Below, in pieces: positions 1-64,000 of a stretch of 64,000 bases of DNA. The translations under genes and the position numbers were made by a program. Where the stretch lies: positions 868,001 to 932,000 of the forward strand of contig NC_003283.11 of NCBI RefSeq assembly GCF_000002985.6. The letters run 5' to 3'. Every line of letters starts with the position of its first letter. Position 1 is the first letter of the stretch. The stretch comes from Caenorhabditis elegans (Eukaryota > Nematoda > Chromadorea > Rhabditida > Rhabditidae). The notes below the pieces were generated by a model. The model worked only from the letters and a program-made list of their open reading frames with translations, was not told the origin of the DNA and searched no databases.

Positions 1-200
1 ACTTTGTTTTATACTAGCCCGTTGTTATTACCAAAACAACTTTTCAAAACCCAAAACCAAAAACAAAAGATTTAGCAAGTTTATTTGGATTTTTGGATTG
101 GAAGTGTTTGCTGTTGGATCAAAGGTTTCAACTAAAAATTTTTATTTTTCTATTTTTGTCTTTTTTAGAATTTAATATTAAAACATTTGTCAAAATCTAG

Positions 201-747
201 TTGTCGTGGCGTATATCTTTCTGATTCACGAGTCGCACAATTATCAATATTTTCGGAGGTTCAGTTATTTGCTGAAATTCATTAAATATATGTTGCTAGC
301 TAGCACACTTCTCATGATTGCTGGTTTAAACTTGCTCACCCTGTCGGCAAAGTGGGATGAGGAGCATGAGTTTGTTGGGGTAGGTTCCTGAAATAGTTTA
401 GGCCAAAGTTTATAGTGTTATAGTATTATAGTGTTATAGTGTTATACATAGTTTATGTTTTCCAGTATGGCTACTCATTATGGCTTCTAGTTGCATCGAT
501 TTGCATCAGCCCGTTCAACATTCTGGTTGCCAGACGCTTCGAGGAATCAGCGGAGATGAAGCAGAAGCTCACAAAGATTCACCCAGTTTCACTGAGTTCA
601 AGATTCACTGAGTTCAATTCCCCCAAAATTCCAAAATTTTTATTTTTGTTTTTTTGTGCCTATATACCTGTTGAAATTGGAATTCAAGACAAAAACCTCT
701 GTAGCGCGGCCGAAATCGAATTTCTATACCCAGAAACGTACCCATAA
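201..747 (+). CDS. 3' part of a membrane-protein gene (possibly claudin/Clc-like), 5' end outside or unresolved
   Basis: Two exons can be supported. The first (about 201-380) follows a CTAG acceptor and ends at a GTAGGT donor. The second begins after TTTTCCAG at 464 in the same phase. Together they encode two hydrophobic helices of about 19-20 residues separated by a short polar loop (KWDEEHEFVG), then a basic tail (ARRFEESAEMKQKL). This looks like the last two membrane segments of a four-pass claudin-like or nematode Clc-like protein, but that is a resemblance and not an identification. The reading frame runs into a tandem repeat near 615 and stops at 745-747, so the last 40 or so residues may be repeat-derived or not translated. 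No start codon is visible in the 200 bp upstream, so earlier exons should lie to the left. Confidence 0.4.
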
Positions 748-1290
748 TACTAAAAAAAAATTAGAAATTTTATACCATATCAATTCCCTCAAAATTCCAA
801 AATTTTTATTTTTGTTTTTTTGTGCCTGTATATTGTGTTTGTATACCTGTTGAATTTGAACTTCGAGACAAAATCCCCTGTAGCGCGGCTTAAATTTAAT
901 TTCCAGGTCCCGAAATTTACCAGTAATATTTAAAAAAAAACCAACTTTTTTACCATATCAATTCCCCCAAAAGCACGTCTTAAATTCAATATCTAGGTCC
1001 AGAAACCTACCAATAATATTAAAATAAAAATATCCATTCAGGGCAATATTAATTATGGCAAAATTCCAAATTTTTTTTTGCAAAAAAGTGCAGTCCTGTA
1101 AAAAAATGAATCGGATAAAAAACCCCTGTATCGCGTCTTAAATTCAATATCTAGGTCCAGAAACCTACCAATAATCTTAGAAAAAAATTATCTATTCAGG
1201 GCCATATCAATTATGGCAAAATTCCAAAATTGTTTTTTTGCAAAAAAGTGCAGTCATATGCCTGTAAAAATGAATCGGATACAGAAACTC
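610..1290. repeat. Tandem repeat, unit about 150-165 bp, degenerate
   Basis: Four to five imperfect copies share CCCAAAATTCCAAAATTTTTA, a T-rich run, GTGCCTGTATA, then CTGTAGCGCGGCTTAAATTCA and TAGGTCCAGAAACCTACCAA. The copies near 1036-1186 and 1187-1285 are the most alike, including GTGCAGTC and TGAATCGGATA. It directly follows the partial gene and supplies the last codons of its frame. Confidence 0.75.
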
Positions 1291-1337
1291 AATTTTAGGG
1301 ACAAAATCAATAGTTTTGGTCAAAATTCTATTGACAA

Positions 1338-1432
1338 ATTTTTGATGTGTGCTGCAAATTTCGAAATTTTGCGAACTCGGCAAATTTAACAAACGGCGAA
1401 TTCGGCAAACTTGCCGCACACCCCTGAAGTGA
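1338..1432. repeat. Dispersed TTTGCCGAA/GTGTGCGGCAA repeat, copy 1
   Basis: Contains GCGAACTCGGCAAATT, CGGCGAATTCGGCAAACTTGCC and the end GCCGCACACCCCTG. The same family recurs at about 15,828-15,950, 20,583-20,945 and 62,540-62,815, each bounded by GGGGTGTGCGGCAA or its complement. Confidence 0.75.
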
Positions 1433-1556
1433 ACCCTTGCTTTTTTTGCCGGAAAAATACTGGTTATTCAAACGAGTAAAAAAGGCTCTCAAACATTTAT
1501 TCACTAAAACGGGAAGGTCAATTTCGAGGCATTATCAAATGATCAAAAGTTCCTTC

Positions 1557-3126
1557 TTATTTCTCGATAAGGTAGCACTTGTATGGCTTGACATCGACAA
1601 CCTTCACAGCATACGTCTTGCAGCAATTCCATTCCTTTGCAGTCATCTTTTTGGAAAGAGCCGTGCACACCTTATTGACGAATTGTTTGGTAACCATAGC
1701 AATACCCTGTCCCCATACTTTGTTCATACAGGCGTTCTGTTTCTTGACTCCAGTTTGTTTGTTGTTAGCCTTGCAGTTGTTCAGGACCTTGAGGCATTTG
1801 TTGATCACTTGCTTGCATTGATTCATGAATGGCTTCATCAATTTGTCGATTAGGGCCATTAGGTCGGTGCAGCTGTTGACTGAAAATTTTACTTTTTTTT
1901 TCAAAATTCAAAAAAATTTTCAAAAAATTTTTAAATTTTTAACAAAAACAGTAGGTCTATTAATTGTAAGGAATAATTTTGGTTGTTTTAAAGACAATTT
2001 ATTTTTCGAAAAAAAAATTTAGAAATAGAGAACATTTAGAATTTAGAAGAAATTTAGAAGAAGAGAAATAAAGCGAAAATTTTCTGCCAAAAACTTTTTT
2101 TTCAACATTTTTTCTGGATTTTTAGAAAAGTGATTTAGTTGCTTATTTTATCATTTTCGAAAACAATCTCAACGTATTTTTGGTGAAATCAGTGCTGTAT
2201 TATTTTTGCTATTTGCCCAACTAAAAAAATCAATTTTAAAAAATTGTTCGGAAAAGTTAACATTTTTGAAAACGTTCCGAATTGAGAACTTACACACAGA
2301 ATTATTTTTTACTCCTTTGAAATTGTATTTCAAAATGTAAAAATTATCAATAAAACCAATAGTAATTATTTGCTAAAATTTCAGAAATTTTTTTCGAACA
2401 AAATCTTTGACTGAAAATTTTCGGTCAAAAGCAAATAAGTTTTTTGAAATTTTTATTACTACTTTTTTGTAATTAACATTTCAAAAAACATTTGTGACGT
2501 TTTCTTTAAAAGTCTAGGAGTAAGTTCAAATTATTTCGTTGTAAGAGAAAAGTTTAAAAAACCCCTTAGCTGAGATTTTTCCGGTACAAATTGTTAAACC
2601 GCTAAATGTCGGCTGCTTTTAATACAAAATCTTAAATCTGACACTTTAAGGGTGCTTTGCAGCCGACACCATACGGTTTTGTGGCTTAAAAGCCCGGCAC
2701 TCGTAAAATGTCGGCTGCTTGGGAAAACTTACACCCGCTGTACAGATTCATTGCTGGAATAGCCTTGCTCATACTGTTGCTGATCACACACGACTTTCCC
2801 TCTGAAAATTCAATTATTGAATTTTTTAGAAGTTTTCCGTTTCATATCCTTACTTGCAATAATAGCGTCGGTGTCTTCAGGTGTGGCATAAAGCGTTGGC
2901 TCGATACATGCAAGAATCTAAACATTTTAAATTTTTTACTTAAAATTTGATTTGATTGTTGCAAAATCTTGCAAGAAAAACCAACCGGCTCCAGTTCCTT
3001 GGCCGTGTAGAAGGTTACACCAAGATTAACAGCCTTCTGGCATACTTTTGCCCGGTTAGCTTGAGCTGATACGGTGGCCAGGGTGATAGTGGAGATAAGG
3101 AACACTGAAGCGAGAAGTCTGACCAT
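1557..3126 (-). CDS. Small secreted cysteine-rich protein (169 aa), DUF19-like
   Basis: Exon 1 spans 3126-2940 and exon 2 spans 1879-1557. They are joined in phase 1 across a 1,060-bp intron with a GTAAAA donor and TTTTCAG acceptor. The protein starts with a clear signal peptide (MVRLLASVFLISTITLATVSAQA), followed by a mature region of about 145 residues rich in Cys and Lys. At least ten cysteines are spread along it, including a CC pair near the end (WNCCKTYAVKVVDVKPYKCY). This layout resembles nematode DUF19/T20D4.11-type secreted proteins, but the Cys spacing was not matched to a profile. An in-frame upstream Met at 3183 would bury the signal peptide, so 3126 is preferred. The function is unknown; extracellular location is inferred. 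Confidence 0.7.
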
Positions 3127-3235
3127 TTTCTGAAAAACTAGGCAGTGAAAACTGTTGAAACTAAGTAGCAGCCGACATCTCACGGGCCATTGGGCTACTG
3201 GCCAATACCAATCGCCCCGTAAAGTGTCGGTTGCA
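2587..3235. repeat. TGTCGGCTGC repeat copies around exon 1 of the Cys-rich gene
   Basis: TAAATGTCGGCTGCTTTT (about 2603), GCAGCCGACACC (about 2660), GTAAAATGTCGGCTGCTTGGG (about 2704), GCAGCCGACATC (about 3168) and AAAGTGTCGGTTGC (about 3221) occur in both orientations. Copies lie within the intron and just upstream of the start codon. Single further copies are at about 16,868 and 29,610. Confidence 0.6.
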
Positions 3236-3240
3236 ATTTA

Positions 3241-6007
3241 GAACAATTTAGAATAGGCTTATTGCTAGAAAATCACAGAAAACGACAAAGTGGCATGTTC
3301 CCAGCAGCAAACCTGGTGATTTTAAAAGGTAGTCCCATACGGATTACGGTAGTGGACTTTTGAACAAAACTCGAGGGATTTACACTATGAGGCACAAAAA
3401 GTGAGGTCATCAAAAGGGATTATCGCATAAAAATTGTAGTTTTTTTGGGATACGATATTTTAAAATCTCAACAAATCCGCTTGAAACTGTGTTTTCTGGT
3501 TATGAAATGATGGAGAAATCATGTAAAGGTTGAAGGGATTGGAATAAATGTGAACTTTGAAGGGGAAGTTCGAAAAAACAGATTTTCGAGAGAGGGGTTT
3601 ATAAGTGCCCGGGATGAGGAAGTCGGGGGTAATGTTGGCTTGGAATATAGGGAGATTTTTGCCAATTTTTTTTGGGCATGTGCGGCAATCGGCAAAAATA
3701 CTCAATTTCAGGAAAGTCCGACTGAAACTACCAAAACCTTTGAGAACTGATATACGCTATTTGTAGATTTTTTTAAAGCAAATTTCTGATGTCAGTCCAC
3801 TTTTAGGCTTTTATATTGAAAACGAGCCACAGAAAAAAATAGCGACAGGGGAGCATTTTGAACAAGAAAAAATGCTATCTAAAAATTTTCCAGGGGATTT
3901 TTCGAATACATTGGGGACCGTTAAATGCTCAAAAATTGAATGAATTTTCCCAATTTTTAATGATTTTAAGAATTTTCAAAACAAAACTGAATTTTTTGAC
4001 AATGTCAAAAAGGTGAAAACAGTTCCAAATTTTTTCGAAAATATTGTCAATAATACTGTATTGAATTAGGGATTATTTTTTATGACAGGCTTGAATTTTC
4101 TCTAGGGATCTATTTGAATTTACCTCTTTCAAATGCCATAAAGCTTTTAATTTTGAGTCTAGAAGTGCAATGAAAAACGCAAAATATATCAAAATTAATT
4201 AACTCTATCGGCTTATTTCATGAAACTTGACTAGATCAACCTTCAGTAAAAAATTTCAAGACTGCTTATTTGACAAAGACATAAACGTAAACGAAAATGC
4301 CACTAAAACTAGAAACTTTTTGAATAGTATAGGGCTGAAATCGTATCGATTCTGTAATATATATGTTTTTGGGTTTGTCGAAAAATACCCAAAGAAGGAA
4401 TAACATTGGGATAATATCTGAAATTGATTTTTTTTTGAATATGATTTTCGTCAGTTGTTTTTTAACAACCCACAAATGATAGCTAGCTAATAATCAGAAG
4501 TATGAACAATTTCAAATGATGAAGCTTGGTGAATTCAAAAAAACAGTGAATATTCATAACTTTTCGGGTTAATTTTTTCCTTTTTTCTATTAATCCGTTA
4601 AAAAGTACACATACAATTAAGATAAAGTCACAGTAGAGCACATTTGATTACTGGAGTGGCACTGATAGTTTTTCCATTGATTTTTGTGGATTTTCAATCA
4701 TGTACACACACTCCCAAATGTATTGTTAGAAGAAATTGAAAATGTCAAAAGTGTTGATTATTTTTGTGGGGCTAAAAACTGCAACAAAAAAAAACAAACC
4801 ATCCTAAATTGTTTTACACGCGAAAAAAAAAAGATAACTTTAAAAATGGTTGTCCTTCTCTTCCCCCGTGTGCTCATTTTATACCGTATTCCATGACACC
4901 GGATTATTCAACAAAGATCACATTCAAAAAGTTTAAATCTTGGATATCCGCCTACACGTGGGTTGTTACCGATGTGTCGATTTTTAGAATGATCTATACC
5001 GATTTTCGGCGCTTTTGGTTAATCCCTACAGTAGGTGAGAGTATCATACTCACTAGAAAAGAATTTTTGAAAATTGGCGGGTTTTTTTGCGAAGTTTTTT
5101 GGTCAAAGTTCTGTCCAAATTCATTTTATTTGAATGACCAAATTTTCCGACCTAGATTTGTATAAAAATAACTTTTTAATAAAAATAACTGTACCGAAAA
5201 CCGGGGAAAAATTGTCTCATTGTGGTAGAAAACTAGGCTTGTTCGATATTTTTAAACATGTTTCGTACTAGTTGTCCTACTTTGTTTGGTATTTTCTGGT
5301 ATGTATGAAAATCCGGTACTAGTCCTAAATCACCCCGCCACTTTTTTTCTTTAAATTTAAATAAATTTTCAAATAAAAACGTGTGGAGTTTTTGTATTTT
5401 TAGGCTTATGTTAGGAAATAACCATTTCTAAGCCTAAAGATGGAAAATGGACATCACGTTTTATTAAAATGGATAATATTAAACTGATAAAAAAAAAGTG
5501 GCGGTGTGATTTAGGACTAGTACCGAAAATCCGAAACAGTTTTATAAAAGAAAAAAGAAGGGCTTCATATGATTTTCCCGTACTTTTGGAGTTTTGAAAA
5601 TACAGCTTTTGGTCGTATATTGCAATTTTGAAAACATGTTCCGTACTAGGTAGCATACTTTGTTTGGTATTTTCTGGTATATATGACAATTCTGAACAGT
5701 TTTATGAAACCACCACGACAATTTGTGCAATACGAAAAGATGTGCGCCTTAGAAGAGTACTGTAATTTCCATCGGTTTTTTGTAGTTTTCCGATTTCTTG
5801 AAAGAGCGCACACCTTTTGCAATTCCCAGAAACTTGTCGTATCGAGACCGGGTAACTTATTTTCAGATGTCTGGTTAATTAATCGAATATAGTTTTGATA
5901 ACACGCCTTGTTTATAACCAACCCCCTTATTCCAATTTCCTTTGCGCCTACGATATCTTTCGCTGACGAAAAACAGCCACTTCTTCAGTTGGTTACACTG
6001 GCGAAAC
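3241..6007. other. Intergenic region with no supported gene
   Basis: AT-rich sequence. The open frames here are short, lack splice partners and resemble no family I know. The only structured part is the inverted/direct repeat at 5235-5690, listed separately. Confidence 0.6.
5235..5690. repeat. Inverted repeat nested between direct repeats (MITE-like)
   Basis: Inverted arms lie at 5314-5349 (GGTACTAGTCCTAAATCACC) and 5489-5524 (GGTGTGATTTAGGACTAGTACC). Inside them GTATTTTTAGGCTTA near 5395 pairs loosely with TAAGCCTAAAGATGG near 5429. Outside them a direct repeat, TACTTTGTTTGGTATTTTCT, starts at 5278 and again at 5657, each copy preceded by AACATGTTYCGTACTAG. Confidence 0.75.
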
Positions 6008-7652
6008 ATGGCACTATACGAATATTCAAGCGTTACCGGAAAACTATGCTTCTCAGCTGGATTTCTCACAAACGTATTGCTAATTTACCTGACATTGTGC
6101 CACATCAAGAAAATAACAGGCACCTACCGGATAATGGTGGTCATATTCTCCGTACTCGGCGTATTTTTTTCCGGACTTGAAATATTTTCAAAGCCATTCA
6201 CGCACAACTACAACAATGCCATGATTTTCTTTAGTATGAACAATTGGATCCGACAAGACCTTTTACAATTTTCAATCGCACTTTTCGCCGCAACCTATCA
6301 AGTTGTAGTTGCTAATATAGCTGTTCAGTTTTTTTATCGCTATGCAACTTTATTCAAACCAGCAGTTGCAAAGAAGTTTGATGGCGATTGGGCTTTTGTG
6401 TGGATCTTGTATCCAGTTATACCAGGTTCAATATACCTAAGTTGCCATTACATGTTTTTCTAACCTGATCAATATGCCGATGACTACGCCAGGTTAGAAA
6501 TAGGTTTTTAGTCGGATGTGTTGAAACAATGAATTTTCAGAGAGGAAATATTAAGAAACTATGAGCTCGTTATAGAAGAAGTTCCTCGTTTTGTACTTGT
6601 TGCAATTGTAAGTAAATTAAAAGAGGAGAAGCGAAATTTGTTTCATTGCTCTATTCGACGTGAGATAATCTCAAAAATTGAAACATCATTCACTATATTT
6701 GAAGCGCAGCGTCATTCTATCCCTATGTACAGTTTGAACTTTGGTCTTTGATCTTTGAACTCTCTTTTCTGTAGTGGAAAGGATAGTGGTATGGGGTTAG
6801 TGGATATGAGGTACGGTAGGAATACTGCAGGGTTATTGTAGTTTGGGAAAATTTGAATTTTCAGCTTTTGGAGAGGTATTGGGTTGGGAGTCGGTGAGAG
6901 ATTATGTCTTATGATGTGGTATGATAGTTTTCAAAATTTAATCTTCCAGCAAATTTGAAAAAACTCTTAAAATCATGAAAAAAAAAGGTTTTTTTAAAGA
7001 TAATGCCTGTGAATTTTACAAAACGTGTATACCCTTAAAAGAGCAGAATTTCCACTAAAAATATTCTACGAAACATTTTAAATTGAGCCAGTCGTTGGCC
7101 GCGCCGGCGGGCGGCTGGTTTTGTAATAAAAAGTTTTGAAAAAATTTTAATGTTACCTCTGATAGAGCAATGATTCAAATAATGCTACTCCACGTTTAAG
7201 GATATAATTTTTGATCAAAGCATCGAACAAATTTTCAGAATGGTGATGGTTCGCTCAGATGGAAGAATCTACTTTTCCTGGTTCAAGGCTTACTTGTGAT
7301 CGCAGTTAATTACCTGGCAATAATTTATTTCGGTTTTCAAATGAGTCGAAAGATGAAACAAAAGCTTCAGGAATTCTCAGCAACCTACCAGAGGCTTCAA
7401 AAACAATTTTTTCGAGCTCTCATAGTACAAACTATGGCTCCAACTTTTTTGTTCGTTTTGCCAGCTGGACCAGTGCTACTTGGTCCTATATTGTCCGCAA
7501 TATTCGATGTCGAGTGGAGCCTTCAAACTGGTTGGGTTTGCACAATATTCACTTTTTACGCACCAATTGATAGTATCGCATTCATGATTATTGTTTCAGA
7601 GTATCGAAAAATTATCAAAGGTATTATTAGTTCGTTTTTTGAATACAATTAG
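6008..7652 (+). pseudogene. Seven-TM chemoreceptor, Str-type, with one in-frame TAA
   Basis: Exons are 6008-6492, 6541-6607 and 7239-7652. Phases agree at both junctions and the total is about 322 codons, normal for nematode str/srj receptors. Hydrophobic segments cover the whole length. Str hallmarks are visible: GTYRIMVVIFSVLG in the first loop/TM2, KPFTHNYNNAMIFFS after it, YRYATLFKP after TM3, and RKMKQKLQ then LIVQTMAPTFLF before TM6. The frame is interrupted once by TAA at 6461-6463. The same frame continues directly as PDQYADDYAR into the next exon (EEILRNYELV), which is what intact relatives show there. The damage is a single nonsense codon with no decay elsewhere, so it is recent or polymorphic. 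The 631-bp second intron holds a dispersed repeat with a GC-rich core (about 7095-7125). Confidence 0.8.
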
Positions 7653-8291
7653 TCATTCAGTTCAATTGCGTAAAATCAATTTGTTATCAACTCCAACGCC
7701 AACAACTGGTATTGCATTAAACGAGTGATTGGAAAAATCTGACAACGAATAATTTTTATCCGTCATTTGGCTGCGTTTTATCTGTAATTTTGATTTTCCA
7801 TACAAAGTTTTAATATTCACTGCTTAAATTTACAGTGCACATTTGATAAAAGTTATTTAGCACTTTTTTCAAGCCAGGAAAATAGTACTATAGTTAATAA
7901 ACAAGTGTTATGCAAGTGTTATGGTAGCTCGTTCCCAACTCAATGTTGAATAACTTGCCAGATCAAACAGGATGGCAAGTTAAAAAATATTCGAATTGTA
8001 ATATTGAGTTTAAATTACGGAATTTTGCGTCCTTCAAATAACTCCAAATCAAAAAGATAGGCAGCAGACATCTAGCAGTGTCAGTTATTTAGATACGAAA
8101 CAAAATTCACGCGTGAGAATACCTAAATAATAAATTGAAATTTTAAAATTTGTAAAAATAAAATGTTTAATAAAAATACAAAATAACGTGAACCACTAAC
8201 TTTTCACTATTTGTAAAACAAACGTCGAATCGAATAAAAAAATCAATATTTCAATTATTTAAAAACTTTTCAAGGTTACTCGGCGATCGAT
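7653..8291. other. Intergenic, AT-rich, nothing recognised
   Basis: No supported coding exon, RNA gene or clear repeat. It contains the presumed promoter of the gene starting at 8292. Confidence 0.5.
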
Positions 8292-9225
8292 ATGTATAGC
8301 ATACTCTTAATTGAACGTAAGTGCTTCATTTTAACTGAAAATAAATAAAAAAATTTTCAGTTTTTCACTGGATTTTTCTCCTCGTTTTTCCGGTCTACGC
8401 AATATTTTTGTGCTCTTCGAATGATCGTGATCGGGAGCAAATGCACTTGGAGAGAAGACAGGTGAGTGGTCAACTCGAGAACTTTCGATTAAAGTTCCCT
8501 AGAAAATTCGACAGGAATTCGACAACTTTTGACAAATATTCGAGCTTTTTTGTAGTTTGTAGTCTGTTGTCAGACGTTTGTAGTATAGTTTGTAGTGTTG
8601 TTTTGTAGTTTGTAGTTTGTGCGTCTTCAAAGAGCACTGTGTTATCAATTTTGTAATTTTCATCAATTTTTTAATACTTTTTGAATGAAGAATCTTTATT
8701 TGAAACTTAACAAATTGTGAGAAAAAGCCAAGAAAAATCGATAAAAAATTTCCAAAATTAAAAAATTACAGTACGGCAGGCCTGACCACACTAGCTTTTT
8801 CCTTTTCAGGCCCTCCGTGACCGCCAACGTGAAGCAGTGATCTCCGGTAAAAGTGTCCGAAGTGTGATCGAAACAGAAGTTGAACCAGAGCCAACCCCAT
8901 GTCCGGTGGTCTCCCGTCTGAGTTGTGTCCGTATGGCTCCTAAACTCAAAACTCACAGCGGAGTCAACACTGCCGAAGTTTACGAGAGACTCAATCAAAA
9001 TGATAATTCTCGGCAGAAAATGGAGAAGGAAAAGCCACCGTCGGCGGAGATTAAGACTCCGAAAGCGGCCCCGAAGACCAAGTTGTCCAATGAATCAGAT
9101 GAGGAGATTCCAGATGAGAGGAGCAAGTTGGCAACGGGTAAGGATGACATGATTTTTCAAGGTTAAAATTGAACTTTTTTTCAGATAAGGACAAGGAAAG
9201 TGCACCGCCATCTTCAAGTTACTAA
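8292..9225 (+). CDS. Orphan small protein (164 aa): N-terminal hydrophobic segment plus charged tail
   Basis: Four exons fit in phase: 8292-8316, 8361-8461, 8810-9137 and 9185-9225. The N-terminus is strongly hydrophobic (LLIELFHWIFLLVFPVYAIF, roughly residues 5-26) and can be a signal peptide or a signal anchor. It is followed by CSSNDRDREQMHLERRQ. The remainder is hydrophilic and probably disordered: R/E-rich, then Lys/Pro-rich (EKPPSAEIKTPKAAPKTK), then acidic (ESDEEIPDE), ending in SSSY. I do not recognise a domain. Consistent phase through four exons with good splice signals makes it a credible gene. The function is unknown; if the hydrophobic segment is retained, a single-pass membrane protein with a charged tail is the simplest picture. 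Confidence 0.65.
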
Positions 9226-9623
9226 TGGAACTTAGTTTAATACTTGTAAATGAGATTTATGACTATGCAACTCACTACAAAAAATATTTAAACTGGCCAA
9301 AAGGGCTTGGAGGCAGGGGAGACCTGATGCCAGGCCGCCTGCCTGCCTTAATTCTGCATTTTGGTGCGATTCATCTTTCACAGCGGCCGACGCTTTTTGG
9401 GTTCGTGCCGCACTATAAAAGGCGTTTTGGTACCTGGCGTACCTACAGTAACTCTGCTGAATATTATTGTGTTTGAATAGCAGTTACAAGTGAAATTTCG
9501 TTGAGCAGAAAATCATGAAACTAGTTGACTGTTGAAGGAGTTTATTGGGAAACGAAAATTATTATTAATATTATAAATATGGAACTTTTAAAAATATAGG
9601 TATAATTTATACAAATGTAATTA

Positions 9624-10587
9624 TTAGCCTGATCGAAACGGAGATACTGGGTTGGATAAGGTTGTTGTCTGGAAAAAAAATTGTTTGAAAATCAATGAAG
9701 CTTTATTAGCTCTGGAGCTTTCAGGTAGGCGTTGAACACCTACCTGCCTGACTTTCAGGCCACCTCCGCCTGCCTCAATCCGCGCCTTATTAAAACAAAT
9801 AACTTGATTTTCATCAATTTGATAGAAATGAGAAAATTGGAAATTTGTAGATTCATGTAAAAATGCAGAAAAGAGGTGAAGGCAGGCAGGTTTCAGGCAG
9901 GCGTCAGACCTGGAACCGCGCCTGCCTATCATGGAAGCCCTAATTAACTCACCCTCTTGCAAGTTCCTATAGTTGTGCACGAAAAACCAGGCGGGCAGCA
10001 ATGATTGGTGCCTGGACAGCAGGTACCTCCAGTGAATGGGCAGCAACCTGAAAAAAAACTGGTTTTTATGAATTTGAAACTTTTTGTGATTTTCCAGCGC
10101 AAACCCCAGATTTCTGAACAATTTGAATTTTCGAAAAAAAAACTCATAAAGAAATTGAAATTTTTGTAGCTGCAAAAAAATTGTAAATGTTTAATGATTT
10201 GATAAAACTAAGTGTTTAATGATTTGATAAAGTTTCAAATTTACAATATATTTTTTAAACATTTTTGGGAACACTTTGGTGGTAGGCAGTGCCTGCCTAC
10301 TAGGCGCCACCTTGGAGGCAGGCAGGCAAGAATTTTTGCGCCTACCATAAATTGCTTACCATATTGCTCATTGCCTATTGGACAGCACACTGCATATTCA
10401 TCACATTGTGTTGTTCGCTTTTCATCACATAAATTAGGTTCCAGTTCACATTTTGATAGGTGGAATTGTAAAACTGAAGAATTGTTCTTTTATACTATGC
10501 TTCGGCATAATAAAAATAGAAAAGTACTGATACTTATTATGTCATGGAAATCTTACCGAATATCGAGAAAATCAGAAAATAATTCAT
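9624..10587 (-). CDS. Secreted single-granulin-domain protein (94 aa)
   Basis: Four exons: 10587-10557, 10473-10360, 10047-9953 and 9668-9624. All phases agree and give 285 bp including the stop. The protein has a short signal peptide (MNYFLIFSIFVLQFHLSKC), then the cysteine pattern of a granulin/epithelin module: CDEYAVCCPIG, CCPFTGGTCC, NHCCPPGFSC, ending IGTCKR. Four CC pairs with the CCP...HCCP order are diagnostic of the family. A short tail (TTTLSNPVSPFRSG) follows. Most granulin proteins carry several modules; this one carries one. It should be extracellular. The introns between the exons contain GGCAGGCAGG repeat copies. The start is chosen because the first exon supplies the signal peptide and has a perfect GTAAGA donor. 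Confidence 0.82.
9705..9945. repeat. GCCTGCCTGCC/GGCAGGCAGG dispersed repeat inside granulin intron 3
   Basis: Two oppositely oriented pieces: GTAGGCGTTGAACACC...GCCTGCCTCAATCCGCGCC and GAAGGCAGGCAGGTTTCAGG...CGCGCCTGCCTATCATGG. Related copies are at about 9,295-9,350, 10,280-10,350 (granulin intron 2), 10,780-10,855, 13,786-13,872, 16,722-16,795 and 27,338-27,405. Confidence 0.75.
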
Positions 10588-11792
10588 AATAGTAGGGAAA
10601 TATGGCGTTTTGTGAAAAAATTTATGGAGAGTGAAAAGAAGCAGACAACCGGGTTTATGATGCCAAAATTTAATTGATAACTGATAAGAAAGGTAAGAAA
10701 ATTGAATTAAAGAAGACAAAATTATTATGGTGATTGTTGAAATAATATTAAACACAATTACATTTTAACTAGGTCTTTCAGTAGGCTTGTAAAAGCCTGC
10801 CTGTCTGCCTGACCTTAACCATGCCTCGCGCCTTAATCCTCGCCTTATGGTAAAACATAAGAGAACATTAAAGGTGGAGTAGCGTCAGTGGGGAAACTGC
10901 TTTAAAACATGCCTATGGTACCACAATGACCAAATATCATAGTAAAAAATTTTTTAAAAATTTTCTAAATTTTATATGATTTTTTGAAAATTGAAAAAAT
11001 CTCGAATTGCATCAAATTCCTATTTGAATTACCGCCAATAGTTCGATGTTCGATGGAGCGCGCTTGCATTATTTTAACTTTTATTTATCAATTTTTCTTA
11101 TTTTTCATTGATTTTTCATGTTTTTTTGAGTAATTTTACAGGAAATTCAATGAAAAATTTAAGATAAATGTAAATTTTTTATTAAAAAGCGGGTGGCTAA
11201 AGCCTAAATCTTTGAAATGGATTATTTCTGGCTAAACGTCGTTGGAAAACGTTATTTCTTTGTTTTCAATCATTTTTAATAAAAAAATTACTTGAATTTA
11301 ACTTTAAATGAATTTTTAAATGAATTTTGTAAAACTTATGTTGCATTTTTCAATGAATTTCCATTAAAAATACACTAAAATCGTGAGAAATAGCGAAAAA
11401 ATAAGATCCGCCCCCTCCCCCGAACGAATCATCTTGGCAGGAATTCGACAGAAACTGGATTTTTTTCCAATTTTCAAACTCCCACAGAAATTTTTATTTT
11501 AAATCTTATTTTCAATAGTATTTGGTCCCTGTGGACTCCACCTTTCAAAGATCTGCAAAAAATCGAAACATCATGTGCTTTTGCTCGCATACAAATAATC
11601 GGTACTGCTACGTAATTATATGTGTGAAACGAAAATGTTTCAGCAGTATTTCCAATATTAGTTCTCATATACATAGACGGAGTTTAATCTTTTGGTAAAA
11701 AACTTTCCCATTACTACTTCTTGGACCCAATCAGGAGAGTATTTTATTTCCCACCAACACCTACTTTTACTTAAGCGTCGCTGTGGTTACGC
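10588..11792. repeat. Intergenic region carrying a half copy of the AAAGGTGGAGTAGCG MITE
   Basis: At 10,870-11,070 AAGGTGGAGTAGCGTCAGTG is followed by AAAACATGCCTATGGTACCA and ATGACCAAATATCATAG, then TTTGAATTACCGCCAATAG. This is one arm of the palindrome seen complete at 55,835-56,335. I see no second arm, so it is truncated. The rest is AT-rich with no gene. Confidence 0.65.
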
Positions 11793-13574
11793 ATGTTGCC
11801 GCTGACTAAAATTTGGCTCTGCTATGGGATTTTTTCGGCGATTCTCATGATTTTCATGATAGTTTTGCTCTCAGTGAGCAAACATTTTACAAATTCATTT
11901 TATCGAGTTATAACAATGGATATAATTTTGAATCTTCTTTGTTGGGTGAACACTTGGCCTAGTCGGATGGTTTTTAGAGAAGATGGATTTGGATTTGCTC
12001 GTTTTCTTTACGAATTCTATAATAAAAGTTTCGATGTTAGTTTTTTCCTGTCAAATGTGTTCTTCCACGTTCAAAGTGCTAGTACAATTTGTATATGTTG
12101 TCATCGATTATCAACTGCAATATTTGATAATTCAAATAGATTTTGGAGCAGATTTTATCTTTTGGTGTATGCTCTAATTATTTTATATTCATTTCTTGCC
12201 GTTCAGCTTTTGTATCGAGCTCCGATAAAGTTTGATTATGAATTGAACAAGTTCTATTCGGAACCTGCAACTCTGGTGAGATTTTGAAGTTTGATATATT
12301 TACAAATTTATGTCATTTAAAAGATAATTTTCCAAATGATCTAAAATGGTTTCAAACGACTTTTTATTCAATATCAGTAGTTGAAAACTAGTCACAGAAG
12401 TGTTTTTGTTTCAAATCTAATATTAATTTTTTAATGAGAAATTTGAAAAGTTTTTTTTATTTATCTGAAAATTTTTTTGACTTTTTCAAAAATGTGATGA
12501 AAAATTTGCCTTAATGTTTTCTAAAAAGGGCTCATATTGTTGTACCATGTTTTAGTATCATGAAAACAAGTTGAAGTACCTTTAAAATTTTTTTTTTAAT
12601 AATCTGAAATTTTTCTGGCAAAAATTAATATTTCGAGGAGCACATTTTCATTTAAAAAGGTTTTTTTTGGTTGTTCTTTTCAATTTTATTTCAGCATATA
12701 TTACAATAGTCAATTCAAGCATTTTCAATGATTTTTAAAAAAATTCTAAAAAAGTTGCGAAAATTAATTTTTGGCGGAAAATTTTTACAGGACCAACGTC
12801 TTTCTGTTGCAATGTATCTTCGTTGTTTTATGAGTGGATACCTATTGGCAATTATTATAATCGCCCTCTCAACACTGTATCAAGTCAGAAAACGAATTGC
12901 ACCGTTCGATCATCTGCACAAGAATCTTCTTCGCAAAATGTCCCTGATCGCATTTTCCCATACTTTTGTTTTTACAATGTTACTGGCTTGGCAGACATTA
13001 AACTCTTTCGTCGTTTATGCAAGTTTTATAGAACTTCTGATGATTGTATCTGATATGGTAGGTCAATTTTATTTTCATAAAAAAAATTTTAAGTTTTACA
13101 TAGAATTTGAAAGCCAAGAAGTCACAAAACATTTTATTTATCTATAAAATTTTCTCGAACTTTTCAAAATTTTTTAGGCTTGGGCTTACTATTAGGCTGA
13201 GGTTCATGCTTTGGTTTAGGCTTAGGTTCAGGCTTAGGCTTAGGCTTATGCTTAGGCTCACGCTCAGGCTTAGTTTCAGGCTCAAGCCAAGGCTTAGGTT
13301 TTGGCTCACGCTCAGGCTTAGATTCGGGCTCATGCCAAGGCTTAGGTTTAGGCTTAGGCGGGGCTGGGGTTAGAGGAAATTTTGGATTTTTGAAGCCTAT
13401 ATTTTTTAAACATTGCATAAAAAATTCTTGTTCAAGATATCATTTTCAATGGCCTACATCCTGTTAATATTCGATGGAAACGTGCGATCTGTTATTAAGA
13501 ATAATCTTCCTGTTATACAAATCAATGGACGTAGAATTTCGGACGCGCAAAGGTCTCAGAACAACATTACGTAG
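11793..13574 (+). CDS. Seven-TM chemoreceptor, Srg-type (295 aa)
   Basis: Three exons (11793-12275, 12791-13057 and 13437-13574) are each a multiple of three and all in phase 0. The protein has seven hydrophobic segments. Features that fit nematode serpentine receptor class gamma are: an N-terminal TM1 right after MLPLTKIW; the loop NSFYRVITMDIILNLLCW entering TM2; NVFFHVQSASTICICCHR at the end of TM3; the long TM5 (GYLLAIIIIALSTLYQVRKR); and a TM7 split by the last intron (ELLMIVSDM, then ISFSMAYILL). The length is right for the family. It is expected in the ciliary membrane of a chemosensory neuron (family knowledge), and the ligand is unknown. The second intron contains degenerate telomere-type repeats. 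Assignment to Srg over Srv rests on motif resemblance only. Confidence 0.78.
13172..13370. repeat. Interstitial degenerate telomere-type repeat (TTAGGC) in srg intron 2
   Basis: About 30 hexamers of TTAGGC or one-base variants (TTATGC, TCAGGC, TCACGC, TTTGGC) run GGCTTAGGCTTAGGC-style on the + strand. TTAGGC is the C. elegans telomere unit. Two more arrays lie in fmo-5 introns. Confidence 0.85.
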
Positions 13575-14175
13575 CTGATTGTTGAAAAACGTTAGTTATA
13601 AATAATATGATTCAAATTGTATGAATAGATTTGTGATTTTAAAATTTTGAAATTGTTTGTAGCTTTTTTAAAAATAAATATCAACTGTTTTGACAAAAAT
13701 AAAATAATTATGTGAGTTTATAACCTTCTAATTATCTTATTTTTATCAATTTAATGAAAATCCAATTAGGAAATTCTTTTTTAGCATAAGGCGTGGATTG
13801 TGGCGAGAGGCAGGTGGAGGTTGCCTCAAGGTCAGGCAGGCAGACGTTTTAACGCCTACATGGAAGCCCTACATAAAAGTATGCCAGCAGTGGAAGCCCT
13901 TTCCAAATACGGAAAAATTCAATTTTCAAGCTTATAATCTTTTCAATTTGATCTTTAGAAAATTAGCTTGGAAGCTTGGTTAGCTAGAACAAACATGGGT
14001 AGCACAAAGTTTGATGCTTCATTTACACCCCTGATCCCTGTAGTGTCGCCATTTTTTTAAACAAATTTTTGAATTGAATTTGCATAATCCAAATAAATCA
14101 GGGAACAATTTTTCAGACAACAAATATGTTTATTCCGGTATTAAAATTCCTCAAAATACTGTATTGTTCACTTTT
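13575..14175. other. Intergenic region between the srg and srj genes
   Basis: Holds a GGCAGGTGGAGGTTGCC / GGCAGGCAGACG repeat copy at 13,786-13,872 and otherwise nothing recognised. The two receptor genes converge on it, so it should contain both 3' UTRs; AATAAA-like strings occur near 13,670-13,700. Confidence 0.5.
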
Positions 14176-16424
14176 TCAAATGTTCCGCACCTTGGTACTG
14201 GGCTCTTCCAGAGAAGTAGTTGATGTTTTCCAAAAATTTGAAATTCGATGACGAAAAATCGGGAGACATAGGATGATTGCAATTGGATCAACGAAGGAGA
14301 AGAGTCCCAGAGCACCAACTTCAAAGTAGTTGAATTCTCTGAAATTCATAATTTTTTTTCAAAATTTGAAATGACGGGAAAATCTTACGGAGCTCTTCTT
14401 TTTTCATCCATGAAACTGTTCAAAATTGTTATTAAAACCAGAAAATTCCAAACAGAGTAGACCAGCTTTTACGGATATTTTTAAAAGAAAATTTCAATTT
14501 TTGACCAAACGTTTTTTTTCAAAAGTATTTTTTTTTTGTAATTGAAGAAGTTAGTTATTTGTAGTCTTCAAATAGTATATTTTACCTTGGCAATTGAATT
14601 CCAAATATAGGAGTGTACCAACAGAGAAGACATGGGGAAAAGCTGATGACTATTGGGATGAGGGTTTGCACAATTAAAGCTCTTAGAAGCTCAAATTGAA
14701 ACTTGGAAGTCTTCTTGCTAGCATTACAACTCATTTTCTTTAGTTTGTGAATTGTCTGAAATTAGTTATTATTTTAAATTATACCAGGAGCGGGCGGAAA
14801 TTGCCGATTGGCAAATTGACAAATTGCCGGTTTGCCAATTTGCCGGAAATGTTCAATTCCGGCACATTGCCGGATTGCCGCTTTGCCGGATATAAATGTG
14901 CCGGAAGTGCTTAGGGGGATTATTTATAAGACGGAAACACTTAAAACTGTGTTTTTTTTAATCTTTTCCCGTTTAGATATTTTCATTGAATTTTTTCAAA
15001 ATATGACAGATGCAGGAACATTCATAGGATGCGTACAATTTCGAAGATTAAAATTGATTTTCTGTAATTTCCAGAAAAAATGTGAAAAACCATAATCTGC
15101 CAAAAAAATTTCGGCACTTGCCGCTTTTCTGGACAATTTAGCAAACCGGCAAATTCGGTTTGCCGGTTTCCCGATTTGCCGGAAATGTTCAATTCCGGCA
15201 CATTGTCGGATTGCCGATTTTCGGAAAAAAGCCGTCCCTAAATCATACAAAAACCCAAAAGAATTACCAATAGAGCCAAAACCATGTATGCTGAAATGGA
15301 AGCCACTGAAATTGAAGACCAGATTATTGTAGCCAACCATGACTTGAACTTTGCCTCGTAGGATGCTTCCTGAATAGACAAATCAATAAAAATAAGACAA
15401 GGGTGTTATCCTTACATCGTACAATGTTCCAATCATATTGAAATCCATCGAATCTCTTCCATAAGTTCTACGTATTTCCTCTCTGACATATTGCCTCATC
15501 TCAACACTTGCATAACCCAGAAACCAACAAATTGTTTGCCAGGCAACAAAATATGCAACAGAAAGCAACAGGGATCCAGTCATGTACCAATGGAAATGTA
15601 AGCGAGTGAGGCTTGAATCGTAGATCACAAGGAATCGATAGATGAAGTGAACTAGGAGAAGTGCGTAGCTTGATGCAACCAATGAGCAACGACCCGCAGC
15701 CATGTGATAGTGGAAGTCGGAGATTTCCACAAACCATCCGTGGCGTAGGATGAGGAAGAAGCAGTAACGATAATTGTGGATATCCTGTGGTAAAAATTAA
15801 GCATTAGAGTAGTTATGTATTTAAAGCATGGGTGTGCGGCAAATTTGTCAAATTTGTCGAGTTTGCCGTGCTCGACAAATATTGGAAAAATAGACTTGCC
15901 GAATTTGCCGGGCTCGGCAAATTTCGAGAATTGCCGCACACCCCTGATTTAAAGTATAGTTTTGTTGCAAATTTTAAAGCTTTTTTTATATATAACAGTT
16001 TCACTAGGTATCCCAGACTTCTAGATATAATGGAACAAGTATTTTTTCGGCATAATTTAACAATCAAATTTCAGTAGGTATCAGTAGCTATATATATATA
16101 TAATGGGAAACATATTTTTAAAAATATAGTGACAATTTCCAATATTCAAAAATTTGAATAAAGTTTTCTGATGAAAAAATTAACATTTTCTTTAATTTTT
16201 TTACAGCAGTTTTATTGCACTTTTTTGAAACTCACAATCGGAACCACCACATTTACCACCGAGTACAACAAATTGAAGAGCGCAAAAAACAGAAGCAGGT
16301 ATCGGTAATTGCCAAAAGTTTGTGATTTTTCCGTGAAAATAAAGTAAACAAAAATTGGGTTCACAACCCAAGCCAAGGCGCATGAGATTCTTGGAAGGAA
16401 GATGTAAATCCAGTCGTCCAGCAT
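14176..16424 (-). CDS. Seven-TM chemoreceptor, Srj-type (330 aa), intact
   Basis: Five exons: 16424-16236, 15784-15416, 15369-15268, 14755-14586 and 14338-14176. Phases agree throughout and give 331 codons with the stop. The sequence carries many Srj hallmarks: PRISCALAWVVNPIFVYFI at the N-terminus, GNYRYLLLFFALFN into TM2, DIHNYRYCFFLILRHGWFVE, HMAAGRCSLVASSYALLLVH in TM3, FIYRFLVIYDSSL after it, TYGRDSMDFNMIG in the long loop, SKKTSKFQFELLRALIVQTL before TM6, SPCLLCWYTPIFG, and FVDPIAIILCLPIFRHRI at TM7. Length and motifs are those of an intact receptor, unlike the str copy at 6 kb. Intron 3 contains a TTGCCGG palindrome and intron 1 a TTTGCCGAA repeat. Confidence 0.88.
14793..15232. repeat. 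TTGCCGG-type inverted repeat in srj intron 3
   Basis: Arms of alternating TTTGCCGG / CCGGCAAAT at 14,793-14,910 and 15,112-15,232 both contain CCGGAAATGTTCAATTCCGG. The spacer includes GTGTTTCCGTCTTATAAAT-like sequence. Related arms are at 18,515-18,640 and 18,830-18,960 (SLC17 intron) and a fragment at 36,605-36,650. Confidence 0.8.
15828..15950. repeat. TTTGCCGAA/GTGTGCGGCAA repeat, copy 2 (srj intron 1)
   Basis: Bounded by GGGTGTGCGGCAAATTTGTC and ATTGCCGCACACCCCTG, so its ends are inverted. The interior includes TTGCCGAATTTGCCGGGC. Confidence 0.75.
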
Positions 16425-16921
16425 TTTATTTTTTGGAAAAAAATGGATTTTTTGATACCAATTTTTTTTCAAAGCTATAAATAATCGCAATACAAAAAAT
16501 TGCATATATTATTGGGGACAGGGGTGTATTGTTAACGTGAGATAATGAACTCCGGAAGTTACTATACAGCGGAAATTAGAAATGAGCATGTAATGTACAT
16601 ACAGTGTTCCGGAAACCACTATACGAATAATTATTTTTTTGTGACCAGTTACCGTATTTTTCCTAGTTAATTTGTCTAATTTTTTCTACATACTTTGACA
16701 GCTTTTATTCCAGTTACGGCTTCCACGCAGGCACCAAAACGCCCGCCTTGCAGCGACCTCTGCCTGCCTTGCACCGCGAGCCGCGCCTTCTGTATAGTGA
16801 GGTGCGAAACTTTTTGAGCATTGGTGTTAGTAGCTGTCAAATCCACTAATACAAAAAACCCATTTAATGTCGGCTGCTTTGTTCGGAATACATAATTTAT
16901 TCATACAACCAATAAAGTAAT
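16425..16921. other. Intergenic region between the srj start and the transporter stop
   Basis: Contains one GCCTGCC repeat copy (16,722-16,795) and one TGTCGGCTGC copy (about 16,868). No gene is seen; it must include the srj promoter. Confidence 0.5.
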
Positions 16922-19900
16922 TTAGTCATGTGCTTCAATCGATTTTTTCAACGGAAACTCATGTGGCTCTTCACATTTCGTAAAATCGGCTGGCTGGTCG
17001 GTAAAGAAGAAATAGGCAGAAAAATTTGCCTGAAAAAACTCAATTTTCAGAAAACAAAAAAACTTAAATTCACCACCAAAAGCAGCCCGGACATGACGAG
17101 AAACGCGTGGGACCACTGGCCCCGGTCAGACTCGTCGGTTACGGTAGCCGCCACTATTGCTGGCACAAAGAATAGGGCCAGGCACTTGCAGAATTGAATA
17201 GCAGCAATTACGACATCCGCGAATTGTTGAGATACATGTCTGGAAATGGGTGGTTTGTGATCGACAGGTAGGCAAATGCCTACATGCCTAAATGCCTAGA
17301 TGCCTAGATGCCTACATGCCTACATGCCTACATGCCTACATGCCTACATGCCTACATGCCTACATGCCTACATGCCTACATGCCTACATGCCTACATGCC
17401 TACATGCCTACATGCCTACATGCCTACATGCCTACATGCCTACATGCCTACATGCCTCCATGCCTACATGCCTACATGCCTACATGCCTACACGTTCTTA
17501 CCTCCCGCACTGATAGAAGCCTGCGCAGTTTGTCGACATTAGACAATTCACTGCAATCAGTAAAAACATTGCAACCCATTTTTGATCCTTCGAAATAAAT
17601 CCCAATCCACCGAACAAAATTGAAACTATTCCACAGGAAATTGTGTTGAAAATGAGCATTTTAGCCTTTGGATTTATTGAAGTTATTCTATCACTGATAA
17701 AAGCCGCACCAAATTTGAATGGGAGCTGTGCAAAGTTGGTGATGCCAATGATGAATGCGGTTTGCTCAATCTGGAAAAAAACCCCATTCATGATTTTTTT
17801 TTACAGTTTCACGTGGTGTCAGAGTGTCTCATTTAGGCTTGATCTGCGTAGATCTACAAAAAATGCGGGAGACGAGACGCAGAGCTCTCAACTGATTTCG
17901 CATGGTTAAAAACGTGCGGACGTCACATTTTTGTGCAAAAAATTCCCGCATTTTTTGTAGATCAAACCGTAATTAGACAGTCTGGCACCACGTGCAGTTT
18001 CAATGCATTTTCTATACCGGAAATTCCAGAACCGTATGAAAATAGATTGGGGAATATGTGATGATCATAATCGACATTGAGAGGTCCATAAATGCATTAA
18101 ACCACGTGCAGGCTAGAGCAGAGTTAGTTATCATTTTTAGGTATGGGATTTCTCTGGAAAAAAGCGTTTTGTAGTTATTTGGTTTTTTTTTCAATAAACT
18201 TTGTATGAATTTCTATAGATTTATTTTCAAACTCGAGAAGCCTACGAAATATGTGCCAATTTAGTAATTGACGTGGATGTTTTTTATAAGTGACCAGAAT
18301 TTTTCAGAAGGTTCTAGAAAATTCCAAATATTTCCCTGAATTTTTATAAAGGTACGAGACCATACCAGAGTTTTCTCAAATTTCCAGAAGGTTCTAGAAC
18401 ATTCCAAATTGTTTCCAAGGAAATTTCAATTTCCCGTCAGAAAAAATGTCTCCGAAAATTTGGATGTCTCTCCAAAATATTTTAGAAGGGACTCACCACG
18501 TAGGAAAAAATTTATCGGCAAATCGGCAAATCGGCAAGTTGCCGGAATCAAAAATTTCCGGCAAATCGGCAAACCGGAAAATGCCGATTTGCCGATTTTG
18601 CAGGAAAAAAGGCAATTTGCCGAAAATTTTCGGCAATTGGTTTTTTACTTGTTTTTTTGGAAATTTCAGAATTTCAGTTTTAAATGGCAAAATTAAACAC
18701 ATCCTGAGAATGTTCCTACATCTATTTTGAAAAGTAAGCTGATTCTATGAAAATATGTAGAAAACGGAAAAAAAAATTCAAAAAGACACAGTATTAAGTG
18801 TTTCCGTATTTAAAAAATCCTTCTAAACATTTCCGGCAAATCTGATATCCGGCAAACGGCAAATCGGCAATTTGCCGAAAATGAAAATTTCCAGCAAATC
18901 GGCAAATTGCCGGAGTTGAAAATTTCCGGCAAACCGGCAATTTGCCGATTTGCCGAAATTGTTGTTTTACAAGTTATATTCGGTGATTTCAGCTAAATAT
19001 ATGTGGTTTTAAAGAATTATCCCACTGAGACTACCTTCAAAAAAGTTTTACTAATAAAATTTGAAACAATTCGAAAACTCACCTTCTCTTGCTAAAATGA
19101 GCTGCAGATTTGCCTTTCTGAATATTGGCCAATTCTCTTGAAGTCACACTAGAATGTGACAATGGATCATCCGAATACACAAAATACCATAAAACAAAGC
19201 ATAGTGCTCCGGCGATCGAGTGTACATAGAATGAGAATCTCCAGCCAAGGCTTGAAGTACATAGCTGAAAATGTAACTTTTCGGTTGTAAAATTGGAAAT
19301 TCCCATAAATCTGAACGTACGAATCCCGTGACAGCAGTCGTGATTACTGTAGCAAACGGCGAGAACACGGTAAGAACCGACACGAAAAAGGCGACTTCAT
19401 CGTGTGGAGCCCATTTCACGCAAATTATGCCAATTACGGCGAAATCTGCTGCGTAAGCGATTCCCTGGAATTTTTTTAAAAAATGTAGGTTGTTTTAATT
19501 TTTGCTCAGAAATTTCTAGATTTCTCGGCCGCTTTGGCTGAAGATTTTAATGGGATTCAAAAGGCTCTGCGAAATTTTTAAAATTAAGTGTATTAATTCT
19601 GATTTTGCTAGTTTTGATGACCTAACAAATTCATTATCCGAATTTCTAATCCACCTACTTTGACAATATCTTGGCTGGAAATTGAAAATTCCGGGAATTT
19701 CTTAAATGGTTTCCAACCTGCTTTGAACTGCTAACTGCTAATAAATTTGTTTGAAAGGTATAATTGTGCCAAAAAATGCGTGCATTTTCTTTTAGAAATA
19801 TGGCTTAGCATTTTTTCAAAAAAATTTAATTAACATCCAAAAATGAGCAAATGTTAGATTTTTATTGATAACGTTTAAAATCACAGAAAATTTTTGGTTT

Positions 19901-21274
19901 TCAAAAGTACAGTTTTTCACGTTACCTGAATTAATCTAATGGCCAGCAATAACCAATAACTATTCCCAGCTGCAAATGGTGTACACGAAGTAGCCACAAG
20001 AGAAATAATACCAGCTGAGAGGAACACATTCTTGGCGCCATATTTTACATACATCCAGTTGTAGGGAACAGTTCCGATTATTGTACCAATTGCGACTGCC
20101 CATATAAGTTGCGCTTTTCCTGTTGACGTGTAGTCGTAGATTGATTGGAGGGTCTGAATACAATTTAATTCTGGAGTTTGGCATCTTGATGCCCCCGACT
20201 GATTTTTGATTAAAAATATAAATTTTCAATTTGAAGTTCCACTAAAATTTTTTTGAATAAGCATTCAACATTTCTTCCAAACATTTTATTTAAAAAAAAA
20301 GAACTCACCAGGTTTCCTGCCAGATTGTTATTCTAAAACATGTTATGGTAAAATATAATTTAAAATTCTGGATTTTTTCATACTTAAAATAATTTTTCAT
20401 ACTAAAAAAATAATTTTCAAAAAATGGAGAAAAAACCTGGTTCGTTTAGACTCAAAAAGTTTTTTTTTAATTCGCAACAATTTCAATAAATGTTTTAGGG
20501 CTTTGGAAAAATAGTTTTTTTTTAAATTAAAATTTTTAAAGATAAATTAAAAATTAACAGCTTTTTTAAATACATGTACAACAGGGGTGTGCGGCAAATT
20601 TGCCGAATTTGCCGTTTGCCGAGCTCGCCAAATTTGCCGAACTTGCCGCACACATCAAAAAATTTGGCAATACAATTTTGACCAAAACTATTGATTTTGT
20701 CCCCGAAAATTTAGTAAATGGCATGAAATCGAGTTATTTTATTGCTTAAGCAGACCAAATTTTTGTCCAGAATTTAGTCATTTTGGTGCTCCAAAAAACA
20801 TCAAAAAGTATCACAATTTCGGAGTTTGTTAAGCGCGGAAAATATGCCGAATTTGCTGAATTTGCCCTGCTCGCCAAATATTGGAAAAATAGATTTGCCG
20901 AATTTGCCGAGCTCGGCAAATTTTGAGATTTGAAGCACACCCCAGATGCACAACAAACCCTTCTTTTTTGTTAGATAAATGACGTCATACATGACCTAGA
21001 AACTTTTTTAAGGGACATCCATAACATTATAAACATTACGCAAAGCTTGTTTAATTTTTCAAAATTTTAAAATCCACTTTTCACAACTTACCCCATTAGC
21101 TCCTTGCACTGCTCCTTGCATATCATTTTTCATGCAAATAAATGCGAAATTCATAATTGTATAATTGGAGAAAATGCTCATCAGACAGAAAAATGCGACC
21201 ATCATCACAATAAAACGGTAGTAGGGAAGTTTGGGAAGACACATTTTCTCACTATGAATGGAACTTTGTGTCAT
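16922..21274 (-). CDS. SLC17-like major facilitator transporter (479 aa)
   Basis: Nine exons: 21274-21092, 20332-20309, 20153-19926, 19464-19321, 19264-19083, 18153-18018, 17770-17502, 17239-17074 and 17029-16922. Every junction is in phase and the sum is 480 codons. About twelve hydrophobic segments are present. Motifs fit nematode SLC17 (anion/phosphate/vesicular transporter-like) proteins: MCLPKLPYYRFIVMMVAFFC at TM1, NFAFICM after it, AQLIWAVAIGTIIGTVPYNW and the MFS A-motif-like KYGAKNV, IRLIQGIAYAAD at TM4, KWAPHDE, LGWRFSFYVHSIAGALCFVL, KFGAAFISDRITS, and SHAFLVMSGLLLV. Substrate unknown. Exon 2 is a 24-bp microexon. Several introns hold repeats. A spliceable frame at 21512-21413 could be an extra 5' exon but has no acceptor in phase. 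Confidence 0.85.
17272..17496. repeat. 8-bp minisatellite ATGCCTAC, about 27 copies
   Basis: Near-perfect array with only a few variants (ATGCCTAA, ATGCCTAG, ATGCCTCC). It fills most of a 262-bp intron of the transporter gene. Because 8 is not a multiple of 3, all three frames read the same 8-residue peptide repeat, so the open frames here are repeat artefacts. Confidence 0.93.
17810..17994. repeat. CACGTG-bounded palindromic MITE, copy 1 (transporter intron)
   Basis: Starts CACGTGGTGTCAGAGTGTCTC and ends GACAGTCTGGCACCACGTG. The interior arms are ATCTACAAAAAATGCGGGA and TCCCGCATTTTTTGTAGAT, with GACGTCA and TTTCGCATGGTTAAAA between. A second complete copy is at 42,401-42,580 and a truncated one at 31,769-31,902. 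Confidence 0.85.
18515..18965. repeat. TTTGCCG/CGGCAAA repeat arms in transporter intron
   Basis: Two CGGCAAAT-rich blocks (18,515-18,640 and 18,830-18,960) flank a spacer containing AAGTGTTTCCGTATTT. They are related to the srj intron element at 14,793-15,232 in both arm and spacer sequence. Confidence 0.7.
20583..20945. repeat. TTTGCCGAA/GTGTGCGGCAA repeat, copy 3 (transporter intron 1)
   Basis: Begins GGGGTGTGCGGCAAATTTGC, includes ATTTTGACCAAAACTATTGA (also near 1310-1330 on the other strand) and ends TTGAAGCACACCCC. Confidence 0.75.
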
Positions 21275-21713
21275 TTTCCGAAGAGGATTTTAATTTATTC
21301 AACAATTTTGAAGTGGACACGATGTAATGATGATAGGGGAAATGGAATAGAAGTCAACACATTTATAACCTGTATTTTTGTGTACTATTTGTACTTGTTT
21401 TGATGAATACTGACCTGATCTTTGTCGTTGAAAAGTGTACAAAGTACAGTTTCATGTCTTTTAAAAGTGACAACAAAGGGGGTATAATTGGCATCAGTGA
21501 AACAGTCGGTCATTGTCCGGATTTTTTAGAAGCAGAAATTTTTGCTGTAGACCATAACTAACCAATGTTGTCAGCAGCAAATTGATCCACCCGAAATATT
21601 TTTTTAAAAAACGTTTTCCTTACAATTTCATAAGTCTAGCTTTAAGTTTTGAAGAAATTTGAATGTTCAATAATTTATTTACATGAAAATATACAAAATG
21701 AGAATGCATATAA
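21275..21713. other. Intergenic region upstream of the transporter
   Basis: On the minus strand 21512-21413 reads ATGACCGACTGTTTC... for 33 codons and ends at CAG|GTCAGT, a good donor. No phase-0 acceptor with a pyrimidine tract links it to the transporter exon at 21274, so it is left out of the gene model. Confidence 0.4.
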
Positions 21714-22523
21714 TTAAACGTTAATTGGAACTTGTGGAGTTGAAACGGGGAGCTCTGGAACACCAATACCTCCAAGGTTATTGAGAAGTTGAGTAATGAT
21801 GAAGAGAATTGTGTTGAATTGCTGAAAAATAAATGAATAGGAGAGACATTAAAGAATATCTTACAATTTCATTGTTTTCCTTCAATTGATTGATTGCTTG
21901 TTCTTTTTCTTCATTAGTTTGATTACTTTCGACAATATTTTTCAGTTGTTGGAGAACATCAGCAAGACTTCTGATGATTTCAGAAGCTTGTTCAAATAGT
22001 GACCTAAGCAATTCAGAGACACCAGCTACAAGTTGATTGAGAGCATCCTGAAAAACATATAGAATAGGAGAAGATTAATAGAGTATTGACTTACACCAAG
22101 AGATGGATTAACAGCATTGAGTTGAGAAACAACTTGTTCAATTGGTGTATTAGCAGTTACGGAAGACAGAATTTCTTGAACTTTTTGAAGATCTTGATCG
22201 GAAATCTGGCTAACGAAATTATTCAAAAGTGTAGTTATTTGAGAGTTATTTCCAAGAAGTGGTAATTGCAAATCATTTGAAGGTAGATCAAGAATCGTCA
22301 GTAATCCATTGACTGCATTTTGATCTCCACCAAGAAGTCCTCCGAGTATTCCATCATCTCCAAGGATGCCTCCAACACCTCCTACTTCAGGAACTCCACC
22401 AATTCCTGGGTTTCCTAGATTTCCTCCCAGAAGTCCTCCTAATCCACCTTCTCCTAGAATCGGAATAGCAGTAGAAAGAGCAATGGAAGCAACGAAGACA
22501 AGAGCAATTTTTGACGAGCACAT
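21714..22523 (-). CDS. Secreted Gly-rich/helical protein, quartet member 1 (239 aa)
   Basis: Three exons, all phase 0: 22523-22095, 22047-21865 and 21821-21714. A signal peptide (MCSSKIALVFVASIALSTA) is followed by a short Gly-rich stretch (GEGGLGGLLGGNLGNPGIGG) up to about residue 60. A mostly helical region follows (NAVNGLLTILDLPSNDLQLP, then NNFVSQISDQDLQKVQEIL, then ELLRSLFEQASEIIRSLADV and EEKEQAINQLKENNEI). The end is Leu-rich, then PELPVSTPQVPINV. No cysteine lies in the mature part. The helical region faintly recalls SXP/RAL-2 (DUF148) proteins, but I would not assign it without a profile search. It is transcribed away from copy 2 and shares a 611-bp promoter with it. A TATA box (TATAAAAG, minus strand) lies about 35-45 bp upstream of the ATG. 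Confidence 0.85.
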
Positions 22524-23134
22524 TCTGAAAAGTTGATGTATTTCCACAGTTTCTGTTTGCCTTTTATATTGCTGCAATGCTCCGATCTCTGAGAAATAAA
22601 CTGGAACTGACTAAAACAAAAAGTTGACATGTTTTTTTTTAGATTATTCAATACTCGACAGTATATTCAAATGAAATGGTCATCGAACAGCAGACAATCA
22701 CATCATATTTATTTCGAGACTTATATATCTGAAAGTAGTTTCAGATCTTTACGTGTTGTCTGATAAAAAACATCAATTTTTGACTGAACAATGCTTTGCA
22801 TAATTCAAATTTCAAAAATCATAATAATATTTTCACAATATTTCTACAGGAATATCATTTACTATATATAAAGCGCTTATTCTGTGTGTCCATAGTTTGT
22901 AGTCTATGTATATAGTCGGGGTACTGTAGTGGTACAATAGTGGTACGGTAGGAATACTGTAGGGTTACGGTAGTTTCATAAAAATTAATTTTCAGCCCCA
23001 GAAGTCGGGGGCCGCGCCGAAGGTGCGGTCCACGGCTGGTTAGTATATAAGTAGCAGTGAGCGTAGAGTAAAATCATCAGTTTCAGTTTTTTATTCTTTG
23101 CTTAAATATTTCATTGAACAATAAGAATTTCAGA
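22524..23134. promoter_or_regulatory. Shared divergent promoter of quartet members 1 and 2, with a repeat insertion
   Basis: It matches the reverse complement of 25,538-25,967 outside one block. About 165-185 bp (roughly 22,860-23,042) are extra here. They contain GGTACTGTAGTGGTACAATAG, ACTGTAGGGTTACGGTAG and the GC-rich hairpin GGCCGCGCCGAAGGTGCGGTCC ending in CGGCTGGTTA, a dispersed repeat also seen at about 6,770-7,130. The insertion ends just upstream of the TATA-like GTATATAAGTAG of copy 2. A TGATAA (GATA-type) site is near 22,760. Confidence 0.7.
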
Positions 23135-23931
23135 ATGTGCTCGTCAAAAGTTGCTCTTGTATTCGTTGCATCCATTGCACTGTGTACTGCTATTCCGATT
23201 TTAGGAGAAGGTGGATTAGGAGGACTTTTGGGAGGAAATCTAGGAAATCCAGGAGTTGGTGGAGTTCCTAAAGTAGGAGGTATCCTTGGAGATGATGGAA
23301 TACTCGGAGGACTTCTTGGTGAAGATCAAAATGCAGTCAATGGATTATTGACGATTCTTGATCTACCTTCGAAAGATTTGCAATTACCACTACTTGGAAA
23401 TAACTCTCAAATAACTACACTTTTGAATAATTTCGTTAGTCAGATTTCCGAACAAGATCTTGGAAAAGTTCAGGAAATTCTATCTTCAATAACTGCTAAT
23501 ACACCAATTGAACAAGTTGTTTCTCAACTTAATGCCGTAAATCCATCTCTTGGAGTAAGTCAATACTCTATTAATCTTCTTATATTCTGTGACTTTAGGA
23601 TGCTCTCAATCAACTTGTAGCAGGTGTCTCTGAATTGCTTAGGTCACTATTTGAACAAGCTTCTGAAATCATCAGAAGTCTGGTAGATTTTCTCCAACAA
23701 CTGAGAAATATTGTCGAAAGTAATCAAACTACTGAAGAAAAGGAAGAAGCTATCAATCAATTAAAGGAAACCAATGAAATTGTAAGATATACTTTAATTC
23801 TTCTCTATTCATTCAATTTTCAGCAATTCAATACAATTCTCTTCATCATCACTCAACTTCTCAATAATCTTGGAGGTGTTGGTGTTCCAGAACTTCCCGT
23901 CTCAACTCCACAAGTTCCAATTAACGTTTAA
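23135..23931 (+). CDS. Secreted Gly-rich/helical protein, quartet member 2 (236 aa)
   Basis: Exons 23135-23554, 23599-23781 and 23824-23931, phase 0 throughout. The architecture is that of member 1: signal peptide, Gly-rich start, helical middle, Pro/Val tail ending PINV. It is three residues shorter in the Gly-rich part (VPKVGGILGDD where the others have VPEVGGVGGILGDD) and carries SKDLQ where the others have SNDLQ. Introns are 44 and 42 bp. AATAAA follows the stop at about 23,967. Its closest partner by position and upstream sequence is member 3 (CGGTGAGCGTAGAG/CAGTGAGCGTAGAG just before each gene). The function is unknown; it should be secreted. Confidence 0.85.
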
Positions 23932-24691
23932 TTAATTCCATTCTCATGTTGTATTTTCCTATGTAAATAAACTATCGAACATTCAATATCTCAACTTTCT
24001 TCCATTTAAAGCTTCCTATTTTCTAGAAGAATATAACTTATAGTATACAAAAAGGTTTTGGAAATTAAAAAAAACACATAATTCAAACTTAAAACAGCCT
24101 ATCATCAACTATTGAGGTTTCCAATAAAAGAGAAGTTTAATATTGATTAGTCGAGTGTTGATTAAAATCAGCAAGATAACAAGCAACGAACAAATTATTA
24201 AATGATTTCTGACTGCAAACATTGAATATATGGTTCAATTTCGGTGATATTTTTAAGACTCCCTGTTTGTGGCGAAAACTGTAAGAGGTCAATTCATTAC
24301 TTTGGTCTCTTGTCTAGTCTTTGAGGTCCCCTCGCTATGTGCCTCTTGGCATTGCCATGTGGCAAAGTGAGTGGGAGCAACAAGACGGACAACACATTGT
24401 GTGAGAGTGGAAAATAAGATCTTTATTCTTCTGTTTGTGGTCGAAGACTTGGAGATCTTGGAGAACAGACTGGTAGTAATACCAGCTCAATAAACTGTAT
24501 TATGAGATTATAATCTTTTTCTACAATAAGGCACTGGTCTACGATTGTTAATAGTATTTCAGATAATGCTATTGAAAATTAGAAGCGGACTATATTGAAC
24601 TGCAGTAATTGAGTTTTCGTTCTACCACTACACTTCCAACAAACTTTAGCTTAAACTAGTTTTGAAGTTAAAAATTTGAATGTTCGATAAT
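23932..24691. other. Spacer at the centre of the inverted duplication
   Basis: Roughly 24,250-24,560 is less AT-rich than its surroundings and non-repetitive (ACTCCCTGTTTGTGGCGAAA, AGTGGAAAATAAGATCTTTA, CCAGCTCAATAAACTGTATT). It has no long open frame. It could be remnant LTR-type sequence or an RNA; neither is supported well enough to annotate. Confidence 0.4.
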
Positions 24692-25537
24692 TTATTTACA
24701 TGGAAATATACAAAATGAGAATGCAATTAATCGAACATTAATTGGAACTTGTGGAGTTGAAACGGGGAGCTCTGGAACACCAATACCTCCAAGGTTATTG
24801 AGAAGTTGAGTAATGATGAAGAGAATTGTGTTGAATTGCTGAAAAATAAATGAATAGGAGAGACATTAAAGAATATCTTACAATTTCATTGTTTTCCTTC
24901 AATTGATTGATAGCTTCTTCTTTTTCTTCAGTAGTTTGATTACTTTCGACAATAGTTCTCAGTTGTTGGAGAACATCCACAAGACTTCTGATGATTTCAG
25001 AAGCTTGTTCAAATAGTGATCTAAGCAATTCAGAGACACCAGCTACAAGTTGATTGAGAGCATCCTAAAATCACAGAATATAAGAAGATTAATAGAGTAT
25101 TGACTTACTCCGAGAGATGGATTTACGGCATTAAGTTGAGAAACAACTTGTTCAATTGGTGTATTAGCAGTTATTGAAGATAGAATTTCTTGAACTTTTT
25201 CAAGATCTTGATCGGAAATCTGGCTAACGAAATTATTCAAAAGTGTAGTTATTTCAGAGTTATTTCCAAGGAGTGGTAATTGCAAATCGTTTGAAGGTAG
25301 ATCAAGAATTGTCAATAATCCATTGACTGCATTTTGATTTCCACCAAGAAGTCCTCCGAGTATTCCATCATCTCCAAGGATGCCTCCAACACCTCCTACT
25401 TCAGGAACTCCACCAATTCCTGGGTTTCCTAGATTTCCTCCCAGAAGTCCTCCTAATCCACCTTCTCCTAGAATCGGAATAGCTGTAGACAGTGCAATGG
25501 AAGCAACGAAGACAAGAGCAACTTTTGACGAGCACAT
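24692..25537 (-). CDS. Secreted Gly-rich/helical protein, quartet member 3, with a C-terminal extension (252 aa)
   Basis: Exons 25537-25109, 25064-24882 and 24838-24692, phase 0. Residues 1-239 follow members 1, 2 and 4. Where those end in PINV plus TAA, this copy has CGA at 24,733-24,731. The frame runs on for 13 residues (RLIAFSFCIFPCK) through what is 3' UTR in the paralogues, to TAA at 24,694-24,692. The extension adds two cysteines and a hydrophobic patch to a family whose mature region otherwise lacks Cys. Intron 1 is 44 bp with a TTTTAG acceptor. It shares its promoter with member 4. TATAAAAG (minus strand) lies at about 25,620-25,628. Confidence 0.83.
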
Positions 25538-25967
25538 TTTGAAATAATTATTGTTCAGTTAAAAATTTAACTGGGAATATGAAAGTGAAACTGATGACTT
25601 TACTCTACGCTCACCGCTACTTTTATACAATTTTTCCTGTAGACAAAGGGCGAAAATATTTTTATGATTTTTGAAATTCGAATTAGGCAAATCATTGTTA
25701 AATCAAAAATTGACATTTTTATCAAATAACTTTCAATGATCTGAAACTACTATCTGTCTGGAATAACATATGATGGCATTGTCTGCTGTTCGATGACCAT
25801 TTCATTTGAATATACTGTCGAGTATTGAATAATAGTTTAAAAAAACAAACATGTGCTCAACAATCAACTTTTGTTTCTGGACAGTTCCAGTTTATATTTC
25901 AGAGATCGGAGCAATGCAACAGTATAAAAGTTGAACAGACTGTGGAAACTCACATCAACTTTACAAA
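25538..25967. promoter_or_regulatory. Shared divergent promoter of quartet members 3 and 4 (no insertion)
   Basis: Reverse-complement counterpart of 22,524-23,134 but about 180 bp shorter. Conserved blocks include GCTGTTCGATGACCATTTCA and TTTGAATATACTGTCGAGTA on the member-4 side and CTCTACGCTCACCGCTACTT on the member-3 side. TATA boxes sit on both sides: TATACAA-type toward member 3 and GTATAAAAGTTGAACAG at about 25,922 toward member 4, about 40 bp from its ATG. Both 5' UTRs must be very short. Confidence 0.7.
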
Positions 25968-26775
25968 ATGTGTTCGTCAAAAATTGCTCTTGTCTTCTTT
26001 GTTTCCATTGCTCTTTCTACTGCTATTCCGATTTTAGGAGAAGGTGGACTTGGAGGACTAATCGGAGGAAATCTAGGAAATCCAGGAATTGGTGGAGTTC
26101 CTGAAGTAGGAGTTGTTGGAGGCATCCTTGGAGATGATGGAATACTCGGAGGACTTCTTGGTGGAAATCAAAATGCAGTCAATGGATTATTGACAATTCT
26201 TGATCTACCTTCAAACGATTTGCAATTACCACTCCTTGGAAATAACTCTCAAATCACTGAACTGTTGAATAATTTCGTTAGCCAGATTTCCGAACAAGAT
26301 CTTCAAAAAGTTCAAGAAATTCTATCTTCAATAACTGCTAATACACCAATTGAACAAGTTGTTTCTCAACTTAATGCCGTTAATCCATCTCTTGGAGTAA
26401 GTCAATATTCTATTAATCTTTTAATATTCTTTATGATTTGAGGATGCTCTCAATCAACTTGTAGCTGGTGTCTCTGAATTGCTTAGATCAGTATTTGAGC
26501 AAGCTTCTGAAATAATTAGAAGTCTTGTAGATGTTCTCCAACAACTGAGAAATATTGTCGAAAGTAATCAAACTACTGAAGAAAAAGAACAAGCTATCAA
26601 TCAATTGAAGCAAACCAATGAAATTGTAAGATATACTTTAATTCTTCTCTATTAATTTATTTTTCAGCAATTCAATACGATTCTCTTTATCATCACTCAA
26701 CTTCTCAATAACCTTGGAGGTGTTGGTGTTCCAGAACTTCCCGTCTCAACTCCACAAGTTCCAATTAACGTCTAA
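25968..26775 (+). CDS. Secreted Gly-rich/helical protein, quartet member 4 (239 aa)
   Basis: Exons 25968-26396, 26443-26625 and 26668-26775, phase 0. It has the same signal peptide/Gly-rich/helical plan; differences include FFVSIALSTA in the signal peptide, GGLIGGN and PEVGVVGG. Intron 1 has an atypical acceptor, TTTGAG|GATG, where its paralogues have TTTCAG, TTTAG or TTTTAG; no better AG is close by. It pairs with member 1 in upstream sequence. The function is unknown. Confidence 0.84.
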
Positions 26776-26929
26776 TTAATTGCATTCTCATTTTGTATAT
26801 TTTCATGTAAATAAATTATCGAACATTCAACATTACCCAATTTTGTTGCATAGCAAAATAATTTTAAATGTAAAATGATCAAAGTTCAACTTGGTCAAAA
26901 GAACAGTAACGAACACAAAATATTTTATT
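26776..26929. other. Short intergenic gap after quartet member 4
   Basis: Contains an AATAAA at about 26,812 for member 4 and the 3' end of the astacin gene on the other strand. Nothing else seen. Confidence 0.5.
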
Positions 26930-29900
26930 TCAAACCGGATTAGTACAGAAACCGCAAGTTTCAGCGCATGAGAATTCGGCGGCAAGTGGCGGTTGTTGGG
27001 TGCACATTCCGTTCGTGGAGTAGGTAGAGCATCTGGAAGGTGAAATTTCGAAGATTTTAAAATCTAGGACACTTGTGACGTCACTCCTCTTCCATGACCT
27101 CCCCAAAACTCACTGGCTCTTGGGAAACCTGTCCTTACATGTCCCATCATCTGACGCCACCTTCCCACACAAATCCATAGTCGCCGCACACATCACCTTC
27201 AGCTGAGCAGTGTCATAAATTGAGCAACCCTGCTCTTTTGCACTTTTCAAAGAAAGACACGTGGCTTTGTCGGATGTATCAGCACATGCGGTGACGTTAG
27301 AGTCCACTGAAATTTATGGAATTAGCAATAGAGTGACACTGCGGCCTGCCTTGTGCCTACCCCTACGGTTTTTCGGAGAAAATAGGCAGGCAGGCCTAAT
27401 TTAGCGCTTACCGTATCGATATGACCATGTGTACGTGGTTTTGTAGTACCGATTAAAGCTGAAGACGGGCATCGGATTGACACCGAAGTCGGCAGTCATG
27501 ATCTCAGCGTTGAACTCGTCGCAACAGTACCTGAAGGTTTCGAGGTTATCTTTCGTGCAAAAATATGGCTACCATGATCTACCATGATCCATGATCTACC
27601 ATGATCCAGAATCTACCTCGATCTACAAGGATCTACCATGAGCCAGGATCCACCATGATCAACCATGTTATATCATGATCTACCATAAACTGCCATGATC
27701 TACCATGATCTACCATGATGCACCATGTTCTACCATGTTCTACCATGATCTACCATGATCTACCATGATCCTAACTTACCTCGCCTGCGTAATTGTCATG
27801 TCACTTTTCAACTTCGGTTCAACTCCATTAAATGTGCACCCGTAGACACATTGGGTGTTGTACGTGGAATCGATTCGAAATTGAATTTGCTTACCGACAG
27901 GCGCCTGGAAACCTTTTTTTTTCAATCAAGATAACTTTTCCGGCTAAAAACCTGAATCCAATGATTACAGTAAACTGCGCTTGGTCTCGCTGTGGCGGAA
28001 TTTGACGCATTCCCAAATGTATACGTCTCCTGCTGCCACGTGTCAGTTGCAGTCAAAGTGCTTCCACATCCGTAATCTGTTCTTTCAGTGCACAAGGCTC
28101 CACCAAAACCGTACGGGCAAATGCAAACGGAACAGTTTGCAGGGTTCGTGAAGCCGCCATTTCCACAGCTGAGAATTGTTGGGCCTGAAGGGTTAGAGTT
28201 GGTTTTGGTAGTTTTCGGTAGATCAACTCACAAGAGCAAGAGTAATGCGTGTTGAGCATTTTCAAGTCCAGAAAAGTCACAATTCGTCCGCCCATGGTGT
28301 ATACCATCACCGGATCTTTGGGCACTATGGAATCAACTCCGCCGGATGAGACAAACCTGGAAAGGCCTTTCAGTGGGGTACTGTAGGTAGGGTTACTGTA
28401 GTGGTATTGTAGAGTTATACTGTAGGGTACACTGTGAGGATACTGAATGGTTACTGTAGGGTTACTGTAGGGTAACCGTGGGGTTACTGTGGGGTTTAAC
28501 AGTAGGGGGTTATGCTGAGGAGGATACTGTAGGGTTACTGTTGTTACAGTGAGATCGCTGTGTGATTGTGATTAGTGTAGGGTTATACTGTAGGGTTACT
28601 GTACGGCTAGGTTGCAGGGATACTGTAGGCCTACTGTAGGGTAACACTGTAGGGTTACAGTGCAAGGATACTGCAGGGTTTTACTGTAGGGTTACTGTAG
28701 GGTCATACTGTAAAGTTACTGTAGGGTTACTGTAGGGGCTCCACTGTCGGGTTACTGTAGGGTTGTTCTGAAGGGTTATTCTAAATGGTTACTGTAGGGT
28801 TGTTTGTACCGTTACACTATAGGGTTGCTGTAGGGTTACACTGTAAAGTTCCACTGTAGCGTCGTACTGTAGGGTTACTGTAGGGATACTGTATGGATAC
28901 TGTACCAGTACACTGTATGGTTATATTGTAGGGTTACACTTTATGGTTACATTGTAGGTTTTCTGTAGGGTCATTGTCGGGTTGCTGTAGAGTTGTTCTG
29001 AAGGGTTACTGTAGGGTTGCTGTAGGGTTACACTGTGAAGGGTTACACTGTGTTGTAGGGTTACAATGTATAGTTACATTGTAGGGTTACTGTAGGGTCA
29101 CTATCGGGTTACAGTCGGGTGACTGTAGGACTACACTACAGAATTAGACTGTAGGGTTGCACTGTAGGGTTACTGTAGGGTTACTGTAGGGGTGCTGTCG
29201 AGTTACACTGTATGTGCTTCATGAACAAAACATACGCTCTTCCCGAATAATGCATGAAGCTTCCATATTCATAATCAACGAGGTTTGTCGATGTCGCTTC
29301 AGTCAATTTAATAAAGTTTTGTTGAGAAGACTCCGGAACATCGGTAAGATCAATGGTGACATAATCATCACGATCGGATCTCATCTGGGTGTGAAATAGC
29401 CCCAAAGTGTGGGCTATCTCGTGAGCCGCCGTGCCGGTCTGGAAACTTTGGGTGAAACGAAAAAAAAATTTTTTTAAATAAGAAATTTATCTTACCACTT
29501 CACACCCGTAGCCCAGTGATAAGGTTTGCTCCCCTCCGAGCATTCCGGTGTCTGAGTAGCATCCAACACCGCTGAAAATCTGAAAATTTTCAAGTTTTTT
29601 GTTTGAAAAATGTCGGCTGAAGTAGTTTAGAGGACCTTTACTCGATTTGTGGCCGTGCTATTCAATTCGAATTTCAAGCATGTATTCGATTCCAAGAACG
29701 TTATCGCATCACGCACAATTTGCTGAACTGTCGTCGTAAGACCCGAATCGAAATAATAGTACACAACTTTTCCGGGCCAGAATTGAGCCAAGTTATCGAT
29801 TTGACGCTTTTTTCGTCGGGATTTTGAGGACTGTTCAGAGGAAATTTTCGCGATTTGGTTGCTGTAAAAGTTATCATTCAAGCAGCGGGTACTGTGTGGT

Positions 29901-31133
29901 TTGTGTAGGGTTACTGTAGGTTTAATGTAAATTTACTTTGCGATTACAGTAGGATTACTGTATAGTTTATGTGTGCTGACTGGAGGGGAACTGTAGACTT
30001 TATATAGGATTACTGTAGTGTAGGGACGCTAGTAATACTATTCACTGATGAATTACTGTAGGTATATTATAGGGTTGGTTTCGGTTTACTGTATCAATAC
30101 TGCAGTGCTATAGAATGGTAGATGCAGGGTTACTGTAGGGTTACTGTAGGGCTACTGTATGGTTACTGTAGGGTTACTGTAGGGATACAATAGGGCTACT
30201 GTAAGGTTACTGTACCTATCCATTCCGCACTTACTTATTCAAATTGATGTCTCCTTGAAACAAATACTCATTCAATCCGGCCCGTTCATTGACTTCGAAC
30301 ATGTCCAATGCTGGTGGATTCTCGGTTATCTTCACTTTTCGATACGATTTGTGAAGTTTATTCGATTCCTTTTTGGTAATTTTTGGAATTTTCATCATCT
30401 TCTTTCCCATTTTCTTTAGCTGCTTCTTTCGTTTTTCTGGAGGGACTCCGCGGAGGGCCTGGAAAAAGTTGAAAGTTCAGGGTGGGCGTTCAGGGTGACC
30501 TAGAATGTTCAAGGTGCCCTAAAAAGTTCAAAATGGCTCAGAAAGTTCAGGGTGGCCTGGATACTTCAGGGTGGCCTAGAAAATTCTGGGTGGCTTTAAA
30601 AAAATCCCAAGTTACCTTCCTCAACGACTTCCTAGCTTCTGACTTTAACTTGTAAACTCGTGGAGACGTTGTAGGTGCACTAGTGGATGTAGTTACAGTA
30701 CTTGTTGGAGTAGCGGCCGTCGTGGAGTTGATTCTCGAATTCCAAGTCCATTTCCAAAAGTACGACCCGTCGGGCAGCTTGGGTACCGTTACTGTCTCAT
30801 GTTCAGGCTTTCCGTTCTCATTTTCGAATTTCCAGTCGAATTTTCGATCTCGTTCTTCTTCACTGTTGTTGTCCTGTGAAATTTTGGTTACGACGCTCCA
30901 TTTTTTGGCCTAGAAATCTGGAAAACTCGGCCACCAATATATAAGTTAACTGGGTGGTGACCAAGCTTTCTCAACTTCCCGGGCACGTACCAAACCCGAA
31001 GTGGGCAATAATTTTCAAAAAGTTAATACACTCTAGTGATTAAAAAAATCCAAAAAAACCTACCTTATCAGCTAAAATAAAATCTAGAAAAATACTCAAA
31101 AAACCGATATAACAAATAAAAAATCGACGCATT
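26930..31133 (-). CDS. nas-32: Astacin zinc metalloprotease (astacin-EGF-CUB-ShK), probably NAS-32
   Basis: Eleven exons fit in phase: 30909-30616, 30458-30235, 29861-29642, 29579-29496, 29438-29236, 28356-28232, 28184-27952, 27904-27780, 27530-27412, 27306-27114 and 27032-26930 (640 residues). Domains in order: a Ser/Thr- and Lys-rich propeptide with the FQGDI aspartate-switch motif; a furin-like site RRKKRQ; the astacin catalytic domain with [11 protein letters not shown] (29,423-29,391) and the Met-turn [10 protein letters not shown]; an EGF-like module ([20 protein letters not shown]); a CUB domain (YGCGST...YCNHWIQ...YCCDEF); then two ShK-like Cys modules ending [12 protein letters not shown]. 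The protein should be secreted and act on extracellular substrates. The first coding exon is unresolved. ATG at 31133 starts a hydrophobic stretch ([18 protein letters not shown]) but meets TGA before a phase-0 donor. The symbol rests on remembered domain order and location. Confidence 0.85.
27560..27775. repeat. 10-bp minisatellite CTACCATGAT in astacin intron
   Basis: About 20 units of CTACCATGAT(C) with variants such as CCAGAATCTA, AACCATGTTA and GCACCATGTT. They occupy most of the 249-bp intron between exons at 27,780 and 27,530. Confidence 0.9.
28368..29215. repeat. 11-bp minisatellite GGTTACTGTAG in astacin intron
   Basis: A degenerate array of about 75 units (GGTTACTGTAG, GGTTACACTGTAG, GGGATACTGTA variants) fills almost the whole 879-bp intron between the catalytic-domain exons at 29,236 and 28,356. 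Confidence 0.92.
29885..30228. repeat. Second ACTGTAGGGTT minisatellite in astacin intron
   Basis: The same unit as the previous array but more decayed at its left part (GTGTAGGGTTACTGTAGG, GGATTACTGTAG). It fills the 373-bp intron preceding the exon at 29,861. Confidence 0.88.
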
Positions 31134-31379
31134 CAGTGTGTGAGAGACATTGGCCACAACAGTCCAACTCTCCCCACGCCGTGGTATGTTTTAATCCCGC
31201 CATATGTCTTTTTATCCCTATTTAAAGTTCAAAGCGGGCGTGGAAGAGGAAACGTTGGTTTGTTGAGTAGCTCGGCCACCGGGAACAGGCTAAAATATGG
31301 AAGAAGCCATTGTGATTGATTTTTATTTTCATAAAGGTTTTTTTACAAAATAATTAGAACATATAACATATACTATAGT
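31134..31379. other. Intergenic gap between the astacin start and the fmo-5 stop
   Basis: Short region with the putative astacin promoter and the fmo-5 3' UTR. No gene or repeat recognised. Confidence 0.45.
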
Positions 31380-34300
31380 TCACTGTCGCTTCTTTCCCTC
31401 CAAACTCTTCCTCGCGATTTTACTATTCGTAGCTCTCTCCGATCGATAATCCACGTCCCAGATCGCCGCCTCGGCGCCTTCCCACTTATTCGGACCATTC
31501 AATCTGAACACATATGGAACACACGGGCCAAAGTATACTTTCCAGGCTGTCAAGGGCTTCCACATCCAGAGAGATCTCATGTCCGGGTTGCATCCGATGA
31601 TTTCACCAAGTTCATGCATATAGGAGGCATAGTCGACTTGAATAGTGTGACGACGACTTGCCACGTAGCGAGCACTCATGATTTCTCGTTTTTCGGCGAT
31701 GTCGGTCAGCATCTGAAAAATATTTTTTATTAATCTAGTAAATTTAGGACCGAGGAACTTTTTTTTTTCTTTTGGAGAAGAGACGCAGAGTTCTTAACTT
31801 ATTTCGCATGGTTAAAAACGTGCTGACGTCACTTTTTTTTGGGCAAAAAATTCCCGCATTTTTTGTAGATCAAACCGTAATGGGACAGCCTGGCACTACG
31901 TGGGCTTAGGCTTAGGCTTACTAGGGAATATTGTTAATAGGGGAATTGCTAGGAAGACAAAACAAACTTTAAATGACAGGTGAAGCTACAAAAATCATTT
32001 TTTGGAATCTGCTAAACTCTGCCCCAAAGCTGAAATTTTCGGCCTTAAAAATTAGTGCCCTTCCCTAGTTAGGCTTAGGTTTAGGCTTATGCTTAGGCTT
32101 AAGCTTTGATTTAGGTTTAGGCTTATGCTTAGGCTTAGCCTGAGGTTTAGGCTTTGGCTTAGTTTTAGTTTCAGGTGTAGACCTGGCGTCAGTGGCGAGC
32201 GTTAGCTCGCTACTGACGCTATTTAGGCTTAGGATTAGGCTTAGCCTGAGGTTTAGGCTTTGGCTTAGTTTTAGTCTTAGGTTTAGACTTAGGCTTGGGC
32301 TTAGGCTTAGGCTCAGACTTAGGCTTGCAACCGGACTTCGATCTTTTTTTAAAGATTTTATGGATTTTCAGACCAAAAATTAAAAAAAAAATTGAAAATG
32401 TTAAATTTAGTTGGAATGAGAAAAAAAAATCGGTCATTTTTATGGTTTTTTTTTAATTTTTTTGGCTTAAAGTTATTTTCTAAGCAACACTGTACATATT
32501 TATCTTCGCGCCTACCGCCTATTTCCTGCGTTTTTGCGTAAACTCCGATTTGGTGGTTTTGAGGTTCACAACCTCGTCACACCTACCTGATCTTTACTCG
32601 GAAGCTTCATCCCATTTGCAAATGACTCCATATAGACTCTCGCCTGCATCTCACTGATCGGCATAATCGATCCCAAAGGCTGAATCAACCCAATCACCGC
32701 CAAAGTATTATGGTCAGCAGTTGCCAGAGGAAATACATACTTGTAGATATCCGACTTATTCTCATCGACTTCAATCAATTTTCCGCCCTCGATCATGTCA
32801 AAATGGTAGGAGAATCCAGTGGCAAGAATAACTTCATCGACTCCTTCCACAAAAGATCCATCATCGAATTGAACGCCTGTCTCGGTGAATGACTTGATTC
32901 CTGGCTTGACACGAACGGTTCCACAGGCAATTCGATTCGGCAACTCGTCGTTGAGGGTGAGATGAGCTCTGCAAGATTTTACACGTGTTAAGAATATATA
33001 TAGTCACAAAATTTGTATAGCGCTCATGGTACAGGCTAACTACAAAATGCAAAACTGAGAAAAATCAGAAGTAGGAGTGGACAAGGCTCAAAGTGGCAGC
33101 GCATTAGCAACGTATCGTGTCGGTTGAGTCGACGCTCAGTGAAATGTACGCTGGCGCGCAATTGGAGCAATGTCTCAGCGTAAACTCTGGAGAATATGTC
33201 TACTAACACGGAGCAAGACATATGTATATACATAACACCAACTGGATCTGGCAACCCGGGCGTCCAATTTCCGAACTTTCACTCCACGTTCCATATATTC
33301 CGGTTTGCCAACCCTAGTTCCGACACTATCAGATGCCAAGACCACCGTATTTCTTTGTAGGAAAAGGAAAACTCACGCCATTGCCGCATGCTTCGGCTTC
33401 AATCCATACTTCTCGTGGTCCACCTTGTTGTTCAAAATTCTCTCGAAATTCCAGTTCATAATTGAGCTGGGGATCATATCAACTAGCTGCATTTGGAATT
33501 TTCTAAAATTTTCTATTTGAGGGGTGGCTTATAAACTAAAAAAAAACATACGTATTAAAAACCAGGTCGACCGGTTCTCCACGATCAGAAAGTCGGCTGA
33601 AAATCCAGCTTCCGCGTCGAGTGACCAGGTAGACTTGTTTGCCGATACGACTCAGCTCGACTGCACAATCACCGCCGGAATTCCCGATTCCAACGACAAC
33701 AATCACCTTATCCTCATAGCCTTTATGATCCTTATAGTCATGAGAATGAATAATTCGGCCTTTGAATTTTTCCTGTCCTGGCCATGGTTCGGGAATGTGT
33801 GGGATCGCGTGGTGTCCGGAGCAGATCATAACTCCGTCGAAGATCTTTTCGTGGAATTTTCCGGATCTGAAATTTGGAGAAATTGTGTAGGCTTTGGATT
33901 AGGCTTTGGTTTGGATTTAGGCTTAGGCTTAGGCCTAGGCTTAGGCTGAGGCTGAGGACGAGGCTTAGGCTTATGCTAGGTTTTTTTTTTAAGTTTTTTT
34001 TAGTCTTGTTAGGCTTAGGCACAGGCATAGGCTGAGACTTAGGGTTATGCTGAGGATTAGGCTCAGACTTTGGCTTAGTTTTAGGTTTAGTCGTAGGCTT
34101 AGACTGAGGCTTAGGCTTAGGCTGAATCTTAGGCTCCGTCTTAGGCTTAGGCTTATGCTTACATCACGGCTATCGTTTTTGGTTTTTTTGTTGGAAAAAA
34201 TGATTTTCTGGTTTTTCGGACCAAAAGTCGAAAAGTCAAAAAAAAATAGCAGCATATAAATTTTTTGTATTTCGTTAAAAGCTTGTACCTACTTCACACT

Positions 34301-35547
34301 GTACCTACATCATGCCTACCTCTGCGCCTGCCGCCTATTTGAAGCCGACAGACCTACAATTATGAAAACTTACTCATCAGTGTACCGAACCTTCCATTTT
34401 CCAGTGGTACTGTAATCATGATTTCTCTCAATCGAAACCACACTATGATTGAGCTTAATATGCTTCAGAAGCCCATAATGCTCGGCGTAGCTCTTCAAAT
34501 ATCTGCACATTTCTCTGTTATGCATGAAGTTTGCCATAGTGTCTTCCGGCGGGAAATCCGAATATGCGGTCATTTCTTTGGACGTATTGATTACAGTCGA
34601 CTTCATAACGGTTGACACTGAGAAAAATTGAGCTTGAATTTTTGAGAAAAAAAATTGACTTACGGTCCGTTTGATCGGGCTTAAAGTTCCACAGTCCTCC
34701 GATATCTCCGGATTTTTCGAAGCAGGTCACTTCGACGTTTGGGTGAAGCAGGGCATGTCTGGAAAAAATAGAAGTTTCAGTTTTTTTTGCGCGTAAAATG
34801 TGGTGTACTGCAGCTGTGAACCTCACCGCAATGCACTATATTTTACGCGCAAACTATTACGGAAACGCCAAAATTTTAAGAATGCGTATTGGACAACATA
34901 ATTGACGCGCAAAATATCTTGTAGCGAAAACTACAGTAATTTTTTAAATGACTACTGAAGCGCACACGTTGATTTACGAGCTCGATTTTTGAAAAGTGAC
35001 AGCGATATTACATTTAACTGTGTTTCTTAAAGGAGGGCGCATTTATGAGAAAGGGTCTCGCCACGCGCCATTCATTGATTTTTGGAGTGCGTGGCGGGAC
35101 CATTTCGAAAAAATGCGCCCTCCTTTAAGGTCGTACGAGTGAAGAAAAAATGCACTGTAATTTCAAATTTAAAAAAAATTATTGATAAATAAACTTAAAA
35201 CAAGTAAAAAAGTGAGCCCGTAAATTGACACAAGCGCTACAGTAGGAATTTAAAGGATTACTGTAGTTTTCGCTACGAGATATTTTGCGCGTCAATTATG
35301 TTGTCTAATACGCATTCTCAAAATGTAGTGTTTTATCTATTTTTCTCTTCAAAATGAAGTTTTATATTCAGATTTTCACATTTTTAGGCAAAATTTCAAG
35401 AAATTTTTCATTTTTATCACAAGAAAAAAACGGTTAGGGTATAAAATTGGTATTGCCTCGCACTTCTAAAAGAGAACCCACATACCTGATAGACGGGAGC
35501 CCGGAGGCTCCGGCACCGACCACAAGAAGTTGTTTTTTGGCTACCAT
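31380..35547 (-). CDS. fmo-5: Flavin-containing monooxygenase (518 aa)
   Basis: Seven exons: 35547-35486, 34758-34664, 34617-34374, 33866-33552, 33502-33377, 32968-32587 and 31712-31380. Phases agree at every junction. Class B FMOs use FAD, NADPH and O2 to oxygenate soft nucleophiles (N, S), usually at the ER. Seen here: the FAD motif GAGASG (residues 11-16); the FMO signature FKGRIIHSHDY (168-178); the NADPH motif GIGNSG (193-198); and ATGF (329-332). Length is normal. The C-terminus is basic and hydrophilic (RKSLEGKKRQ), so the hydrophobic anchor of many vertebrate FMOs is missing. Introns 3 and 6 contain telomere-type repeats and intron 1 a 440-bp palindrome. The symbol is from memory of the neighbourhood with ADH class III and TRMT2A. 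Confidence 0.93.
31769..31902. repeat. CACGTG-type palindromic MITE, truncated copy 3 (fmo-5 intron 6)
   Basis: Contains AGAGACGCAGAGTTCTTAAC, TTTCGCATGGTTAAAAACGT, TCCCGCATTTTTTGTAGATC and GACAGCCTGGCACTACGTGG. The left arm is missing, and telomere-type repeats begin immediately after it. Confidence 0.75.
31903..32335. repeat. Interstitial TTAGGC arrays in fmo-5 intron 6
   Basis: Blocks at 31,903-31,922, 32,065-32,180 and 32,221-32,335 consist of GGCTTA hexamers and one-base variants. Between the last two lies a 15-bp stem (32,186-32,200 with 32,205-32,219, loop GTTA, one G:T wobble). Confidence 0.85.
33885..34165. repeat. Interstitial TTAGGC arrays in fmo-5 intron 3
   Basis: Two blocks (about 33,890-33,980 and 34,010-34,162) of GGCTTA-type hexamers, variably decayed (GGCTGA, GGTTTA, GGCTCA), separated by a T-rich run. 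Confidence 0.85.
34880..35319. repeat. Palindromic element with GAATGCGTATTGGACAACAT arms (fmo-5 intron 1)
   Basis: Left arm: GAATGCGTATTGGACAACAT, ATTGACGCGCAAAATATC, TAGCGAAAACTACAGTAAT. The right arm is its complement ending ATACGCATTCTC. A second palindrome is nested inside (about 35,032-35,130: GGAGGGCGCATTTATGAGAA to TTTTTTCGAAATGG... GCGCCCTCC). The same family occurs three more times in the window. Confidence 0.88.
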
Positions 35548-36967
35548 TGTCGAAAAAAAAATCGTTACGATTTGATAACAAAACTGTCTTTTCCCAACGT
35601 ATTTATAGTGCGGTGGGGTGATCAATTTGGGTAGACTGGCTATAACGAGAGATATGGAGTCTGGTGAGAGACGCAGACAGCGAGGGACTACTCGTGTGGT
35701 GAACGTGTTTGATCATGGTGCATCAGACTAGAAAAAGGTTGTCTCGTGAACCTTTTTTAACCTTTATGGCTAGAATTTAGTTCAGTCACATTTTAAAAAA
35801 GCAAAAGTGTAATTTCATGGTCTCACAGCGATTGAGATATTAGTGTGAAAATTATTTTTAATGATTTTTTTCCCATTTTTCTTTTCTATTCAATCAATAA
35901 TGACTATTTTTAACAACCAATTCTGCTCAAAAACTAGGCGATTTTTACTTTCTCAGGCCACCTGCGCCACAGCGCCTTTGAAACGGATTTCGATTTTAAT
36001 TACTACAGTAATCTCTCATTGGAGCGCGCTTGCAAAATTTGCAGTTCTTTTAATTTTTATACCAATTGATTTGATGAAGTTGGCTCAGAAACAGAAGATG
36101 AAAAAATGGTTTTTAGAAGAAAAACAGTAAATAATATTTTCAGCGATAAAATTGGTGACAAAATTTAATTGTAAAGTTTGAAAATATTGAATTTTACGTG
36201 AATTCTCCTGTTGTGCTGAAAATACATCCTTGCGGGACAGATCAATGGAAAAAAGTGGTTAACATTTTGTTTATATTCAAATTTTAGACTAACCTAGGCT
36301 GACCTAGCCTACCCCAGGCTGACCTAGCCTACCCCAGGCTGACCTAGCCTACCCCAGGCTGACCTAGCCTACCCCAGGCAGGCCTATCCTACCCCAGGCA
36401 GGCCTAACCTACCCCAGGCAGACCTAGTCTACCCTAGGCAACCTACCCCAGGCAGGCCTAACCTACCCCAGGCAGGCCTAACCTACCATAGGCAGACCTA
36501 GTCTACCATAGGCAGACCTAGTCTACCATAGGCAGACCTAGTCCACCCTGGGCAGACCTAGTCTACCCTAGGCAGACCTAGTCCACCCTGGGCAGACCAA
36601 TTTTCAATTCCGGCAATTTTCCGGTTTGCCGATTTGCCGGAAATTTCCAATTTCATCGACATTCTGAAGTAATATAGCTTAAACTCCACCAATACTGTTT
36701 ATTTTATATCAGTTTTGCGTTCAAATTGTATCGAAAAAACTCCTTTTTAAACACCCTCCGTTTTAATTCTCAATAGAGCGCGCTTGCCGAAGAGGCGGTG
36801 TACTCCTCTCGGACACCTGCGATAATTGTTGTTTTTGATTTATATTCTAGATTTTCCCCGAAAAATTCCGGTTTTCCTTCTTTTTGAATGGTTTTTTACA
36901 CTAAAAGTCGCATAAAAAAGCTTTAAAACCTTTAAAAATCGATAAATAATCAAGTTTTCCAGGTAAA
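35548..36967. other. Divergent intergenic region between fmo-5 and the tRNA methyltransferase
   Basis: Promoters of both genes should lie here. It holds a 20-bp minisatellite (36,285-36,600), a TTTGCCGG fragment just after it, and two GAGCGCGCTTGC strings (about 36,025 and 36,776) that are part of dispersed repeats. No coding exon is supported. Confidence 0.5.
36285..36600. repeat. 20-bp minisatellite GACCTAGCCTACCCCAGGCT, about 16 units
   Basis: The first units are identical. Later units drift in order to GGCCTAACCTACCCCAGGCA, GACCTAGTCTACCATAGGCA and GACCTAGTCCACCCTGGGCA, so variants are clustered, as expected from local expansion. Confidence 0.93.
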
Positions 36968-39900
36968 ATGGCGGATCCGGTCGATATTAAGACGGAAACT
37001 CCGGAGTTAACTCCAGAAGTCAAAGAAGAAAAGGCAATCGATTTGGATCGGATTCATATTAAGAATATCCCAACATTTATCGGATTCAAGCAGTTCAAGA
37101 AAGTATTGGAAAAGTGGGATTTTTTTTCGATTTTTTAATTAAAAAATTGATTTTTTAATTAAAAAAATTGATTTTTTTTCCTTTTTCCAGAATCCTCGGC
37201 GACGTAAAATCGAAAAAAGTGCGCCATATGTCAGATTACGCCTATGTGACGTTCGAAACCCCAGAGGACGCCCAAAAAGCTATAAATCTAGTCGATGGCT
37301 ATGACTACAAGAAATTCATACTGTCAGCGCAGCTAGCAGCCACAGAAGTCAAATCTTTCCGTCCGGCTAACCCGGAAAATACCGAGCCAGCTCAGCAGAA
37401 AACCGCCCGTGAAAGTGTAACTCCGCTCGCCGAGATGGAATACGGGAAGCAGTTGGAGTTGAAGCAGCAGAATAGTGTGGGCGTCGTTGAAAAGTTGTAC
37501 CGGCAGCTAATTCAGAATAAAGTTGCACATTTGGGCAAACAGACTCAATTCCGAGATCGTGTTCTTCGGGAAATTCTCCCCGCACCGAAAACCGCCGGTT
37601 ATCGAAATAAATGTGAATTTACAATTGGTCACGATTTGAATGGAGAAATTTGCGTGGGATTCGTCGGCGGAAGATTCTCGAAAAATCAGCATTTTGTGAT
37701 ACCGCCCGTCGACGTGGATATTGTCAGCACACAGATGATGGCGATCGTTGGGGATGTGCATGAATTTGTGAAAGAATCGGCGTTGGAGCCATTTAATGAG
37801 TTTGATAGGAAAGGATTCTGGCGGATGCTGACGATTCGGGAATTTGGAGGAGATGTTATGCTGATTTTTACGGTTTTTCCGCTGGAGGATGGCGTGGAGA
37901 GGATGGAAGAGATTCAGAAGAAGATTGAGACGAGATTTTTGGATTTTGAGTGCGATTTTCTCATTTTTTAGGAAAATTTCCAATTTTTCAGAAGAAAAAT
38001 GACCAAAATTGAAAATTTTATGTTTGAAACAAAAAAAAATCGATTTTTTCGTCAAACGCACAAAATTTCTCATTTCATTGATATAAAAATGTGGAAAAAA
38101 GTGCGTTCTAACTGAAAATAACATTTATTTCTGTTAAAAAACTTATAAATGCCTCAAATAGTCTATTTTTGGTCTTTTCAAGCTTTTCAACAAAAATAAA
38201 TGCTATTTTCAGTTAGAATGGACCATTTTCTATGTTTTTATATGAATTTTTGAAGAACTTTTAAGTTTCTGAAAATTCCCGGAAAAAATATTTGAAAATC
38301 TTCTTACAAACTTTTTTTTTGCAACTTTTTCACGGAAAATATGCAAATTTACCATAAAATTCAATTTTTATCAACCAAAAGTTTGAAATATGTTTCAAAA
38401 AATCGAAATTTTTTGTTTTTTCCAACAAAAATTTGTAATTTTTGCAGAAAAAAAAACAGAAAATTTAACAAAAAATTGCTTTGGAAAAAACCGAAAATTT
38501 CAGAAAAAAAACCGTCTATTACAGGATCACAAAATTCTGAAAATGCGTACTGGGCAACATATTTGACGCGCAAAATATCTCGAAGCGAAAACTACATTAA
38601 TCTTTTTAAGGACTACTGTAGCGCTTGTGTCGATTTACGGGCTCGATTTTCGAAAATATTTTCTTGTGAGTTTTGACGAATATTTAAAAAAAAAGTGAAA
38701 ATCGCTAAGAAAACGGTTTCGAAAATCGAGCCCGTAAATCGACACAAGCACTACAGTAGTCATTTAAAAGATTACTGTAGTTTTCGCTACGAGATATTTT
38801 GCGCGTCAAATATGTTGCAAAATACGCATTCTCAGAATTTTTGTGTTTCCGTGTTCAAATGGATCAGGTTTGTAACGACATTTTCAAATAATTTTTCGGG
38901 AATTTTCTGAAATTTATAAATTCTCTCAAAACTCATATAAAAATGTAGAAAAAGGTTCGTTTCAACTGAAAATATTATTAATTTTCGTTGAAAAGCTTGA
39001 AAAATGCCTCAAATAGCCTATTTGTGGTTTTTTTAAAGCTTTCACACAAAAATTAATGTTATTTTCAGTTGGAACGAACCTTCTTCTGCCTTTTTATATG
39101 AGTTTGAAGATAATTTTTGAATTTCAGAAAATTCTCGAAAAATTATTGGAAAATCTGCTTACAAACCTGGTTCGATTTAACACAAAACCAAAAAATTATG
39201 AAAGTGCGTACTGGGCAACATATTTGACGCGCAAAATATCTCGTAGCGAAAACTACAGTAATCCGTTAAATGACTACTGTAGCGTTTGTGTCGATTTACG
39301 GGCTCGATTTCCGAATTGTTTTTTTTTTTCGAAAGTCAAGCCCGTTAATCGACACAAGCGCTACAGTAGTCGTTTAACGGATTACTGTATTCTTCGCTAC
39401 GAGACCCTATTTTGCGCGTCAAATGTGTTGTGCAATACGCATTCTCAGAATTTTTGTGCTCCCGTAATACAATCAAAAACCCCATACCTTAAAATTTTTC
39501 AGAACATTCAAGGAGAAAAAGTACCGAGTGTGTAGTATCTATTGGCAACAAATGGTTCATATCAGTGATACACCGAACTTCAAGCTGATCGGTGGAACTC
39601 CGTACATTTATGAATCTCTGTTGGACTGCCGATTCCGAGTATCACCGCCAGCGTTTTTCCAGACGAATAGCCAGGCGGCGGCGGTTCTCTACTCGACGAT
39701 TGGAGAGCATTGTGGGCTCAGTGAAAAGGTTCTTGAAGAATCTGCGATTTTATTATTGAAAAGCGCATTAAAAATGCCGAGAAAACGCGCTCCACGGCCA
39801 ATTGAATACGCCCCGCCCCCAAGCCAAGGGTCTCGTTAGGTTTTCAGTGATTTTCGCTGTTTATTTGGTGTTTTAAATGAATTTTGTGTCAAAAATAATG

Positions 39901-42820
39901 AAATCAATTTTTTAACAGGATTTTACATGATTTCCACCTAGAAATTATTATTTTTAATGATTTTCTGCAGAAAATAATAATTTTTACTAAAAATCAATAT
40001 TTTTCTATGATTTTTACCCAAAAAATCAGGTTTTTTTCTATTAATTTTGCCTAAAAATCATTATTTTAAATTTTTTCCCCAGAAAAGCTTTTCTTTCCAT
40101 AAAACCAGAATTATTCTATGATTTTCACCCATAGAATCAGTATTTTTAACTAAAATCAGAATTTAAACATTTAGGATTCCCCGATGATTTCTACCCGAAA
40201 AATCAATATTTTTCAATAATTTTTACCCGAAAAATCAGGTTTTTTAATGTTTTTCCCAGAAAATCATAATTTTTACCTGAAAACTAGGATTTTTGATGAT
40301 TTTCACTCAAAAATCAGCATCTTCATTAATTTCATCAATTTCAGCAAAAAAATCATTAAAAACCACTGAAAAAATGACAAAAAATGCTTGAAAATTGGCG
40401 AAAATTTCCGGTTTTCCCGCCAAAAAAATCAAAATATTGATTTTTAGTAAAAATTATTATTTTCTGCAGAAAATCATCAAAAATAATAATTTTAGGTGGA
40501 AATCATGTAAAATCCTGTTGAAAAATTGATTTCATTATTTTTGACACAAAAATAATTTAAAACATTAAATAAATAACGAAAATCACTGAAAACCTAACGA
40601 GACCCATGGCTTGGGGGCGGAGCTTTTTCAATTCGCTGTGGAGCGCGTTCACACGCCGAATTTTGAAAAATGCTCAAAAATTTCAATTGTTTCTTAATTT
40701 TTGACTGAAAATCTGCAAAATCGATGAAATAAAAAGTGAAAATAGTTTTTTTTCTCCAGAAAACCAACGAAGATGTTCCAGTGGAAACTGATGCATCGGA
40801 AAAAGCCCCAGAAGCTCCAGCAGCACCTTCAGAGCCCATCCCCGACGATCCATCCGATGCTCCTCCGGCAAAGATCCCGAGAATCGAGCCGGAGCCCACT
40901 GCAGCAGATGAAGCACCTGCTCCAGAAGATCCCGGAACCATCCTTCTTGACATTTGCTGTGGAACCGGAACGATCGGTCAATGCCTTCTGAAAAATATTC
41001 AAAAATCGCAAAAAGTGTGCTGCATCGGAATTGAAATGATCGCCGAAGCGGTGGAGGACGCCAAACAAAATGCGAAACAGAATAAAATGGAAACATGCTG
41101 TAAATATATTGCTGGAAAAGCCGAGGACACATTCCGATCGATGAGATATCATCTGCCGAATGGTTTTGATCTACGAAAATCGAGAGTGGTCGGAGTGCTC
41201 GATCCACCGAGAGCCGGAATGCACGAGAAGGTTATTCTCGCGTGTAGAGAGGTTCGAATATTTGGATTTTAGAAATTCCAAAAATTACCTTTAAAACTTG
41301 TAGATTTACGCGTAAATTTTTTTAAAAATAGGAATCGAGGGTGTTCGTTTTTCGATTTTTTAAAAAATTATTTTATCGTTGTTTCGATTTATCAAAAATT
41401 AGCTTAACATTTTGGCTATTATTCTTCTTTTTAGAAGAAATTGTTATGTTTTTTCTTACCAATATAATCAATTTTTTTAAATCATAGTTTATGGTTAATT
41501 TTCTGAACATTTTTTTCGATTTTTCAATTTTCACTGAAAAACATCAACAAATCTTTAAAAAATGCCGCTTTTGATAGGAATATATTATTCAGACGCGAAA
41601 TTTCGGGGTTTTCGCGACTTCCCGGTCTCGACACGACAAATTTTTGCGTGCGCCTTTAAAGGTGGTGTACCGAAATCTGAAAAAAAATTTCAAATGACTC
41701 CAAATTTTCACCTGATTCCGAATAATTATGTTAAAAAATCCGAAAAAAATTTCCCAGATGTTATATTACCGCTTGAAATCGAGAATTTTCGCGCCAGAGA
41801 CGCCATATGTCGATTTACGAGATTTGTGTATATTTACGAAATGTTTATTTTATATCGGATGCTGTTTTTCGTTTTTCAATGAGTTTTCTTCGTTTTCGGC
41901 GGTTTTTTGTTTGGAAATGTATGTTTTAAGGTCAATTGAACATTCTTTTTAATCAAAAAATTAGAACATTTTCCATAAAAAATTTTTGCTCGTTTTTTTG
42001 ATACGAAAATGTTTAATTGACCTGAAGAAACACATTTTCGAAAAAAAAACCGCCGAAAATTAAGGAAATTCATTGAAAAAAAAGGAAATCAGCATCGGAT
42101 AAAGATTAAACATTTCGTAAATATACACAAATCTCGTAAATCGACACGTGACGTCTCTGGCGCAAAAATTCTCGATTTCAAGCTGAAATATAAAATCTGG
42201 GAAATTTTTTTTTTTAATTTTTTAATCATAAATATTCGTAATCAGTGGAAAATTTGAAATCTGAAAATATTTTGATAATATTTTCCAGATTTCAGTACCA
42301 AGGGTGTCAGTTTATCGAATAAGAAAAAGTTGAAAAACGAAAATTTTTCGATTTTCAAAAATTAGCTTAAAAATTTGTTTAAAAGTTTTTTCGATTTTCC
42401 CACGTGGGGTGTCAGAGTGTCCCACATCGGTGTGATCTACAAGAAATGCGGGAATTCCGACGCGCTGACTTCTCAACACATTTCTTATGGTTAAGAGCGA
42501 GATGACGTCACATTTTTCTGAGAAAAAATTCCCGCATTTTTTGTAGATCACACCGATATGGGACACTCTGGCACCACGTGCTTTTCGGTTTTTCGAAAGA
42601 AAAAACCGGCAGTCCTGGCCTGTAACACCTGAAAACGGTTTTTTTTGCTCCAGATGGAAACAATGCGTCGTCTGATCTTTGTCTCGTGTGAACCAAACGC
42701 CGCCATCTCCAACATCGTGAATCTGTGCCGTCCGTCGTAAGTGTATTGCACACACCTAGCACAGTCTTATCTCACTACAATCTAAATGTGATAAGACTGT
42801 GTGTTTTTCTCTCCGTCTCC

Positions 42821-42869
<49 letters not shown>

Positions 42870-42993
42870 AAACCAATTCATTTATAGGTCTCGAAAATAC
42901 ACTGGAGACGCGTTTTCGGTGACCCGTGTGCAGCCGGTCGACATGTTCCCGCAGACGAATCATATGGAGTGGATTATTCAATTGGATCGTTAA
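36968..42993 (+). CDS. tRNA (uracil-5-)-methyltransferase, TRMT2A type (603 aa)
   Basis: Six exons: 36968-37113, 37191-37949, 39503-39728, 40760-41251, 42654-42736 and 42888-42993, all in phase. The family makes 5-methyluridine at position 54 of tRNA with S-adenosylmethionine. Seen here: an N-terminal RRM-like domain (about residues 30-110, IHIKNIPTFIGFKQFKKVLEK then YAYVTFETPEDAQKAI); YRNKCEFTIGHD; SPPAFFQTNSQAAAVLY; the SAM motif DICCGTGTIG from Asp441; DPPRAG at 525-530; and the catalytic-cysteine motif VSCEPNA (Cys553) near the end, then VDMFPQTNHMEW. Human TRMT2A has a similar length. An unusual Pro/Glu-rich linker (KAPEAPAAPSEPIPDD) precedes the SAM motif. The long introns carry several palindromic elements. 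Confidence 0.93.
38531..38842. repeat. GCGTACTGGGCAACATATTT palindrome, copy 2
   Basis: In intron 2 of the tRNA methyltransferase. The arms contain GCGCAAAATATCTCG, AGCGAAAACTAC and TCGATTTACGGGCTCGATTT, with their complements after a short A-rich centre. Confidence 0.88.
39190..39459. repeat. GCGTACTGGGCAACATATTT palindrome, copy 3
   Basis: Same intron as copy 2. Both copies are preceded by the same flanking sequence type (ATTTTCAGTTRGAA...TTTTTATATGA; CATTTATTTTCGTTGAAAAGCTT), suggesting a larger duplicated unit. Confidence 0.88.
39784..40650. repeat. Large palindromic element with ACGCGCTCCACGG ends (intron 3)
   Basis: The left end ACGCGCTCCACGGCCAATTG...GGTCTCGTTAGG mirrors the right end CCTAACGAGACCCATGGC...TGTGGAGCGCGT. 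The interior is built of ATTTTTACCTGAAAATCA-like units in both orientations. A shorter relative lies at 43,084-43,460. Confidence 0.85.
41666..42300. repeat. 635-bp palindromic element (tRNA methyltransferase intron 4)
   Basis: Ends are GGTGTACCGAAATCTG and CAGATTTCAGTACC. Interior pairs include TCGATTTACGAGATTTGTGT with ACACAAATCTCGTAAATCGA, and CAATTGAACATTCTTTTT-like with complement near the centre. The copy is imperfect but paired over almost its full length. Confidence 0.88.
42401..42580. repeat. CACGTG-bounded palindromic MITE, copy 2
   Basis: CACGTGGGGTGTCAGAGTGT...GACACTCTGGCACCACGTG, 180 bp. The interior ATCTACAAGAAATGCGGGAA pairs with TCCCGCATTTTTTGTAGATC. It lies in intron 4, shortly before the exon carrying the catalytic cysteine. 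Confidence 0.88.
42760..42868. repeat. Hairpin followed by a (CT)n microsatellite in the last intron
   Basis: CACAGTCTTATC (42,760-42,771) pairs perfectly with GATAAGACTGTG (42,790-42,801). About 20 bp further on, CT dinucleotides run to 42,868 (about 24 units), ending close to the final exon's acceptor at 42,887. Confidence 0.85.
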
Positions 42994-43083
42994 TTTTTGC
43001 AATTTTATTGTTGTTTTTTTTTCGTTGTTAAATTTTATATTATAGAAGCGCAGAAAAATGCCTTTTTTTTGAAGTTGGCGAGG

Positions 43084-43460
43084 AAACGCGCTCCACGGAG
43101 AACGGGTCTTGTTGGGTATTTTTCGTTGTTTTCTTGATTTCTATGCCAAAATTGATGTAAAAATTGATTTTCAACCGAAAATTAATTTTCAAAACTCCAT
43201 TTCGACCTGAAAATCATGATTTTCAGGTCGAAATGGGGTTTTAAAAATTAATTTTCAGTTGAAAAATCAATTATTTTCACTAATTTTGGCATAAAAATTA
43301 AGAAAACAACGAAAATGCCACAAAAATAATGTCTTTTAAGTTTTACAATTTACAAGGTTTTTCCATGAATTTCGGCTTAAAAATTAATAAAAATGCTTGA
43401 AAATCGATGGGTTTTCCGCCAAATACCTAATGAGACCCATTGGCTGTGGAGCGCGTTTTC
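43084..43460. repeat. Palindromic element with ACGCGCTCCACGG ends, short copy
   Basis: Lies between the tRNA methyltransferase stop and the ADH start. The ends ACGCGCTCCACGGAGAACGG and CTGTGGAGCGCGT and the internal GGTCTTGTTGGG/CCTAATGAGACCC match the 39,784-40,650 element. The core is TTGATTTTCAACCGAAAATT with its inverse. Confidence 0.85.
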
Positions 43461-43807
43461 ACACCGAATGCATTTTTAAAATTTTCTGCGTCCTCGTAAT
43501 ATGCATTGTTTTGTTTTTTTTTATTTTAAATTTTCCAATTGTGCAAGTGCGTTCTACTGGAATAATCTTTGTTTTTTTGCTAAATTTGAAAAAAAATTGT
43601 TTGTTCTTTGATTTTTCCACCGATTATCGTGTTTTTGTCACCATCGGTTACCTATTTTTCCGACCATTGAACAGTTTTCTCTCTCTTTTAAAAATTTGTT
43701 TCACCAATTCTGATGATTGAACTTTTCGAACCTTTTCCAAGCAAATAATTTCCCATTTTTTACGAAATTTTTCAGGTTAATATTACCACGTGACACCGCC
43801 GATTATC

Positions 43808-48147
<4,340 letters not shown>

Positions 48148-50153
48148 CTTCACCTTATTGCGTTCAATTTTTGTTTCCACCTACTACTACGAATACGTTG
48201 TAAATCCAAATATATTGTTCTTTAATGATACATTTGCTTCCAGTATGTAATTTTTTCTGGTCAAATCTTTTTTACTAACTTTTGAAGATATTGAAATAAA
48301 GTTTGTTTGTATTTATTTTGACTAGGGCTTCCATTGCAGTGAGACGCGAAATGCAAGCTTTGAATTTGTTGCCAGGAAAAATACTGTGATTTCACAAATT
48401 TTTGCCATGCCTTCTTAAAGGCGCACGTATTTATTCAGATGGGTCTCGGCGCGCAAAAAAGTTCATGGTAGTTTTTTAGAAACACTTCCTTTTCAAAATG
48501 CAAATGCTTCGTTTGTGGTGAAAAAATACATGGTGTATGTTACAATTGTCACGAGGCAAGGTTTTTCAGGCTGTTGAAGGGATTGAAGCATTGGGGTCAA
48601 GGGTGTCGGTTTTTCGATTTTTCCAGAAAATCGAAAAATCGAAAAATGACACCCTTGAGTGGGGTTAGGAGGGGATATGGTCGAGGTACTGTAGGATTAC
48701 TGTAGGATTACTGTAGTTTTGTAAAAATTGACTTTTCGCATTTTGAAAAGATATTGGTTTGAGGTTAGTAGGGAGATATGGTTGGGTACTGTAGTATTAT
48801 AGTTTCAGAAAGTGAGTTCCTAGAATTTTCTAGAAATTCAGGAAATATCTAGAATTTTTTCAATCAGTAAGCTACTAGAACTTTCTTGGAGGTCCGCAAA
48901 ACCCCAGGAAAAAAGTCTAACTGTAAAAAAAGCTTAGTACTTTACATTTTATTGAAACTGTTATAACATTTAGGCCAAATATACCACAGACTTTTAGAGC
49001 AAAATCCTTAATCGGAAATAAAAACGGAAAGTTCAATATATAAGTTCAGTATACTATCAGGTCTATCATTTCTAATAGAGACTACATCAAGGGTGAGCGG
49101 CAATTGACGATCGTCATTCCAAATTTTCTGCAATTCGGCAATTGCCGAAATTGTTCGATTTCAGCCCACATATCTGTTTTATAGCGTTCTTCAGTTATTT
49201 TTTTAATTCGATTTTCGAAATTGTGTCCCATTACAATTGTTCTATTTTCCCACGAATGACATATATAATCCTCTGTACATCACGACAAGATATATCGATT
49301 TTATCTAAACGCTGAAACCAACTGCACAGTAAACGAATGAGACAACCTGTACATACATCCTAATTACTGACATGGTACTGCCGCCTCATTTAAACGTTTT
49401 CTTCCTTCTTTGTTTTTATTTCGAAATGTATTCTATAGACACTATTTTAGTTTTGAAAATTTATAATTTACGCATTTCTCCGCATTTTTCCTTACCTTCT
49501 TTTTTTCAAACTATATTCCAAATAGGTAAAAAATGTTGTAAGGTGACCTGCACTAGGTCAAAAGAAGCTATAGTAAACAAATCTTTCTGATGTCCAGTAT
49601 ATATAAAATTTCAATTTTTTCTAATGGTATTTGGAATTTGAATAGTTGTGTAGTAGCTTAATCCCAAAACATTTTAATGGGTTATGATAAAACATAATAA
49701 GTAGTCTTGCATCTCTTTATTACAGTCACCGAATTTTATCTTTTCAAAGCCAACAATAACCTGTACTTTTATTATAACAAAAAATTCAGAATCAGTTTAC
49801 AAATCTACAATTGGAAATGATAAGACCGCTGCAAGACATAATTATCGAGAAAATTGCAAAGCTAATAGACAATGGTGAGAGTTTCTTTTCTGGTCTTTCT
49901 GGTCTTCTGGTTAGGAATACGTGACAATCTCATGACGTCACGTATTTATTCTTTAGTAATTACGCTGCTAAATGAGTGTGACGTCACATGAATGGAAATG
50001 CGGTTGACTAATGGTCGGAAATTTGTAAAAGGAATGTTTTGAAAATATATTCTCTATTGTTTATTTTGCGTTGGTGACAGTTTGAACAAATGTGATGTTT
50101 GCTCATCGGCCGACTGGAAATTAGAACTCAGGTTGAAAACCCTAACCTCACAA
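48148..50153. other. Intergenic region downstream of adh-5
   Basis: AATAAA at about 48,296 probably ends adh-5. Decayed ACTGTAGGATTACTG units lie at 48,690-48,800. A GCAAAGCTAATAGACAATGG motif at about 49,856 resembles one in the right-hand transposon-rich end. No gene is supported. Confidence 0.5.
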
Positions 50154-50722
50154 GTGAAGTCGAAAAACTTAACCCCGTAATTTTTTTGTATACCATAGTA
50201 ATTTTTCGATCCAAAAAATTTAGCTGCCCCGGTCTAGGTTCAACAAAGTTATGACGTTTTGAAAGTGCCGAAAAAAATTCCTTGACCAAACCCTAGCGAA
50301 AAAAACGTTCAAATTTTCAAAAAAAAAAGTTTTTCTAAAAATTGATAAAAACTATTGTAGCTTATCCAAAAATGTGAAAAACATATATCATGTACGTTTT
50401 TTCTCCCCACGGGCAAAAAACCACACTGCTTGATCTACATATCTAGAGAAAAATTCCAAAAAGGGTTTTCTTGAGAGTTATGAGCTAAAACTTGCATGGC
50501 ATATGCTTTTCACTGTTTTAAATCATTTACACATATTTTTTTCTCTTTTCAGAAAAAAAATTATTTTTTAAAAAGGTGTTTTAGCCACTTTCAAAACGTC
50601 ATAACTTTGCTGAACCTGGACCGGGGCAGCTAAATTTTTTGGAGGGATCATTATTTTCACTCTTTCATCGAAAAATTACTATGGCATGCCAAAGTCCGGG
50701 GTTAAGTTTTTCGACTTCCCTT
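50154..50722. repeat. 569-bp palindromic element
   Basis: GTGAAGTCGAAAAACTTAAC...CCCCGGTCTAGGTTCAACAA...ATGACGTTTTGAAAGTG mirrors CACTTTCAAAACGTCATAAC...GCTGAACCTGGACCGGGGCAG...GGTTAAGTTTTTCGACTTCC. Arms are about 130-150 bp and the centre is unpaired. Confidence 0.87.
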
Positions 50723-50744
50723 GACAGTGCGAAAACCACATCAG

Positions 50745-51476
50745 CACCAGGGCTGTGCGGCAACTGGCAACCGAGTTGCCGGTTGCCGAAAAGTTGCCGA
50801 AGTTTCGGCAACCAAGAGTTGCCGATTGCCGAAATTTTTTTTAATCGGCAACTTCGGCAATTGCCGGTTGCCGAAAATTTTGAGGTTCGGCAACTTCGGC
50901 AATTGCCGGTTGCCGAAAACTTTGGAGTTCGGCAACTTCGGCAATTGCCGAACTTTTTTCGGCAACTTCGGCAACTGCCGATATCATTGTCAAACATTCT
51001 GTAGCTCAGAAAAAGCATTCGGAGAGCCTGAAAAATGCTAATATTTCGCCGTAAACGAGAAAACGACCATTATTTTTTTTCCAAAACGCTCAAAACTATG
51101 TATTCAACAAAAAAAACTTTAAAACTTGGTTGCCGGTTGCCGAAAAGTTGCCGAAAAGTTGACGAAAATTCGGCAATCGAAAGTTGCCGGTTGCCGAAAA
51201 TTTTTGGGTCCGGCAACTTCGGCAATTGCCGGTTGCCGAAAATTTTTGGGTTCGGCAACTTCGGCAATTGCCGGTTGCCGAAAATTTTTGGGTTCGGCAA
51301 CTTCGGCAATTGCCGGTTGCCGAAAATTTTTGGGTTCGGCAACTTCGGCAATTGCCGGTTGCCGAAAATTTTTGGGTTCGGCAACTTCGGCAATTGCCGG
51401 TTGCCGAAAATTTTTGGGTTCGGCAACTTCGGCAATGGCCGGTTGCCGAAAATCCCGGTTGCCGCACAGCCCTGAT
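50745..51476. repeat. 42-bp minisatellite (GGTTGCCGAAAATTTTTGGG type) with inverted ends
   Basis: Six almost identical 42-bp units at 51,183-51,440 have the form TTGCCGGTTGCCGAAAATTT / TTGGGTTCGGCAACTTCGGC / AA, with looser units at 50,770-50,985. The outer ends GGGCTGTGCGGCAACTGG (50,750) and CGGTTGCCGCACAGCCC (51,455) are inverted. Beyond them AACCACATCAGCACC and GGTGCTGG..GTGTGGTTT-like flanks also pair. Because 42 is a multiple of 3, several frames stay open over the array; they are repeat artefacts. Confidence 0.92.
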
Positions 51477-51716
51477 CAGCACTCGAGAAAATCACTATGT
51501 TCTACTGCTCGAACTCGAGTGATTTTTCACCAGTGCTGGTGTGGTTTCAAATCACTCGAGGACTAAACTTCTCTAATCAGACTTTTCTATAAATGGTTCG
51601 AAAGAGGGGGCTGGCTAAGGGATGATTGTTGTGGAGTTATTTTTCCAATTTTGGGTGAATATGAAATAAGAAGTACAGAAAGTTTATCAAAAAACAATCA
51701 TTCAGACAACTTCAAC

Positions 51717-54700
51717 ATGCTTGTTCGACCTCTGGATAGAACAGCCAGCGACAAAATGTTCAGTGAGTTGATGAAATTAAAATTCGGACTTTGCGAAGAG
51801 GCACTGACTCGATTTGGACATTTTTTCTGCTTGAAGAAAGTCGACTTATTCAATTACCACGTTAGCAAAGAACTTGTTGAAGCGATTAGATGTCAAAATT
51901 TGGAGTCACTTAGCCTCGGAAACTTAGATTGGGTCAAACGTGGCAGGAGATTCATGAACGGTAAGATTGCAATAGTTGAGGTGAAAGAAACATAATTTGC
52001 AGGTTACGATATAGTACGTTTTTTGGAAAGTTTTCTCAACGAAGAATCTCGTAATGTACTTCACAGTTTAGAAATCACGATGGAGAGTCCATTTGCCAAG
52101 GAATGGCCAGCAAAGGTTACATTTTTGTATTTCATTGTTGTCTGTTTTCCAAATTTTACAGTAAGCGCCACAAAAACCACAGTTTCTGGTTTTTTCGACA
52201 ACCAACAGCATTAATGCATTTTAAACTTTGAATAATTGTGAGCCTTTAATAGTGGAGTAATGTGATCAAGCCTGCACTGGCAGAAAATGGGTCATAGTAA
52301 CCAGATATAACAATAATAACATTATTCTCCCTTCAATTTTGAACAAAAATAGCAAACACCTGAATTGATTTTAAATTACTGATTATCATCTCAAATCAAA
52401 TTTTTTAAAAACATTTTTTACTTGATCACTACGAGTCAACCTTAAAATAAAGAAAAAGGCCACGTTTTTATTAACGTAAATGTTCCAAAAAATGCGGGGT
52501 ATAAAATGAATTGTACCAAAAGTTGTTTTTGAATTAATTTTTCTACAAACACATTGTATACTAAATTGAGAAAAGCCGCACATAACTCTCATATCAATGT
52601 TGTTTGATGACACCCTCCGTTCAAACCAGCAATTTTTGATTTGAGATGATAGTGAGTAATTTATATTCAATTCAGCTGTGTGCTATTTTTTCAAAATTGA
52701 AGTTAGATTAGTGTTTTAACTGGTTAGAAAGTGCAAAACTAATAGAAGCTTCAACACTATAGGCTTCGTATATATGTTAATACCCTATTTTATTAAAAGG
52801 CATATGGTAGACTCCGTCCTTATCTAGGTTTTTTTAAGCCACACTAAAACAGGATTCCAAAGGGAACAGGATTCAGTGGGCGGAGACAAAAATTAATAGG
52901 TGGAGTAGCGCCAGTGGGAAAATTATTAAAAACCACTCCTTTGGTCCAATAATGACCAAATATCATGCTTAAACTTTTCAAAAAAATTTTGAAATTGTTT
53001 TATTTACTGTCAAAAAGGGGCAATTTCTCCGATTTTGCCACTCATCATTTTGGAAGTCGACCAAAAAAAAAATTTCGATATTTTTTATGTTTTAACTTTA
53101 TTTAAATTATTTGTATTAAAACACTGTAGGGGTCGAAACATGCGACATTTCTTTAAGTTTTCTCAAAATCTCATACTTTGCAAGATGTTGGGAATTTTCC
53201 AAAACTTTGACCGGATTATTATGATACTTGGTTGTTTTGGATCATTATAAGTGCATTTAGACAAAATACCCACTGGCGCTACTCCACCTTTAAGAAAATA
53301 AGAAATAACTTCACACTTTTTTTCAACATGAATAACTGTCTTTTTTTTTGGAAACGTTTGTAAATTTTTGTTCAGATAAATAATATGCTGCCCGCTTTGA
53401 AATGCTTTGCAATCAATGGACAAGTGAATGACGATGAGTTTTCCCATCTTTGCATTGGTTTTTCCAATTTACGTGTGTTGGATATTAGTAATACAAACAT
53501 CAGAAACCTTTCCGGAATGAAGATGCTAGTTAATTTACAAATACTTTCAATGAGAAACTTGGACATTAACCAAACATCTGATTTAATAGAACTATTTTCA
53601 TTAACCAAGTTAACCGTTTTGGATGTATCGCAAGATAAGTGAGTTTACGGGTTTTGATGGAATAATTAACAACTTGGTTTGCTGGGGAGTATTGCTTATT
53701 TTAGATGAGGTCTAATACCAGTTTAGATGCGTTTTGAAAATTTCGAATTTTGCTGCGTAACCATGGTGTGGATTTTTTAACAAAAATTCAAAGAAAAACA
53801 TGTTCCAAGAATTAATTCATTTTCAACCATAGCGTGAAATGTGGTATTTTTTTAAATGTTCAAAGCTTTTCTCCGTTTTGTTTCAGCCCTTTTCCAGATT
53901 TGTCTCAGTTTTTTTTTAAATTTTCTCAATAAATTATCAAAGATGACATATATTGCAGCACAGCTAACCAATCAAAAGTTGGTCAAGTGATTTTAACATA
54001 ATGAAAAACAACGCCGAAGATGAGTAGAAATTGTAAACTTTAATCATTGTTATCTGAAAAACTCCTTAGATTTTTTTTCTGAAATCTTACACATTTTTTC
54101 AGGCAGAATCATATCTTCAAATTTGATATAGTTTTTGATACCCTTACCGAGTCATTTTTCGAGAAACGCGCCAAAGTTTGCAAAACACAGTAGAAAATAG
54201 AGTGTCAGCTCTAGTAAAATCCTTCTAACTGAAAAATAGGTCGGTAACTTTTCTGAAACTTCACGAGTTGGTCATTTAGATAATTGTCTACAATCCTAGT
54301 ATAATGTCAAAATCTTTCTATGCACAGTTTTTGAGAAAAAAAAACCTTTAAAAAGGTGTGTGTTTAGAATTTTTGAAGTTGGTTGAGCCAAGTTACAATG
54401 CCCTGTTATTTCAGATAAACAATGATTAAAGTTCACAATTTCTACTCATATTCGGCGTTGTTTTTCATGATGTTAAAATCACTTGACCAATTTTTGATTG
54501 GTTAGCTGAGCTGCAATATACGTCAGCTTTGATAATTTATTGAGAAAATTTGAAAAAAAAACTGAGACAAATCTGGAAAAGGGCTGAAACAAAACGGAGA
54601 AAAGCTCTGAAAAATTAAAAAAAAAACCACATTTCACGCTATGGTTAAAAATGAATAAATTCTTGGAAAATGTTTTTTTTTGAATTTTTGTCAAAAAATC

Positions 54701-57700
54701 CGCACCGTGGTGACGACTGAAATTATAGCAACAGTTAATGTTTCAGGCAAAACTCCGGTACCAAAATAATCTCGACATATCTGGAGTGCCGAAAGATTTT
54801 GCTGGACCTAAAGTTTATTGACTGCTCAAGAACTGATATAAATAGAGAGTTTGCTAAAACACTCTTGAGCTCTCATCCTTCAATTGTTCACGTGTCCGCA
54901 ATAGGTTGTGCTATTTTCAGACAGTAAAAATATGTCGTTTTGCAGGTTGCGATTTGAAAAACTTCTCTAAATGTGGTACTCGCATTTTCTATTGCACGTC
55001 AATCGAATCATTGTTCAGAAGCTTAATTGACTTCACAAATTTGAAAAATGAGCTAGCAACTTGTAGATGTTTAGAAGAACTGCACCGACAACTAAATGCT
55101 TCTCGTAGCACCGAAAACTTGCATTACTCGAGTTTATTGAAACTGGTTATTCAAACTATGAACATGTTCACGTCGAGATCAACCTTAATTAATGGTCTTC
55201 AGTGCTTGATTTGGATAATAAAGTAAGTGGCAAAAATTGAAACACGGCACAGCACTCTACATAGAATTGAAGTTTATTTGGAACTCTTGAATTAGTTGTT
55301 AATAAATCGTGCTTTTGAAAATTGCCATTAACGTGTAGAGAAATGTTTTTCCTACATGTTCGATTTTGAGGATTTGATGAATTGCTGAAAAAAATTATGG
55401 GGAAACAAGTCAAAAATTTAATAAAATGGAAATAACAAAACATACCAACGTTGACCTTCCACTTGTGATTTGATTGCCTAAAGGTGGAGTAAAGTCGAAA
55501 TGTTTTTTTCTTTAAGTGATTGAAAATTTTTGCAGACAAATGTTTCAAAAAGTGGCAAACAGTGATTCAAAGAAAATATACCTTAAGGAAAAGCCTCTTA
55601 GTCAATAAAAACCGAACAATTCATTCAGACAACGCGAAAATATCAATAAATGACGTCACACATTTGCGCGCGAATCCAAATTTAATTCAGTAATTTCATA
55701 TTTTTATTTTAGAAAAATTGAAAAAATCATAAGAAATTTAGAACAAATTTTTAAATCTTTTTACAGTTATCTTCGGTCGATGCTGTCCATTTTCTATCAC
55801 TTAAAGAACAAATTATTCCGACTTTACTCCACCTTTAAAGGTGGACTACACCCTATGGGGAAATTGCTTTAAAACATGCCTATGGTACCAGAATGACCGA
55901 ATATCTTGATAAAAAAATTTAAAAAAAATTTCTAGATTTTATATGGTTTTTTGAAAATTGGAAATCTCAGTTTTCACCTAATTCCTATTTGAATTTCCGC
56001 CAATTGGATTTGTTCGATGTGGCGCACATTTTGGATTTGTCTTATTTATTTATTTCATTTTCCAATTGAAAAAATATAAAAAATAAAGAAAATCAGTCTA
56101 ATAACGAGAATAAATAAAATTAATAAAGTGAAATAATGCAAGTGCGCTCCATCGAAAAAATCCAATTGGCGGAAATCCAAATAGGAATTAGGTGAAAACT
56201 GAGATTTTTTCAATTTTCAAAAAATCATATAAAATCTAGAAAAATTTTTTGAATTTTTTTATCATGATATTCGGTCATTGTGACCCCATAGGCGTGTTTT
56301 AAAGCAATTTCCCCACAGGGTGTAGTCCACCTTTAAACTGTGGTAGCACGAGAGTACTCGATTTTCTCCGAAATGAGAAGCACGTGGTGCCATGCTGTCC
56401 CTTGAGAACAAAATCCTGTTTTAGGGAGCAGTCCGTAGCATAACATCACAATACACATTTTACATTATTTTTCAGCCACAAAATGGATCAAATTGGTCCA
56501 GTTAATATGTTTTTCACACTTAAAAAACTCCTGAGCTTAGCTGATTTGTTGCCGGAAACGTATTCAAATGCGGAAATAATACGGTCAAATCGATTATATT
56601 GGGATGCAATTGTTAAACTTACAAATTCGGAAAACACCAATTTTGATGAAATCTGCTGGACAGCAATGAACATGATGTCGAAAGTAACCTATGCAGCTGG
56701 GTCAGGTGCAGTATTCGTTCTATGCAAATTTTTTTCACACATGAGCAGAAAAGAATTTCTGCGCATGGCAAAGGTTTCGAGAAATGTTTCCATTTCTTTC
56801 AGGCATTTTTCTGATCTCGCTTCTTTGCAGCTTTGAACTAAGGTTTGTGCGCGGATTTTACTTTGTTTAGAATACATCGTAAGAAATCAACAAAAGTTTG
56901 GAAAAAAATCCGTCCAAAAAAATTTTTTTTGGTCGGTCGTCAAAAAAACTTCAAAAATTTTTTTTTTCGAAAGTTTTTGATTTTTAGTATGAAAATGATG
57001 TAACCATGTGTACACTATTTTTAAACATACAAAACATTTGAGTTTGAAATTTGGATCTCGAGAAATACTCAAAAAACTCAAAAATTCTTCGAAAAAATTA
57101 TGTTTTCTATTATCATTTGAGTGTGACGAACTTAGTTAAAATGTTTTGTATTTGTAAAAATAGTTCACACATGACTACATCATTTTTGTATGAAAAATCA
57201 AGAGTTTTCGAAAAAAAAATTTTTGAAAAAAAAAACATTTTTTGACCACCGACCAAAAAAAAAATTATTGGACGGATTTTTTTCCAAACTTTTTCTGTTT
57301 CCTTACAATGTATTCTAAACAAAGCAAAGTCCGCTCATAAACCTCAATTCAAAGCTGCAAAGAAGCGAGATCAGGAAAATGCTTGAAAAAATTGGCTTCG
57401 AGTTAGGGCACTCCGCGTGGTCAAAAATTTTTGTGACCATATCAAAATGAAAGATCATAGTTGATAACATAAATTCCCACAGTTTCAAAAAAATCGATAA
57501 AAGGCGAAAGAAGTTATGATTTTTGACCCGGAACTTATTTGGAGACCTAATATGTAAGATTAATTGTTTTGTAGGGAAAAATAACTCTTTGTGCATCCCG
57601 TGTGTGTAGAATCAGATTTCTGAAACTCTTCTCAACTTGCTAGAAACTGCAATTGAAATTGAAATTTTGTAAGGAATTTCCTAAACTGTAAAATTCAGGA

Positions 57701-58088
57701 ATGCGTTCAAAAGCTGGGATTCAGAACGAGCGTACATTGTTTTCTCAATTCTTGCCATATTTATGAATAAAGCTAAGAACACATCAACTCAGGATGAACT
57801 TTGGAATTTGATTAATATGTCCATGATGCAAATTTATTGTCGGTTAAGCCAACCGAAAATTTATCCATTTATCTTGAAAATTCTATTCTTCAACGCGTTC
57901 TCGAAACTTCAAAGGATGACGGTCCCATTATTTGGGCACTTTTAACTATCAAATTAATATGGGAAAGCAACGATGTTAACCGGAACAAAATAAGAGAACT
58001 AAACCTTCATGCCCATTTAAATTGTATTAATAATCATACAACAATTGTTAAGCATTTTATAGATATCGTTAAACATTTGTTTAATTAG
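51717..58088 (+). CDS. ZYG-11/ZER-1-like LRR-ARM protein, possibly frameshifted near its end
   Basis: Exons in phase: 51717-51960, 52003-52115, 53376-53638, 54747-54904, 54946-55222, 56476-56773, 57616-57668 and 57699 onward. The N-terminal part has leucine-rich repeats (LRVLDISNTNIRNLSGMKML, NLQILSMRNLDINQTSDLIE, LTKLTVLDVSQDK). The C-terminal part is helical, ARM-like (YWDAIVKLTNS, NAFKSWDSERAYIVFSILAI). This order is that of ZYG-11/ZER-1 proteins, substrate adaptors of CUL-2 ubiquitin ligases; the nematode family is expanded. The last exon is read in one frame to about 57,830 (NLINMSMMQI). The natural continuation (SVKPTENLSIYLENSILQRV...IVKHLFN, stop at 58,086-58,088) is in the -1 frame with no room for an intron. 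The unshifted frame ends early at 57,943-57,945. Either the gene is mutated or its real end is shorter. A TTCAG at 51,705 may be a trans-splice site. Confidence 0.68.
52897..53293. repeat. AGGTGGAGTAGCGCCAGTGG palindromic MITE (ZYG-11-like intron 2)
   Basis: The left end TAGGTGGAGTAGCGCCAGTG mirrors the right end CACTGGCGCTACTCCACCTT. The interior ATAATGACCAAATATCATG relates it to the 55,835-56,335 family. A partial relative lies at about 61,338-61,381. Confidence 0.88.
53757..54714. repeat. 958-bp palindromic element (ZYG-11-like intron 3)
   Basis: Arms of about 330 bp: CCATGGTGTGGATTTTTT...AACCATAGCGTGAAATGTGG...CCGTTTTGTTTCAGCCC...GCTAACCAATCAAAAGTTGG, and the complement in reverse order up to AAAAAATCCGCACCGTGG. 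The spacer is about 300 bp. A few mismatches between arms give its age. It fills nearly the whole intron. Confidence 0.9.
55479..55837. repeat. AAAGGTGGAGTAAAGTCG palindromic MITE (ZYG-11-like intron 5, left of a pair)
   Basis: The ends TAAAGGTGGAGTAAAGTCGA and CGACTTTACTCCACCTTTA-type are inverted. Inside, TTCTTTAAGTGAT pairs with ATCACTTAAAGAA. It abuts the next element and shares TTTAA/TTAAA with it. Confidence 0.87.
55835..56335. repeat. AAAGGTGGACTACACCCTAT palindromic MITE (ZYG-11-like intron 5, right of a pair)
   Basis: A full-length palindrome: AAAGGTGGACTACACCCTAT, AAAACATGCCTATGGTACCA, TTGAATTTCCGCCAATTGGA and their complements up to GGGTGTAGTCCACCTTTAA. The half copy at 10,870-11,070 is the same family. 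Confidence 0.9.
56797..57388. repeat. 592-bp palindromic element (ZYG-11-like intron 6)
   Basis: TTTCAGGCATTTTTCTGATCTCGCTTCTTTGCAGC mirrors GCTGCAAAGAAGCGAGATCA...GAAAATGCTTGAAA. Further in, AAATCCGTCCAAAAAAATTT pairs with its complement near 57,270. It contains spurious acceptor-like TTTCAG/TTGCAG strings. Confidence 0.88.
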
Positions 58089-58216
58089 TCTATTCGTAAT
58101 TGCAGTGGGACCAAACATTTATTTGTACCGCGTTGTTATTGAAGAACAATAACATATTTATAAATCCAATAAAATATTAATTAATTAGCAAAGAAGAGCG
58201 GAGCATCGTAGGTATA

Positions 58217-59990
58217 TTAGGGTGAGCAAAAAGTATTTGCAAAAATGTTGAATTTTTTGGAGAGAATGGTTATTCAAAGCGAACAAGATTCAATGGGTAA
58301 TACATTGACCATTAGTGTTTATGACTTCTTGCCAACAGAACGGAAGTGGAGCAATACCCTCCGCACGGAACTCCTGAGATTTGGAGGGAAAGAAGTCGTC
58401 CAACCACGTTTCGACAACCTTTCGATAATGAAACTTCTGCCCGACAAGGTGATTCTGGAGAGAGCGGAACAAATAGTAGTCAGTAGGAGGCAAGTCCGTT
58501 AAATACGATGGTTAAATACGTTAAATACGATATCTCGCTGCCGCGGCTTGTGTTGCGACTCGGATCCCCTTCGGGAACCCTCCGTGCAACTCGTCAAATT
58601 CGGACGTATTCAACATCACTCATTTGTCGAGATTAATATCATTTATCATATACTTTCCACTGTGAATCATTGTAAACTCGTAAATCGACTCAAATACTCT
58701 GCGTCTCCTCGCTCTGCACACTCTCTCGTCGACGATCTACCGTACTCCTGTGACGACTCTTCGTGCCGAACCCATCATGCCGCTCAAGGCTGCCGCAGCA
58801 GGAAATTCACTTCAGTCGGGACGACTCCGGCCTAAAATCGTGGTCGCCACCTCGTGCTCCTAAACAAAAAGATGATATGATTTCATCATCCGATGAATAT
58901 GGAATTTCTTCCCGTCTACTCAACCTGACCACCAGCTTGAACACGGTTTAACACTTGAAATAGGCCACAGCGCCATGACGTCACTCTTTATACGTCATAC
59001 AATGAGACTGGCCAACTTGTTGCCAGTATAATAACGATCATAAACAAGGTTTTATGCCTTCGGGCTTTTGTCCTTGTTCACACCTTTCGGAATAAAAATA
59101 TATTAAATAATTAATACCCTTTTGGAATCTTTTAGTAAAATTATAATAAATTCCTTTTGCCTAAATTGTGGCATTCTTGATAGGCATTCTCACGATCTCA
59201 TGGTCCCGTAATAGCAAAGTCTGGAAGAATTCTCTCGGAAAATGACACCCTTACTGTCCCACCAATTGAGAGAAGCACTATTTTCTCGTGAAGTTCTTTT
59301 TTGAGGTTTCACGGTTTCCTCGACAGGACCTACTGTTTCTTTCTGGTTTGGTTATCATACCATCCCCATTTATCATCTCCAGTAATAATATCCTTAACCC
59401 AGTCAGTCGTTCGTTTCCTAGTGAGCAGCGAAAAAGAGAGGTCACAAAGCAATTTTTCGGAGAATCGGACAATTTTTGAGGAAGGAGTTGACCGAACTTT
59501 GACACCCTTCCGGTTTCGTGGAGATGGTTGATGATGGTTTTTTGGGGATGCTTGAGAGTCGCAGAAAGTTCGCGGTTCGTTGCTCTTGAATCATCTTCCA
59601 GGGCTCTCGAAATATCCTTATCGGTATCCAAAAGAGAGCGACCGGATATTGGTTCTTCATCGAAATCGTAGTTTTTTTCGTGAACTTTTCGAACCAGAAC
59701 TTCATGGTATTGTAGGTGACAGAGTTCTTGACTAACACTGCACACATGTTACGACGAGCTTCGTTGCACTTGCAGCCTTGGGGGAATTCGTACAGAAAAA
59801 CTCCTCAGAAGGCGTGCCGTTCGGCGAGCAAATTCTCGGTCATTTTGAACAGCACCCAAAATTTTTATCCAATGTATTAAACATGCATATTACGTACTAT
59901 ACAAATAAAAAACAGAATAGGAATAAAACGAGTTAACGCTGAGAAATGAAGAAACATACAAATTTTCCAAAGACATGTTACTCAACCTAA
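58217..59990 (-). mobile_element. Degraded mariner element, transposase on the minus strand, interrupted by an insertion
   Basis: Terminal inverted repeats TTAGGGTGAGCAAAAAGTAT (left, 58,217) and TTAGGTTGAGTAACATGTCT (right, complement, ending 59,990) are flanked by TA. On the minus strand the transposase can be followed in pieces: a start at 59,844 (MTENLLAERHAF); the N-terminal helix-turn-helix region (LYEFPQGCKCNEARRNMC, then DFDEEPISGRS, NRELSATLKHPQKTIINHL); a remnant of the central region (IVLLSIGG); and the C-terminus at 58,500-58,290 (PPTDYYLFRSLQNHLVGQKF, WLDDFFPSKSQEF, PFCWQEVINTNGQ). Several frameshifts and stops make it non-functional. About 0.65-0.7 kb of unrelated sequence (58,500-59,175) splits the C-terminal part. 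Confidence 0.85.
58502..59175. mobile_element. Insertion inside the mariner relic, LTR-like
   Basis: It begins at short TTAAATACGAT repeats (58,502-58,530), then TGTTGCGACTCGGATCCCCT, a GC-richer body, and near the right end TTATGCCTTCGGGCTTTTGT and AATAAAAATATATT. A TGT start, a promoter/poly-A type layout and lack of coding content would fit a solo LTR, but the exact ends and a target duplication are not clear. Confidence 0.4.
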
Positions 59991-61678
59991 TACGACAATT
60001 GTCGAGATTTCTTATTTCATGTTTGTGTATTTCATGCGATGATTTTAAACTAAAGTTGAACTATCATTCATTTATCCATTTCCCGTATTTCCTCTATTAG
60101 TCTTGCACCCCTACGGATCAATTGAACAGTAGGTTTGCATGCAATACTAATATAGGAAATATATATTAAAAAATTGAATGCTTCTGGTCATAAAAATTTC
60201 AGATTTTTGAAAAATTTCCAGAATTCTTCCAAACTTCTTTTAAAATTAGAAAAGTGAATTGGCAAACAAACATAATTTCTGCCTGATATCACCATCATGT
60301 CTCAGAGCAGCCAGAGTACGTCACTGAGACTGCATAAAGAATCTTAAGAATCTCAAGATTTCTGAAATTTCGCAGCTTAGTCTTTCAAATTTGACCGTTT
60401 CTCCGCATGGAATTCCAAATTAAACATGACTCGTTAAAAACCACCGCTCTCCCCTTGAGATGGTTCCGTAGTTAGAAATGGTATTTTCAGGCCTAAAAAC
60501 ATAATAATGTTCCACACTTCTTTGTTTTTATGAGTTAAAATTAAAGTCAATAACAATTTTTATATACCGATTATTAGTAAGCATGTCATACTTTGATGCC
60601 ATACTATCAGAAACTGCAAAACTAATAGAGAGTGCAAAACTTTAAACAAGTTTTTTCAGTTATTTTTTGTTGGGTATCGACGTGTATTGACCCATGACGT
60701 GGCTAATAAGATCCCACAATTGGACGATGTGAAACCGAAGAACCGTGTGCAAAGGATTGGTACAATCCGAACAGATGAACAGTCACACTGGTGTTTTCCG
60801 TAAGAAGCCTCAAAGATGCAACCACCGAAATGAAATATGAGGGGCGCCCCCTTGTACCATATTTTGTAAAATTCTTCAGGAAGAAGTCTCCTGAAAGATT
60901 TGTCATCAATGATGAGAGATGTTGGGTAGTAGTTATGTAATAAACTACTTGTCTTCTCCTTTCAGTACATAATATATTCCTTCAGTTCATCACATATTCG
61001 TATTAAAAATAACAAAACTTTTTTCCCTTTAACGACAAAAATAGCGTAAAAGACATATTATTCGACTCAAATGAAAAAATTGCCTGAATCGTGACCATGT
61101 TCTTTCAGTGTATCATCAATTTTAACTTTTATTGAAAAAATTCAAAGAAAAATAGATGCGGGTCTCGCAGCGAAAAAAGCGAGAAAACTAATGCAGAGTG
61201 CAAAGCTAATAGAGGCACAAAATTAATGGAGAGTGCAATATCATTTTTCGATGAGTGATTTTAGATGCAAAACTAATAGAGGAAATACATTAATTGTTGA
61301 AACTTTTTACTTAACTATTGAACATTTTGGCCTCACAGGAGTGGTTTTTAACAATTTCCTCCTAGCCGCTACTCCACCTTAACGGAAATACGTGAGATGC
61401 AACGGGATTTGGTTACAAAGCATGTTCTTTTATTTTTTTCACTTAAATTCTTAACTGGCAGCGTCTCATCGTAAACAATATCTCCAAATGTGTTTAACTC
61501 ATGTTTGTTTATTTCTCTTCTTTTAGTTAAATAAACTCAAATTCAATTCAATGTATAGTTTAATTCATTATAGCAACAAACTAAACTTACCATAAATCTT
61601 GTTTGTTGGAAAAGAGATAAAATAATAAAATTTTCACAACATTGCATTAAAATATTCCCAGTCAAGGATACTTAAATA
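59991..61678. other. Gene-poor region between two mariner relics
   Basis: Contains copies of a GCAAAACTAATAGAG motif (about 60,612, 61,199, 61,225 and 61,267) and a partial AGGTGGAGTAGCG MITE end (about 61,338-61,381). At 60,680-60,930 the + strand reads HDVANKIPQLDDVKPKNRV and SPERFVINDERCW in pieces. This may be a decayed transposase, but I cannot assign it. No gene is supported. Confidence 0.45.
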
Positions 61679-62515
61679 TTAGGTTGAACCGGAAGTCTTT
61701 CTGACTTGATTTGCTTTTCCACCGCTAGCCTCAGTTGCACTTCGGTGTTCCCTCGTTGCTAGGGTATAACAACGAGTAAAGGAACTTCATCTTAAAAAAA
61801 CACCTCATTCCCTTCCCTCTATCCTGAGTTCAGTTAAACGACGATGTATGTACCTAGTGCTCTCCACATCCGACATGGTTTAATGTACCTTTTTTTCTCT
61901 CATACCACGATGAAGGATTTGGAGAGTCTTCTTGAGAATGTTTATCATTCACATGTCCCCCACTATAATACCATACACAATTGGTTCCAACATTCCGAGA
62001 AGGAAGACGTCTCTCTCGAGGACCAAGAGACCCATAAATTGGATTTGGATGAGTTTAAGAAAGCCGTGGCAACGGATCCTTTCCAAGTCACCCGAGAGCT
62101 GTCAACCGTGCTTGGATCTTATCAATTCAACATTGTGCGGGGCTTGGAAGCTCCCGGAATGAATAAAATTATGGGTCGATTCATACCTCACACTTTGACA
62201 CAAGCCAACCATGATTTTTGAGTGGATGATTCCTTTTCCCTCGAGGGATATAGATGCTCCGTTGAAATTTTCCGTTTGGCCGCAATTTTGGCAAAGTTTG
62301 GAAAACTCATTCAAAACTCCGCTCCATATGTACATCACGGAACTGTTTTTTGATAGACAACAATTGAATAAATCGGGTTTTCGAAACATTTTTCATCAAT
62401 TTGACTACAAAAGTGTAAAGTTCAAAATAAAGAAATCCATTGATCCACAAACCCGAATCACTCGAATCAATGAAATTCATGTATCCTATAGGATGGTCCC
62501 AATCTTTTTATGAAT
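61679..62515 (+). mobile_element. Degraded mariner-type element, + strand, 5' part
   Basis: The left end TTAGGTTGAACCGGAAGTCT is preceded by TAT and resembles mariner termini. From 61,866 the frame shows the N-terminal DNA-binding region of a mariner transposase (HIRHGLMYLFF, NTIHNWFQHSEKEDVSLEDQ, then KKAVATDPFQVTRELSTVLG, GRFIPHTLTQANHDF). A stop at 62,219-62,221 and later shifts end recognisable similarity. No catalytic DDD region and no right terminal repeat are seen, so it is truncated. Confidence 0.78.
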
Positions 62516-64000
62516 CGGCAAACATGATTTTTTACATGAACGTGCGGCAAATTTGCCGTTTGCCAAGCAAGGAAAATTTTGAAATTTGTCGCACACAAAA
62601 TGCTAATACAAATTTTATCCAAAACTAGAGACTTAATGAAAAAATTTGTGTTTCTTTCATTTCATATTCAAGAAGTCCAAGGCAAAAACCAGTAAACTTA
62701 CAATTAGTTTTTCCATTAATTTCGGCACTTTTTGAGCTCTAAAAATATTTCGATTTAGCAAGTATGACGGCTATGGCAAATTTCCCGAATTTGCCGCACG
62801 TGCGTACACCTCTGATGTGTATATTATTTTTGCGTCTTTGGTACATATTTAATGTAGGTAGTCTTCCCTCGGAAAATATTTCTATCAAGTTTCACCTCAT
62901 TGTTTAAACAGAAACATAAAAAAAACTATCACTCATTTTGAGGTCTTGGTCTTGCAATGAGATTTTCGATTAATGACAATTTGTACATGTCGGTTTCTGA
63001 TAATATGTTCAAAAAATATTGTAGTTTTTATATACAGGGTGGCTCGTAATTATGGATACGCAGTCCCGCGCTCATAAATACTAAGAATAACATTTAAATT
63101 AACTCTAGAATAACATATTTGTTTTCCGATATTCTAAAGAGCTATTGAGGTGACACTTTCATTAGAAAAAGTGGTGCAGCACTAATGGAAATGCAGCACT
63201 AATAGAGAAAATACGGTGATTGAAAACAGTACGTTTAAGTGGTCAACAATCAAACCGGAAAGCTCGGAATGTGCCCGTTCGACTCAGCGTGGCACTTATG
63301 AAAAGGTTATGCATTTCAATAACAATGTCACTTGATTCCACTGTTGCAGTTCTCTATTTATCAAAAATTGGTGTTATTATCATGTATATGGGCAGAGATA
63401 TGATAAAATCTGTGATCTCTATCCAAACTTGTACTTTTTCTAATGCCAAACAATGCGCCACGAACGCACTGGAATCGAGATTAATCATTTGAACAATTAT
63501 GAGAAAATTACTTGTGTTTCTAAAATGTACCGCATTTATTTTAAAAAGATCGATCTGTTGTATAACTTGAAAACCCCAAATAATGCTATCTGCCAAATTT
63601 GGCAAACCCTCATTTACTAGCGTGCTCATTCACTTAAACTCTCAATCCCTAACGATGGCTCAATCCCTTTTATGCTCATTTACTAACTTACACGCTTTTA
63701 CTCATTCACAGGCTACTACTCAGGCAAACACTCATTGACTACCTTTGCTCTCTGACTACATTCAGATGATCTTTGACTTATCTAATAAAGTAAACATATG
63801 TATTTATACAATATCTGATTAAAATTTGTAATCCAAAGCCCCCCCCCCCCTTACAAAAATTTCAATTTTTTTTGAAAACTTTTCAAAATTTGATCAGATG
63901 CTATAGTAAAAGGCAATGTTTGTGGTTTTTTCTAGTTTTGATGTTCTGCACACGATTTCAGACAAAAACCGGAGGTATAGTAGAACCCCAAAGTTTAAGA
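62516..64000. other. Gene-poor right end with repeat fragments
   Basis: A TTTGCCGAA/GTGCGGCAA copy occupies about 62,540-62,815. At 63,036 ATACAGGGTGGCTCGTAATT looks like the end of a Tc1/mariner-type element, with no partner in the window. GCAGCACTAATGGAAATGCAGCACTAATAGAG lies near 63,175-63,206. A run of Cs is at 63,839-63,850. No coding gene is supported. Confidence 0.5.

Follow-up and report, generated by a model that had tools for sequence, protein, structure and literature searches.

The hsp-16.1/hsp-16.48 locus of Caenorhabditis elegans was reportedly described by Russnak and Candido in 1985. It comprises four genes in two divergent pairs, of which the second is inverted, with a short spacer of ~415 bp, and the likeness between its copies has been ascribed to conversion (PMC1803023, PMC3966223; here and below, PMC numbers refer to excerpts of the papers concerned). 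C. elegans inverted-repeat paralog pairs include hsp-16 and F44E5.4/F44E5.5, divergent pairs have been duplicated as units (PMC1803023), and conversion between inverted paralogs has been reviewed (PMC3966223). F44E5.4/F44E5.5 is an hsp70 pair, which, together with its relatives in C. briggsae and C. remanei, consists of divergent paralogs around an inverted-repeat control region (PMC1803023). On the strength of these pairs and reviews, the general kind of arrangement that we describe here is already known (PMC1803023, PMC3966223); C. elegans is known to have inverted paralog pairs whose similarity is maintained by conversion, and the quartet on chromosome V is a new member of this class. It shares with the hsp-16 locus the two divergent pairs, the inversion of the second and a short spacer (667 nt here), and with the hsp70 pairs the divergent paralogs around a control region. 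In contrast to the hsp-16 arms, which are reported as 100% identical mirrors, its genes are 87.5-91.2% identical overall in a four-way gene alignment, form a mosaic and have their 3' ends in direct register. In a limited literature search, which is no proof of absence in print, we found neither this half-mirror, half-direct make-up nor mirrored promoters in two quartets in the excerpts of PMC1803023 and PMC3966223.

The window, that is the whole stretch of DNA that was analysed, is 64,000 nucleotides long (C5:868001-932000), and the quartet of three-exon paralogous genes spans its positions 21659-26830, with the strand order -,+,-,+. Its features, numbered by window position, are as follows:

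21714..22523, minus strand: member 1, alpha type; exons 22523-22095, 22047-21865 and 21821-21714; 239 aa; PF02520 at 52.5 bits
22524..23134: divergent control region of pair 1; 75.7% identity to the reverse complement of 25538-25967
22675..22696, plus strand: 22-bp element of pair 1; 151 bp to the member 1 ATG and 438 bp to the member 2 ATG
22851..23042: interspersed-repeat stretch (probable element 22855-23039), in pair 1 only and not in pair 2
23135..23931, plus strand: member 2, beta type; exons 23135-23554, 23599-23781 and 23824-23931; 236 aa; PF02520 at 50.0 bits
23998..24664: spacer between the pairs; 667 nt, from the window self-comparison
24692..25537, minus strand: member 3, beta type; exons 25537-25109, 25064-24882 and 24838-24692; common stop lost; 252 aa; PF02520 at 51.0 bits
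25538..25967: divergent control region of pair 2; in inverted orientation with respect to that of pair 1
25780..25801, minus strand: 22-bp element of pair 2; 242 bp to the member 3 ATG and 166 bp to the member 4 ATG
25968..26775, plus strand: member 4, alpha type; exons 25968-26396, 26443-26625 and 26668-26775; 239 aa; PF02520 at 52.7 bits

An earlier note on this DNA had proposed two divergent pairs at these positions and on these strands, separated by 0.7 kb, and both the pairs and the spacer, as measured between the arms, are borne out. The exon sizes that it gave are also right (429/183/108 in members 1, 3 and 4 and 420/183/108 in member 2), with one exception: members 1, 2 and 4 terminate at a common stop codon, whereas in member 3 this codon is replaced by CGA and 13 further codons are read, up to a stop that overlaps the gene's own AATAAA. 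All introns are 42-47 nt long; members 1 and 3 have the same intron 2 sequence, and intron 1 differs by a single base between members 2 and 3.

All four proteins carry the SXP/RAL-2 domain PF02520 (formerly DUF148) with scores above the curated cut-off of 29.3 bits, as found by the profile search for DUF148/SXP-RAL2 that had been proposed earlier; across this genome, the domain gives 52 exon-level matches. The N-terminus, read by eye, is hydrophobic in all four members, and the products are probably secreted, with a Gly-rich N-terminal part followed by a predicted helical C-terminal domain. Described earlier as Cys-free, they are so in the protein body, and cysteines are found elsewhere: Cys2 in the region of the N-terminal hydrophobic stretch, Cys17 additionally in member 2 and two in the extra tail of member 3. 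Within the quartet dN/dS is 0.14-0.21 (dS 0.11-0.21), and the proteins are thus under constraint. Similarly, F11F1.4, F11F1.5 and F11F1.8 have a signal peptide, which in the proteins here is putative, and an LGG- or YGG/FGG-rich region ahead of their DUF148 domain (PMC3853187). PF02520 is shared with SXP/RAL-2 proteins from parasitic nematodes, Ani s 5 among them, which are described as helical and secreted (PMC3945735), whereas the long Gly-rich part belongs to the proteins of the window. Ani s 5 itself is reported to be helical, calmodulin-like and Mg2+-binding, and motifs named SXP1 and SXP2 have been assigned to SXP/RAL-2 proteins (PMC3945735). A sequence search of solved structures returned 15 matches at chance level (best E 0.24), with the Ani s 5 structure not matched below that value; one of them is a lipase chaperone structure (E 9.2). 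Members 1-3 also give weak matches to Gp-FAR-1 (E 0.0053, 0.0062 and 0.0024), which fall under the cut-off of that family and were not counted as membership. By analogy with the family, the most likely function would be an extracellular role in stress or surface protection: a cuticle-protective role has been proposed, with one member induced by fungal infection (PMC3296651), infection induces nine of 32 DUF148 genes (PMC3534327), and a DUF148 gene or protein is altered by stress or exercise (PMC8570697, PMC9950660). Gene names for the four genes of the window were not found in the excerpts of the DUF148 literature searched.

The two control regions are mirror images of each other. In the self-comparison of the window, 22632-22852 and 25634-25844 show inverted similarity in three pieces (79-86%), as do 23043-23096 and 25575-25628 (89%). 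Aligned over their whole length, the intergenic regions are identical at 311 of 411 positions (75.7%) in inverted orientation and at 194 of 405 (47.9%) in direct orientation, the latter at the level of chance (30 shuffles, mean 46.1%, maximum 49.9%). Control region 2 is the reverse complement of control region 1, which is the kind of arrangement seen at hsp-16. The earlier note had matched the upstream sequences of members 1 and 4 and of members 2 and 3 in inverted register, and these figures agree with it; the self-comparison that it had suggested likewise reveals inverted similarity through coding and intergenic DNA, not through coding DNA alone. As promoters and gene starts match in this way, unrelated promoters, the outcome that it had set against its own reading, are not what is found.

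Along the genes, by contrast with the promoters, the mirror order gives way to a direct one. In the four-way gene alignment (with introns; ATG = 1; starting 60 nt upstream of the ATG and extending beyond the 3' UTR) 46 informative sites divide the members two and two: 22 group 1 with 4 and 2 with 3 (14/23, the mirror order), 18 group 1 with 3 and 2 with 4 (13/24) and six group 1 with 2 and 3 with 4 (12/34). Up to alignment position 624 the respective counts are 19, five and six (30 sites), and after it three, 13 and none (16 sites), including 11 successive 13/24 sites at 649-780, a stretch that runs from the end of exon 2 through intron 2 and exon 3. On label permutation, a run of 11 arose in 5 of 100,000 trials over all 46 sites and in 153 of 100,000 when the 24 sites between ATG and stop were used; the corresponding figures for a maximal-segment statistic are 53 of 100,000 and a weak 5,002 of 100,000. 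In AU tests, block -59..60 accepts only 14/23 (other two trees p 0.0009 and 0.0004), whereas block 641-870 accepts only 13/24, so that mirror order does not hold along the entire genes (p 0.0018 for 14/23, 0.0023 for the third tree). Between them, block 61-429 does not decide between the trees and block 430-640 rejects 13/24 alone (p 0.0185). Block 1-640 favours 14/23 and does not reject the others (p 0.089 and 0.106), and all sites pooled favour 14/23 and reject 13/24 (p 0.023). Because block 1-640 rejects no tree and no tree stands out in the middle of exon 1, the switch point is only loosely placed. The 3' UTR (810-862), where members 3 and 4 share 52 of 53 bases, is at odds with 13/24. Beyond the common transcript end, over 60 nt, likeness is confined to members 1 and 3 (equalled by one of 500 shuffles); the remaining five pairs show none (equalled by 94, 492, 494, 253 and 389 of 500 shuffles), the flanks of members 2 and 4 accounting for the 253. 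Since the 3' gene parts pair 1 with 3 and 2 with 4, the quartet is not one simple inverted duplication: the earlier view of pair 2 as the inverted copy of pair 1 holds for the promoters and gene starts and is not supported further along, from the end of exon 2 through intron 2 and exon 3.

DNA and protein searches of the genome (100,286,401 bases, 7 contigs) led to related genes on chromosome III, at C3:13397807-13402990, which form a second quartet of copies A(-), B(+), C(-) and D(+), whose exon matches to member 1 have 38-50% identity; dS between the chromosome V quartet and genes B, C and D is 0.96-1.47. Like the window, this quartet has the 22-bp element and mirrored promoters, its intergenic regions being identical at 417 of 429 positions (97.2%) in inverted and 314 of 424 (74.1%) in direct orientation, where the high direct figure arises because both ends of each intergenic region are alike. 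It differs in that one of its four copies is truncated (in copy A the end of exon 1 is missing, as is the splice donor), in the opposite order of its gene types and in that one pair, A/B, sits within an hsp70-like gene, with positions 62-439 of the HSP70 profile preceding the pair and 436-548 following it. In all six pairwise comparisons, identity is 91-98% over the 95 bases upstream of the ATG and 97-98% over the first 330 coding bases, and drops to 80-91% in exon 2. This resembles the duplicated C. briggsae hsp70 pair, whose copies are alike in their 5' parts and diverged in their 3' parts; those copies, however, are direct repeats, and no flipped promoter is described for them in the excerpts of PMC1803023. 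Of 23 informative sites on chromosome III, 11 group AB/CD, six AD/BC and six AC/BD, and the 13/24 ends are therefore not repeated there. By domain, LGG-rich region and number, the quartet is a candidate match for the F11F1 genes, which are reported to be desiccation-induced and among which F11F1.4, F11F1.5 and F11F1.8 are DUF148 genes (PMC3853187).

Both quartets and one solo gene have a common upstream element. The control region of pair 1 on chromosome V, taken without its repeat, aligns with pair 2 on chromosome III over 291 bases (60% identity, E 5e-10), its best score against pair 1 there (41.1) exceeds those of all 100 shuffles (maximum 32.6), and the solo gene starting at C5:8104773 carries the same upstream block. 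Within it lies the 22-bp pattern AATGRTCNYYGRACASCAGACA, which at ≤2 mismatches has five sites in the genome, two in each quartet and one at the solo gene; as the pattern was built from these five, they are found by construction and only its absence elsewhere is informative. No further site was found in the genome at ≤2 mismatches, nor any site for a backwards control pattern, and at ≤3 mismatches the window holds two against 0.02 expected. The element lies 138-166 bp from the alpha-type genes (members 1, 4, B and C) and, at a distance of 242-284 bp, points at the beta type (members 2, 3, A, D and the solo gene), except for member 2 at 438 bp, where the repeat insertion separates it from the TATA-like box. 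Among the 40 of 546 candidates that were scored, 39 other genome places match the 3' part of this insertion (22851-23042) at 95-98% and one at 89%; the ends of 22855-23039 (A/TC, and a hairpin followed by CTGG/T) look Helitron-like to us, and 2 of 200 shuffles fold as well as the hairpin. The order of gene types is alpha-beta-beta-alpha on chromosome V and beta-alpha-alpha-beta on chromosome III, and since a move of the whole quartet cannot turn one into the other, at least one promoter change was separate.

The patchwork is best explained by recombination between look-alike genes, and its mixed 14/23 and 13/24 register requires either direct duplication with a flip of one segment or inverted duplication with two conversions. 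We consider direct duplication of the pair, followed by a flip of one promoter together with the gene starts, to be the best explanation overall and on balance probable. A divergent gene pair, arranged around one common control element, would have been copied head to tail, giving 13/24 throughout; a crossover within one pair, whose coding arms are inverted and nearly identical, would then have turned round its central segment (promoter and 5' gene parts), giving 14/23 there and leaving 13/24 at the ends, and the coding regions may in part have been kept similar by later gene conversion. The flipped central segment would thus account for mirror-image promoters with gene ends in direct order. 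We infer this order of events, and a flip rather than conversion, from the fact that a single inversion yields both end-swaps with one switch position, where conversion needs two events, and from the mirrored promoters of the chromosome III quartet. Against it count the loosely placed switch point, the rejection of 13/24 by all sites pooled, the lack of 13/24 ends in that quartet (11 of 23 sites being AB/CD), the flanks of members 2 and 4, which are not significantly alike, the 3' UTR, which is off the pattern, and the weak segment statistic from ATG to stop.

A serious, though less probable, alternative is the inverted duplication of the pair proposed earlier, followed by two 3' conversions, of 1 with 3 and of 2 with 4. 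The promoters and exon 1 starts agree with a mirror copy, C. elegans paralogs are documented to undergo conversion whichever way they are oriented (PMC3966223), and in a human Y palindrome 56 conversions were counted against three inversions among 83 phased chromosomes (PMC3723533), a ratio that speaks against a flip and for conversion. The 3' ends are also somewhat closer between members 1 and 3 (166/169) than between 2 and 4 (159/168; Fisher p 0.086), as separate events might give; conversion, however, has to strike the same stretch twice independently, and the likeness of 1 and 3 extends beyond the transcript end. That the mosaic is mostly noise, or selection at a few sites, in a simple inverted duplication is improbable: there are just 46 informative sites, the middle of exon 1 is undecided and one permutation statistic is weak, but two blocks significantly favour opposing trees, and members 1 and 3 do not differ in intron 2, which is non-coding. 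Near-identical inverted copies are prone to misassembly and one assembly was examined; an artefact of assembly or sequencing is nevertheless very improbable, since copies that differ by 9-12% overall, with a repeat insertion in one, are unlikely to be confused. Returning to the flip, we tentatively suggest that the divergent promoter is an invertible cassette in this gene family, which flips or is reverse-copied between inverted coding arms and so re-pairs coding ends with promoter sides; this may have happened separately on chromosomes V and III, giving the opposite type orders, and the orientation may still vary among wild isolates.

The quartet is compact and readable enough for duplication, inversion and conversion to be distinguished within one gene set, and a gene cluster so far unnamed is assigned to a nematode family which counts among its members antigens and allergens of unknown function from parasites. 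The second quartet allows comparison, and the 22-bp element marks promoter orientation, which, followed in wild-isolate assemblies, would gauge how often such segments flip.

The family stop codon is lost in member 3, one of the four SXP/RAL-2 paralogs, where the tail (window 24692-24733) adds 13 residues, two cysteines among them, and the new stop overlaps the gene's own AATAAA. The stretch at window 22851-23042, in the control region of the first divergent pair, is an interspersed repeat, with the TATA-like box of member 2 lying just downstream; its ends look Helitron-like. The window also holds four more inverted repeats (arms of 158-178 nt, 81-89% complementarity), a short-unit array and an exon of a neighbouring gene:

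10868-11039 with 56165-56336, inverted repeat
26930-27106, minus strand, ShK-domain exon (PF01549, 23.7 bits versus 20.9)
27559-27792, array of roughly 10-bp units, e.g. CTACCATGAT
38839-39195, inverted repeat
39784-40649, inverted repeat
56790-57395, inverted repeat

On chromosome III, a nested divergent SXP/RAL-2 pair splits an hsp70-like gene (2239-6239 of the stretch read there, L008). In copy A of the related quartet on that chromosome (L008 about 3760-4438, minus strand), exon 1 is missing its final part and there is no splice donor; this copy is probably a pseudogene in this strain.
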